Of a DNA stretch of 51,337 nt, positions 1-51,337 are shown piece by piece (the first letter of the stretch is position 1; each line of letters begins with the position of its first letter). The stretch covers positions 1 to 51,337 of the forward strand of contig JAMJVX010000035.1 in NCBI GenBank assembly GCA_023558315.1. Direction: 5' to 3'. A program made the translations under genes and the position numbers. The DNA is from Flavobacteriaceae bacterium. GTDB lineage: Bacteria > Bacteroidota > Bacteroidia > Flavobacteriales > Flavobacteriaceae. Below the pieces are notes generated by a model that was given only the letters and a program-made list of their open reading frames with translations, ran no database searches and was not told where the DNA came from.

Positions 1-27
1 GGAAGATGCGGAAGTATGTCTGGATAA
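1..27 (+). CDS. C-terminal tail of an upstream gene (partial)
   Basis: Frame 1 reads eight codons (GRCGSMSG) followed by a TAA stop at 25-27. This looks like the end of a plus-strand gene that starts outside the window, because the AT-rich sequence after the stop has typical intergenic composition. The peptide is too short for me to name the protein. It could also be chance. Confidence 0.35.
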   Translation, partial: GRCGSMSG

Positions 28-80
28 TTGAAATTAGTTAAAAATCATTTTGAATTAGTACAATTAAACCAAATAAAAAC

Positions 81-88
81 TATATTTG
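81..88 (+). promoter_or_regulatory. Predicted -7 box (TATATTTG) of the LRR lipoprotein gene
   Basis: Exact match to the Bacteroidetes -7 consensus TAnnTTTG, 16 bases before the ATG at 105. A TTG at 50-52 could be the -33 element, but its spacing (28 bp) is longer than usual. The rest of the leader shows nothing else. Confidence 0.55.
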
Positions 89-104
89 ATAAAAATTAAA
101 ATTT

Positions 105-2279
105 ATGAAAAAATTTCTTATCTCCCTTACATTATTACTCATTGGTTTATTATACATCCAATGTAAACCAGAAACAGAAAAAGAAACAGGTAATCTAATT
201 GTGAAATTGGTAGTCACCGCAGACAAAGATTATATAGCCACCCTAAATGGAACGACCGTAAGTTTTTCAGAACAACTCCCTTATGGGACTACTGAAGTGA
301 CGATAAAGTCGCTGGAAATATCCAACAAAGCCAATGTGGATAAAAGTGTAGGAGATAAAATAACTGTAGGGTCGCCATTCACCATAGTCGTCACCGCAGA
401 AAATGGTGACACAAAAAGTTATACGGTAACACTTGCTACAAAACCTGCAACCACAGGGAAAAACATCACAGCAATAGTGATTAGTGCAAACAATGCAGAT
501 TATAATGGTACGATTAGCGGAACAAATATTAACTTCAATTCTTTGCCTTTTGGTACTACACAAGCGAATATAAAATCGCTCACCGTATCTGCAAATGCTA
601 CTACAGACAAAAACGTAAACGATGCGGTGTCCGTTACTGGAGATAGTATCGTAGTGACCGCCCAAGACACCAGCACACAAACCTATACTTTGGATATATC
701 TGTAACCCCTGCAACAACAGGAAATAGTATCACCTCAATTGTCATCACTGCAAACAATACAGATTATAATGGTACGATTAGCGGAACAGATATTGTATTT
801 CCAGCTTTACCTTATACAACCCAAGTAAGAATAAAAACCCTTACACTTTCACCAAACGCAACTGCAAACAAAAGCGAAGGTGGTACAATGGATATAACTG
901 GAGAGAGCATCACCGTCACCGCTCAAGATAATTCTATACAAACCTATACAATTACGATGACCATTTCGCCGCCGCCATTTATTAATATCCCAGACACCAA
1001 TTTTAGAAACCTAATTATTGCAAATAGTGAGGTAAACAATAGCGACGTATCTGGAACCTCTATCAGACAAGATGCGCTGGAAAGAGTTACAAACATTGCT
1101 GCAAATAGTAGTAACATAACCACTCTAAGTGGCGTAGGATATTTGACGTCTTTGACTTATTTAAATACAGAATTTAATTCCCTAACCGCTTTGGATGTAT
1201 TTACTAATACGTCTTTGATTTATTTAAATGTAAGTTTTAATTCCTTGACGAGCATAGATGTGAGCAGTAATACATCTTTGACTTATTTATCGGTAGGGGT
1301 TAATTCCTTGATGAATCTAGATGTTAGTAGTAATACGGCATTGACTTTTTTAACGTCGGGTGGTAATCCCTTGAGGAACATAGATTTGAGTAGTAATACA
1401 TCTTTGACTTTTTTAGCGGTAGGTAATAATTCCTTGACAAGTATAGATGTGAGTAGTCATACGGTTTTGACTTTTTTAGCGGCAAATAATAATTCCTTGA
1501 CAAGTATAGATGTAAGTAATAATACGGCTTTGACTATTTTAGGGGTATATTCTAATTCCTTAACAAATCTTGATATTAGTAATAATACGGCTTTGACTCG
1601 TTTATGGGTATATTATAATTCCTTGACGAGTTTGGATGTAAGTAGTCATACGGCTTTGACTTATTTAAGGGCAGTTGGTAATACCTTGATGAGTCTTGAT
1701 GTCAATAGTAATACATCTTTGACTAATTTAGAAGCATCTGCTAATTCCTTGACGAATATTGATGTCAGCAGTAATACAGCTTTGATTAGTTTAAGTGTAT
1801 GGGGTAATTCCTTGACAAATATTAATATAAATAATAATACATTATTGAATGCGTTATATGTAAATTATAATTCCTTGACGAGTTTAGACGTCAGTAGTAA
1901 TACAGCTTTAAGTGTTTTTTTGCTATTTGGTAATTCCTTGACGAGTTTAGATGTCAGTAGTAATACAGCTTTGAGAACTTTTGAAGCATTTAATAATTCC
2001 TTGACCAGTTTAGATGTCAGTAGTAATACATCTTTGAGATATTATGAAGTATCTAATAATTCCTTTACGAGTTTGGATGTAAGTAGTAATACTTACTTAT
2101 TTGAATTAAATGTAAGTAATAATTCCTTGACGAGTTTAGATGTATCAAATAATAATTTAATGCGTAGTTTAAATGTAAAAAGTAATACTAGTTTGACCTG
2201 TATTCAAATTGCAAGTGGGCAGACAATTAATAACGTTCAAAAAGACAACACTCAAACTTTATCAGGTAGTTGTTTTTAG
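105..2279 (+). CDS. Surface lipoprotein with three cadherin-like sandwich domains and a leucine-rich repeat domain
   Basis: 724 aa. A short signal peptide ends in a lipobox (LLYIQC, Cys20), so the protein should be lipidated and anchored in the outer membrane. Residues about 30-110, 120-200 and 210-290 are three copies of one beta-sandwich-like unit (pattern ITSIVITANN..YNGTISGT, ending ITVTAQD...QTYT), resembling the cadherin-like/DUF5018 modules of Bacteroidetes surface proteins. A capping segment (about 295-355) leads into sixteen 21-residue leucine-rich repeats of the form NSLTSLDVSSNTALT.L...., from residue 357. The C-terminus carries two Cys (TCIQ and GSCF) that may form a disulfide closing the LRR. 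I see no type IX secretion C-terminal domain. LRR domains usually bind proteins or glycans; the ligand is unknown. It is a single gene with its own promoter and terminator. Confidence 0.85.
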   Translation: MKKFLISLTLLLIGLLYIQCKPETEKETGNLIVKLVVTADKDYIATLNGTTVSFSEQLPYGTTEVTIKSLEISNKANVDKSVGDKITVGSPFTIVVTAENGDTKSYTVTLATKPATTGKNITAIVISANNADYNGTISGTNINFNSLPFGTTQANIKSLTVSANATTDKNVNDAVSVTGDSIVVTAQDTSTQTYTLDISVTPATTGNSITSIVITANNTDYNGTISGTDIVFPALPYTTQVRIKTLTLSPNATANKSEGGTMDITGESITVTAQDNSIQTYTITMTISPPPFINIPDTNFRNLIIANSEVNNSDVSGTSIRQDALERVTNIAANSSNITTLSGVGYLTSLTYLNTEFNSLTALDVFTNTSLIYLNVSFNSLTSIDVSSNTSLTYLSVGVNSLMNLDVSSNTALTFLTSGGNPLRNIDLSSNTSLTFLAVGNNSLTSIDVSSHTVLTFLAANNNSLTSIDVSNNTALTILGVYSNSLTNLDISNNTALTRLWVYYNSLTSLDVSSHTALTYLRAVGNTLMSLDVNSNTSLTNLEASANSLTNIDVSSNTALISLSVWGNSLTNININNNTLLNALYVNYNSLTSLDVSSNTALSVFLLFGNSLTSLDVSSNTALRTFEAFNNSLTSLDVSSNTSLRYYEVSNNSFTSLDVSSNTYLFELNVSNNSLTSLDVSNNNLMRSLNVKSNTSLTCIQIASGQTINNVQKDNTQTLSGSCF
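1173..2180 (+). repeat. Sixteen tandem 63-bp leucine-rich repeat units
   Basis: Within the lipoprotein gene, sixteen consecutive in-frame 63-bp units encode 21-residue LRRs. The core (aattccttgacgagttta and gtcagtagtaatac) is almost unchanged at base level in units 12-14 (about 1866-2054), while other units have diverged. This points to expansion by duplication or slippage inside the gene. A seventeenth, partial unit follows (SNTSLTCI). Confidence 0.9.
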
Positions 2280-2306
2280 GAAAAACTTAATTTCCATTGT
2301 TTTTTC

Positions 2307-2335
2307 AAACCGCCCCAAATGGGGCGGTTTTTTTA
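2307..2335 (+). terminator. Rho-independent terminator after the LRR lipoprotein
   Basis: A perfect GC-rich hairpin (aaaccgcccc, loop aaat, ggggcggttt) is followed by a run of T. It lies 28 bases after the stop of the LRR gene and between converging genes. The T tract favours plus-strand termination; the left flank is less ideal for the minus strand. Confidence 0.9.
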
Positions 2336-2341
2336 ATATCT

Positions 2342-3382
2342 TTATCTATATATCCTATTTTTATTTAACCAACGTGTAAATTTAGCTTTTTTAATGTTGT
2401 GTTCTTTTAGCGTTTTTGAAAAAGCGTGATACCCCATTTTGTCTGGGTCTAACACAAAATATAAATAGGCGTGTTTTTCTGGATTTAGCACCGCTTCAAT
2501 GGCTGAAATATCTGGCATAGTAATCGGCCCTGGAGGCAGTCCTCTATTTAGATAGGTGTTGTACTTAGAATTTACTTTTAAGTCTTTGTACAATACTCTT
2601 TTAATATGTTTAAAATCGTTGTTTTTTAATTTTAGCGCAAAAATCACTGTGGGGTCAGCCTGCAATCTCATCCGTTTTTTTAAGCGATTCAAATACACCC
2701 CCGCTACTCTCGGTTGCTCATCTCTTTTGTTGGTTTCTTTAGTGACAATAGACGCTAAAATATATACCTCTTGTGGAGTTAGCCCTATTTTTTCTGCTTT
2801 TGCTAATCGTGACTGATTCCAAAAATTATGATATTCTTTTAACATCCTATCCCTAAACATAGTGGCGGATGTGTTCCAAAAAAAGTTATAGGTATTTGAT
2901 ATGTACATTGACATCGCATTTTCCGTATCAAATCCATTTTTGGCTAAAAAATCAGTATCTAAAAAGGCGCGAATAAGTGACAAACTATCTGCCTCTATTT
3001 GCGTAGAAATTCTATGCGCTAAATTTTGCAAGCGCTCTTGATTGTTAAATATAAGACGGACATAAGTGTTTGAAGAGCGCAACGTATTTACGATATCATT
3101 ATTCGTCATACCCTTTACGATTCTATATTTTCCAGACTTTATTCTTCTGTCATACCCTTTTTTTTGAGCTGCAACCACAAAAGTCTTTTTTGATTTCACA
3201 TAAGGTCCAATGATGGTAATTAATTTTCCAAAATCCACATCCGTGGGGATATAGACAATTACATCTTTTGTTTCAAAGGCGGTATTTTCTTTAAAAAAGG
3301 TTGTGTAAAAATTATAGGTAAAAAAACTCCCTATTCCTATCCCTATAAATAGGATGATGACAATTATTCTTTTTAGATACAT
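2342..3382 (-). CDS. mltG: Endolytic murein transglycosylase MltG
   Basis: 346 aa, the usual length of the YceG/MltG family. An N-terminal membrane segment (about 6-27) anchors it to the inner membrane. It cuts nascent peptidoglycan strands and sets glycan length, acting beside the penicillin-binding proteins. The catalytic region is clear: ILASIVTKET with Glu216 as the expected catalytic acid, then VAGVYLNRL, LQADPTV and the C-terminal GLPPGPI..P...AI.AVLNP block. The gene follows dapF by 18 bases on the same strand, so the two wall-related genes are probably cotranscribed. It converges on the LRR lipoprotein gene, with the terminator at 2307-2335 between them. Confidence 0.93.
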   Translation of the reverse strand: MYLKRIIVIILFIGIGIGSFFTYNFYTTFFKENTAFETKDVIVYIPTDVDFGKLITIIGPYVKSKKTFVVAAQKKGYDRRIKSGKYRIVKGMTNNDIVNTLRSSNTYVRLIFNNQERLQNLAHRISTQIEADSLSLIRAFLDTDFLAKNGFDTENAMSMYISNTYNFFWNTSATMFRDRMLKEYHNFWNQSRLAKAEKIGLTPQEVYILASIVTKETNKRDEQPRVAGVYLNRLKKRMRLQADPTVIFALKLKNNDFKHIKRVLYKDLKVNSKYNTYLNRGLPPGPITMPDISAIEAVLNPEKHAYLYFVLDPDKMGYHAFSKTLKEHNIKKAKFTRWLNKNRIYR

Positions 3383-3400
3383 TATTTTTATTTTTTAATG

Positions 3401-4177
3401 TTAGATAGAGATAGTTCCAGAAAACACTTCTTCTGTAGGTCCTTCTAAATATATGTTATTAAACTTTTCTTTTTCTGTTTCAACGAAAGACACTTTCAAC
3501 GTCCCTCCTTTCGTATGTAACTCAACTTTGTTTTCATTCGTTTTTTGTACAGCTTTTAATGATAAAGCAGCGGCTACAGCTCCTGTCCCACACGAAAAAG
3601 TTTCATCCTCCACCCCTCTTTCATACGTTCTAATGGTAAATGTACTCCCTTTTTTCTCTACAAAATTCACATTGGAGCCTTTTTTTCCGTAGGTGGAATT
3701 ATGCGCAATTTGTCTCCCAAAAGAAACGATATCTAAATTTTCAATGTTTACTACCCACTCTACATGATGTGGAGAACCTGTATCTATAAAAGTGTGCGTT
3801 TCAAAAATAGAGATATCAGACACATCGTTCATTTTTAATTTTACGCCAATAGAAGAAATAGCCGCCTCGTGTATGCCATCTACCGCTTCAAATTTTGTTT
3901 CCGTTTCAAATATATGTAATGACTTAGCAAAAGCCACAATACATCGCCCCCCATTCCCGCATAGCGAACCCTCCAATCCGTCTTTATTATAATAGACCAT
4001 TTTAAAATCCGCTTTAGTAGAATTTTGAAGTAGGATTAACCCATCAGCACCAATACCAAAATGACGGTCACACATTTCTTGAATTTGCATTTGACCTAAT
4101 GAAATATTTTCCTCTCTATTATCAATGATAATAAAATCGTTGCCCGTCCCGTGATATTTAAAAAATGGTATTTTCAT
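3401..4177 (-). CDS. dapF: Diaminopimelate epimerase DapF
   Basis: 258 aa. It converts LL- to meso-diaminopimelate for lysine and peptidoglycan synthesis in the cytoplasm, using two cysteines as acid and base. Both are present: Cys73 in GSLCGNGGRC and Cys196 in DETFSCGTGAVA. The N-terminal FFKYHGTGNDFIIID and the substrate-binding GSPHHV motifs also fit. It is the first gene of a probable dapF-mltG unit and is divergent from the HtrA gene across about 70 bases. A near-match -7 box (rc TTTATTTG, 4230-4237) lies in that gap. Confidence 0.95.
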   Translation of the reverse strand: MKIPFFKYHGTGNDFIIIDNREENISLGQMQIQEMCDRHFGIGADGLILLQNSTKADFKMVYYNKDGLEGSLCGNGGRCIVAFAKSLHIFETETKFEAVDGIHEAAISSIGVKLKMNDVSDISIFETHTFIDTGSPHHVEWVVNIENLDIVSFGRQIAHNSTYGKKGSNVNFVEKKGSTFTIRTYERGVEDETFSCGTGAVAAALSLKAVQKTNENKVELHTKGGTLKVSFVETEKEKFNNIYLEGPTEEVFSGTISI

Positions 4178-4247
4178 TTTATAATTTAAACCTTGAATAC
4201 TATCGATTATCTAAATGAGTATTAATTTGCAAATAAATAAGAAAAAT

Positions 4248-5648
4248 ATGAATACACTAAAGAAAAACCTAAAAATTTCAATCCTCTCATTATTAAGTGC
4301 GCTCATTGGGGCATTTGTTTTTTATTTTATAATTAAAGACAAACTCATAGTTTCTTCAAGCGATAAGAAAGTAAACCTAGTAACTACAAATTACAATACT
4401 GCCGCTTTTAGCACAAATGGAATTGAAAATGAAGTAAATTTTATATCCGCTGCTACAAAAACAGTAAATGCGGTAGTGCACGTTAAAAATACCAGTACCG
4501 CATCTAATACAGGTTCTATTTTTGATTTTTTATATGGAAGCGCTCCTCAAGAATACGAAAGAGTGGGTACGGGTTCTGGCGTAATCGTTTCTCCAGATGG
4601 ATATATAATTACAAACAATCACGTAATAGAAAATGCAAATAGTATTGAAATTACCACAAACGAAAACAAAACGTATCAAGCCGAACTCATTGGTACAGAT
4701 GCCGCCACAGATATTGCAGTACTAAAAATTAATACCTCTGATAACTTAGAATATATCTATTTTGGAAATTCTGACCAAACTCAAATTGGCGAATGGGTAC
4801 TCGCCGTAGGAAATCCCTTTAATCTTAACTCTACAGTCACCGCAGGGATAATTAGTGCAAAATCAAGAGATTTGGATGAAACAGATAATAAAAACCAATC
4901 TTTTATTCAAACAGATGCGGCGGTTAATAGTGGAAATAGTGGCGGTGCTCTTGTAAACGTCAGAGGAGAACTCATTGGTATAAATACTGCCATTGGTTCC
5001 TATACAGGCGCTTATGTAGGGTATTCCTTTGCCGTGCCGAGTAATATTGCTAGAAAAGTTTTTGAAGATATCATGGAATATGGAAATGTTCAAAAAGGAT
5101 TATTAGGAGTGACTGGGCAAGCGCTCAACTCTGCCCTCGCTGAAAGGTTGAATATTGAAAACACTACAGGCTTTTATGTCGCAAATGTCCAAGAAGATAT
5201 GGGTGCAAAAGAGGCTGGGATTGAAAAAGGCGACATTATCGTAGCAATTGACGATGTTACCATAAATAAATTTGCTGATATGAGCGGATATCTCAGTACG
5301 AAAAGACCGGGTAACAATGTAAAAATTACAATTATCCGAGAGGATGCTGAAAAAGAAATAAATGTGCTCCTCAAAAAAATTAACTATACCTATTTTTGGG
5401 GGATGCAGCTGATGGATATAAAATCTAAAGAATACAAAAAATATAATGTAAAGAGTGGGGTGAAAATTACTCAAATGAATAATGAACGATTAATCCAACG
5501 TACAGAAATTAGAGAAGATTATCTCATTTATTCCATAAATAATACACCCATTAAAAGTATTCAAGATTTGGAAAATGTTAGCTTAAGAGAAATATCAAGT
5601 ATCACTTTTGTCAGTCCAGAAGGAAAGAAAAGTACCTTTGTATTTTAA
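4248..5648 (+). CDS. HtrA/DegP-family periplasmic serine protease
   Basis: 466 aa from the chosen ATG. A membrane anchor or uncleaved signal (about 10-30) exports it to the periplasm, where Deg proteases degrade or refold damaged envelope proteins. Numbered from an upstream ATG at 4215, the triad is His136 (ITNNHVIEN), Asp166 (ATDIAVL) and Ser242 (NSGNSGGAL). One clear PDZ domain follows (about 300-385), and a second, weaker one occupies the C-terminus (about 400-477). I prefer 4248 because a promoter-like TTAATTTGC sits at 4222-4230, which would put the 4215 ATG upstream of transcription; this is inference. trmD follows by 22 bases. Confidence 0.9.
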   Translation: MNTLKKNLKISILSLLSALIGAFVFYFIIKDKLIVSSSDKKVNLVTTNYNTAAFSTNGIENEVNFISAATKTVNAVVHVKNTSTASNTGSIFDFLYGSAPQEYERVGTGSGVIVSPDGYIITNNHVIENANSIEITTNENKTYQAELIGTDAATDIAVLKINTSDNLEYIYFGNSDQTQIGEWVLAVGNPFNLNSTVTAGIISAKSRDLDETDNKNQSFIQTDAAVNSGNSGGALVNVRGELIGINTAIGSYTGAYVGYSFAVPSNIARKVFEDIMEYGNVQKGLLGVTGQALNSALAERLNIENTTGFYVANVQEDMGAKEAGIEKGDIIVAIDDVTINKFADMSGYLSTKRPGNNVKITIIREDAEKEINVLLKKINYTYFWGMQLMDIKSKEYKKYNVKSGVKITQMNNERLIQRTEIREDYLIYSINNTPIKSIQDLENVSLREISSITFVSPEGKKSTFVF

Positions 5649-5670
5649 AACTACACTTAATACAAAATAA

Positions 5671-6357
5671 ATGCGAATAGATATTCTTACTCTTTTTCCT
5701 ACCTTCTTGGAAAATTCTTTTAATTATTCCATTTTAAAAAGAGCCATTGATAAAAATAAAGTGTCTGTAAATTATCATGATATTAGAGATTATAGCGCTA
5801 ATAAATACAAACAAGTAGATGACTACGCCTATGGGGGTGGCGCAGGAATGGTAATGATGATTGAACCCATTGATAAGTGTATTCGTGCGTTAAAAAAGCA
5901 AAGAGACTATGATGACATTATTTACTTAGCGCCAGATGGAGAAAAACTCAATCAAAAAATCGCCAATACTTTTTCCCTCAAAAAAAATATCATTTTATTA
6001 TGTGGGCATTATAAAGGAATTGACCAAAGAATTAGAGACCATATAATCACAAAAGAAATTTCTATAGGAGATTATGTATTAACTGGTGGAGAAATAGCCG
6101 CATTGGTTTTTTGTGATTCTATAATTAGACTTATTCCCGGAGTATTGGGAGATGAAAGCGCTGCACTGTCAGATAGTTTTCAAGACAATCTAATAGCCCC
6201 TCCTTTATATACGCGCCCAGAAGCGTATAATTCATGGAAAGTTCCTTCAATACTTACCTCTGGGAATACTAAAAAAATTGAGGAATGGAGAGAGCAACAA
6301 TCGGTAGAATTAACAAAATTAAAACGTCCTGATTTGTTGGATAATTCTTCCTCTTAA
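5671..6357 (+). CDS. trmD: tRNA (guanine-N1)-methyltransferase TrmD
   Basis: 228 aa, the normal TrmD length. It methylates G37 next to the anticodon of tRNAs reading CNN-type codons, using S-adenosylmethionine, and prevents +1 frameshifting. The family signatures are all present: [12 protein letters not shown] at the start, [13 protein letters not shown], the trefoil-knot SAM site ([13 protein letters not shown] and [12 protein letters not shown]), and the following PGVLGD. It is 22 bases after the HtrA gene on the same strand, so probably cotranscribed. The usual partners rimM and rpsP are not here, as is common in Bacteroidota. Confidence 0.96.
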
Positions 6358-6393
6358 CTTTCAATAAAACAAATTCTAATCCATAAATTATAG

Positions 6394-6401
6394 TATTTTT
6401 G
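6394..6401 (+). promoter_or_regulatory. Predicted -7 box (TATTTTTG) of the coiled-coil gene
   Basis: Exact TAnnTTTG match, 21 bases before the ATG at 6423. No clear TTG -33 element is seen in the preceding 30 bases. Confidence 0.5.
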
Positions 6402-6422
6402 TTGCCTTTTTAAGATTTATAT

Positions 6423-7574
6423 ATGGATGTTCTAATTGACTTTTTCAAAGAAATAAAAATAATTTCTTTTTGGCAACGGGTATTTAAATGGAATAAAATA
6501 CAAAAACTGAGCTACGATGCAAATAATGAGTTTGAGTTTTTAAAGAAAGAAATTTTGGAACTTCGTGAAATTAAAATTCGAAACGAAGAGCTAGAAAAAC
6601 GAATGGCAGAATTAGAAAAAAAAGATTTTTCTGATAGGACTAAAATGGAGCACCAATTACAACAAATTCAAAATTTACAACGTGAATTAACAGAATTAAA
6701 ATCTAATGACGAAGAAAAAGAAAAACGCTATAATGATAAAGTAGCGCATTTAAATCAAGCGAGTCAAGATTTAAAAAATAGACAGCAAAAAATAGAAGAT
6801 GATAGAGTTTTAGAGAAAGAAGCGCATTTTGATAAAATGAAAAAACAATGGGCGGAGCATGAAAAAAATGTAAATGAAAATATAAAACTCATTTGCCAAA
6901 AACACACAATAAATCATCTTGATAAATCTCCTTTTGAAAGGTTGAAACCTGATAATATTATTGAAATTGCTGATGAATACATCATATTTGACGCTAAATC
7001 TCCAGCCAATGATAATTTACAAAACTTTCCAACCTACATAAAAACACAAACCGAACAACTAAAAAAATACGCCTCTTTAAATAATGTTAAAAAAGACATT
7101 TTTTTAGTTATTCCTTCAAATGCCATACATACTATAACCCAGACTGCATATAATATGGGAAGTTATAACGTTTTTATTATTACTTCTGATTCTCTTGAAC
7201 CTATTATTTTATCGTTACAAAAAATTGAGGAATATGAGTTTGCAGATAAATTAAGTCCCGATGAACGAGACAATATTTGTAGAATTATTGGGAAATTTGC
7301 GCACACTACCAAGCGAAAAATACAAATAGATCAATTTTTCGCCAATCACTTTATTGAGTTATTGATTAAATGTAAAAACGATTTGCCTGAAGATATTCTG
7401 AAAAATGTGATAGAATTTGAAAAGGCTGAAAAGTTAAATGCTCCAACTGAGCGAAGAAACAATCAAATATTGACGAGTGATTTACAAAAAAAGAATGAAA
7501 AGATAAATTCTGAAGCGAATATTCGCGGAATTACTATTCCGCCTAATTTTGAAGAGTTAAAAAAATTAAAGTAA
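6423..7574 (+). CDS. Coiled-coil protein with possible RmuC-like (PD-(D/E)XK) core
   Basis: 383 aa; I do not recognise a named family. Residues about 30-160 are highly charged and heptad-rich, a long coiled coil. The next domain has KPDNIIEIADEYIIFDAKSP followed by a segment of alternating hydrophobics (DIFLVIPSN). This resembles the P-D...D-x-K core of RmuC, a coiled-coil protein of the PD-(D/E)XK nuclease fold implicated in limiting DNA inversions. The usual RmuC N-terminal membrane helix is absent: the N-terminus (LIDFFKEIKIISFWQRV) is amphipathic instead. The C-terminal 100 residues are charged and helical. It has its own promoter and no evident operon partners. A structural coiled-coil protein with no enzymatic role remains possible. 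Confidence 0.6.
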   Translation: MDVLIDFFKEIKIISFWQRVFKWNKIQKLSYDANNEFEFLKKEILELREIKIRNEELEKRMAELEKKDFSDRTKMEHQLQQIQNLQRELTELKSNDEEKEKRYNDKVAHLNQASQDLKNRQQKIEDDRVLEKEAHFDKMKKQWAEHEKNVNENIKLICQKHTINHLDKSPFERLKPDNIIEIADEYIIFDAKSPANDNLQNFPTYIKTQTEQLKKYASLNNVKKDIFLVIPSNAIHTITQTAYNMGSYNVFIITSDSLEPIILSLQKIEEYEFADKLSPDERDNICRIIGKFAHTTKRKIQIDQFFANHFIELLIKCKNDLPEDILKNVIEFEKAEKLNAPTERRNNQILTSDLQKKNEKINSEANIRGITIPPNFEELKKLK

Positions 7575-7580
7575 AAAAAG

Positions 7581-7653
7581 TGGTACCTCCAGGAATCGAA
7601 CCAGGGACACAAGGATTTTCAGTCCTTTGCTCTACCAACTGAGCTAAGGTACC
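7581..7653 (-). tRNA. tRNA-Phe (anticodon GAA)
   Basis: Read on the minus strand, the acceptor GGTACCT pairs with AGGTACC, discriminator A. The D stem is GCTC/GAGC, the anticodon arm AAGGA-CTGAAAA-TCCTT gives GAA, and the T arm is CCTGG-TTCGATT-CCAGG. CCA is not encoded; the mature end is followed by C and a run of seven T, which may end transcription. Confidence 0.97.
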
Positions 7654-7668
7654 CTTTTAAAAAGGTGG

Positions 7669-7676
7669 CAAAAATA
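7669..7676 (-). promoter_or_regulatory. Predicted -7 box (TATTTTTG) of tRNA-Phe
   Basis: Minus-strand exact TAnnTTTG match ending 15 bases before the mature 5' end of tRNA-Phe, a spacing suited to a short processed leader. Confidence 0.6.
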
Positions 7677-7705
7677 ATATCTTTTTTATTAAAATAAAAA
7701 ATATT

Positions 7706-8449
7706 TTGAATTTAAATAAAAATAAAATCCATTTAGTTTTAGATATAGGGAATACCTCAACTAAATATTATATTTTTTTCAATGATGAAATTATTGAAAA
7801 GAACAAGATTAAAACTACATTAAAATATGGACTTAAAAAAATAGCAAAAAAATATACAGTAATAGATGGGATTTTATATTCAAGTGTCAAAAAAAGTGAT
7901 TTTTCAATTATACCTACTATATTTGCAAATTCGTTAATTTTAGATTTTAAAAAAGCGAAATATCCATTTAATAATTTATATAAAACACCAAATACGCTAG
8001 GACAAGATAGAATAGGGCTTATGGCAGCAGCAACGTTAAATTATCCAAAAGAAAATGTTTTAGTTATAGACGTAGGCACATGTATTACTTACGATTTTAT
8101 GGATTCGCAAAGTAATTATAGAGGAGGAGCTATTTCCCCCGGATTAAAAATGAGATATAAAAGTTTGGAACAATTTACATCAAATTTACCTTTAGTATCT
8201 ATACTTAAAAAAAAGGAAAATAATATTGGCGAAAACACTGAAGAATCTATTCAAGTGGGTGTTTTTAATAATGTTTTACATGAAATAAATGGGCAAATTA
8301 AAAGTTATTTGAAAAAATATGATGCGCTTAAAATTATATTGACGGGGGGAGATAGTAAAAAAATAGAAAAGTATGTTAAAAACACTATCCATTATCCAGA
8401 CTTTTTAGCACATGGTTTGAACTATATTTTAAAAATGAATAAATCGTAG
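7706..8449 (+). CDS. coaX: Type III pantothenate kinase CoaX
   Basis: 247 aa. It phosphorylates pantothenate in the first step of coenzyme A synthesis; type III enzymes are ASKHA-fold kinases. Motifs seen: the phosphate loop LVLDIGNTSTKYY near the N-terminus, the pantothenate site TPNTLGQDRIGLMAAA, VLVIDVGTCITYDF, and GGAISPGLKMRYKSL. The only credible start is a TTG at 7706, since no ATG lies between the tRNA and the first conserved strand; this is unusual but fits the known N-terminus. It heads a packed plus-strand set of six genes that continues to 13152 with gaps of 1-13 bases, mostly envelope functions. Confidence 0.93.
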   Translation: MNLNKNKIHLVLDIGNTSTKYYIFFNDEIIEKNKIKTTLKYGLKKIAKKYTVIDGILYSSVKKSDFSIIPTIFANSLILDFKKAKYPFNNLYKTPNTLGQDRIGLMAAATLNYPKENVLVIDVGTCITYDFMDSQSNYRGGAISPGLKMRYKSLEQFTSNLPLVSILKKKENNIGENTEESIQVGVFNNVLHEINGQIKSYLKKYDALKIILTGGDSKKIEKYVKNTIHYPDFLAHGLNYILKMNKS

Positions 8450-8456
8450 TTTATAA

Positions 8457-9725
8457 ATGAGAATAAATAAAACAATCCTTTTCCTCCCTCTCATTTTAAT
8501 TTGTCTGTATTCTTATGGACAGAGAACTTCAAGTTCTCCCTACTCTTTCTATGGCTTAGGGGAAGAAACTTTTAAGGGTAATATGCTAAACAGATTTACA
8601 GGAGGGCTTGATGTATTAACAGACTCAATTCATGTAAACATTAACAACCCCTCTTCTTATGCTAATTTAAAAGAAATCACGTATTCTTTAGGAGCTCATC
8701 ATACGTTAAATAATATAGAGACTAGTTCTGACAAGGAAAATAATTCGGCTACTGCACCTAATTTTATCGCTATTGGTATTCCCACTAAAAAATTTGGTTT
8801 TGGATTTGGAATTGTTGCCTCAACATCCGTAGGATTTGGTGTGAGAGAAGCTACTGAGAGTGAATCCGCTAGTACTATTTTTAAATCAATAGCTGGAAAT
8901 GGTGGAATTAATAAAGTATATTTTTCTTTAGGGTTCAATTTATTAAAAAACTTGTCACTTGGGGCAACTGTGAATTATAATTTTGGAAATATAAATTATG
9001 ATAATTTACAAACAATAGAAAACATTGAGAGATTTATTTTAGAACGTAATACCTCTAATGTTGGGGGATTAAATTATAGGTTTTCTCTAAATTACAAAAC
9101 GAAAATTGCCAATCAATGGTCAATAAATAGCATGATTTCCTTTGACCCAGCGTATTCCTTAAATTCATTCAATGAAAGGGTTATCAGCTCTTCTTCTACT
9201 GCTAGTTTTGCTACTGCTGAACAAATAATTATTGATTTAGAAAATTTGGATTTAAATAAAACTGAATTATCTTTGCCGCAAAATTTATCATTTGGTATAG
9301 GTTTGAAGTCCTCCCAATGGTTTATAGGAACGCAATATTCAATGTCTGACATGAGTAATTTTAACAATAAATTTATTTCATTACCCAATATTTCTTACGG
9401 TAAAAAAGATAAGATATCTTTTGGCGCAAAATATGTTCCTACACACAATAGTATTTCTAAATATTATAAAAAAATTAATTACATGATAGGTAGTTTTGTA
9501 GAAAATACTGGATTTACAGTCTCAAATCAAGCTATAAGTAATTATGGAATTACTATGGGATTAAGCCTTCCCTTTCCTTTATCGCGTTCCTCCAACTTTA
9601 ATATAGGTGCGGAATTAGGACAAAGAGGAACTACCAATAATAATTTAATACAAGAAACTTATTATAATATCCTTATCGGTCTTTCGTTAAATGATATATG
9701 GTTTCTTAAAAGAAAGTACAACTAA
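8457..9725 (+). CDS. Putative outer-membrane beta-barrel protein
   Basis: 422 aa. A signal peptide (about 1-21, ending SYGQ) is followed by SSPYSFYGLGEETFKGN and many alternating strands with aromatic-glycine ends (GFGFGIVAS, SLGFNLLKNLSLGATVNYNFG). It ends in a polar-aromatic tail, typical of an outer-membrane barrel. The layout resembles uncharacterised Bacteroidetes outer-membrane proteins encoded beside coaX and lptC; I give no specific function. It starts seven bases after coaX and is 13 bases before the TPR gene. Position next to lptC suggests, as inference only, a part in outer-membrane maintenance. Confidence 0.75.
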   Translation: MRINKTILFLPLILICLYSYGQRTSSSPYSFYGLGEETFKGNMLNRFTGGLDVLTDSIHVNINNPSSYANLKEITYSLGAHHTLNNIETSSDKENNSATAPNFIAIGIPTKKFGFGFGIVASTSVGFGVREATESESASTIFKSIAGNGGINKVYFSLGFNLLKNLSLGATVNYNFGNINYDNLQTIENIERFILERNTSNVGGLNYRFSLNYKTKIANQWSINSMISFDPAYSLNSFNERVISSSSTASFATAEQIIIDLENLDLNKTELSLPQNLSFGIGLKSSQWFIGTQYSMSDMSNFNNKFISLPNISYGKKDKISFGAKYVPTHNSISKYYKKINYMIGSFVENTGFTVSNQAISNYGITMGLSLPFPLSRSSNFNIGAELGQRGTTNNNLIQETYYNILIGLSLNDIWFLKRKYN

Positions 9726-9738
9726 AACAATTTATATT

Positions 9739-11142
9739 ATGAAAACTAAATACTATCAATATTTTTTAATCACATTATTTACTTTATTTCAATTTAATAC
9801 GCTAATAGCTCAAGATAATGAAGAGTGTACAAACAATCTTTCAATTTTTGCGGAACTTGCTAAAGTTAAAGATTATGGCAAAGCTTATGAACCTTGGTTA
9901 TATGTAAAAGAAAATTGTCCGTCACTAAATACTGCAACATACACCTATGGTGAAAAAATATTGGAGTTTAAAATTAAAAACGCTACCTCTGAAGAGGAAA
10001 AAAATCAATTTACTTCTGATTTAATCAATTTATATGATTTATGGTTAGCTAATTTTCCAAATGATAAAAGAGGAAAAAATAATACTGGTGCTTTACTTAG
10101 TGACAAAGCCCATATGATGTATACATACAAATATGGAACCAATAAGGAAATATACAATACGTTTGAGGAAGCATTTACAAAAGACGCAAATAGTTTTACA
10201 AATCCAAAATTCATTTATGAATATTTTAAAGTTTTATATCTATTGTATAAAGAAAAGGATAAAGATGCTTCTTTAAAGAAACTTGTAGAAAAATATGAAG
10301 AACTTCTAGAAAAATTAGAACTAGAAGAAAATAATTTAGGGAAAAGGTTAGATGCACTACTTAAAAAAGAAGCGGAAGGCACTCCACTTACGACAAGAGA
10401 AGTAAAACTTAAAAAAGCTTATAGTAAAAACACAAAAGCATACTCTATTTTTGAAAAAAATCTCCATAAATTAGTAGCAAAAGAAGCTACTTGCGAAACG
10501 TTAATTCCTTTATACCAGTCTGGCTTAGAAGAGAATAAACACAATATAACTTGGCTAAGAAGATCTGCCAAAAATTTAGAAGAAGAAGGGTGTACTGAAA
10601 GTAAAATCTTTAGTCAAATTGTAGAAATAGTTCATACCGAAGATCCTTCTGCAAATTCTGCATATTTCTTAGGTGTATTAAAAGACAAACAGAATAAAAA
10701 TCAAGAGGCAATAAAGTATTATAATGAAGCTATAAAGATGGAGACAGACTCTAGAAAAAAAGCCAAATATCTTTATAAAGTTGCTTTGAAATTTAAAAAA
10801 CAAGGCAAAAAATCTTTAGCTAGAGATTATGCTAGAAGATCATTAAAATTTCAACCTTCATTAGGAGCCTCATATTTACTAATTGCAGAACTATATGCGA
10901 GTAGTGCTAATGATTGTGGAGATACGCAATTTAATAAAAGAGCAGTATACTGGCTAGCGGCAAATACGGCTAGAAAAGCGGGTGTTGTAAATAGCTCATT
11001 GAAAAAAACTGCAAATCAAACAGTTGAAAGTTATATGGGACGTGCACCAAATAAAACAGATATTTTTACTGAAGGAAATCAAGGGGCTACAATCAAATTT
11101 ACTTGTTGGATTAACAGTAGTGTAACTGTACCTGAGCTTTAA
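9739..11142 (+). CDS. Secreted tetratricopeptide-repeat protein
   Basis: 467 aa from the ATG at 9739. I choose this over the frame opening at 9691 because it starts a proper signal peptide (MKTKYYQYFLITLFTLFQF, cleavage near LIAQ) and avoids overlap with the barrel gene. The mature part is almost all helical: lysine- and glutamate-rich segments with TPR-like pairs. The clearest is at about residues 315-395 (AYFLGVLKDKQNKNQEAIKYYNEAI and YKVALKFKKQGKKSLARDYARRSLKFQP). Several Cys are present (EECTNN, ATCETL, NDCGDT), consistent with the periplasm. It stops one base before lptC. A scaffold for outer-membrane assembly is plausible but unproven. Confidence 0.75.
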   Translation: MKTKYYQYFLITLFTLFQFNTLIAQDNEECTNNLSIFAELAKVKDYGKAYEPWLYVKENCPSLNTATYTYGEKILEFKIKNATSEEEKNQFTSDLINLYDLWLANFPNDKRGKNNTGALLSDKAHMMYTYKYGTNKEIYNTFEEAFTKDANSFTNPKFIYEYFKVLYLLYKEKDKDASLKKLVEKYEELLEKLELEENNLGKRLDALLKKEAEGTPLTTREVKLKKAYSKNTKAYSIFEKNLHKLVAKEATCETLIPLYQSGLEENKHNITWLRRSAKNLEEEGCTESKIFSQIVEIVHTEDPSANSAYFLGVLKDKQNKNQEAIKYYNEAIKMETDSRKKAKYLYKVALKFKKQGKKSLARDYARRSLKFQPSLGASYLLIAELYASSANDCGDTQFNKRAVYWLAANTARKAGVVNSSLKKTANQTVESYMGRAPNKTDIFTEGNQGATIKFTCWINSSVTVPEL

Positions 11143-11143
11143 A

Positions 11144-11698
11144 ATGTTTAGTGTGAAAAAAATTTCTATCCTTATAGGAATTTTATTCTTATCTATTTCA
11201 TGCAGTAATAATAATGTTAGTCAAGAAGCGATTAATACGATTAATAAAATAAACATAAATCCAATAGGTCTTAGTTATAATATTAAAATATCCTATACAG
11301 ATTCTACGGTAACTAAAGCTATTTTAATTGCACAAGAACACCGTGATTATTCAAATTTATCTTTGAAATATTCTGAATTTCCCGAAGGATTAGAAATTAC
11401 ATTTTTTGATGAAAAGGGAAATGCAAATTATATTACTGCAGACTATGGAGTACTATACAATGACACAAAACTATTAAGTTTAAACAGCAATGTGAAATTA
11501 GAAACGCATGACGGCTCAATATTAAAAACTGATCAATTATATTGGGATGCCAAAACAGAATGGATTTTCACTGACAATCCTTTTACATTTAAAGATTCCT
11601 TATATAATGTTTCTGGGGTGAAATTAGATGCGAATAAAGCGTTTAGTATTTTAAGAACAGGAGGAATTGAAGGGACAATAATTGCACAAGAACAATAA
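11144..11698 (+). CDS. lptC: LPS export ABC transporter periplasmic protein LptC
   Basis: 184 aa. A lipoprotein signal (LFLSISCSNN) replaces the single membrane helix of enterobacterial LptC, as is usual in Bacteroidetes. The rest matches the LptC beta-jellyroll: YSEFPEGLEITFFDEKGNANYITADYG and ETHDGSILKTDQLYWDAK. LptC receives lipopolysaccharide from LptBFG at the inner membrane and hands it to LptA across the periplasm. The gene sits one base after the TPR gene and three before the small membrane protein. Confidence 0.85.
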   Translation: MFSVKKISILIGILFLSISCSNNNVSQEAINTINKININPIGLSYNIKISYTDSTVTKAILIAQEHRDYSNLSLKYSEFPEGLEITFFDEKGNANYITADYGVLYNDTKLLSLNSNVKLETHDGSILKTDQLYWDAKTEWIFTDNPFTFKDSLYNVSGVKLDANKAFSILRTGGIEGTIIAQEQ

Positions 11699-11701
11699 AA
11701 T

Positions 11702-11896
11702 ATGAAATATTATAAAATCTCAGAAGTTATATACCTAATAATATCTATCATATCAGCATTTAAAACTGTACAGATTTGGAATATAGATACCCAAAAAGCA
11801 TATTTATTTTTGGGTTTTTCAATAATCAGTTTATTTATGTTTTTATTTAGACGTCGGTATCGTAAAAAATTTAATGAGAAAATGAGAAAAAAATAA
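11702..11896 (+). CDS. Small membrane protein (64 aa)
   Basis: Two hydrophobic helices (about residues 8-22 and 32-48) are followed by a strongly basic tail (RRRYRKKFNEKMRKK), predicting a cytoplasmic C-terminus. No named family recognised. It is a real gene by position: three bases after lptC and two before the CorC-type gene, in the same frame direction and with the same base composition. Confidence 0.7.
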   Translation: MKYYKISEVIYLIISIISAFKTVQIWNIDTQKAYLFLGFSIISLFMFLFRRRYRKKFNEKMRKK

Positions 11897-11898
11897 GC

Positions 11899-13152
11899 AT
11901 GATAGAATATTTTATTATTGGTATAAGTTTAATTCTCTCTGCTTTTTTTTCAGGAATTGAAATTGCTTTCATTTCTTCAAACAAATTCTTTTTTAAAATT
12001 GAAAAAGAAGAAAAAATTTCTTTTTCAAAACGACTATTAAAAAAAATAGTTAATAATCCCTCAAAATTTATCGTTTGTTTACTTTTTGGGAATAGTATCG
12101 CCTTAGTAATTTATGGTATTTTTATGGGTGATTTAATAACGCATTTACTATTTGTAAATATTGAATCTACTACTTACGAGGCTATTCTGATACAGACATT
12201 GATTTCTACTTTAATTATCCTAATTACAGCGGAATTTTTACCCAAAGTTTTATTTCAAATATATGCAAATAGCGCATTACATATTTTTAGCTTGCCTATC
12301 TCCTTTTTTTACTATCTTTTTTATCCATTTACAACCATAATCATGTTTTTCACACGTTTGTTTTTAAAAAAAGGAGTTAAAATAGAAGAGTCTCCATATA
12401 AAACTGTTTTTTCTAAAGTTGAATTAGGGTATTTTATCGAAGAACAAGTTGAAAATATCAAAAATCCAGAAAATATAGATTATGAAATTCCTATTTTTCA
12501 AAATGCCTTAAAATTCAGCACTTTAAAAGCTAGAGAGATAATGGTTCCTAGAGCTGATATAATTGCAATAGATATAAATACAGAATTAAATGAAGTCAAG
12601 AATTTGTTTATTAAAACAGGGTTCTCTAAAATTATAGTTTATAAGGAAAATATAGATAATATTATTGGCTATATTCATGCTTTCGAAATGTTAAAAAAAC
12701 CCACTTCATTAAAAAATATACTTTTACCAATAGAATTTATACCAGAACAAATCCTAATTCATGACACTTTAAATAAGCTAATTAAAAAGCGAAAAAGTCT
12801 TGCAGTTGTTTTTGATGAATATGGCGGAACTGTTGGATTATTAACTATTGAAGACATAGTAGAGGAGTTATTTGGAGAAATAGAAGATGAGTATGATGCT
12901 ATTGACTATATTGAAAATGTAATAGATAATTCTACTTACGAATTTTCTGCAAGATTAGAAATAGATTATTTAAATGAAAAATATAATCTTAATTTACCAA
13001 CAAAAACTTTTTACGATACTTTAGGAGGATTTATTATGCATCATACAGAAAAAATACCAAAAATAGGAGAGGTAATTAAAATCGAAAATTTTACAATAGA
13101 AATCAAAAAAGCCTCCTCTAGTAAAATAGAACTTATTAGAATAAATTCATAA
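11899..13152 (+). CDS. HlyC/CorC (CNNM)-family membrane protein with CBS pair
   Basis: 417 aa. An N-terminal DUF21/CNNM domain of about four helices (residues 1-170, beginning ISLILSAFFSGIEIAFISSN) is followed by two CBS domains (about 200-330, with LKAREIMVPRADI and the AVVFDEYGGTVGLLTIEDIVEELFGEI signature). A CorC_HlyC domain (about 340-417) ends the protein. Relatives are magnesium or divalent-cation exporters or modulators; in Flavobacteria the gliding protein GldE belongs to the same superfamily, but gldD is not adjacent here, so I do not use that name. It ends the coaX-lptC operon, 58 bases before rpoD. Confidence 0.88.
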   Translation: MIEYFIIGISLILSAFFSGIEIAFISSNKFFFKIEKEEKISFSKRLLKKIVNNPSKFIVCLLFGNSIALVIYGIFMGDLITHLLFVNIESTTYEAILIQTLISTLIILITAEFLPKVLFQIYANSALHIFSLPISFFYYLFYPFTTIIMFFTRLFLKKGVKIEESPYKTVFSKVELGYFIEEQVENIKNPENIDYEIPIFQNALKFSTLKAREIMVPRADIIAIDINTELNEVKNLFIKTGFSKIIVYKENIDNIIGYIHAFEMLKKPTSLKNILLPIEFIPEQILIHDTLNKLIKKRKSLAVVFDEYGGTVGLLTIEDIVEELFGEIEDEYDAIDYIENVIDNSTYEFSARLEIDYLNEKYNLNLPTKTFYDTLGGFIMHHTEKIPKIGEVIKIENFTIEIKKASSSKIELIRINS

Positions 13153-13181
13153 AAAAACAACATAATTTGAGTTAAAAGCAA

Positions 13182-13189
13182 TATTTTTG
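13182..13189 (+). promoter_or_regulatory. Predicted -7 box (TATTTTTG) of rpoD
   Basis: Exact TAnnTTTG match 21 bases before the rpoD ATG at 13211. It lies in the 58-base gap after the CorC-type gene, so rpoD has its own promoter. A TTG at 13167-13169 is nearer than the usual -33 spacing. Confidence 0.6.
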
Positions 13190-13210
13190 CATCCCCTTTT
13201 TTTATAAAAC

Positions 13211-14077
13211 ATGAGACAGCTAAAAATCACAAAACAAGTCACCAATAGAGAAACCGCTTCTTTAGATAAATATCTTCAAGAAATCGGTAAAGTAGGTCTT
13301 ATTTCAGCAGAAGAAGAAGTTGAATTAGCACAAAGGATTAGAGCGGGTGACAAAGTTGCTTTAGAAAAACTTACAAGCGCAAACTTGAGGTTTGTAGTAT
13401 CTGTGGCTAAACAATATCAAAATCAAGGATTAACACTACCTGATTTAATTAATGAAGGTAATTTAGGGCTAATAAAAGCCGCTAAACGTTTTGATGAAAC
13501 TAGAGGATTTAAGTTTATATCTTACGCTGTGTGGTGGATTAGACAATCCATTTTACAGGCATTAGCAGAACAAGCTAGAATTGTACGCCTACCGCTAAAT
13601 AAAATTGGTTCTATAAATAAAATAAATAAAACATATGCTTATTTAGAGCAATCTTTTGAAAGAGCACCCATGGCTGGTGAGATTGCAAAAGAATTAGATA
13701 TGTCAGAAAATGATGTTAAAGAATCGTTAAAAAATTCTGGAAAACATATTTCTGTAGATGCTCCATTGGTAGAAGGGGAAGATTCTAATTTATTAGATGT
13801 TTTAAATACTGGAGATTCTCCAAAACCAGATAAGGAACTGTTACGCGAATCTCTAATTACAGAAATTGAAAGATCTTTAGATACTCTTACTGAAAGAGAA
13901 GCTGATGTACTTAAACTTTATTTTGGTATCAACAGACAACATCCTATGACGTTAGAAGAAATAGGAAAAGCTTTTAATTTAACTAGAGAACGAGTTAGAC
14001 AAATAAAAGAAAAAGCAATCAGAAGACTTAAACATACTTCTAGATCCAAAAACTTGAAATCCTATTTAGGTCAGTAA
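13211..14077 (+). CDS. rpoD: Primary RNA polymerase sigma factor RpoD/SigA (Bacteroidetes short type)
   Basis: 288 aa. Region 1.2 (about 14-45, [25 protein letters not shown]), region 2 ([50 protein letters not shown]), region 3, and region 4 (LTLREREAD-like [37 protein letters not shown]) are all present. There is no region 1.1, and the protein is far shorter than the 613-aa E. coli RpoD; this is the normal Bacteroidetes form, which reads TAnnTTTG promoters. It directs housekeeping transcription. The start is fixed by the promoter and conserved MRQLKITKQ. It converges on tRNA-Leu. Confidence 0.96.
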
Positions 14078-14087
14078 ATTTAGAAAG

Positions 14088-14169
14088 TGCGGGTGGAGGG
14101 ACTCGAACCCACACACCGTGAAGTACTAGATCCTAAATCTAGCGTGTCTACCAATTTCACCACACCCGC
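14088..14169 (-). tRNA. tRNA-Leu (anticodon TAG)
   Basis: Minus strand: acceptor GCGGGTG pairs with CACCCGC, discriminator A. The anticodon arm CTAGA-TTTAGGA-TCTAG gives TAG, a class II variable arm (TACTTCACGGTG region) follows, and the T arm is TGGGTTCGAGTCCC-like. CCA is not encoded. Confidence 0.96.
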
Positions 14170-14180
14170 AAAAAGATTTG

Positions 14181-14188
14181 CAAATATA
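14181..14188 (-). promoter_or_regulatory. Predicted -7 box (TATATTTG) of tRNA-Leu
   Basis: Minus-strand exact TAnnTTTG match 11 bases before the mature 5' end. It abuts AAGATTTG (14173-14180) on the plus strand, a one-mismatch box that could serve the dipeptidase gene in the other direction. Confidence 0.6.
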
Positions 14189-14217
14189 ACTAAATTATAT
14201 ATAAAAATAAATACTCA

Positions 14218-15594
14218 ATGAAATTAGATACAAAATCTAAAAATAAATTCTTAGATGAACTTATTACGTTCTTAAAAATTCCATCAATTAGTACTGATTC
14301 AAAATTTAAAGATAAAATAAATGAAGCCGCACATTGGTTAAAAGATTCATTAATAACCGTAGGATGCAGTAATGTAGAAGTGATAAAAACAAAAGGTCAT
14401 CCAATAGTTTATGGGGAAAAAATTATTGATAAAAATTTACCTACAATATTAGTGTATGGACACTACGATGTACAACCGCCAGACCCTTTAAATTTATGGG
14501 ATACGCCTCCTTTTGAACCTACAATAAAAAAAACAAAAATACATCCTGAGGGTGCAATATTCGCAAGAGGCGCTTCAGACGATAAAGGGCAAGTATATAT
14601 GCACATTAAGGCATTAGAAATAATGTCACAAAATAAAGATATCCCTTGTAATATAAAATTTTTGATTGAAGGAGAAGAAGAAGTAGGAAGTGATAATTTA
14701 GAAAATTTTGTTATTGAAAATAAAGAAAAATTAGATTGTGATATTGTTTTAGTTTCTGATACTACAATAATTAGCAATTCACAACCCTCAATAACCACTG
14801 GGTTAAGGGGGCTAAGTTATTTTGAAATTGAAGTGACTGGTCCTAATCGTGATGTGCATTCTGGATTTTATGGAGGAGCTATCCCTAATCCTATCCATAT
14901 TTTATCAAAAATGATTTCTTCATTGCATGATAAAAATAACAGAATAAATATTCCGCACTTTTATGATAATGTGGAAGAGGTAAATGAATTTGAACGACAA
15001 GAAATCGCTAAAATTCCTTTTGATGTAGAATTATATAAAAGTAAATTAGATTTAAACATTATCCAAGGGGAGAAAGGATTTTCATCATTAGAGCGTTCGT
15101 CTATAAGACCCTGTCTAGACGTTAATGGAATATGGGGGGGCTATACAGAAGAGGGCTCAAAAACAATCATTCCTTCCAAAGCTTATGCTAAAATTTCAAT
15201 GCGTTTAGTCCCTAATCAAAATTGGAAGGAAATTAGTGAGTTATTCATCGCATATATGGAATCTATCACACCAGAAGGTATAGAAGTAAAAATAACGCCT
15301 CATCATGGAGCAAATGCCTATGTTCTTCCTATAAATCATTACGCCTATGAAGCTGCATCAAATGCCTATGAGAAATCTTTCAACAAAAAACCTTTTCCCT
15401 ATAGAGGAGGAGGTAGTATTCCTATAATTCCACTTTTTGAAAAAGAACTAGGAGTTAAAAGTATACTAATGGGATTTGGATTAGATTCTGATGCTATTCA
15501 CTCTCCGAATGAACATTTTGGACTCTTTAATTTTTATAAAGGAATAGAAACAATAATTGCGTTTCATAAAAACTTTAGAGATTTATCTAAATAA
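14218..15594 (+). CDS. M20-family dipeptidase/metallopeptidase
   Basis: 458 aa, cytoplasmic (no signal peptide). M20 enzymes use two zinc ions to hydrolyse dipeptides or related amides. The metal ligand motifs are all visible: LVYGHYDVQPPD (His), ARGASDDKGQ (bridging Asp), IEGEEEVGS (catalytic Glu pair), LVSDTTI (Asp), and the C-terminal AIHSPNEHF (His). A dimerisation or lid domain lies between about residues 200 and 350 (GPNRDVHSGFYGGAIPNP). Length and motifs fit the dipeptidase (CNDP/PepV-like) branch. The exact substrate cannot be read. It is monocistronic, divergent from tRNA-Leu, and converges on the VCBS gene with only seven bases between stops. Confidence 0.9.
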   Translation: MKLDTKSKNKFLDELITFLKIPSISTDSKFKDKINEAAHWLKDSLITVGCSNVEVIKTKGHPIVYGEKIIDKNLPTILVYGHYDVQPPDPLNLWDTPPFEPTIKKTKIHPEGAIFARGASDDKGQVYMHIKALEIMSQNKDIPCNIKFLIEGEEEVGSDNLENFVIENKEKLDCDIVLVSDTTIISNSQPSITTGLRGLSYFEIEVTGPNRDVHSGFYGGAIPNPIHILSKMISSLHDKNNRINIPHFYDNVEEVNEFERQEIAKIPFDVELYKSKLDLNIIQGEKGFSSLERSSIRPCLDVNGIWGGYTEEGSKTIIPSKAYAKISMRLVPNQNWKEISELFIAYMESITPEGIEVKITPHHGANAYVLPINHYAYEAASNAYEKSFNKKPFPYRGGGSIPIIPLFEKELGVKSILMGFGLDSDAIHSPNEHFGLFNFYKGIETIIAFHKNFRDLSK

Positions 15595-15601
15595 TAAATT
15601 C

Positions 15602-18600
15602 TTAATATTTAAATACCGCTAAAGAATCTTTATTACGAGAAACTATTACTCTATCTTCTAAGGTAATAATATCTCTAATTTCTCCTTTTACTTTAAACCC
15701 TTTTCCGCCTTGATGAAAAATAAATTTTTCATTGTTTTCATTCTCTAAAAATATGCCATAAGTACCATCATATCTTCCCATTTCTGGTTTTACACCATAT
15801 AGATTACCTCCCATAATAATATCTATATCACCATCTCTATCATAATCTCCTGAACTAAGGGCATAAATAGGAGAAAATTGTACTTCTGTTGGCAATTCCA
15901 TTTCCTCAAAATTCATCTCTCCTTTATTAATAAAAACAGCTGTTTTTAAATAATTAACTTGTTGAATCAGCGATTTGCTAAGTTTCTCTTTTGTGAATAT
16001 TTCAGAAATACTTGCATTTTTAAAAGATTCATAATTAGGAAATAGTTTTTTTAAACTCTTTATTTGATCTATTAAATTATGCCTTAAAGCATAGGGATAA
16101 TCTTTCCCGTCATCTCTACGAAAGGAAAGTATTGGGTCAAAAAAACCATTATTGTCATAATCATTTAAATACAAAGTAATCGGTTTTTCATCTGTTGCTT
16201 TAAATCTTGAATTTAACCCATGATTCCCTGCTATTATATCTACTTTTCCATCTCCATTTATATCCTCTAGGTAAAGTGTATTCCACCACCCTTTATATTT
16301 AGAAAGCGTAAATTCTTTTTGTCTAACAAATTGCTTATTTACAATTTTGAAAACTTCTATCCCCATAAATTCTCCAGTCAATATGAGCTCTTTATCACCG
16401 TCTCCATCTAAGTCATTAATTTTTATATCCGTAACCATTCCTATATTTTTTAATTCAGAGGCAACACTATTTGTGACATCTTTAAAAACTCCACTTCCGT
16501 TATTTTCTAATATAAATACATAACAAGGAATTCCATAATCATTTGGTTTGATTCGTTCCCCTATAATTAAATCTAAATCTCCATCCTTATCGTAATCAAA
16601 ACTTACAACACTACTAGTGCTTTTAGGGATAAACGGTAGTACATTATTTCCTTTTGCTGTAAAATTTCCTTTCCCATCATTAAAATAAAGAAAATCATTT
16701 AATTCGTTTGAATTATTTGAAAACTCTATACCTCCATTAGCTATATATAAGTCCATATCTCCATCATTGTCAGCATCAAAAAACATACTTTGCATCGACT
16801 CTCCCCATTTCTTATCATCAAAAACCTTTTTAATTTTAGTTTTAGTTTCATTTTCAATACTCTCAATTAATACAGAAGGATTGCCTTTAGAACCTCCTAT
16901 AAATAAAAGGGATTCTTCTCGTTCATCCTTTGTATTTATATACGACATTTTTGGACCTTGTGTACTATACATATGATATAGTAATCTATCTCTGTGAAAA
17001 TCTATATAATTATTTTCTTTGTGTTTATAGGGAATATTTAGTGATACCCTTTGGAAAATATTTTTCGATTTGTGAGTACTATCTTTTTCTTCTTTTAAAT
17101 CCGCATCTTTTTCATAATATGTATATATTTTATCTACTTCTATGGAGGTGAATTTAGAAATTTTTCCAGAGGGCCACACGATTTTTATATCTACATTTTT
17201 GTCAGAGGGCAACCCAATATTTGGACGAAAATCCATGCTAGATTGGAAACCACGAGTAGGTTGTTGTTCATAGTAATAGCTATTTTCTCCATCAGTTACT
17301 TCAATCTTTGCTCCAATTGCAAAATAATTTTCACTATCTCCAAATAAATTTAATTTAATAAAATGGTTATTTAGGGCTTCAGATGCCGTATTCTTATATA
17401 CAAATGCTTGCATATTTACATTATTAACTACCAAATCTAAGTCCCCATCATTATCTAAGTCTCCATACGCTGAGCCATTAGAAAAACTTGGAGTATTTAA
17501 TCCAGATGAATCAAATGTTTTGTAACTAATGCCTTTTAAATTTTTATGTGAAATATTTGGGACTTTATTAGAGGGAATTATATCTATTAATTTTTTATAA
17601 TTAATGCCTTCTTCAGTAATTATAGTACTCATTATATTTTCATTAGAAATATATTGTAAATAATCTTGATCTGTTAAGTCTCTATAAATTCCATTTGCAA
17701 TAAATAAATCTCTCCATCCATCATTATCCATATCAAAAAAGAGTGCTCCCCAACTCCAATCAGAAGATTCTACACTTGCTAATCTTCCTATTTCACTAAA
17801 TGTGTTGTTTGTATTGTTTAATTGAAAGGTATTCCTTGTAAATTGATGGTAATACCCATTTGAAACATTGTAATTATATTTATTCCAATCTTCAAAAGTT
17901 GTCACTGATTTAAGTCTTTGATAATCATTAGGCAACATTTCTGTAACGAATATATCATTATATCCATCATTATTTATATCTGCCATATCTGCCCCCATTG
18001 ATGCCGCACTAATAGATAAAAAATAAGATGTTAGTTGCTCCTTAAATGTGCCATCTTTTTGATTTATATATAAATAGTCTCTTTCAAAAAAATCATTTGA
18101 AATATACATGTCATCCCACCCATCTCTATTAACATCTCCTATTGTAACACCTAAACCAAATCCAATCACACTACCATAAATTCCAGCTTTTTCACTAACA
18201 TCATAAAACTTTCCATTTCTATTTTCTAATAATTTATCTCCTCCTAAAGTATCTCTTTTAGGGCGTTCATTTCTTCTTAAATCAAAACTTCCTATAGCTT
18301 GATATGAGTTGTTTAATATATATGCATCTAAATCGCCGTCTTTATCGTAATCAAAAAAACTTGTGTGCGTTGAGTATCCTGCATCTGCTAATTGATATTC
18401 GGATGCGGCTTCTCTAAAAGTTAAATCCCCATTATTTATAAACAACTCATTTTTTTTATTAATTCCTCCTAAATCTCCCGAGTTACAAACATATATATCC
18501 AAATATCCATCTGAATTAATATCTACCATGGTTACTCCTGTAGACCATGGTTTATTCCCTCCTACTTTTGCTTTTGCTGTTATATCTTCAAATTGAAAAT

Positions 18601-18874
18601 TGCCTTTATTTAAAAATAATTTATTTTCTTTTTGATTAGCCGACATATAAATATCCACTAATCCATCATTATTAATATCCCCAATAGCTACCCCGCCACC
18701 ATTGTAAAAATTACGATATTTGAATACGTTAAAGTTATTATCGTATGTTAAATCGTTAGAAAATTCTAATCCTATTGACTTATTATCTTGAAGTTGGAAA
18801 AGTTTTTTGTTTTCACGTATATTACTACAACTTATTAGAGTTATCAGTAATGAACAGCTTATTATTCGTTTCAT
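15602..18874 (-). CDS. CRTAC1-like VCBS/FG-GAP repeat lipoprotein with ASPIC/UnbV domain (copy 2)
   Basis: 1090 aa. The signal peptide ends LISCSN, so it is a lipoprotein. Many calcium-loop FG-GAP/VCBS repeats (DINNDGLVDIYMS, DYDKDGDLDAYI, DLDNDGDLDLVVNN) form beta-propellers on both sides of an ASPIC/UnbV domain (about 510-605: GAKIEV, RGFQSS, IVWPSGKISKF). It aligns along its length with the 1097-aa protein at 19459-22719 (shared RNF.NGGGVA.GDINNDGLVDIY and SFSNGSAY.DLDNDGDLDL), so the two are paralogues. Such proteins often lie beside susCD, and their role, probably binding substrate at the cell surface, is not established. It is last in a three-gene minus-strand unit. Confidence 0.88.
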   Translation of the reverse strand: MKRIISCSLLITLISCSNIRENKKLFQLQDNKSIGLEFSNDLTYDNNFNVFKYRNFYNGGGVAIGDINNDGLVDIYMSANQKENKLFLNKGNFQFEDITAKAKVGGNKPWSTGVTMVDINSDGYLDIYVCNSGDLGGINKKNELFINNGDLTFREAASEYQLADAGYSTHTSFFDYDKDGDLDAYILNNSYQAIGSFDLRRNERPKRDTLGGDKLLENRNGKFYDVSEKAGIYGSVIGFGLGVTIGDVNRDGWDDMYISNDFFERDYLYINQKDGTFKEQLTSYFLSISAASMGADMADINNDGYNDIFVTEMLPNDYQRLKSVTTFEDWNKYNYNVSNGYYHQFTRNTFQLNNTNNTFSEIGRLASVESSDWSWGALFFDMDNDGWRDLFIANGIYRDLTDQDYLQYISNENIMSTIITEEGINYKKLIDIIPSNKVPNISHKNLKGISYKTFDSSGLNTPSFSNGSAYGDLDNDGDLDLVVNNVNMQAFVYKNTASEALNNHFIKLNLFGDSENYFAIGAKIEVTDGENSYYYEQQPTRGFQSSMDFRPNIGLPSDKNVDIKIVWPSGKISKFTSIEVDKIYTYYEKDADLKEEKDSTHKSKNIFQRVSLNIPYKHKENNYIDFHRDRLLYHMYSTQGPKMSYINTKDEREESLLFIGGSKGNPSVLIESIENETKTKIKKVFDDKKWGESMQSMFFDADNDGDMDLYIANGGIEFSNNSNELNDFLYFNDGKGNFTAKGNNVLPFIPKSTSSVVSFDYDKDGDLDLIIGERIKPNDYGIPCYVFILENNGSGVFKDVTNSVASELKNIGMVTDIKINDLDGDGDKELILTGEFMGIEVFKIVNKQFVRQKEFTLSKYKGWWNTLYLEDINGDGKVDIIAGNHGLNSRFKATDEKPITLYLNDYDNNGFFDPILSFRRDDGKDYPYALRHNLIDQIKSLKKLFPNYESFKNASISEIFTKEKLSKSLIQQVNYLKTAVFINKGEMNFEEMELPTEVQFSPIYALSSGDYDRDGDIDIIMGGNLYGVKPEMGRYDGTYGIFLENENNEKFIFHQGGKGFKVKGEIRDIITLEDRVIVSRNKDSLAVFKY

Positions 18875-18884
18875 AATTTTTCGT

Positions 18885-19490
18885 TTACTTATATTTTTTA
18901 TACAAATGACCTATATCCTCTATTTTAACTATTACATCTTGTTTATCACTACTTTTTGTAGGATACATTTTTATTTGTCTATTTCCATCTACTTTAATAT
19001 AAAGGCTGGTACTATCAATATCAACTTTAAAAAAAGAGTTTCCAGGATACCACTTTTCTAATGTATCTTTTACAACTACTAATAAACTATCTGCTTGATA
19101 CTTTTTATCCCAAATTGACCAACCTCTATACCTAAACCGTATATCCATTCCTCTCATAATATTTTCTTCATCAAAAATACCATAAAAGAGCATTTCCATT
19201 TCTTCTAGGATATTCTCTTTATTTTTTGATGGCAATGCATATTTCACGAATTGATTATTTCCACCATGCGTGATAATTTTTTGCCTATTTAATTCCCAAC
19301 ACCTATCATAAAATTCTTGTCGAGTTTCTCCAAAATATAATCCAAAAAATATTGAGTCGTTTTTAATTTCTTTTTTTAGTTCACGCTTTACTACTTTGGA
19401 ATACTCAGATTCACAAGAAATTGAGCTAAAAACTATAAGTACTAAAAAGAATAAAATATTAATTGATTTCATAAAACTTTGCTTTTTCAT
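18885..19490 (-). CDS. Unrecognised lipoprotein between the two CRTAC1-like genes
   Basis: 201 aa; no family recognised. A lipobox (FSSISC) places it in the envelope. The mature part is mixed alpha/beta and rich in charged and aromatic residues (FGLYFGETRQEFYDRCWELNR, IRFRYRGWSIWDKK, WYPGNSFFKVDID). It starts inside the last codons of the upstream CRTAC1-like gene (32-base overlap, or 14 if the second Met at 19472 is used) and stops 10 bases before the next one, so it is translationally linked to both. That arrangement suggests a role with these proteins, but no motif gives the activity. Confidence 0.75.
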   Translation of the reverse strand: MKKQSFMKSINILFFLVLIVFSSISCESEYSKVVKRELKKEIKNDSIFFGLYFGETRQEFYDRCWELNRQKIITHGGNNQFVKYALPSKNKENILEEMEMLFYGIFDEENIMRGMDIRFRYRGWSIWDKKYQADSLLVVVKDTLEKWYPGNSFFKVDIDSTSLYIKVDGNRQIKMYPTKSSDKQDVIVKIEDIGHLYKKYK

Positions 19491-22400
19491 TATTAATAAT
19501 TGTAATAAGTGTTTTCCCCTCTTTTGTAATATGTAACTTTCTTATTTGACCTTCAATATTTAAACTCTTTGGAGTAGAAAAAATATATTTATTTCCCTCT
19601 ATTTTTCCCTCTATATACCATCCTTTAGATGCATCTTGACTTCCAAACTGAGGTTTTATTTTTCTTTGATTTCCGCCCGCAAAAATATCTAAAATTCCAT
19701 CATTATTGATATCTTTTGTCTCAATAGTATACACACTTGAATATTGAATTTCCTTCGGTAAAACATAAGGCGTAAATCCTTTTTCATTGTTATTAATAAA
19801 AAGGGTTGTTTCTGTAAAAATTGATTCTCCTATCAACGACCTATTTAAAACTTCAGGAGTAAATAAATCTTTCATAGACATAGATGCGTATTGTTTGTAA
19901 TAAAGTGCTTCTTTCTTTAAGTAAGGCATTTGACTTAATAATTCATCTCTATCTAAAATTGGATAATCTCCCCCTTCTCTTGAATAACAAAATATTTGTT
20001 CTACAGTCCCATTTTGATCGAAGTCGTTTACATACACCTTCATCTTATCTTTAAAGAAATTATTCTTCCCAAGATTTCCCGCTAAAATATCATTATCTCC
20101 ATCATTATCAATATCTATCACTTTTAGTACATTCCAAAATCCTGATGTTTTATCTAAGCCGTATTCTTCAGTAGAATCTTTTAATATTCCTTTATTATTA
20201 ATAAATATTTTTATGGGCATCCATTCTCCAGCAATTATTAAGTCTTCCCACCCATCATTATTAATATCACTCCAATTAGCATCTGTTATTAATCCTATCC
20301 TATTGAATATTTCTTCCTGTTCTAAACTATAATTTTCATTAGTATTATTTATTAGATAACCAGAACAAGGAAATCCGTATAAATCTGTTTTATATCTCTC
20401 CCCAATAAAAAAATCTATATCTCCGTCTTTGTCATAATCTGTTGGAGCGACAACCGAACTACTAAAATTTGTAAACGGGAAATTTAGTTCTTTTTTCTTA
20501 AAAACACCTTTGCCTTGATTTATGTATATTCTATCTTTTAAATGAGTAGAATTAACGGAAAATGCTTTTCCTCCACTCGCTACTACTAAATCACTATCCC
20601 CATCATTATCTACATCTATAAAACTTGCTTGTATATCTTCTGATTCTTTGTCTAATTCAAAAGGGGATTTGTATTCTTTGTATTTTACATTGTTTTGAGA
20701 AAGGTAAAGAGTCCCTGATTTTCCTTTTGCGCCTCCAATATAGTAGTCTTCTTTTCCATCATTATTTATATCTGAAAAAGCAAACGCGGGTCCTTCATTA
20801 CTAAACATCTGCGGCAGTAATGGCTCTAAATTAAAATCTATAAAATCATTTTCCTCGTGTTGATAATTGAATAAGGAGGTTTCTTTCCTTAAAATTTCAG
20901 TTGTTGCTTCTTTTAAAATACTTCTATTTACTTTGTTTTTATCTTTTGTAATCTCGTAATGTGTATTTACCTTTACGTTTACTTTTTCTGTAATACTACC
21001 ATCTGGCCATTTTACAATTAGGGTATCTATAAGATTAACTTCCCCTAAACCAAAATGTATTGGAGTATTTATAGAACTTTGAAACCCTTTTGAAGTACTT
21101 TTAAAAGCTATTAAATTTTTATTATCTTTTGTTTTCAAAATCACCTTTGAGCCAATTGCCGCTGTATTTTTATCGTCATTAACTAATGATATTGAAATAT
21201 ATTTTCTTTCTGTTGTTTTTGTAGTATTTTCATATACAAACGAAGGCATATTAACGTTATTCACTATTAAATCTAAATCCCCATCATTGTCTAAATCAGC
21301 GTATGCACTCCCATTACTAAAACTTGGGGTATCTAATCCCCATTCCTCAGATTTATTGTCCATTACAAAATTCCCTTCATTCTTATAAGCAAAGTTTGGC
21401 AATGCTTTTGAGGGCATAATATCTATCAATTTTTTAACTCCCTCTTTTTTATTTGCTTTTAAAGTATTTATTATCTGTTGTTCATTCGCACTAAACGTAA
21501 GGTAATCTCTATCCAATAAATCTTTATAAATACCATTACTAATAAATATATCTCTTAAGCCGTCATTGTCCATATCAAACATTAGCGCTGCCCAACTCCA
21601 TTCTGTAGCGGCTATATTTGACATTCTCCCAATTTCAAAAAAGCCAGCATGACCCATATTGCGTTGAAAAACGTTACGTGGATATTGATGTGAATATCCC
21701 TTTTTAAGTGCTAAAGAATATTTATCCCATGAATCATAAATAGCTTTAGTTTTTTTTCTTTCAAAAGTAGCTGGCAACATCTCAGTAACAAATAAATCAG
21801 GAAGCAAATCATTATCCATATCTGCGGCATCTGCTCCCATAGACCCTTTTGAAAAGGAACTAAAATAATTAGTAGCAACTTCATGAAATCCTCCATGTTG
21901 ATTATTTAAATAGAGATAATCGCGTTCAAAAAAATCATTAGAAACAAAAATATCTACCCACCCATCTTGATTAAAATCTTCTAAGGTAACTCCTAACCCA
22001 AATCCAATCTCACTTGTATAAATACCCGCTTCCTTAGAGAAATCTTTAAAATATCCCTTATCATTTATAAAAAATTTATTTCCTTCATTGCTAAATTCTT
22101 CCCTTTTATCTATTATTAAATCCATTCCTTGTCCAACGGGTCGTATAGAATTATTTAAAAGATACATATCTAAATCACCATCTTTATCAAAATCAAAAAA
22201 GGAGGCTTGTACTGATAAACCTACTATATCTAATCCATATTTTTTTGCTTGTTCTGTGAAAGTTCCATTTTTATTATTAATAAATAGTTCATTGTATCTC
22301 TTTTCACCATCTGGTTTCCCAGACTTACACACATATATATCTAACCATCCATCGCCATTTATATCAATCATAGATGCCCCAGATGACCAAACATTGGAAC

Positions 22401-22719
22401 AAGAAACGCCTGCTTTCTGTGTAATATCTTCAAATTTGAAATTCCCTTTGTTTAGGTATAACTTATTATCTACCATATTACCCGTAAAGTAGATATCTAC
22501 CAATCCGTCATTATTGATGTCTCCTAATGCTACGCCTCCTCCATTAAAAAAATTTCTATAGATATAAGGATTAAAATCTACAGTATACGTTAAATTATTA
22601 GCAAAATCAATTCCTGTTTCTTTGGCGGAAAGTAATTTAAAAAGTGTGTTATTATCTTCCGTTAAGGACTGACAAGAAAAGAGAAGTAGAAAACAAATAG
22701 AGAAACTTAGAATTCTCAT
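19459..22719 (-). CDS. CRTAC1-like VCBS/FG-GAP repeat lipoprotein with ASPIC/UnbV domain (copy 1)
   Basis: 1086 aa from the ATG at 22719. I reject the longer frame (22752): its start lies in the poly-A/T side of the susD terminator and upstream of the -7 box at 22734-22741. The chosen start also gives a clean lipoprotein signal (MRILSFSICFLLLFSC). FG-GAP/VCBS calcium loops recur throughout (DINNDGLVDIYF, DFDKDGDLDMYLL, DIDNDGDNDILAGN), with an ASPIC/UnbV domain near the middle (KGFQSSINTPIHFGLG, LIVKWPDGSI). It is paralogous to the downstream 1090-aa protein. Position after susCD suggests a surface-bound accessory binding protein; the substrate is unknown. Confidence 0.88.
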   Translation of the reverse strand: MRILSFSICFLLLFSCQSLTEDNNTLFKLLSAKETGIDFANNLTYTVDFNPYIYRNFFNGGGVALGDINNDGLVDIYFTGNMVDNKLYLNKGNFKFEDITQKAGVSCSNVWSSGASMIDINGDGWLDIYVCKSGKPDGEKRYNELFINNKNGTFTEQAKKYGLDIVGLSVQASFFDFDKDGDLDMYLLNNSIRPVGQGMDLIIDKREEFSNEGNKFFINDKGYFKDFSKEAGIYTSEIGFGLGVTLEDFNQDGWVDIFVSNDFFERDYLYLNNQHGGFHEVATNYFSSFSKGSMGADAADMDNDLLPDLFVTEMLPATFERKKTKAIYDSWDKYSLALKKGYSHQYPRNVFQRNMGHAGFFEIGRMSNIAATEWSWAALMFDMDNDGLRDIFISNGIYKDLLDRDYLTFSANEQQIINTLKANKKEGVKKLIDIMPSKALPNFAYKNEGNFVMDNKSEEWGLDTPSFSNGSAYADLDNDGDLDLIVNNVNMPSFVYENTTKTTERKYISISLVNDDKNTAAIGSKVILKTKDNKNLIAFKSTSKGFQSSINTPIHFGLGEVNLIDTLIVKWPDGSITEKVNVKVNTHYEITKDKNKVNRSILKEATTEILRKETSLFNYQHEENDFIDFNLEPLLPQMFSNEGPAFAFSDINNDGKEDYYIGGAKGKSGTLYLSQNNVKYKEYKSPFELDKESEDIQASFIDVDNDGDSDLVVASGGKAFSVNSTHLKDRIYINQGKGVFKKKELNFPFTNFSSSVVAPTDYDKDGDIDFFIGERYKTDLYGFPCSGYLINNTNENYSLEQEEIFNRIGLITDANWSDINNDGWEDLIIAGEWMPIKIFINNKGILKDSTEEYGLDKTSGFWNVLKVIDIDNDGDNDILAGNLGKNNFFKDKMKVYVNDFDQNGTVEQIFCYSREGGDYPILDRDELLSQMPYLKKEALYYKQYASMSMKDLFTPEVLNRSLIGESIFTETTLFINNNEKGFTPYVLPKEIQYSSVYTIETKDINNDGILDIFAGGNQRKIKPQFGSQDASKGWYIEGKIEGNKYIFSTPKSLNIEGQIRKLHITKEGKTLITIINNEKAKFYEIN

Positions 22720-22733
22720 AGAGATTTTTTTTG

Positions 22734-22741
22734 CAAATTTA
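22734..22741 (-). promoter_or_regulatory. Predicted -7 box (TAAATTTG) of the CRTAC1-like operon
   Basis: Minus-strand exact TAnnTTTG match, 14 bases before the ATG at 22719 and just after the susD terminator. It makes the CRTAC1-like unit independently transcribed and decides its start codon. Confidence 0.55.
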
Positions 22742-22750
22742 AATCTTTCC

Positions 22751-22780
22751 AAAAAAAAAACTGCCCAATAAATTGGGCAG
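22751..22780 (-). terminator. Rho-independent terminator of the susCD operon
   Basis: On the minus strand the stem CTGCCCAA/TTGGGCAG with a 4-base loop is followed by ten T. It lies 40 bases after the susD stop. The plus-strand side has only five T and no plus-strand gene to end. Confidence 0.9.
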
Positions 22781-22819
22781 TTTTTAAAAATTACAAAAAT
22801 AATTTATTACTAAATAGTC

Positions 22820-24445
22820 TTAGTAACCACTATTTTGTGTAAATCCTCCAGTTTGAATCGCTTCCATAGGAATAGGGAACATTCCAGTAGAATCCCCAGG
22901 CTGATTAGCCGCTTTTTCCCACCATGCATCATCCCATTTTCCAAAACGAATCATATCTTGACGACGTAAACTCTCCATAAAGAATTCTCTACCTCTTTCC
23001 TTATATAATTCATCTAAAGTTAATGTAGCAGTTGTAAATGAAGAACCACTAATCGCACGATTTCTAATGTTATTATTCAATAAAGAAATTGCTGTTGCAG
23101 AGCTTGTTGCTCCTCTTAATATAGCTTCCGCTTGAATAAAATACATTTCAGTGATACGAATTAATGTCATGTCATTATCCATATTTGGACGTTGGAACGC
23201 TTTAAAGCTAAATTTACCTAGACGAGTTCCACAATCACGACATCCATTAGGTGCTAATTCATTGATAGCTGGCTTATAATTTACTACAGGACCTTGATCT
23301 GCACCTGTACCTTTATCATCGTAAGCATAATCAATAATCGGTGCACCAGTACCAGGACCTCCATCACCAAATGATTTTTGTACTCCTGATAAGAAGTTAT
23401 TTGCTCTTCTTAAATCGTTAGCATCATAAGCATTATAGGCCTCTTCCAAAGCTACATACCCATTCCAAGGTTGATCTTGTAATTTCCATGTATCTTGACT
23501 TGAATACGTAAGAGTCATTTGCGCAAAGTTCATTCCTCCATTTGTTACCTCATCATAAGGAGTTGACCAAATTACTTCATTTGAAGAACCATTGCTTCCA
23601 TTATCAGGAGCAAATATCTCTGCATAATTGTTATGTAAACTATAACCCCCATTAGCAATTACATAAGCAGCAATATCATGTGCTTTTTGCCATTGAGCAG
23701 TACCTGTGTACACTTCTGCATTTAAGTATAATCTCGCTAATAAAGCTAAAGCTACATAACGATTTACTCTATAAGGATTTACTCTTGTAGTTACTAAATC
23801 TTCACCGAAAGTAGCTGCGCTTAAATCAGCTAAATTTGCTTCTGTAATACCTAAAGCGCCTAATAATTCGTCTCTTACTTTACCAAAAGCTGCTGCTCTT
23901 GTTAACTGAGGCAATGAAGATACACCGTCACCAGTTACATCTACATAACGAATTCTACCGAACATATCCATCAATTTAAAGTGATAGTATGCACGTAATA
24001 CTTTAAGTTCTGCGATAGCATTTGCTTTACCAGATGCATTTCCAATAGCTGAATTTACTTCAGAAATTGAACCATAAAACCCATTCCATGAATTTAAAAG
24101 TGGTCCATTTGCTGCTGAATACGTATGTTTATGCATATTTATCCAAATTCCACCATCATACCAGTCACCCCCTTTTTGTGTAATAGCTGCTTCGTCTGAA
24201 GAAACTATATTTACAGAAAAGTGATTTCCATGATTTGCTGTTCCTTCTCTTAATCTTGCATAAGCAGTATTAGTAACAGGATCAGAACCTATATTAGCAT
24301 CCGCTGCAATCACAGGAATTGTTTGTGCTGGCGAAGGCGTTATTTGTGATGTTGTAGTATTTCTCAGTTCTTCTGTTAAATCTGTACAAGACAACACACA
24401 TAAAACACTTAAAAATGTTATTAATATTAAATTTAATTTTTTCAT
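22820..24445 (-). CDS. SusD/RagB-family nutrient-binding outer-membrane lipoprotein
   Basis: 541 aa. Lipobox LCVLSCTD (Cys20). The TPR-like helical core of the family is visible (NSWNGFYGSISEVNSAIG, AIAELKVLRAYYHFKLMDMFG, NRYVALALLARLYLNAEVY), as is the C-terminal SusD block (ITEMYFIQAEAILRG, LDELYKERGREFFMESLRRQDMIRFGKW). SusD proteins act as a lid over the partner SusC channel and capture glycans or peptides. It lies 25 bases after susC and is closed by the terminator at 22751-22780. No substrate can be assigned. Confidence 0.95.
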   Translation of the reverse strand: MKKLNLILITFLSVLCVLSCTDLTEELRNTTTSQITPSPAQTIPVIAADANIGSDPVTNTAYARLREGTANHGNHFSVNIVSSDEAAITQKGGDWYDGGIWINMHKHTYSAANGPLLNSWNGFYGSISEVNSAIGNASGKANAIAELKVLRAYYHFKLMDMFGRIRYVDVTGDGVSSLPQLTRAAAFGKVRDELLGALGITEANLADLSAATFGEDLVTTRVNPYRVNRYVALALLARLYLNAEVYTGTAQWQKAHDIAAYVIANGGYSLHNNYAEIFAPDNGSNGSSNEVIWSTPYDEVTNGGMNFAQMTLTYSSQDTWKLQDQPWNGYVALEEAYNAYDANDLRRANNFLSGVQKSFGDGGPGTGAPIIDYAYDDKGTGADQGPVVNYKPAINELAPNGCRDCGTRLGKFSFKAFQRPNMDNDMTLIRITEMYFIQAEAILRGATSSATAISLLNNNIRNRAISGSSFTTATLTLDELYKERGREFFMESLRRQDMIRFGKWDDAWWEKAANQPGDSTGMFPIPMEAIQTGGFTQNSGY

Positions 24446-24470
24446 TTGTTTATATAATTTTTATAATTAA

Positions 24471-27464
24471 TTAAAATTTTATATTTAATCCTGCGGTAAT
24501 CGTTCTAAAAGCGAAATATGTTCCTCTTCTATCTATACCCGGAGCTAACACATTGTCTCCATCTTGTAATGCAGGGTCTGGGTTTACACCTGTATATCCT
24601 GTAATGGTTAATGGATTTTGTGCGTTTAATGATACTGATAAAGCTTCTATTCCTAATGTTTCAGGAAGATCAAAACTATATTCAACGTTGATATTATCAA
24701 TACGTACAAAATCAGCATTTTCAACATAGTAATCACTAAACTGTGCAGTTTTAATTTTATCATCTGCATATTTAGTATTCACTAAATTATAAGACGTTTG
24801 TGAAGCTACACGTGGCTCATAAAAAGCTCTATACGTATTTACTAGACTGTGTCCAAAAGCACCTCTAAAGAAAGCACTGATGCTCAAGTTTCCTAAATCA
24901 ACTCTATTTGACCATCCCAAAGAAAAGGCTGGATAAGCTTGACCTACAACTTTAAAATCTGCATCTTCATTTAATGCTTCTCCATTTGAAGCTTTTACTG
25001 TTCCATCGCCGTTAAGATCTTCTAATATTGGAGAACCATTCTCATCTACATTTCCAGTATATACTGGAGCATAAATTTGACCAATCGTTCCACCTTCTTC
25101 AACTAATATCATGTTAGTTTCATTTTGTCCAGGAGCACCTAAGTTTCCATCTAAAAATCTATTAGTACCTTCTACAGTCCATTTAACAAGCTCATTACGA
25201 TATGAATCAAATACAATACCCGTATTCCAAGTTAAATCATCGCTAGCAATTACATCGTAATTAGCGGCTAATTCAATCCCTTGAGTTTGTAATTCTCCAG
25301 CATTTTGCCATTGAGTACTTGCTCCTAAGAAATCAGGATTTGATGCATCTACTTTAGCTAAAAATAAGAAATCTTTACTATTTCTTTGGTAAACGTCTAA
25401 AGTTGCATTTAATCTATCTGTTTGGAATTCAAAACCTAAATTCATCTCTGCTTTCTCTTCCCATTTCAAGTTTTTATTTGGTGCAAAATTTGGATTATTA
25501 GCTGCTGCAAATCCTCCTGCAGCCGTTGAACCAACAGGGTTAACACCAAATTGTGTTTGAGATAATCCTGTTTGACCAGGTAAAGCCCCAGTTACTCCGT
25601 ATCCAAAACGTACTTTTAAAAGCTCAACACCTTCTAAGTCTAAAAATTTGTTTATGTCTGCTCCAACTCCAACAGATGGGAATAATCCCCATTGGTTGTT
25701 CTCTCCAAATCTTGAAGAACCTTCTCTACGAATAGAAGCATTAAAGAAATAAGTATCGTCATATGTTAAGTTAATTCTACCAAACATTGCGATAATTTTA
25801 TCTTCTGGAGTTAAGTAACTACTTGCACCAATACGCCCTGTATCTCTTAAATCCTGTGCTACACCTACGTTATATACCCATTGTATTTGACTATCATCTG
25901 GGAAACCTCCTAAATTAAAGTTAAATCCGAAGTTATCTTGAACTAAGTTGTAAGAATAACCTGCTGTTACTGATAAATCTAACGCATCAATTTCTTTGTT
26001 GTAATTTAAATATGATTCAAACAATTGTGATTTAGCAGTATGTGCGCTAAATAAAGCTTGTCCTTTTCTTAAAGGATTAGTTGCAAATCCTCCAATATTA
26101 TTTGCAACCCAGTGAGATTTTGTACTTCTGTAACCATGGAATATACCTTTAAAGTTTGTTTCAGCATAATTTAAATTAACGTTTAATCCCTCTATGATTT
26201 CATAATTCAAATTAGCACCATAATTAAATCTAGTAGTTTCCCCTAAATTTGTGTTTTGGTCTAATATTGCACGAGGATTAAAACTGTCAAATACACCAAA
26301 GTTTTCAAAATATCCTCCATAAATGTTTTCATCTACTGGGAATAATGTTCTGTTAGTGTCTTTTGCGTAAACTGGCGCTAAAGGATTAAATAATACTGCA
26401 TAACGAAGCGCTTCTCTAAACGCGTAATTTGCATCTTCTTGAGTGTAAGAAGAGTTGAAATCTACTTTCAACTTATCATTTAATAATTTAGTAGAGAAGT
26501 TTACACGTGAGTTAAATCTTTGGAATTCTTGAGTATCTAAGATACCTTGAACATTTCTAAGGTTTGTAGAAACTCTATAACGTGTTTTTTCAGTAGCACC
26601 TGCTAAAGAAATATTGTGAATATTAGTAAAGGCATCTCTTGTAACTTCATCTAACCAATCAGTAGAACCTCCAACATCTGTTCCTCCAGCTGTTCTAAAT
26701 TCATCAGCTGTCATTACTTTCACTCTATTATTAATTTGAGCGATAGATGCTTGTCCGTTATATTCAACTTTTGTTCCTTGAGTGGTTCCAGACTTAGTAG
26801 TTACTAAGATAACCCCACTACTACCTCGCGTACCATATATAGCTGCTGCAGAACCGTCTTTTAATACAGTAATATCAGCGATATCATTAGGGTCAACGTT
26901 GTCTAAAGAACCGCCAATAATACCATCAATAACTATCAAAGGCTGAGTGTTTCCTCCAAAAGTAGATAAACCTCTCAATCTTATTGTAGGTGTACCTGTA
27001 GGATCATCTCCTCTATTATAGATAGTTAATCCAGCAACCTTACCTTGTAATAATTGCGTTGGATTATTAACAACCCCTTTATTGAAAGATTCTTCATCTA
27101 TTACAGCAACAGCTGAAGTGATTTCTTTCTTTTCTTGAGAACCGTATCCTACTACTACTACTTCTTCTAAAGAACTATCTGACTCTAAAGTCACATTAAT
27201 AGTAGTTTGTGATCCAACGGTTATTTCTTGTGCTGCATAACCTACATAAGAGATTACTAACACATCGTCTGCACCTGCATCAATGGTAAAATTACCATCA
27301 AAATCAGTAGAGGCTCCATTACTAGTTCCTTTTACAGTAACAGTAGCTCCAGGTAATGGACCTTCTGCACTAGAAACTGTACCTGAAACTTGCTGCGCAT
27401 ATGCGACTATTCCCATCAAAAACATTGACAGGAAACAAAAATGTTTCAAATAAATTTTTTTCAT
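24471..27464 (-). CDS. SusC/RagA-family TonB-linked outer-membrane transporter
   Basis: 997 aa. A signal peptide (ends AYAQ) is followed by a carboxypeptidase-regulatory-like domain (about 25-100, VSGTVSSAEGPLPGATVTVKG to SYVGYAAQEITVG). Next come the SusC linker EEVVVVGYGSQEKKEITSAV, a plug domain (about 115-220, LQGKVAGLTI...RLRGLSTFGGNTQPLIVIDGI), and a 22-strand-type barrel ending in Phe (TAGLNIKF). It imports oligomers into the periplasm using TonB energy with the adjacent SusD lid. The upstream region has no perfect -7 box; TTAGTTTG at 27519-27526 (minus strand) is the best near match. Regulation is probably by the divergent LacI-type protein. Confidence 0.95.
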   Translation of the reverse strand: MKKIYLKHFCFLSMFLMGIVAYAQQVSGTVSSAEGPLPGATVTVKGTSNGASTDFDGNFTIDAGADDVLVISYVGYAAQEITVGSQTTINVTLESDSSLEEVVVVGYGSQEKKEITSAVAVIDEESFNKGVVNNPTQLLQGKVAGLTIYNRGDDPTGTPTIRLRGLSTFGGNTQPLIVIDGIIGGSLDNVDPNDIADITVLKDGSAAAIYGTRGSSGVILVTTKSGTTQGTKVEYNGQASIAQINNRVKVMTADEFRTAGGTDVGGSTDWLDEVTRDAFTNIHNISLAGATEKTRYRVSTNLRNVQGILDTQEFQRFNSRVNFSTKLLNDKLKVDFNSSYTQEDANYAFREALRYAVLFNPLAPVYAKDTNRTLFPVDENIYGGYFENFGVFDSFNPRAILDQNTNLGETTRFNYGANLNYEIIEGLNVNLNYAETNFKGIFHGYRSTKSHWVANNIGGFATNPLRKGQALFSAHTAKSQLFESYLNYNKEIDALDLSVTAGYSYNLVQDNFGFNFNLGGFPDDSQIQWVYNVGVAQDLRDTGRIGASSYLTPEDKIIAMFGRINLTYDDTYFFNASIRREGSSRFGENNQWGLFPSVGVGADINKFLDLEGVELLKVRFGYGVTGALPGQTGLSQTQFGVNPVGSTAAGGFAAANNPNFAPNKNLKWEEKAEMNLGFEFQTDRLNATLDVYQRNSKDFLFLAKVDASNPDFLGASTQWQNAGELQTQGIELAANYDVIASDDLTWNTGIVFDSYRNELVKWTVEGTNRFLDGNLGAPGQNETNMILVEEGGTIGQIYAPVYTGNVDENGSPILEDLNGDGTVKASNGEALNEDADFKVVGQAYPAFSLGWSNRVDLGNLSISAFFRGAFGHSLVNTYRAFYEPRVASQTSYNLVNTKYADDKIKTAQFSDYYVENADFVRIDNINVEYSFDLPETLGIEALSVSLNAQNPLTITGYTGVNPDPALQDGDNVLAPGIDRRGTYFAFRTITAGLNIKF

Positions 27465-27623
27465 ACAATTTTAAATTTAAATTTTTTTTTAATTAAACAA
27501 TATTTAATGCTCAAGTCTCAAACTAATTTTAACAAAAAGCTAGTTATAAAACTTTTGCGGTGCAATTATAGATAAAAACAAGTTAAAAACAACTAGGTCA
27601 CTTGCTATTTTTTTAAAAAAACT

Positions 27624-27643
27624 AAACGAAAACGTTTTCGTTT
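27624..27643. promoter_or_regulatory. Perfect 20-bp palindromic LacI-family operator
   Basis: AAACGAAAACGTTTTCGTTT is a perfect inverted repeat with a central CG, the hallmark of LacI/GalR-family operators, where CG step intercalation is used. It lies in the divergent gap between susC and the LacI-type gene, 13 bases before the regulator's -7 box and so over its -33 region, and 160 bases from the susC start. I infer autoregulation and control of susCD. Confidence 0.8.
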
Positions 27644-27656
27644 TTAATATTATTTA

Positions 27657-27664
27657 TATTTTTG
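27657..27664 (+). promoter_or_regulatory. Predicted -7 box (TATTTTTG) of the LacI-type gene
   Basis: Exact TAnnTTTG match 18 bases before the ATG at 27683. It includes the TTG at 27662-27664 that would otherwise look like an alternative start codon, so that start is excluded. Confidence 0.65.
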
Positions 27665-27682
27665 ATTAAATATTTTTCATTT

Positions 27683-28699
27683 ATGCAAAAAACAAAGCTT
27701 CTAGATATTGCAAAAGAGTTGGGCATATCTGTTGGAACCGTTTCCAAAGCATTACGAGGGTATGATGAAATTAGTGATAGCACTATCGCAAAAGTAAAAG
27801 CCGCTGCTGATAAATACAATTTTATTCCAAATAGTATCGCTGTTAAATTAAGATCGCAAGAATCCAAAAATATTGGGGTGATTATCCCTGATTTGAAAAA
27901 CTCTTTTTTTATAGATGTTTTAAAAGGTATGATATTAGAAGCTGGAAAGCAGCATTATTCCATTATAATAAAAGAATCTAAAGATTCACATAAATTAGAG
28001 AATCGGTGTGTAGAAGAACTATTAGTGCAAAATGTAGATGGTATTTTTATTTCATTGTCTAATAATACTAAAGTAAATACACATTTGCAGAAAATAAAAG
28101 AGTCTGGAGTAATATTAATTCAATTTGATAAGATTTCTAAAACGCTACAAACAACAAAAATAATTAATGATAATTACAAAGCTAGTTTTGAAGTTACTGA
28201 AAAGCTAATTCTTAAGGGACGAAAAAAAATTGCTTTAATTAGGAGTAGTCATAATTCTGAAAATACTTTTAAAAGATTTATTGGATATAGAGACGCGCTA
28301 TTAAAACATAATATTACTGTTGATAATGAATTAGTAATTAATATTCAAAATTTGAATTATATAGAAGGATATAACAACCTACATTCTTTATTCAAAAAAA
28401 ATAAAAAAATTGATGCTGTTTTTGCATTAAATGATAATGCAGCGATTGGCTGTTTAAATTGTATCAAGGATCTTGGATTTTCTGTGCCTAAAGATATTGC
28501 GGTAGTAGGTTTCAGTAATTCAGAAATAACTTCTTTAGTGTCTCCAAAGCTCAGCACTATAAATCAACATGGTGAATTAATGGGAAAAAAGATTATGAAT
28601 CGATTTTATGAGGAAAAACAAATGCTAAAAGAAAAAAAGGAGGTCGTCTTTGAAAATATTACTTTAGAAACTACTTTTATTAAAAGAGAATCCTCTTAA
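27683..28699 (+). CDS. LacI/GalR-family transcriptional regulator
   Basis: 338 aa from the ATG at 27683. The in-frame TTG at 27662 belongs to the promoter and is rejected. The N-terminal helix-turn-helix is classical (KLLDIAKELGISVGTVSKALRG), followed by the hinge helix (NSIAVKLRS). A periplasmic-binding-protein-like effector domain completes it (NIGVIIPDLKNSFFIDVLKGM, ALNDNAAIGCLNCIKDLGFSVPKDIAVVGFSNSE, LSTINQHGELMGKKIM). Such regulators release DNA, or bind it, on sensing a sugar or nucleoside. The perfect palindrome at 27624-27643 is its likely site, controlling itself and susCD. Its stop abuts the ruvB stop on the other strand. Confidence 0.94.
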   Translation: MQKTKLLDIAKELGISVGTVSKALRGYDEISDSTIAKVKAAADKYNFIPNSIAVKLRSQESKNIGVIIPDLKNSFFIDVLKGMILEAGKQHYSIIIKESKDSHKLENRCVEELLVQNVDGIFISLSNNTKVNTHLQKIKESGVILIQFDKISKTLQTTKIINDNYKASFEVTEKLILKGRKKIALIRSSHNSENTFKRFIGYRDALLKHNITVDNELVINIQNLNYIEGYNNLHSLFKKNKKIDAVFALNDNAAIGCLNCIKDLGFSVPKDIAVVGFSNSEITSLVSPKLSTINQHGELMGKKIMNRFYEEKQMLKEKKEVVFENITLETTFIKRESS

Positions 28700-29722
28700 T
28701 TAAAATAATCCTTGTTGGGTATCTTGTCTCACTTTCCCTAAATGCTCATAGGCTTTTTGTGTTACTTCTCTACCTCTTGGAGTTCTCACTAAAAAACCTT
28801 GCTGGATTAAAAAAGGTTCATAAACTTCTTCAATGGTCTCGGCATTTTCAGCTAAAGCCGTAGAAATAGTCGTAATTCCAACAGGTCTGCCTTTAAATTT
28901 ATCTATTAGAGTAGTTAATATCTTATTATCCATTTCATCTAGTCCGTATTTATCTACATTTAGCGACTCCAGCGCAAATCTTGTAATTTCTGGATTTATA
29001 TTCCCATCGCCTTTTACTTGTGCGAAATCTCTGACTCTTCTCAACAATCCATTCGCTATTCTTGGGGTTCCCCTACTTCGTCGTGCAATTTCTAAGGCTG
29101 CATTTGGTGAAATATTTACTTTTAATATTGAAGCACTTCTTGTGACAATTGCTGATAGTATGTCGCTGTTGTAATATTCAAGTCTATTATTAATCCCAAA
29201 TCTTGCTCTCATGGGTGCAGTTAGCAATCCCGACCTGGTAGTAGCGCCGACTAGGGTAAATGGATTCACAGTAAGTTGTACCGTTCTTGCATTGGGACCC
29301 GTTTCTATCATTATATCTATACGATAGTCTTCCATCGCCGAGTAAAGATACTCTTCAATAACAGGAGTCAAGCGGTGTATTTCATCGATAAATAAAATAT
29401 CATTTCTTTCAAGATTAGTCAGTAATCCCGCTAAATCGCCGGGCTTGTCCAATACAGGTCCAGAGGTGATTTTAATATTTACCCCCAGTTCATTTGCTAA
29501 TATATTTGCTAATGTTGTTTTCCCTAACCCTGGAGGCCCATGAAATAGTGTATGATCTAACGCTTCATTTCGCTCTTTTGCAGCTTGTACAAATATTTTT
29601 AGATTCTCAATCATTTCTTTTTGTCCACTGAAGTCTTCAAAGCCTAATGGTCTTAGTGCTCTATCAATCTCCCTCTCTTCTGTTGAAAAAGAATCTTTAT
29701 CTGGATTTAGGTTTTCATTCAC
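28700..29722 (-). CDS. ruvB: Holliday junction branch-migration ATPase RuvB
   Basis: 340 aa. RuvB hexamers, with RuvA, drive branch migration of recombination intermediates. Walker A is GPPGLGKTT, Walker B is [10 protein letters not shown], sensor 1 is GATTRSGLL, the arginine finger region is APMRARFG, and the C-terminal winged helix ends [13 protein letters not shown]. It starts with GTG (29722); the family N-terminus MNENLNP supports this choice. The -7 box at 29727-29734 ends only four bases upstream, so the message may be nearly leaderless. No ruvA or ruvC is adjacent. The gene is convergent with the LacI-type regulator, with no bases between stops. Confidence 0.97.
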
Positions 29723-29726
29723 TTTG

Positions 29727-29734
29727 CAAAAATA
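29727..29734 (-). promoter_or_regulatory. Predicted -7 box (TATTTTTG) of ruvB
   Basis: Minus-strand exact TAnnTTTG match ending four bases before the GTG start. If used, transcription begins at or next to the start codon. Confidence 0.45.
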
Positions 29735-29864
29735 GAAAATATATATGTTCTTGATAAAAAGAAGAAAAATAAAAGAACATTTAAAAATAGTATAAGTTAA
29801 ATATGTAATAAAAATAGATACTTTAATTGTTATTTAGAATTATTTTAAATAAGTTTAAAGATTG

Positions 29865-29872
29865 TATATTTG
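29865..29872 (+). promoter_or_regulatory. Predicted -7 box (TATATTTG) of the DUF6607-like gene
   Basis: Exact TAnnTTTG match 36 bases before the ATG at 29909. The remainder of the ruvB/DUF6607 gap (29735-29864) is AT-rich and holds only a weak inverted repeat. Confidence 0.55.
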
Positions 29873-29908
29873 CCAAAATTTATGTTTAACACTATTTAAT
29901 TATTATTT

Positions 29909-30808
29909 ATGAAATATTTATTATTAATTTTTGGATTTATTTCCGCAAGTATAATTGCTCAAAACAAAAAAGAGCAGGACATCCAGGCGATTAAAAGCAT
30001 GTGTGGATGTTATAAGGTAGGGTTTAATTTTGCAGAAACGTTTAGTTATTCTAAAGATTCTATGTATAAACCTTCAAAAGTAAAACACGACAAAGGATTA
30101 GAATGGGTACAATTATTAGAAGATGAGGATGATAAAATATCACTTCAACACTTATTAATTGTAGGAAAGTTTTCTGAACCTACAATTGTAAAACACTGGA
30201 GACAAGATTGGCTTTTTGAAAACACTGATTTATATAATTATTTTGCTGACAATCAATGGAATTTTGTTCAGAAATCAGATGAGGATGTTAAAGGACAGTG
30301 GACTCAAAAAGTATTTCAAGTAGACGACAGTCCTCGTTATGAAGGTTCTGCAACTTGGGTACACTTAGATGGAAAGAGTTATTGGGAAAACACAACTTCA
30401 GCTCCACTTCCTAGAAGAGAAATTACTAAAAGAAGGGATTACAATGTTACTATTAGAAGCAACAGACATGAAATTACTGCTGATGGTTGGATTCACGACC
30501 AGGATAATGATAAAGTCATTAGGAATCAAGGAGAAGAAGATATTCTTTTAGCCCAAGAAAAAGGATACAATACTTATATCAAAGTAAACGATGAAAAATG
30601 TAAGGCTGCTACAGATTGGTGGAAAGAAAACAAAGAGATGTGGCAATTAGTTAGAAACAATTGGGATACCATTTTTAATCAAAATAAAAATCTAACACTC
30701 CTTTCAAAAGTAGAAAATAAAAGACTTTACGAGCACTTATTTAGTTTAAAACCTGATACTAAAGACAAGGAAATAAAGAAAATCATTAATGACTTTGTAA
30801 AGAAATAA
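29909..30808 (+). CDS. Secreted DUF6607-like protein
   Basis: 299 aa. Signal peptide about 1-17 (ends IIAQ). The mature N-terminus has MCGCYKVGFNFAETF, then LEWVQLLEDEDDKISLQHLLIVG, KHWRQDWLFENTDLYNYF and GSATWVHLDGKSYWEN. This pattern fits the uncharacterised DUF6607 family as I remember it; the family's function is not known. The Trp/His-rich motifs and paired Cys (CGC) may bind a ligand or metal, but this is only a suggestion. It has its own promoter and shares the bidirectional terminator at 30834-30863 with coxA. Confidence 0.75.
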   Translation: MKYLLLIFGFISASIIAQNKKEQDIQAIKSMCGCYKVGFNFAETFSYSKDSMYKPSKVKHDKGLEWVQLLEDEDDKISLQHLLIVGKFSEPTIVKHWRQDWLFENTDLYNYFADNQWNFVQKSDEDVKGQWTQKVFQVDDSPRYEGSATWVHLDGKSYWENTTSAPLPRREITKRRDYNVTIRSNRHEITADGWIHDQDNDKVIRNQGEEDILLAQEKGYNTYIKVNDEKCKAATDWWKENKEMWQLVRNNWDTIFNQNKNLTLLSKVENKRLYEHLFSLKPDTKDKEIKKIINDFVKK

Positions 30809-30833
30809 AAAGGAGTTTTCTCTTTTTATTAAA

Positions 30834-30863
30834 ACAAAAAAACCGCCAATAGGCGGTTTTTTT
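30834..30863. terminator. Bidirectional terminator between the DUF6607-like gene and coxA
   Basis: Stem AACCGCC/GGCGGTT with loop aata, flanked by an A-rich run on the left and seven T on the right. It therefore ends the plus-strand DUF6607-like transcript and the long minus-strand act-cox operon. Confidence 0.88.
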
Positions 30864-30879
30864 ATATCTAAATTTTATT

Positions 30880-32634
30880 CTAATGTTCCTCTTCTCCTTT
30901 CTTTAAGGGTACATCTTGTGGAACAAAATCTTCTTTATGTCCAGGTTTAGAATAGTCGTATGCCCATCTATGTACACTAGGAATTTCTCCTTCCCAGTTT
31001 CCATGAATATGTTTTACAGGGGCAGTCCATTCCAACGTATTAGATTTCCATGGGTTTTGTTCTGTTTTCTTTCCATAGAATATACTATGAATGAAATTAT
31101 ATAAAAATACAAGTTGTGCAGCTCCTGCGATAAAAGCAAATACAGAGATAAGTACATTTATATCTGCCAAGTCATCAAAATAAGGGAATGCCGTATTTGT
31201 GTAATATCTCCTTGGAAGTCCTGCCATTCCTATGAAGTGCATAGGAAAAAATATTCCATAGGACGCAATTGCTGTTATCCAAAAGTGTACATACCCTAAT
31301 TTTTTATTCATCATTCTACCAAACATTTTCGGAAACCAATGATATACCCCAGCAAATAAACCATATAGAGCGGATATACCCATCACTAAGTGGAAATGCG
31401 CCACCACAAAATAGGTGTCATGTACATTGATATCTAACGCACTATTTCCTAAAATAAGTCCTGTCAATCCTCCAGATATAAAGGTAGAAACCAGCCCTAT
31501 AGAAAATAGCATTGCTGGATTGAGTTGTAGATTTCCTTTCCAGAGCGTAGTAATATAATTAAATGCTTTTACAGCTGAGGGAATGGCAATTAGCAAGGTC
31601 GTAAATGTAAATACAGAACCTAAGAATGGGTTCATTCCTGTAATAAACATATGGTGTCCCCATACAATTGTAGATAAAAATGCAATAGCAATAATAGACA
31701 TAATCATTGCTCTATATCCAAAAATAGGTTTTCGCGCATGAGTAGCTACTATTTCAGAGGTTATACCCAGTGCTGGTAGCAATACAATATATACTTCAGG
31801 GTGTCCTAAGAACCAAAATAAATGTTCAAATAAAACTGGCGACCCCCCTTGATAATGTAATACTTCTCCTTGTATAAATATATCTGACAAATAAAACGAG
31901 GTGCCAAAACTTCTGTCCATAATGAGCAACAAAGCTGCTGAAAGTAATACAGGGAAAGAAAGAATTCCAATTATTGCAGTAACGAAAAATGCCCAAATAG
32001 TAAGTGGAAGTTTGGTCATACTCATTCCTTTTGTTCTTAAATTAAGTACAGTAACAACATAATTTAAAGAGCCTAATAAAGAAGACGCTATAAATATTGC
32101 CATAGATACTAACCATAAAGTCATCCCTAATCCCGAGCCAGGCTGGGCTTGTGGCAGTGCACTTAATGGAGGATAAATCGTCCATCCTGCGGCTGCTGGA
32201 CCTGCTGTAACGAATAGTGATATCAGCATTATAACACATGAAAGAAAGAACAACCAATAAGAAATCATATTTAAAAATCCAGAGGCCATGTCTCTTGCAC
32301 CAATTTGTAATGGGATTAATAAGTTACTAAATGTTCCACTTAATCCAGCTGTTAATACAAAAAACACCATTATAGTTCCATGTATTGTAACCAGTGCCAA
32401 ATAAATATTAGGATCCATTACGCCGTCTTCTGCCCATTTACCAAGAAATAATTCAAGGAAAATATTTGGGTCTTCTGGCCAAGCCAATTGAATTCTAAAC
32501 AGCATTGACATTCCTATTCCTATAATTCCCATCAATAATCCTGTTATTAGGTATTGCTTAGAAATCATCTTATGATCTTGTGAAAAGATATATTTTGTTA
32601 TGAATGTTTCTTTATGATGATGATTATCTCCCAT
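30880..32634 (-). CDS. coxA: Cytochrome c oxidase subunit I
   Basis: 584 aa with twelve or more membrane helices. It holds heme a and the heme a3/CuB site where oxygen is reduced and protons are pumped. Ligand motifs are complete: VTIHGTIMVFF (heme a His), FLGHPEVYIVLLPALG (CuB His and the cross-linked Tyr, with the A-type Glu of HPEVY), WGHHMFITGMNP (CuB His pair) and HDTYFVVAHFHLVMG (heme a3 and heme a His). The HPEVY Glu and GARDMA Asp indicate an A1-type enzyme with a D channel. It is the last gene of the act-cox operon; subunit III and heme A synthesis genes are not in this window. Confidence 0.96.
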   Translation of the reverse strand: MGDNHHHKETFITKYIFSQDHKMISKQYLITGLLMGIIGIGMSMLFRIQLAWPEDPNIFLELFLGKWAEDGVMDPNIYLALVTIHGTIMVFFVLTAGLSGTFSNLLIPLQIGARDMASGFLNMISYWLFFLSCVIMLISLFVTAGPAAAGWTIYPPLSALPQAQPGSGLGMTLWLVSMAIFIASSLLGSLNYVVTVLNLRTKGMSMTKLPLTIWAFFVTAIIGILSFPVLLSAALLLIMDRSFGTSFYLSDIFIQGEVLHYQGGSPVLFEHLFWFLGHPEVYIVLLPALGITSEIVATHARKPIFGYRAMIMSIIAIAFLSTIVWGHHMFITGMNPFLGSVFTFTTLLIAIPSAVKAFNYITTLWKGNLQLNPAMLFSIGLVSTFISGGLTGLILGNSALDINVHDTYFVVAHFHLVMGISALYGLFAGVYHWFPKMFGRMMNKKLGYVHFWITAIASYGIFFPMHFIGMAGLPRRYYTNTAFPYFDDLADINVLISVFAFIAGAAQLVFLYNFIHSIFYGKKTEQNPWKSNTLEWTAPVKHIHGNWEGEIPSVHRWAYDYSKPGHKEDFVPQDVPLKKGEEEH

Positions 32635-32667
32635 TTTATATCAATTTATATTTTTTATTAATTTCTA

Positions 32668-33735
32668 TTATTGTATTACCTCCGCAAAAGTTTTTTGTTC
32701 TGCTAACCATTTTTGAAACTCTTCTTCAGATTCTACAATTATTTTCATCTGCATATTATAATGAGAAGCCCCACAGATTTTATTACATAATAATATATAA
32801 TCAAATTCATAAGGTTCTAAAGTTTCCTCGCCCTTAGCAATTAACTCTTTATTATTCTCAGTACGAATAGCATTTATTTTGTTTACTTTTTTTACAATAT
32901 CTTCATTTTTCCTCATTTGAGCTGTAGTTATTGTAGGTGTAAAAGCAAATTGAGTTATCATTCCAGGCACACAATTCATTTGTACTCTAAAATGGGGAAT
33001 ATAAGCAGAATGTATTACATCTTGAGAACGCATTTTTAAAATAACTTCTCTTCCAACAGGTAGATGTATCTCTTGTGTAACAACTACATCATCCTTTCCA
33101 TAAGGGTCATCGGGATCAATTCCAACTATATTTTTTCCATCAAACTCTTGGAGATACCTCACGTGGGCTTCGCCTAAAACATTATCTACTCCAGCATATC
33201 GAGCTTTCCAATTAAATTGTTGCGCATATAATCCTAATACTAACGCTTTTTCATTTTCTTTAGGATACATAATTTTAGACCAAGTTCTTAATCCATAGGT
33301 AATTAGTACAGCTAATGCAATAATTGGAATAACTGTCCATATTAGCTCTAATTTGTGATTTTCATGATAAAAAAATGCTTTGCCCTCTTTTTTACCTCTG
33401 TACTTATATGCAAAATAATGTAAAACTGCTTGTGTTACGAATTGCACAAAGAAGATTAAAATAAAGGATATATTCATTAAAAAATCATACTCTTTACCAT
33501 GCGCTGATGCTGCTTTTGGAAGTAATAAGTCTCCCCATTTCCAGAAGGAAAATAGCATTAATATATAGAGGAACCCTAAAAATGCAAACATTAATTTACC
33601 ATTAAGACGGTTGTCTTTATCGCTAGCTATTTGCGAGTTATCCATTGAAACTTGAGCAATTTCAAATATTTTCTTTAATTGCCATAATGCAATTCCTATA
33701 ATTATAACAATAATAAAAATTAATAAAATATTCAT
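32668..33735 (-). CDS. coxB: Cytochrome c oxidase subunit II
   Basis: 355 aa. It carries the CuA centre that accepts electrons from cytochrome c. After an extra N-terminal helix (about 2-20) come helices near 48-70, 86-110 and 130-152, then the cupredoxin domain. CuA ligands: His in HSAYIPHFRVQMNC, and the loop LLCNKICGASHYNMQM (two Cys, His, Met). The usual Glu between the Cys is Lys here; that residue ligates through its backbone, so function should be retained. A charged insert of about 40 residues precedes the Cys loop. No C-terminal cytochrome c domain is present, so the oxidase is aa3 rather than caa3. It lies 12 bases after actF and 33 before coxA. Confidence 0.94.
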   Translation of the reverse strand: MNILLIFIIVIIIGIALWQLKKIFEIAQVSMDNSQIASDKDNRLNGKLMFAFLGFLYILMLFSFWKWGDLLLPKAASAHGKEYDFLMNISFILIFFVQFVTQAVLHYFAYKYRGKKEGKAFFYHENHKLELIWTVIPIIALAVLITYGLRTWSKIMYPKENEKALVLGLYAQQFNWKARYAGVDNVLGEAHVRYLQEFDGKNIVGIDPDDPYGKDDVVVTQEIHLPVGREVILKMRSQDVIHSAYIPHFRVQMNCVPGMITQFAFTPTITTAQMRKNEDIVKKVNKINAIRTENNKELIAKGEETLEPYEFDYILLCNKICGASHYNMQMKIIVESEEEFQKWLAEQKTFAEVIQ

Positions 33736-33747
33736 TTGATTTTTTCT

Positions 33748-35133
33748 TTAATAATGAAACTGTTTACTTTCCTCAATAAATGGGTCTTTTTCTACCACAA
33801 GAGGGCTTTTAGTTAAAGCGTTAAATACTATGTAAATAAATAACCCTAAGAATAATAAAAATGCACTTACTTCCGATAATCCAATAGTCCATTGATCGCC
33901 CACAGTAGAAGGCATAATCAACACAAAAACATCTATATAGTGACCTATAATTAGGATTATACCTACAATTACAACTAGGTAATTTACTCTTTTAAAATGA
34001 CCACTCATTAATATTAAAATTGGCATTGCTAAATTCAGCACAAGCATTCCAAAAAACAGCAATGTATAATCTTCCATTCTTGTAATAAAGTAGGTAACTT
34101 CTTCAGGAATATTAGAATACCATATCAGCATAAATTGGGAAAACCATAAATACGTCCAAAAAATACTAAATGCAAACATGAATTTTGCTAAATCGTGAAG
34201 GTGATTTTCGTTTACAACTTCCAAATACCCTTTAGATTTAAGATATATAACTATTAATGTAAGCGCAGTAATTCCAGAAACAAACATCCCTGCGAAAATA
34301 TACCATCCAAACAAAGTACTAAACCAGTGTGGGTCAATTGACATAATCCAGTCCCAAGACATTAATGATTCTGTAACAATATAAAATACTAAAAATGCAG
34401 CGGATAAACGAAAGTTCTTTTTATAATTACTAATCCCTCCTTCTTTATCTTGAGCCAAAGAGAATTTTCTTGAAAAATGTCTATACAACACCCATCCTGT
34501 AATAAAAAATACCGCTCTTAGTAAGAAAAATGAGGTATTTAAATACGAAGTTTTTCCTTTGATTATCTCATCGTGGGCTACTACCTCTGGATCCATCCAT
34601 ATAAATAAATGATTAAAATGTAGCGCGGATAAACATAAAATCACAAAAACTATGACTAATCCTGGAAAAAGATAGGCTGTCATTGCTTCCATTACTCTAA
34701 ATAAAATAATTGACCAACCTGCTTGTGACGCTCTTTGTATTGCGTAAAATACTAAAATACCTAAAGAAAGAAATACAAAAAACAATGCTGCCACATATAA
34801 AGCTGCCCATGGCTTATTTTGCAATTGATGTAATAAATGCTCACCGTGATGATCCTCATGATGTGCGTCTGACTCTGTGCTTTCATGATGCGTATTATCT
34901 TTCTCACCATGATGTGTTTCTTCACCATGATGTGCCTCCTCTTTCTCATGATGCATGGCTTCTTTCTTAATATAAGAATGTGCTTCATCGTGATGATTCG
35001 CTTTTGCTACAATTGCATTTGCTTCCTCTACAGTACTAGGAGCACTTAAAAAACCGATTATTAACCCTATAGCCCCAATTACTATTAGTACTAAAGATGT
35101 TATTTTTAACTTATTAGGAAAAATATATTTCAT
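33748..35133 (-). CDS. actF: Alternative complex III membrane subunit ActF
   Basis: 461 aa, about ten membrane helices, the second polytopic subunit of the quinol:cytochrome c oxidoreductase (ACIII). It follows the heme subunit ActE and precedes coxB, the standard Bacteroidetes order. Helix 1 is about residues 10-30. Between helices 1 and 2 (residues 47-102) lies a loop with 17 His and many Glu/Asp. The rest contains typical segments (ESLMSWDWIMSIDPHWFSTLFGWY, FSIFWTYLWFSQFMLIWYSNIPEE). The Trp/His-rich SWDWIMSIDPHW motif is a family hallmark. ActF is thought to form part of the proton path in the complex. Confidence 0.9.
   Translation of the reverse strand: MKYIFPNKLKITSLVLIVIGAIGLIIGFLSAPSTVEEANAIVAKANHHDEAHSYIKKEAMHHEKEEAHHGEETHHGEKDNTHHESTESDAHHEDHHGEHLLHQLQNKPWAALYVAALFFVFLSLGILVFYAIQRASQAGWSIILFRVMEAMTAYLFPGLVIVFVILCLSALHFNHLFIWMDPEVVAHDEIIKGKTSYLNTSFFLLRAVFFITGWVLYRHFSRKFSLAQDKEGGISNYKKNFRLSAAFLVFYIVTESLMSWDWIMSIDPHWFSTLFGWYIFAGMFVSGITALTLIVIYLKSKGYLEVVNENHLHDLAKFMFAFSIFWTYLWFSQFMLIWYSNIPEEVTYFITRMEDYTLLFFGMLVLNLAMPILILMSGHFKRVNYLVVIVGIILIIGHYIDVFVLIMPSTVGDQWTIGLSEVSAFLLFLGLFIYIVFNALTKSPLVVEKDPFIEESKQFHY
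34828..34995 (-). other. Histidine-rich low-complexity segment within ActF
   Basis: Residues 47-102 of ActF contain 17 His in 56 positions, mostly as HH pairs separated by acidic residues (HHEKEEAHHGEETHHGEK). On DNA this appears as repeated atgatg-type triplets. It should face outside the membrane, and it could bind divalent metal. Confidence 0.9.
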
Positions 35134-35143
35134 TTTGCTTTTT

Positions 35144-35692
35144 TTATTTTTCTAAATTTTTTCTTAATTCCATAACATATTGAACAACTTGCCATCTTTC
35201 TTTTGCATTAATTTGTCCTGCATGTGAACCCATAGCATTTCTACCATACATAATTACGTGATATACGCTACCTTCTGTAATTTCTCTATCTATATAACTA
35301 GGGATACCTAAAAACTTTTCTCTCTTTGCTAAAATCCCTTGCCCATCTCCTTTATTCCCATGACATACGGCACAATATATAGCATACAACTCTTTTCCTT
35401 TAGTTGCATTTTCTTCGTTACTTACTAAAGGTGATTGTAATTCTTTCTTTGCTTGTTGATACCCATTCTCAGAATTTTCAAACGTATAAGGAGTCCAACC
35501 TCTATGTATTGTTCCTTCTACTGGCAATTGTGCCTCTATTCCATTGGCAAATGCATCTGATTCTGCATACGCTTCATACCCTACAGATTCATACATATTA
35601 GGAAAATATTGATAATTTGGTTTTTTTTTGTTAAAACACGATGTTAAAGCAAAAAAGCTAACAACTAAAAATAATTTGATGGCTATTTTCAT
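35144..35692 (-). CDS. actE: Alternative complex III monoheme cytochrome c subunit ActE
   Basis: 182 aa. A lipoprotein signal (FALTSCFNKK) anchors it outside the inner membrane. One c-type heme site is present, CAVCHGNKGDGQG, with the distal Met probably in NAMGSHAGQI. ActE takes electrons from ActA/ActB and hands them to the CuA site of the oxidase. Its start codon overlaps the ActD stop by one base (35692), indicating translational coupling; actF follows by 10 bases. Confidence 0.93.
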   Translation of the reverse strand: MKIAIKLFLVVSFFALTSCFNKKKPNYQYFPNMYESVGYEAYAESDAFANGIEAQLPVEGTIHRGWTPYTFENSENGYQQAKKELQSPLVSNEENATKGKELYAIYCAVCHGNKGDGQGILAKREKFLGIPSYIDREITEGSVYHVIMYGRNAMGSHAGQINAKERWQVVQYVMELRKNLEK

Positions 35693-36225
35693 TAGGATTC
35701 TTTTTTTTCTTGAGTTAAAATTTCAATCGCTTTTGTTTCCTTCAATATTTTTTTAAGAGCCGCATCTTCTTTAGAATAGGGTATCTCTATTAAAAACTTA
35801 TCATCTGTTGTAGAAGGATAAGGATTCTCTGCTTTTTTAAAAGGCCATAGTTTACTTCTAAAATAAAAAGTAATAACCATTAAATGCGCTGCAAAAAACA
35901 CAGTTAATTCAAACATAATTGGCACAAATGCGGGCATATTATCTAAATATGAAAAACTCGGTTTTCCTCCAATATTTTGTGGCCAATCTGTAATCATCGT
36001 ATAATTCATGATAAGTATTGCTACTGTTAGCCCTACTAGACCATATAAAAATGCAGCTATAGAAATTCTAGTTCCTGCTAGCCCTAATGCCTTATCCAAC
36101 CCATGGACAGGAAAGGGAGTATAAACTTCTTCTATATGATATTTCTCTGCTTTTATCTTTTTTACAGCCTCTAATAACACATCATCATCATCATACATTG
36201 CATGGATATATTTTGTACTACTCAT
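35692..36225 (-). CDS. actD: Alternative complex III subunit ActD (DUF3341)
   Basis: 177 aa with two membrane helices (about 55-75 and 95-118) and an N-terminal cytosolic domain (IHAMYDDDDVLLEAVKKIKAEKYHIEEVYTPFPVHGLDKALGL) typical of DUF3341/ActD. It is a structural subunit of ACIII without a cofactor. Its start overlaps the actC stop by eight bases and its stop overlaps the actE start, so the three are coupled. Confidence 0.93.
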   Translation of the reverse strand: MSSTKYIHAMYDDDDVLLEAVKKIKAEKYHIEEVYTPFPVHGLDKALGLAGTRISIAAFLYGLVGLTVAILIMNYTMITDWPQNIGGKPSFSYLDNMPAFVPIMFELTVFFAAHLMVITFYFRSKLWPFKKAENPYPSTTDDKFLIEIPYSKEDAALKKILKETKAIEILTQEKKES

Positions 36226-37606
36226 TTTTATCTCTTTGTTTTTTATAATTATCTCCAGAAGATTTTAAAATTGTTTTCACTTCTGCTTGGGCTATTACTG
36301 GAAAAGTTCTAGCATATAAAAGGAATAACGTAAAGAAAAATCCTATCGTTCCTATAAATATTCCTATATCTACAAATGTAGGAGAAAACATCGTCCATGA
36401 GGAGGGCAAGTAATCTCTATGAAGTGAGGATACAATAATCACAAATCGCTCAAACCACATTCCTATGTTTACAACAATAGAAATGATAAACGAAAATATG
36501 ATACTCGTTCGTAATTTTTTAAACCACATAAATTGTGGCGAAAACACATTACATGTCATCATTAGCAAGTACGCCCACCAGTAAGGACCTGTCGCTCTAT
36601 TCAAAAAGGCATATTGCTCATATTCTACTCCTGAATACCAAGCTATAAAAAGTTCGGTAATATACGCAACACCCACTATAGAACCTGTAATCATAATGAT
36701 TATATTCATCAATTCTATATGTTGAAGTGTGATATAATTTTCTAATCGTACTACTTTACGAACAATTATTAATAGTGTATTTACCATGGCAAATCCAGAA
36801 AATATTGCTCCTGCTACGAAGTAGGGCGGAAATATCGTTGTATGCCATCCTGGTATAACTGAAGTAGCAAAGTCAAAGGATACAATTGTATGTACAGAAA
36901 GTACTAAAGGCGTAGCCAATCCTGCCAATACTAAGGAAACTTCCTCAAAACGTTGCCAATCTTTTACTCTTCCTGTCCATCCAAAACTCAATAAACTATA
37001 TATTTTCTTTTGAAAAGGTTTAATAGCTCTATCTCTTATCATGGCAAAATCAGGGAGTAATCCTGTCCACCAAAACACTAAGGAAACAGATAAATAGGTA
37101 GAAATTGCAAATACGTCCCATAATAGTGGTGAGTTAAAATTCACCCACAAGGAGCCAAACGCGTTTGGCATTGGAAACAACCAATACATCAACCATGGGC
37201 GTCCCATGTGTATAATTGGAAACAATCCTGCTTGTATCACAGAAAATATCGTCATTGCCTCTGCGGAACGATTAATCGCCATTCTCCATTTTTGTCTAAA
37301 TAATAGTAGCACTGCGGAAATAAGTGTACCTGCGTGACCGATACCTACCCACCAAACAAAATTGGTGATATCCCATGCCCATCCTACGGTTTTATTCAAT
37401 CCCCAAGTACCTATTCCAGTAGATATGGTATAAATTATACAGCCCAATCCCCATAAAAAGGCAGTGAGCGAAATACCAAAAACAATCCACCATTGTTTAT
37501 TTGCTCGCGACTCTATCGGTGCAGCTATATCCACTGACACATCGTGATAACTCTTGCTACCTGTGACTAAGGGTCTTCTTATCGGGGCTTCGTAATGTGA
37601 ACTCAT
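36218..37606 (-). CDS. actC: Alternative complex III NrfD-like membrane subunit ActC
   Basis: 462 aa, about ten membrane helices, of the NrfD/PsrC polysulfide-reductase family. It forms the menaquinol-oxidising site with ActB. Typical family segments are seen: WWVGIGHAGTLISAVLLLFRQKWR, SAEAMTIFSVIQAGLFPIIHMGRPW, LWVNFNSPLLWDVFAISTYLSVS and PGWHTTIFPPYFVAGAIFSGFAMV. It follows the SDR gene by 40 bases rather than actB directly, and overlaps actD by eight bases. Confidence 0.95.
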   Translation of the reverse strand: MSSHYEAPIRRPLVTGSKSYHDVSVDIAAPIESRANKQWWIVFGISLTAFLWGLGCIIYTISTGIGTWGLNKTVGWAWDITNFVWWVGIGHAGTLISAVLLLFRQKWRMAINRSAEAMTIFSVIQAGLFPIIHMGRPWLMYWLFPMPNAFGSLWVNFNSPLLWDVFAISTYLSVSLVFWWTGLLPDFAMIRDRAIKPFQKKIYSLLSFGWTGRVKDWQRFEEVSLVLAGLATPLVLSVHTIVSFDFATSVIPGWHTTIFPPYFVAGAIFSGFAMVNTLLIIVRKVVRLENYITLQHIELMNIIIMITGSIVGVAYITELFIAWYSGVEYEQYAFLNRATGPYWWAYLLMMTCNVFSPQFMWFKKLRTSIIFSFIISIVVNIGMWFERFVIIVSSLHRDYLPSSWTMFSPTFVDIGIFIGTIGFFFTLFLLYARTFPVIAQAEVKTILKSSGDNYKKQRDKNE

Positions 37607-37646
37607 TTATATTCTTTTTAATTTTTAACTCGCTTTTTTAATACTT

Positions 37647-38615
37647 TTATTCCAATCCTACCAACTCTCTACTTACTTTAACTAACTTTTTAGCCGCTTC
37701 CATATCATTAGCATGCGGGTTTGGTGATGTCATAGGAAAGCCTCCTTTCTTACATTCCTTATCTTGATATAAAACGCTATGCTGACTAAAATACTTTCCA
37801 GAATGCTTAGTAGATTCCTCAGAAAGTAAACAATGTAAAGATGCCTGTGCTGATTCCCAACTGCTATCACTAAAATTTAATCCCGCAAATATGGGTTTAA
37901 GAATTGCCATTAAAACTTTCATCACAACATTACCTCCTCCACCAAAATTAGACCTTGCCCAACCTGGATGCACAGAGTATGTAGTTATTTTATCTTTTTT
38001 TACTCTTTCTGCTAATTCCATCGCATATTGTACTGAAGCAACTTTTGCTTCTCCATATGCGGCAAAATTATTATATTTTCTCTTTTTCCAGAGCAAATCA
38101 TCTAAATGCACTTGATATCTATTTTTTGGATTTCCTGCATGCACTACTGAGGAAAGAATCACCATTCGCGAAGGAGCGCTTTTCTTTAACACGTCTAAAA
38201 GCAATTCTGTCATCAAAAAATGACCAAAAAAACTTGCCGCCATTGTTATTTCAAACCCATCCTTAGTATATTGTGGTTTGTTATTCATATTTACCATTCC
38301 TGCGTTGCAGGCCAATCCATCTAAACGATTGTGTTTTTCTATAAATAATGTTACAAATGTTCTTACAGATTCTAAACTTGCCAAGTCACATTTAATAACT
38401 TCATAACTTCCTTTTAAATCGCTAAAGGATTTTACTACGGTTTCTCCTTTCTCAACGTTTCTACAAGCCATCACTACATGAGCGCCTTGTTTAACTAGTT
38501 GCTTGGTCGTTTCATATCCAACTCCAGAATTTGCTCCTGTAACTATATAGGTTTTTCCACTTATATCTTTTGATAAAGTAGTAGCATCACATTTTATTAA
38601 ATTCTTATTCGCCAT
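37647..38615 (-). CDS. Short-chain dehydrogenase/reductase inside the act operon
   Basis: 322 aa. Rossmann motif TGANSGVGYETTKQL (TGxxxGxG), NNAG-like CNAGMVN, and catalytic Tyr/Lys in AAYGEAKVA with the preceding Ser in VILSSVVHAG. The family is closest in layout to retinol-dehydrogenase or WWOX-like SDRs, as judged from the motif DGFEITMAASFFGHFLMTELLL. ACRN after the second strand (Arg) suggests NADP(H). The substrate is unknown. It lies 24 bases after actB and 40 before actC in the same orientation, so it must be cotranscribed, which is unusual for ACIII operons that I know. No signal peptide, so cytoplasmic. Confidence 0.88.
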   Translation of the reverse strand: MANKNLIKCDATTLSKDISGKTYIVTGANSGVGYETTKQLVKQGAHVVMACRNVEKGETVVKSFSDLKGSYEVIKCDLASLESVRTFVTLFIEKHNRLDGLACNAGMVNMNNKPQYTKDGFEITMAASFFGHFLMTELLLDVLKKSAPSRMVILSSVVHAGNPKNRYQVHLDDLLWKKRKYNNFAAYGEAKVASVQYAMELAERVKKDKITTYSVHPGWARSNFGGGGNVVMKVLMAILKPIFAGLNFSDSSWESAQASLHCLLSEESTKHSGKYFSQHSVLYQDKECKKGGFPMTSPNPHANDMEAAKKLVKVSRELVGLE

Positions 38616-38639
38616 ACCTATATTCCATTTATACCTCTC

Positions 38640-41600
38640 TTATGTATTTCTTACTTTTACTTGATACATTACATTAGGTTTTGTACCTACCTCTTCTAAT
38701 AGGTGATACATTCTGTCACTTTTTTGCAATTTTGCTATCTCACTCTCTTTATCATTCACATCCCCAAAAACAATGGCTCTACTTCCACATGCACTAGAAC
38801 ACGCTGTTTGAAACTCGCCATCTTTTATTTCTCTACCCTCTCTCTTAGCATCCAATATTACTTTTTGTGTTTTTTGAATACAGAAAGAACATTTTTCCAT
38901 CACTCCTCTTGAACGTACTACCACATCTGGATTTAATACCATTCTTCCTAAATCATTATTCATATGGTAGTCAAATTCATCATTTTGATTGTATAAGAAC
39001 CAGTTAAATCTACGTACTTTATAAGGGCAGTTATTCGCACAATAACGAGTACCTACACAACGATTATACGCCATTTGATTTTGTCCTTGTCTTCCATGTG
39101 AAGTCGCTGCCACTGGGCAAACTGTTTCACAAGGTGCATGATTACAATGTTGACACATTACGGGTTGGAACACTACTTGTGGATTTTCTGCTGCTTGTTC
39201 CATTTCCGAGAAAGATTTTAACGTCTTTCCTAACCCATTGCTGTTTTCTTTTTTCTCTACATCTTCTGCAAAAGAATCTTCTGAGGAATAGTATCTGTCT
39301 ATACGTAACCAATGCATATCTCTTGATTTTCTAACCTCTTCTTTTCCAACTACAGGCACGTTATTTTCTGCATGGCATGCAATCACACATGCGCCACAAC
39401 CAGTACATGCATTTAAGTCAATAGACATATTAAAAAAGTGACCCACTTCATTTTCAAATTCTTGCCAAATACTCACTTCTGGTGAAGTTACTTCTGTTTC
39501 TATATGGTTTTTGGATACTAATGGTATAGCATTCCAATATTTTTTATCTTTTGTGTTAAAAATCTCTAACGTAGTTTCTTTCACTACGCTATCTCTACCC
39601 ATCAAAGTATTGTGCAATTGCACACATGCAAATTCGTGAACTCCATCTACTTTAGAAATAGTTACTTTTTGAGAATTAGAGAAATTTTTATATAGCTGAT
39701 AGGCATTCACCCCTGTTTGCATTTCTGGTTTTAATCCTGCTTTACTTCCATATCCAAAAGAAAGTCCAATAGTCCCTTCTGCTTGACCGGGTTGAACTAT
39801 AACGGGAGTTTTTAATGTTTTTTCACCATTCTTTATCGCAATATATTGCCCATTCACTGCCCCATTGTCTTCTATAGAATTTTTAATTCCTAATTTTTCA
39901 GCATCTGTTATAGAAACTGTTGCGTAATTATCCCAAGAAACGCGTGTGATTGGATCTGGAAACTCTTGTAACCATGGGTTATTTGCTTGTCTTCCATCTC
40001 CCATACCTGTTTTAGAATAAAAAACAAGTTCAAAATCAGACCCATTTTCTTTGGGTACAATAGCTGGTATATCTATTTTCTTAAAACTGTTATTAAATGT
40101 TTTATCTGAAGCATAAAAACCATCGTGTAAGGCTTTATCCCAATTATATCCGTTTAAAACATTGTTATTCCAATGGTCTTTAATTGCATTGTAATAAGTC
40201 ATAGTTTCTCCAGACCACTTTAATAATGTATCTTGAAAAGAACGCGTATCGAAAAGGGGTCTAATCGTTGGCTGTGCTAAAAAGTACTGTCCTTTTTTAA
40301 ATTCATAATCTCCCCAATTTTCTAAATAATGAGGGATTGCTGCTACAAATTGACTGCCCAAAGCTGTTTCATCCTCTTTCGTTACAAAAGATACTGAGAC
40401 GCTCATTTTTTTAAGGGCTTTTGCAAAAGCATCTGCCTCTGGGAAACTATATAATGGATTCACTCCCATTGTAATAAGCCCAGACACTTCTCCTCTTATA
40501 GATTGAGAAATTAGGTTTTGTACTTTTTTTGAATTTCCTTGACGTATAAATCTTGGGTTATTTACATCAATTATTTCGCTATTCAATGCATTGTTAATTG
40601 CCAATACCATTTGCTGCGCTTCTACACTTTGTAATCCTGTAACTACAACCGACTTAGAACCATCTTTTGAAACTTTATCTATAATGTGATTTGCAATTTT
40701 TTCTAATCTTTCTAATATGTATCTCGAATGTTTTTTTACAACTTTAGCGTAAATATAGTTTAGCACTTCTTGTTGTTCGTATGTATTTAAGGGTACTCTT
40801 TTATCAGCATTTGCTCCAGCCAAACTCATATTTGCCTCTAATTGCATATGATAAGACATTTTTGCCTTTCCATGATTTTTATTTGGCACTCTTGATTTCG
40901 CATAAGACGAGTCAAATCCTCCTCCTTGCCAATCTCCTAAAATATCTGCTCCAATAGATACTATCACTTTTGCTTTATCAAAATGATAATCAGGTAATCC
41001 ACGTACACCATACGTTTTTTCAAAAGCGTCTAAGGCTTCAGATTCAGAAATAGCATCGTACACGATATGCTCTACATTTGGATATTGTGCTAAGAAATTA
41101 TCAATAATAGACTGAGTAGTTGGACTTGCAAAAGTTTGCGTTAACAGTACTACTTTTTTATTGGTAACTTTTAAAGCGTCTAATCTCGCTTTAACCTGAG
41201 TATCAAAGTCTTCCCAGCTTACATCATTTCCAAAGGCTTTAGGTCCTTGGATACGCATAATATCGTATAAGCCTAATACTGACGCATGTGTTCGCGCATT
41301 TGCACTACAAAAAGCATTTGCTTCTTTATTATTTTCTATTTTAATGGGGCGTCCCTCTCTAGTTTTTACCAAAACACTTCCAAAATCAAAACCATCTGCT
41401 ATCGCAGAAGCGTAATAATTGGCAATACCTGGGCGAATTTGTTCTGGTTGCACTACGTAAGGAACAGATTTAACCACTGGTCCTTCACAAGCAGCAACGG
41501 CTGCTACAGCTGTGCTAAATCCTACATATTTCAAAAAATCACGTCTCGTGGTAGATGAGGAATCCAACATTTGTTTGTCTCCTAAAAATTCTTCTACTGG

Positions 41601-41702
41601 AATCTTTTCTGCAAACTCATTATTCGCAATTTTATCAATCTTCTCTTTATTATTGCTATCTAACTCCGCTATTCCTTTCCAATATGTTTTTTGCTTTGAC
41701 AT
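38640..41702 (-). CDS. actB: Alternative complex III iron-sulfur/molybdopterin-fold subunit ActB
   Basis: 1020 aa. A twin-arginine motif (TTRRDFLKYVG, Arg53-Arg54) after a long 52-residue lead targets it across the membrane folded. The N-terminal two-thirds resemble molybdopterin oxidoreductases, although ActB in known complexes carries no molybdenum. The C-terminal third binds iron-sulfur clusters: CTGCGACVIACHAENN, CQHCNHAPCETVCP, CVGTRYCANNCPYKVRRFNW and CSFCIQKTQ with CSSACGSRAI. It passes electrons from quinol to ActA hemes. It lies 71 bases after actA and 24 before the SDR gene. Confidence 0.95.
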   Translation of the reverse strand: MSKQKTYWKGIAELDSNNKEKIDKIANNEFAEKIPVEEFLGDKQMLDSSSTTRRDFLKYVGFSTAVAAVAACEGPVVKSVPYVVQPEQIRPGIANYYASAIADGFDFGSVLVKTREGRPIKIENNKEANAFCSANARTHASVLGLYDIMRIQGPKAFGNDVSWEDFDTQVKARLDALKVTNKKVVLLTQTFASPTTQSIIDNFLAQYPNVEHIVYDAISESEALDAFEKTYGVRGLPDYHFDKAKVIVSIGADILGDWQGGGFDSSYAKSRVPNKNHGKAKMSYHMQLEANMSLAGANADKRVPLNTYEQQEVLNYIYAKVVKKHSRYILERLEKIANHIIDKVSKDGSKSVVVTGLQSVEAQQMVLAINNALNSEIIDVNNPRFIRQGNSKKVQNLISQSIRGEVSGLITMGVNPLYSFPEADAFAKALKKMSVSVSFVTKEDETALGSQFVAAIPHYLENWGDYEFKKGQYFLAQPTIRPLFDTRSFQDTLLKWSGETMTYYNAIKDHWNNNVLNGYNWDKALHDGFYASDKTFNNSFKKIDIPAIVPKENGSDFELVFYSKTGMGDGRQANNPWLQEFPDPITRVSWDNYATVSITDAEKLGIKNSIEDNGAVNGQYIAIKNGEKTLKTPVIVQPGQAEGTIGLSFGYGSKAGLKPEMQTGVNAYQLYKNFSNSQKVTISKVDGVHEFACVQLHNTLMGRDSVVKETTLEIFNTKDKKYWNAIPLVSKNHIETEVTSPEVSIWQEFENEVGHFFNMSIDLNACTGCGACVIACHAENNVPVVGKEEVRKSRDMHWLRIDRYYSSEDSFAEDVEKKENSNGLGKTLKSFSEMEQAAENPQVVFQPVMCQHCNHAPCETVCPVAATSHGRQGQNQMAYNRCVGTRYCANNCPYKVRRFNWFLYNQNDEFDYHMNNDLGRMVLNPDVVVRSRGVMEKCSFCIQKTQKVILDAKREGREIKDGEFQTACSSACGSRAIVFGDVNDKESEIAKLQKSDRMYHLLEEVGTKPNVMYQVKVRNT

Positions 41703-41773
41703 AATTTTAAATTTACTTTTTACTTTTACTTACTAAAAAATTAAAGGTGTTTTATTCTAATGAATTTAATCTG

Positions 41774-43057
41774 TTAATAATGACATTTAGCACATTCCAA
41801 ACCTCCCATTTCTGCAATGGTTAATTTTTCTACGCCATATTTTTTTGATAATTCTTCGTGTATTTTTTTATAATACTCATTACTTTTTAAATCAACATTT
41901 GTCTCTCTATGACAATCTATACACCAACCCATTGTTAATGGCGAATATTGATACATTACTTCCATTTCCTCAACAGGTCCATGACATTTTTGACAATCTA
42001 CACCAGCTACTTCTACGTGTTGAGAGTGGTTAAAATATACAAAATCTGGTAAATTGTGTATTCGTACCCATTTTACTGGTTGTGTCTCACCTGTATAACT
42101 TTGATTTTCTTCATCCCAGCCTACCGCTTTGTATAATTTTTTTATTTCCTCAGTATAGAATGCTTTTGTATATCCTTTATCTATATCTTCCTCGCCGTTA
42201 TATTCTGAGATGTTCTTGTGACAATTCATACATACATTTAATGCAGGTATCCCTGAGTGTTTAGATACACGAGATGAGGAATGACAATATTTACATTCTA
42301 TTTCATTGTCTCCTGCGTGAATTTTATGTGAATAATGTATCGGCTGAACGGGCATATATCCTTGGTCTACCCCTACTTGCATAAGGTAAGCATATCCGAA
42401 ATACGCAATAGATAACAACCCAAATATAGCTGTAAGTAATAATAAAAATTGATTCTTTATATAGGCTCTCCATATTGATTGGAGAGGGTTTTGTTTATTT
42501 TCTATGATTTCAACTCCATTAGCAATAGCGACTCTTTTCATAAATTTTCGCACTGCATAAAATAATACCGCTAAAAAGCTAAATACGATAAGCGAAAAAA
42601 TAATAATAAGTTGGTTCGTTTTTGCAGAGATATTTGCCGAGTGAACAATCTCAGTTGGTCCTGGTGTAGGCGCTTTATTTACTGGCGTAAAATCTGTATA
42701 GGCAATTATATTATCAATATCTTCATTTGATAATTGGGGGAAAGCGGTCATAGGAGATTTATTAAACTCTTCCCAAATAGCTACCGCTTGAGCGTCGCCT
42801 GATTTAATTACGGCAGCACTGTTTTTAACCCATTTATAAATCCATTCTATATCGTATTTTTCTGACACTCCTTTTAAAGCAGGTCCTACTGATTTTTTAT
42901 TTAATTTGTGGCACGCCGCACAATTAGAGTTAAACAGTTTCTTTCCTGCCAATACTTCTGGAGGGGTTGTTTCTTGTGAAAAACTAAAACAAGTAAATAA
43001 AAAAACTAGGGATATACTAAATATAAGTGATTTATTGTTCTTCATAAATATCTTCAT
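41774..43057 (-). CDS. actA: Alternative complex III multiheme cytochrome c subunit ActA, six heme sites
   Basis: 427 aa, first gene of the act-cox operon. A signal peptide (about 1-28) is followed by a monoheme cytochrome c domain (about 34-128, CAACHKLNKKSVGPALKG), a membrane helix (about 152-173), a second helix (about 205-226), and the pentaheme ActA domain. The five C-terminal sites are CKYCH, CMNCH, CQKCH, CIDCH and CAKCH (close to the C-terminus, CAKCHY). The total is therefore six CXXCH. ActA accepts electrons from ActB and passes them to ActE. Transcription probably starts from the -7 box at 43078-43085, 20 bases upstream. A second Met at 43045 (residue 5) is a possible start. Confidence 0.94.
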   Translation of the reverse strand: MKIFMKNNKSLIFSISLVFLFTCFSFSQETTPPEVLAGKKLFNSNCAACHKLNKKSVGPALKGVSEKYDIEWIYKWVKNSAAVIKSGDAQAVAIWEEFNKSPMTAFPQLSNEDIDNIIAYTDFTPVNKAPTPGPTEIVHSANISAKTNQLIIIFSLIVFSFLAVLFYAVRKFMKRVAIANGVEIIENKQNPLQSIWRAYIKNQFLLLLTAIFGLLSIAYFGYAYLMQVGVDQGYMPVQPIHYSHKIHAGDNEIECKYCHSSSRVSKHSGIPALNVCMNCHKNISEYNGEEDIDKGYTKAFYTEEIKKLYKAVGWDEENQSYTGETQPVKWVRIHNLPDFVYFNHSQHVEVAGVDCQKCHGPVEEMEVMYQYSPLTMGWCIDCHRETNVDLKSNEYYKKIHEELSKKYGVEKLTIAEMGGLECAKCHY

Positions 43058-43077
43058 TCTGAATACTAAAAAGTATG

Positions 43078-43085
43078 CAAATATA
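43078..43085 (-). promoter_or_regulatory. Predicted -7 box (TATATTTG) of the act-cox operon
   Basis: Minus-strand exact TAnnTTTG match 20 bases before the ActA start, in the gap after the propeller lipoprotein stop. It would drive nine genes down to the terminator at 30834-30863. Confidence 0.6.
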
Positions 43086-43135
43086 AATAATATGTAATAA
43101 ATTCCTTTTTTTTAATAAAAAAATCTACATTTATT

Positions 43136-44497
43136 TTACTTCCATTTTGCGATAAACAAATCTTTATCTCCTTTAGCCTTATTTAAAAAGTCATGGTCGT
43201 TGCTTTCTGTAGAACCTGTAACAAATATTTCCCCATTTGAATTTACTACTACGTCATATGCTAAATCGTTTTTGCTACCGCCTATGGTATAGGCTGCAAC
43301 TAGGGATTTGTTTCTAAGTATATGTAGCAACAATACATCATTTTCCCCTCTATTAGTAGCTAAATTAGAATTATCGCTGCGGGTATATCCTGTAACAAAA
43401 TATTGTTCTGAGAAATTCGCATTTGCAATATCTCCATTTACGATTGACTCAGCTGTATCAAATTCTGTCCCCCCATAATTCCTACTTTGATTTAGGTTCC
43501 CATTTGTATCCACTTCTATAACCCATGCATCTGAATTTCCAAAATTATTTAAAACATCCCCATCATTACTAATCGTATTTCCTGCAATTAGATACGTGCC
43601 TTCTCTACTCTGCACGATAGATTTAGCCTGATCTGTACCTGTTCCGCCTACAGATTTTTGCCATAGTAGTTTTCCACTTCCATTTATTTTGACTATCCAT
43701 ATATCATAACTTCCTTTTGGATTTGTAATATCACTGTCAGTACTTTCAGAAAATCCTACCAACACAAAATCCCCCTCACGTGTTTGTATCGCTTGATAAG
43801 AACGGTCATTATTAGTTCCTCCGAAATACCTTCTCCATACCTTATTGCCATCGGCGTCTAATTTTATCGCCCAAAACTCTCCCGCGCCATGTTTATTTTG
43901 TTTATCGTTACCTTCTCCATTAGATGCCGTTACATCAAAAAATCCATTGACAAAATAGCCTCCATCAGAAGTAGGTATGATTGAATAGGCATGGTCATGA
44001 CCTGAAAATCCATAACTTTTTTCCCATAAAATTGTTCCGTTTTTATCAGTTTTAAAAATCCAAAAATCGTGGAAGCCCTCATTATTTGATGCATCTCCAT
44101 CGCTACTTTGGCTATAGCCTGCAATAGTATAGCTTTCATCTGAGTTTTGAATAATAGACTGCCCCCTGTCATCTCCACTTCCTCCATAAGTTTTGCTCCA
44201 TTGTTTCTCTCCAAGAGAATCTAATTTAAGTAACCAAATATCACTTATAGAAGCATTTTTATCTGTAATGTCACCATCAGTACTTTTAGTATTTCCTAAA
44301 ATGGCAAACCCTTTATCCTTTGTTGCAATTATAGCGTGTCCTATATCTTCATTGGACCCTCCATAGGTTTTAACCCATTCTAAATTTAGTAAATAATTAG
44401 GAGACGGAGTTGGCTCGGGAGGGTTAACTGGTGTCAAATCACAACTATCCAGTAGTATAAAAAGAAACCCAACTATACTTAATTTAAATATTTTCAT
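43136..44497 (-). CDS. Lipoprotein with seven propeller repeats
   Basis: 453 aa. Lipobox LLDSCD (Cys19), then a Pro-rich linker (NPPEPTPSPNY). The rest consists of seven repeats of about 58 residues, each starting with a variant of YGGS..D.G.SI and continuing GY.....G...STDGD......D.W..K.D..G. First lines: YGGSNEDIGH, YGGSGDDRGQ, YGFSGHDHAY, FGGTNNDRSY, VGGTGTDQAK, YGGTEFDTAE, IGGSKNDLAY. Seven units suggest a seven-bladed beta-propeller exposed at the cell surface. Family resemblance is to Bacteroidetes T9SS-linked or SBBP-like propellers, but no sorting domain is present. It is last in the three-gene unit from 47826. Confidence 0.82.
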   Translation of the reverse strand: MKIFKLSIVGFLFILLDSCDLTPVNPPEPTPSPNYLLNLEWVKTYGGSNEDIGHAIIATKDKGFAILGNTKSTDGDITDKNASISDIWLLKLDSLGEKQWSKTYGGSGDDRGQSIIQNSDESYTIAGYSQSSDGDASNNEGFHDFWIFKTDKNGTILWEKSYGFSGHDHAYSIIPTSDGGYFVNGFFDVTASNGEGNDKQNKHGAGEFWAIKLDADGNKVWRRYFGGTNNDRSYQAIQTREGDFVLVGFSESTDSDITNPKGSYDIWIVKINGSGKLLWQKSVGGTGTDQAKSIVQSREGTYLIAGNTISNDGDVLNNFGNSDAWVIEVDTNGNLNQSRNYGGTEFDTAESIVNGDIANANFSEQYFVTGYTRSDNSNLATNRGENDVLLLHILRNKSLVAAYTIGGSKNDLAYDVVVNSNGEIFVTGSTESNDHDFLNKAKGDKDLFIAKWK

Positions 44498-44508
44498 AAT
44501 TTTTAATT

Positions 44509-45759
44509 TTATTGTTTTTTTATGACAAAAAGTCCTGAATTAATATCACTAATGAGTATTTTTCCACTTTCAAAGAAGGGATACAAATTCCATGCCCCAT
44601 TAAAGTTTGCACTATTATTTTCAGGGTATGTATCAAAATAGCCCGTTTCAGTTAAATTTCTGTTACTTACATCACTAATATCTATAAAACGAACTCCCGC
44701 TGTATATGCTGATTGATAAAAAGTATCCCCCTTGACATATCCGTTATGGTCAATAGCATTGGTAGTTCCTAAATAGGTTGTATGTAGAATGGGATTATCA
44801 AGGTCTTGCAAATCAAATACAAGGGTTTTTGTCTTATTTCCATATTGTTGTTCATCTAACTCATCTCCAAAGAAAAAGTAACGATGGTCTTCAGAAATCC
44901 ATCCTTGATGGGAATACCCAGAACTTGGATAGGTTGCTTCCGAAATTTTATGTGGATTAGATTTATCCGTAACATCTAAAATAACAACTCTATTATTAAA
45001 TCCATAATCACTATTGCTAAGTAATAGAATCTCATTTCCAGAATAGGCTTTGTCTGGGCCTTTATAATTTATTACTTGTAAATCATGGGTGTAATTATCA
45101 GCGCCATAACCCCCTACTATATTTGGACTTGCAGGGGCTTGAATGTCAATAAATACAGGACCTCCACTATGTTTATTACTTCCTACAACATAAGCAAAGC
45201 CTGTTTCCTCATTAATGGCAAGATTATGAGCCCTACTAATATCAGAAGAAAAAAATTGTGTCCCACTAAAAGTCTTTTTGTCTGAAATACCTTCTAAATT
45301 TGTTAAATCAAACACCTGTAATCCATGTCCATATGATTCCTTTACCGAGTATAAATAGTTTTTATATACCTTCATATCTCCCCAATCGCTATTACTTGAT
45401 GCACTTGCTAACTTCCCTAGATATATTGGATTATCTGGTGTAATATTTACGAAACCAACCCCATCATTTAATCCTATAATAGCATATTCATTTCCATTGC
45501 TATCTGTCCATCCCCAACTGTCGTTTGCTGCTGTAGTTTCAAAGGTTTCTAAAGAAATAAGAGATATTAAATTATATCCTTTACAAGGAAATCCTCCTGC
45601 TTTGTTATTGAGACATTCTATTTGAGTAGTGTCTTTAAATGATGTTGGATAATCAGGTTCAGGTTCTGAGGGTTCTTTTTCCGTATCAATCAAAGTGCAA
45701 AACGTGAGCGTAAAAGCGCTAAGTATTATAATAAAAGTTGATAATTTAATTTCTATCAT
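44509..45759 (-). CDS. Choice-of-anchor B family lipoprotein
   Basis: 416 aa. Lipobox LTFCTL (Cys21), then an acidic linker (EKEPSEPEPDYP). The conserved beta-propeller core fits the choice-of-anchor B family: CLNNKAGGFPCKGYNLISLISL, SWGWTDSNGNEYAIIGLNDGVGFVNIT, SNSDWGDMKVYKNYLYSVKE, GGYGADNYTHDLQVINYKGP and AIDHNGYVKGDTFYQSAYTAGVRFIDIS. The family is named for its variable cell-surface anchor (lipoprotein in this case). Its biochemical role is not known. Gaps to neighbours are 11 and 3 bases, so it is part of the same transcript as the membrane protein and the propeller lipoprotein. Confidence 0.85.
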   Translation of the reverse strand: MIEIKLSTFIIILSAFTLTFCTLIDTEKEPSEPEPDYPTSFKDTTQIECLNNKAGGFPCKGYNLISLISLETFETTAANDSWGWTDSNGNEYAIIGLNDGVGFVNITPDNPIYLGKLASASSNSDWGDMKVYKNYLYSVKESYGHGLQVFDLTNLEGISDKKTFSGTQFFSSDISRAHNLAINEETGFAYVVGSNKHSGGPVFIDIQAPASPNIVGGYGADNYTHDLQVINYKGPDKAYSGNEILLLSNSDYGFNNRVVILDVTDKSNPHKISEATYPSSGYSHQGWISEDHRYFFFGDELDEQQYGNKTKTLVFDLQDLDNPILHTTYLGTTNAIDHNGYVKGDTFYQSAYTAGVRFIDISDVSNRNLTETGYFDTYPENNSANFNGAWNLYPFFESGKILISDINSGLFVIKKQ

Positions 45760-45762
45760 TGA

Positions 45763-47712
45763 TTATTGAATTCTCTTTATTTTAAGAAAATGAACTGTTA
45801 AATCTTTATTGGATTCTGCCCAAATCCTAACTTCAACAGCTTCCATATGCTGACTCTCATTTAGGGCAAATTTACCTATAATTCTTTTATTTTTTCCATC
45901 ACTGCCAGACATTATCTTATTTTTCACTTCTCCAAAATTAGAAATGGAGACACTCCAATTCCCTATTTGTTCTTTAGAATTATTTACGCTGTTATATTCA
46001 ATCTCAAATTGATAGTTGCCTGCTGGTAACTTTTGGTATGGACCATATGTTAATAACCCTCTAGTAGATTTATCTTTAGTTAAAAAACATTCTTGAGTTT
46101 GTTTTCCCAAATGTGTTGACAACTCACATCCTTTCCATATCAACTCTTCGCCTACTTCAATTTTTGGAATTTCTATATCCTCAAAATTACTTCCAATGTT
46201 ATCTTTATTTTGGATATTTAATTTGTCTTTTCCATATACATAAACCCAATACCTTGAACAATCTTTTATTAATTTAGGTTCTCCTGCAACTGCTTTTAGC
46301 CATATAGGGGCTTCTAAATAATCTTTACTTTCATAGGTATAATCATCAATTATTTTTTTCAAAACAGCAAAATCATAACTAGATTTAAAATGCCTTTTTG
46401 AGGACAATCCTTGTTTTTCTAATTGTATATTATGATAGGCTATATTTAAATTTAACTTACTAAATCCTGTTATAACTTTAGCATCCCAAAACTCAGCAAT
46501 ACCATTATCTAACTTTTCTTTTTTGAGGACTTCATCAATGCATGAAATATATTTAGGGTAATATTTTATAAACCCATATTCTTTTACACCTTTATATGAT
46601 ACTAAACTTATTTTCAAAGTAATAAATATGATACATGTTATCGCAATTGGAAGAATACGTTTATACCAAAAATGATAAATATATAAAATGGGGATAATAA
46701 TAATCCAAAAAAAGGTAGGGATTTGATATCTAAGCGCGTATAATTCATCGCTCAAAACCATTAGTAAAGTTGTTGTACATATTGATAAAAAAGAAAATAT
46801 AAATATCCAAGATAATTTAGAATTATCTCTTTTTCCTTTACATAATAAAATAAAATTATATAGAGTAATTCCTATATATAACAATAAAAAAACTCCAAAT
46901 ATTGAACTTTGTTGTATTACAAAATTAAAAGGCTCAATGATTTTATCAAAATTATCTATTAAATTATCAATTGTTAGCGGTTTTGCTGCACGTCCAGATA
47001 CCGCACTTGGTCTTATCCATTTGTAAACTTGTAAACCTAATACACTGAAAAATAAAATTCCTACTAATGGCAGTTTATTTTTTAATGAAAAATCACGCTT
47101 TCTTATTGCCAGTATAAACTCTATAACAATAAAAGGAACAATAAACCAGAGTATAAATAATGGGTCTGAAAAAGTAGTGGCAAAAGCAATGCCTGACATT
47201 ACTATAAATAAACCTATTTTGTAATATTTATTATTTTCTTCATTAAATCTCATCCATAAAACAATTAAAAAAAGAACCATCAAAAATGCCCCATAATGGA
47301 AGACAGCTTTAAAAATCAAGTTAAATGGGATAACGTTATTTGTGGCTAATCCAAGCAAAAACACTATAATAGTCAAACTACCTATTAAATGTTTCTCGCC
47401 TATAGTATACTTAGCTATAGATTTCATTATTAGAAAAGTGAAAATCACTTGAACTATTGAAATAATAACCATTTGTGTATAAATATTTGAGTGTGACAGA
47501 AAAGCTACTATTGCTAGGGGATAATCAGGGAACAAAAAAAGAGCAGGCGGAAATGACCAATCTGTAAAGCGTCCTCCATTTTTAAATACATCTTTTAAAA
47601 TTAGAGGAATAAAAAGTAAATCAGCGTTTATTAATTTTCTAACAACTGTATTTCCCTTAGAAAAAATTCTAGCAAAATCAAAACATAATAAATTTATTCC
47701 ATTAATTATCAA
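45763..47712 (-). CDS. Polytopic membrane protein of glycosyltransferase-like layout
   Basis: 649 aa from a TTG at 47712. About ten hydrophobic helices lie in the first 370 residues, followed by a large soluble domain with a C-terminal beta-sandwich (about 540-649, LLTYGPYQKLPAGNYQFEIEYN to VHFLKIKRIQ) that resembles a carbohydrate-binding module. The layout is like PMT/GT39-type lipid-linked sugar transferases, but I see no decisive catalytic signature, so the class is tentative. The frame stays open for 38 codons upstream of 47712 (to 47826) with no ATG, and reads like coding sequence. A non-ATG start there (ATT at 47824-47826) would fit the -7 box at 47854-47861. It precedes two lipoproteins with gaps of 3 and 11 bases. 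Confidence 0.72.
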   Translation of the reverse strand: MIINGINLLCFDFARIFSKGNTVVRKLINADLLFIPLILKDVFKNGGRFTDWSFPPALFLFPDYPLAIVAFLSHSNIYTQMVIISIVQVIFTFLIMKSIAKYTIGEKHLIGSLTIIVFLLGLATNNVIPFNLIFKAVFHYGAFLMVLFLIVLWMRFNEENNKYYKIGLFIVMSGIAFATTFSDPLFILWFIVPFIVIEFILAIRKRDFSLKNKLPLVGILFFSVLGLQVYKWIRPSAVSGRAAKPLTIDNLIDNFDKIIEPFNFVIQQSSIFGVFLLLYIGITLYNFILLCKGKRDNSKLSWIFIFSFLSICTTTLLMVLSDELYALRYQIPTFFWIIIIPILYIYHFWYKRILPIAITCIIFITLKISLVSYKGVKEYGFIKYYPKYISCIDEVLKKEKLDNGIAEFWDAKVITGFSKLNLNIAYHNIQLEKQGLSSKRHFKSSYDFAVLKKIIDDYTYESKDYLEAPIWLKAVAGEPKLIKDCSRYWVYVYGKDKLNIQNKDNIGSNFEDIEIPKIEVGEELIWKGCELSTHLGKQTQECFLTKDKSTRGLLTYGPYQKLPAGNYQFEIEYNSVNNSKEQIGNWSVSISNFGEVKNKIMSGSDGKNKRIIGKFALNESQHMEAVEVRIWAESNKDLTVHFLKIKRIQ

Positions 47713-47853
47713 TAAACACTTGGCAAGTATATTGATATTGCGAGTTGAGAATAATTTAAGCGAAGTGAACTTATTATAAAAGTGTAATATTTTTTTGAAT
47801 AATGAAATAATAATTTTACTTTTAATTTATAGATGTTTAAATTATAAACTAGG

Positions 47854-47861
47854 CAAAAGTA
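47854..47861 (-). promoter_or_regulatory. Predicted -7 box (TACTTTTG) of the three-gene surface operon
   Basis: Minus-strand exact TAnnTTTG match in the 233-base gap between the membrane-protein gene and thiL. It lies 28 bases upstream of the open frame at 47826 but 141 bases from the TTG at 47712, which favours a start near 47826. Confidence 0.5.
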
Positions 47862-47918
47862 ATATTACAAAACTTATTTTTAAAATTATATTACTTATAT
47901 ATTTTCATTATCAAAGAA

Positions 47919-47926
47919 TATCTTTG
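47919..47926 (+). promoter_or_regulatory. Predicted -7 box (TATCTTTG) of thiL
   Basis: Exact TAnnTTTG match, 19 bases before the thiL ATG. No TPP-riboswitch-like structure is visible in the short leader. Confidence 0.55.
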
Positions 47927-47945
47927 CAAAAAATAAGTTCCAAAA

Positions 47946-48995
47946 ATGTTAGAAAATAAAAACACTTCACTGACTCCTTTATCTACAATTGGAGAATTTC
48001 CACTCATAAAACATTTAACTAAAAAGTTTAGTTTAGATCCTTCTTTAGATACAGAATGTGGCATTGGTGATGATTCAGCTGTACTATCAAAAAGAGAACA
48101 TCCTACCCTTGTTAGTAGTGATTTATTAATAGAAAACATTCATTTTGATTTAAGTTATGTCCCTTTAAAACACCTAGGGTATAAAGCCATTATGGTGAAC
48201 CTATCAGATATCTTTGCAATGAATGGTACTCCTACGCAAGTATTAGTAAATATAGCTGTTTCAAATCGCTTTACATTAGAAGCCTTAGAAGAACTTTATG
48301 AAGGAATTGCTTTAGCTTGTAAAAGATATAAAGTGGATTTAATTGGTGGAGATACTTCCTCTGCTACAAAAGGGTTGACACTTTCCATAACAGTTTTAGG
48401 AACTGCTAAAAAAGAGAATATAGCGTACAGAAAAGGTGCCAAAAAAAATGATTTATTAGTGGTAAGTGGAGATATAGGAGCAGCATATATGGGCTTGCAA
48501 GTACTTGAAAGAGAAAAAGAAGTTTTTAAAGTAAATCCCAAATCCCAACCAGATTTATCACCCTATACGTATTGTATAGAAAGGCAATTAAAACCTGAGG
48601 CAAGAAAAGATGTCATTGATTTATTAGAAAAACTAAAAATTGTTCCTACTTCTATGATTGATATCAGCGATGGGCTTTCTTCCGAGTGTATTCACCTTTG
48701 TAAATCCTCAAAAGTAGGATGTCGTCTATATGAAGAAAAAATCCCTATGGACCCTGAGATGCTTCGCACGTGCGATGAGTTATCTATTCCAAATATGACT
48801 GCCGCCTTTCAAGGAGGGGAAGATTACGAACTCTTATTTACTATAAATCCATCCGATTATGAAAAAATCAAAGACAATCCGTTAGTGAGTGTTATTGGGC
48901 ATATTACTGATGAAAACGAAGGGTATTATTGGGTTACTGGATTGGGGCAATCTATAGAATTAGAAGCACAAGGCTGGGATGCTTTGAAAAAATAA
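47946..48995 (+). CDS. thiL: Thiamine-monophosphate kinase ThiL
   Basis: 349 aa. It phosphorylates thiamine monophosphate to the active diphosphate, the last step of the pathway. Motifs: IGEFPLIKHL at the N-terminus, CGIGDDSAVL, the metal/ATP-binding SSDLLIENIHFDL, VNLSDIFAMNGTP, LIGGDTSSA, LVVSGDIGAAYMGLQVL, MIDISDGLSSECIHLC and FQGGEDYELLF. Length and all PurM-superfamily motifs fit. It is monocistronic with its own promoter; other thi genes are not in view. It converges with the ZIP gene, four bases between stops. Confidence 0.96.
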   Translation: MLENKNTSLTPLSTIGEFPLIKHLTKKFSLDPSLDTECGIGDDSAVLSKREHPTLVSSDLLIENIHFDLSYVPLKHLGYKAIMVNLSDIFAMNGTPTQVLVNIAVSNRFTLEALEELYEGIALACKRYKVDLIGGDTSSATKGLTLSITVLGTAKKENIAYRKGAKKNDLLVVSGDIGAAYMGLQVLEREKEVFKVNPKSQPDLSPYTYCIERQLKPEARKDVIDLLEKLKIVPTSMIDISDGLSSECIHLCKSSKVGCRLYEEKIPMDPEMLRTCDELSIPNMTAAFQGGEDYELLFTINPSDYEKIKDNPLVSVIGHITDENEGYYWVTGLGQSIELEAQGWDALKK

Positions 48996-48999
48996 TTTC

Positions 49000-49821
49000 T
49001 TACCCCAAAGCCACGTCCAAGACCATCATAATGATAAATCCACCGATAAATCCTAAAGTGGCGATGTCTGTATTTTTATCTAACTGTGTTTCTGGGATAA
49101 CCTCTTCTATCACTACGAATATCATCGCTCCTGCTGCAAACGCAAGTGCATAAGGCAATATAGGTGTGAAGAAAGTTACTGCAACCGCACCTAATACTGC
49201 TGCAATGGGTTCTACAATAGCAGAGAGTTGTCCATACCAAAAACTTTTAAATCTACTTAATCCTTGTCTTCTTAAGGGTGCAGAAATGGCAATACCTTCT
49301 GGGAAATTTTGTAGTCCAATTCCCATCGCTAAAACTATAGCGCCGCCCACAGTTGCTTCAGGCATTCCAATGGCAACACCTCCAAATAATACACCTATAG
49401 CGAGACCTTCTGGGATGTTGTGTAATGTAATAGCTAATGCCAAAAGTGTTGTTCTTTTCCATGGCGTCTTTATCCCTTCTTTTTCTGATTCTTTAAAATT
49501 GATATGTAAGTGAGGCAAAATTTTATCTAATCCAAAAATAAATAATGCGCCTAAGGCAAATCCAATCGCTGCAGGAAGTACTTTTTCAAATCCTTCTCCT
49601 TTGCTCATAGCTATACTTGGAGAGAGCAAACTCCAAAAACTAGCCGCAACCATCACCCCACCTGTAAATCCTAGCATCCCATCTAAAGCAATTCTGTGTA
49701 TTTTTTTAAATAAAAAAACAACGGAGGCTCCTAGGGCAGTCACTCCCCAAGTAAATAACCCAGCGTAAAGTGCTCCCATCGTAGGAGAAATATTTTCAAA
49801 AAAAGAAATGATTTTATCCAT
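49000..49821 (-). CDS. ZIP-family divalent metal transporter
   Basis: 273 aa from the ATG at 49821. The longer frame (49875) is rejected because its start lies above the -7 box (49836-49843). About eight membrane helices. Metal-site motifs of ZIP proteins are present: LALAITLHNIPEGLAIGV in helix 4, GIGLQNFPEGIAIS in helix 5 and VIEEVIPET near the end. It should bring zinc or another divalent metal into the cytoplasm. Between helices 3 and 4 is a short His-containing loop (ILPHLHINFKE). It is convergent with thiL and divergent from htpG. Confidence 0.92.
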   Translation of the reverse strand: MDKIISFFENISPTMGALYAGLFTWGVTALGASVVFLFKKIHRIALDGMLGFTGGVMVAASFWSLLSPSIAMSKGEGFEKVLPAAIGFALGALFIFGLDKILPHLHINFKESEKEGIKTPWKRTTLLALAITLHNIPEGLAIGVLFGGVAIGMPEATVGGAIVLAMGIGLQNFPEGIAISAPLRRQGLSRFKSFWYGQLSAIVEPIAAVLGAVAVTFFTPILPYALAFAAGAMIFVVIEEVIPETQLDKNTDIATLGFIGGFIIMMVLDVALG

Positions 49822-49835
49822 TATTGCGAAAAAGG

Positions 49836-49843
49836 CAAAAATA
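49836..49843 (-). promoter_or_regulatory. Predicted promoter of the ZIP gene (-7 TATTTTTG, -33 TTG)
   Basis: Minus-strand exact TAnnTTTG match, 14 bases before the ATG at 49821, with a TTG at 49860-49862 placed 16 bp upstream, near the Bacteroidetes -33 spacing. It is the best two-element promoter in the window and excludes the 49875 start. Confidence 0.65.
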
Positions 49844-49967
49844 CACAAGTTTAGGTAACCAAAAACTCTAAACAAGGAATAGATTATAAATTGGTTCTGC
49901 CATATTGACGTAATAATATAATATGGTATTTTTTTTGCTAAATCAATTCAAAAAATATAAAATAATT

Positions 49968-51337
49968 ATGGCAACAGGTAAAATAAATGTATCCGTAGAA
50001 AATATTTTTCCATTAATAAAAAAGTTTTTATATAGTGACCACGAAATATTTTTACGAGAATTAGTATCAAACGCAACAGACGCATCTTTAAAACTAAAAC
50101 ACCTAAGTAATATTGGAGAGTTTAAAGGCGAATTAGACAACATTAAAATTGAAATTAAAGTTGACAGCAAAAACAAAACGCTGCATATCATTGACCAAGG
50201 GATAGGGATGACTGCCGATGAAGTGAAAAAATATATTAATGAAGTAGCTTTTTCAGGGGCAGAAGAGTTTCTTGAAAAATATAAAGATTCTGCTAAGGAC
50301 AGTGGAATAATCGGTCATTTTGGATTAGGTTTTTACTCTGCCTTTATGGTTGCTGACAAAGTTGAAATTATTTCAAAATCTCATAAAGATGAACCTGCTG
50401 CTCATTGGGTTTGTGATGGGTCTCCAAATTTCACATTAGAAAAAGCGGATAAAAAAGAAAGAGGTACAGAAATAATCTTGCATGTTGCGGAAGATTCTAA
50501 AGAATTTTTAGAAGAAAGTCGCATACGTCAATTACTGACAAAGTATAATAAATTTATGCCTGTCCCAATTAAATTTGGTACAAAAGAAATTACGAAGGAG
50601 CAACCTAAAGCGGATAAAAATGAGAAAGAGGAAGATACAGAAAAAAAAGAAGAAAAAATCACTGTAGATGATATCATAAATAATCCTAATCCAGCTTGGA
50701 CAAAAGCCCCTAAAGATTTAAAAAAGGAAGACTATTTAAGTTTTTACAGGGAGTTATATCCAATGCAATTTGAGGAGCCTTTGTTCAATATCCACCTCAA
50801 TGTTGACTATCCTTTTACGCTTACAGGAATTCTATATTTTCCTAAAATCAGTAACGATATAAGTATTCAAAAAGAAAAAATTCAACTCTATCAAAATCAA
50901 GTATTTGTTACGGATAATGTAGAAGGAATCGTTCCAGAATTTTTAACCCTTTTACGAGGGGTGATTGATTCACCAGATATTCCTTTGAATGTTTCTAGAA
51001 GTTATTTACAAGCGGATGGGGCTGTAAAGAAAATTACAAACTACATCACTAGAAAAGTAGCAGATAAACTGAGTAGTTTATTTAAAGAAGACAGAAAAGA
51101 GTTTGAGAAAAAATGGAATGATATCAAAGTTATCATTGAATATGGAATGTTGTCTGAAGAAAAATTTTATGAAAAAGCAGAGAATTTTGCCTTATTTCCA
51201 ACCGTTGATGGTGAGTACTTCACATATCAAGAGTTAGTAGATAAGATTAAAGAGAATCAAACAGATAAAGACAAAAAATTAATTGTTTTATATGCCTCAA
51301 ATGAGGAAGAGCAACACAGTTATATACAAGAAGCAAA
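49968..51337 (+). CDS. htpG: Molecular chaperone HtpG (Hsp90), 3' end outside the window
   Basis: 456 complete codons, open to the window edge; the family is usually 600-630 aa, so roughly a quarter is missing on the right. Begins MATGKINVSVENIFPLIKKFLYS. GHKL ATPase motifs: FLRELVSNATDASLK (Asn/Asp), IDQGIGMTADEV, and GHFGLGFYSAFMVADKVEI. The acidic charged linker is at about 205-232 (KADKNEKEEDTEKKEEK), followed by the middle domain with NPAWTK and LTGILYFPKISND. It assists folding of client proteins in the cytoplasm. The start is clear, being the conserved MATGKINVS. Regulation by heat cannot be seen. Confidence 0.96.
   Translation, partial: MATGKINVSVENIFPLIKKFLYSDHEIFLRELVSNATDASLKLKHLSNIGEFKGELDNIKIEIKVDSKNKTLHIIDQGIGMTADEVKKYINEVAFSGAEEFLEKYKDSAKDSGIIGHFGLGFYSAFMVADKVEIISKSHKDEPAAHWVCDGSPNFTLEKADKKERGTEIILHVAEDSKEFLEESRIRQLLTKYNKFMPVPIKFGTKEITKEQPKADKNEKEEDTEKKEEKITVDDIINNPNPAWTKAPKDLKKEDYLSFYRELYPMQFEEPLFNIHLNVDYPFTLTGILYFPKISNDISIQKEKIQLYQNQVFVTDNVEGIVPEFLTLLRGVIDSPDIPLNVSRSYLQADGAVKKITNYITRKVADKLSSLFKEDRKEFEKKWNDIKVIIEYGMLSEEKFYEKAENFALFPTVDGEYFTYQELVDKIKENQTDKDKKLIVLYASNEEEQHSYIQEA

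Follow-up and report, generated by a model that had tools for sequence, protein, structure and literature searches.

What does a perfect palindrome control when it lies between a LacI-family regulator and a divergently transcribed susC gene? We considered this question for a stretch of 51,337 nucleotides from a Flavobacteriaceae bacterium ("the window"), which is contig 35 of a draft assembly (1.56 Mb in 83 contigs, 92% complete). An earlier note on this DNA described a perfect palindrome, a 20-bp inverted repeat whose center and arms contain CG. It ends 13 bases before an exact -7 box, and susC starts 160 bases away on the other strand. The sequence agrees on each point: both arms of the repeat are exact, there is a CG step at the center and one more in each arm, and the 13 bases past its end are followed by an exact match to TAnnTTTG. 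The palindrome is 42 bp from lacI and about 160 bp from the ATG of susC. The coordinates of these features are given in Table 1.

Table 1. Features near the predicted operator, in positions of the window.
Feature	Position	Strand	Basis or remark
Predicted operator AAACGAAAACGTTTTCGTTT	27624..27643	.	Sequence and conservation in relatives
Predicted lacI -7 box TATTTTTG	27657..27664	+	Match and position kept in the clade; predicted transcription start near 27669
LacI-family regulator, 338 aa: HTH, hinge, sugar-binding domain	27683..28699	+	
Predicted susC -7 box TATAATTG, with TTG 19 nt upstream	27563..27570	-	Inferred; predicted start near 27558
SusC/RagA-type TonB-dependent transporter; the presumed target operon begins with this gene	24471..27464	-	
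SusD-like lipoprotein, presumed co-regulated	22820..24445	-	
FG-GAP/ASPIC-UnbV repeat protein, presumed co-regulated	19459..22752	-	Gene order conserved
201-aa protein, cassette marker	18885..19490	-	No Pfam or NCBIfam match
Second FG-GAP/ASPIC-UnbV repeat protein, presumed co-regulated	15602..18874	-	

The palindrome is the only perfect one of at least 20 bp in the window. Its length alone is only mildly unusual, because 0.33 perfect 20-bp palindromes of any kind are expected per window in first-order Markov sequence (0.05 if they must be CG-centered). Similarly, the window contains 87 matches to TAnnTTTG, as compared to 86 expected, so a lone -7 match has no statistical weight. Both features gain significance only via their conservation in relatives.

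We compared 94 LacI loci, including the window's own; nearly all are from the same family, and most genera are represented once. The conserved 14-bp core of the palindrome, CGAAAACGTTTTCG (27627-27640), is found upstream of lacI in 74 of the 94 loci with at most two mismatches, and it is exact in 48 of them. Among the loci outside the window that have a divergent susC, 64/69 have the core (two mismatches or fewer), versus 7/3450 (0.2%) of shuffled upstream regions, with the caveat that the relatives' loci are not mutually independent. We also examined a further sample of 30 loci that were picked by the exact 14-mer alone. Half of these (15/30) lie between divergent lacI and susC genes; several of the others fall within long reading frames and probably arose by chance. 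The exact 14-mer is present in 65 of 119 genomes, at 0-5 copies per genome, and given this low copy number, an intergenic copy is a useful indication that a locus is regulated. The correlation between the presence of the operator and the residues of the recognition helix is only suggestive because most of the loci without the operator are not divergent to susC.

Could the palindrome have arisen by chance, or be a terminator or an RNA hairpin, with no involvement of the LacI protein? AT-rich DNA does yield perfect palindromes of this length at the rate given above. However, both the sequence and its position are kept in dozens of genera, and the palindrome is upstream of both predicted start sites. 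The hairpin itself is just 0.9-1.6 standard deviations better than shuffles and we saw no terminator-like site, so we rejected the hairpin and terminator readings. Also, an even palindrome with a central CG is the usual form of LacI-family sites: in a survey of LacI regulators, the operators are CG-centered even palindromes of 16-22 nt, and over three quarters of the local regulators are predicted to be autoregulated (PMC4052901). The palindrome has this form (20 bp, CG center, near the regulator's gene). We consider a chance or hairpin origin to be very improbable. The earlier note's proposal of a LacI-family operator is borne out, as a predicted site, by conservation across the family, and the palindrome is almost certainly the operator of the adjacent regulator.

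The regulator itself scores above the Pfam cutoffs for PF00356 (40.3 bits; the cutoff is 27), PF00532, PF13377, and PF13407. It has an N-terminal LacI-type helix-turn-helix and a sensor domain that resembles periplasmic binding proteins, so it belongs to the LacI family. It is only about 40% identical to its relatives, which is a limit of the comparison with them. Its closest relatives with solved structures include CcpA (the best), RbsR, and PurR. It is not PurR proper (135 bits, versus an NCBIfam equivalog cutoff of 501) or CcpA proper (170 versus 442 bits); being under both cutoffs, it is neither, although it resembles both in its mode of action. By an alignment by eye with the PurR hinge, which is not a structural comparison, AVKLRSQESKNIG of the regulator contains the hinge leucine and, after it, the basic residue that go with a CG step at the center of the operator.

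The earlier note also proposed that the palindrome could be used to probe the whole genome for the regulon, and the idea of a wider regulon did not hold up. Just one protein in this genome has a LacI-type helix-turn-helix above the Pfam cutoff. Scanning the assembly (92% complete) with the 20-mer, allowing up to three mismatches, gave no second site. Scanning with the 14-mer and up to two mismatches gave one other match, which is inside a reading frame that, by eye, looks like a malate/lactate-type dehydrogenase. Neither scan found a second intergenic operator in this assembly, so a multi-site regulon is not supported.

On the lacI side, the -7 box was used to predict a promoter. In Flavobacterium psychrophilum, TAnnTTTG spans -12 to -5 (PMC9723704). 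By this convention, lacI would be transcribed from the start given in Table 1 and the operator would be centered at about -35. In a quick protein tree with long branches, the regulator groups with those of L003, L068, L145, L008, and L140 (97% SH-aLRT). Throughout this clade, 40-57 bp separate the operator and lacI. An exact TAnnTTTG follows the operator on the lacI strand, at offsets of 11-18, in five of the six members (16 in the window and 18, 14, 11, and 11 in the others), and the sixth has a box with one mismatch at offset 14. It is this recurrence in the clade, and not the box itself, that supports the lacI promoter. A scan for E. coli-type sigma-70 promoters gave no match. The mechanically called start of lacI, a TTG at 27662, overlaps the -7 box and is probably not the true start; we used the ATG at 27683. 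The operator falls on the promoter that is predicted for the regulator's own gene. The earlier note argued that a bound repressor would cover the -33 region and block its own synthesis, and the boxes in the clade and the geometry relative to the predicted start support this: the operator probably mediates autorepression of lacI.

Is the operator there for lacI only, with susC controlled by something else? The window's site is near lacI (42 bp) and far from susC (162 bp), over the -35 region of the predicted lacI promoter. But in the relatives, the site tracks susC instead of lacI. Among loci with twin operators, the spacing from the operator to susC has a standard deviation of 9 bp, versus 29 bp for the spacing to lacI; among the 27 loci whose transporter cassette is of the window's type, these values are 26 bp and 105 bp. 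Furthermore, the operator stays before susC in three loci without an adjacent lacI (L131, L133, and L147), where it is presumably acted on by a regulator that is encoded elsewhere in the genome. These comparisons suggest that susC, more than lacI, sets where the operator lies, and we consider pure autoregulation to be quite unlikely.

The promoter-like matches before susC point the same way, with the proviso that the offsets are taken from matches in AT-rich DNA and that the promoters are predicted. In the window, by the same convention as above, the operator would be centered at about -75 relative to the start of susC. Two features of the window speak against this reading: its susC -7 box has one mismatch to TAnnTTTG, and the distance from its operator to the ATG of susC (162 bp) exceeds that in nearly all of the relatives (93-148 bp, with one at 209 bp). 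L106, L145, and L147 have susC boxes of the form TAnnATTG at nearly the same offset (54-55). Of 26 loci with twin operators, 22 have a susC-strand -7 box at an offset of 33-36, where shuffles predict 1.5, and 17 have a lacI-strand box at an offset of 14-18, where 3.4 would be expected. In a sister clade with the operator variant CGAAAACGGTTTCG, the susC -7 box is at an offset of 45-47. Overall, the relatives' susC offsets fall into classes of 34-35, 45-47, and 53-56, which correspond to operator centers near -53 (with a second operator at -74), -64, and -74. These classes seem to be about one helical turn apart; this phasing is read from three classes, with no formal test. The earlier note had suggested that the control of susC might differ from that of lacI. 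This is supported, and it was understated: the operator tracks susC at activator-like positions upstream of the predicted promoter. What the note missed is that the site appears to be positioned for susC.

Twin operators between lacI and susC, 21 bp (sometimes 20 bp) apart, are found in L007, L016, L029, L031, L044, L045, and about 24 further loci. In L104, lacI adjoins queG and ruvB, and the genes on the SusC side encode, among others, an MFS transporter and a PfkB-type kinase. By its offset, the window's operator corresponds to the twin-clade site that is nearer to lacI (56 = 35 + 21). We therefore considered whether the window alone had lost one of two ancestral operators; this is not supported, as all members of its clade (in the quick tree with long branches) have one site each. 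The variant CGAAAACGGTTTCG is found in L092, L095, L099, L100, L102, and L122-L138. In those loci, the operator is at a nearly fixed distance from susC (about 92-113 bp), and lacI is 160-510 bp away.

The known rule for CcpA is that sites upstream of the -35 region activate while sites that overlap the promoter repress, depending on the helix face; an exception is lev, where CcpA bound upstream blocks an activator and so represses (PMC3463425). If this rule is applied here, then the operator represses lacI and activates susC. We therefore favor, with some reservation, a dual switch at one predicted operator, with lacI repressed and susC, susD, and the FG-GAP genes activated. Specifically, the palindrome would be the single operator of a local LacI-family regulator and would serve two divergent promoters. 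Toward lacI, the bound dimer would cover the -33 region and repress the regulator's own gene. Toward susC, the operator would lie upstream of the core promoter, and the regulator, bound on one helix face, would activate susC-susD together with the FG-GAP genes, in the way that CcpA acts at upstream cre sites. DNA binding is presumably switched by a sugar or a breakdown product of a glycan. We infer all of these components: binding, the start sites, autorepression, the sign of susC control, and the ligand. The activation of susC seems somewhat better than an even bet.

The main competing reading is that the regulator represses both promoters: it would cover the -33 region of lacI and silence susC from upstream, and an inducer would free both. 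Silencing could mean that the alpha subunit of RNA polymerase is kept from its contact region, that a loop forms, or that an activator is blocked. LacI-family proteins are mostly repressors, lev is an example of repression from an upstream CcpA site, and competition with the upstream contacts of the polymerase is conceivable for a site at -53. Sites near -64 and -74, however, are far from the core promoter, and yet their spacing from the susC -7 box is nearly constant. As for looping, we did not see a second operator downstream of the start of susC. We regard repression of both promoters as possible and as clearly the less probable of the two. If susC is instead activated, then deleting such regulators should turn uptake off, not on.

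The presumed target operon is a cassette that is kept throughout the family. After susC and susD on the minus strand come the two FG-GAP/ASPIC-UnbV proteins, which are very large, and the 201-aa orphan protein (15602-24445, not counting SusC). L103, L106, L107, and L119 have the same order of regulator, SusC, SusD, two FG-GAP proteins, and 201-aa protein, and the ruvB-COX1-COX2 neighborhood is also the same in L103 and L106. Of 397 genomes from the family, 47 encode the 201-aa protein, the window's among them. None of the five genes in the cassette matched a glycoside hydrolase. Adjoining the window's locus is a respiratory cluster (30880-47712, minus strand) with COX1, COX2, an NrfD-like protein, an iron-sulfur protein, and a multihaem cytochrome. 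By gene content, this looks like alternative complex III and an oxidase.

More broadly, it is roughly an even question whether a Flavobacteriaceae-wide class of LacI proteins directly activates SusCD operons. Such proteins would act on one helix face, at operators centered near -53, -64, and/or -74 that often come as a tandem pair with a 21-bp spacing, and would use this same DNA to repress their own genes. CGAAAACGTTTTCG provides a transferable and testable operator code for LacI-controlled uptake operons across the Flavobacteriaceae.

Among the papers that we searched, none dealt with this operator in Flavobacteria. The text of the LacI survey had no match to "Flavobacter," and the Bacteroides examples named in its text control the catabolism of sugar acids (PMC4052901). 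In Bacteroides, the regulators that are usually named for uptake operons of this kind are of three Bacteroidetes-specific types, none of which is LacI (PMC3878776). Two other leads that mention LacI were set aside: the TamL paper concerns a laboratory construct and the xylan paper concerns an AraC-type hybrid.

The only exact match to the core in the literature text was the PurR operator. The operator listed for the co-crystal of PurR from E. coli (1PNR) is acGaAAACGTTTtCgt (PMC4655474), which is identical to the 16-bp core here, and the proteins belong to the same family. PurR, however, is the repressor of the purine regulon, whereas the regulator in the window adjoins a SusC/SusD operon and scores far under the PurR cutoff. 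The site also resembles those of the local LacI regulons (PMC4052901) in being an even, CG-centered palindrome with a local regulon. CcpA from Bacillus subtilis is similar in that it is a LacI-family protein, is a dual regulator (this being CcpA's own activity), and is the best relative with a solved structure. But CcpA is a global regulator that works with HPr-Ser-P as its partner, whereas the regulator here is local, with one site, and is under the CcpA cutoff.
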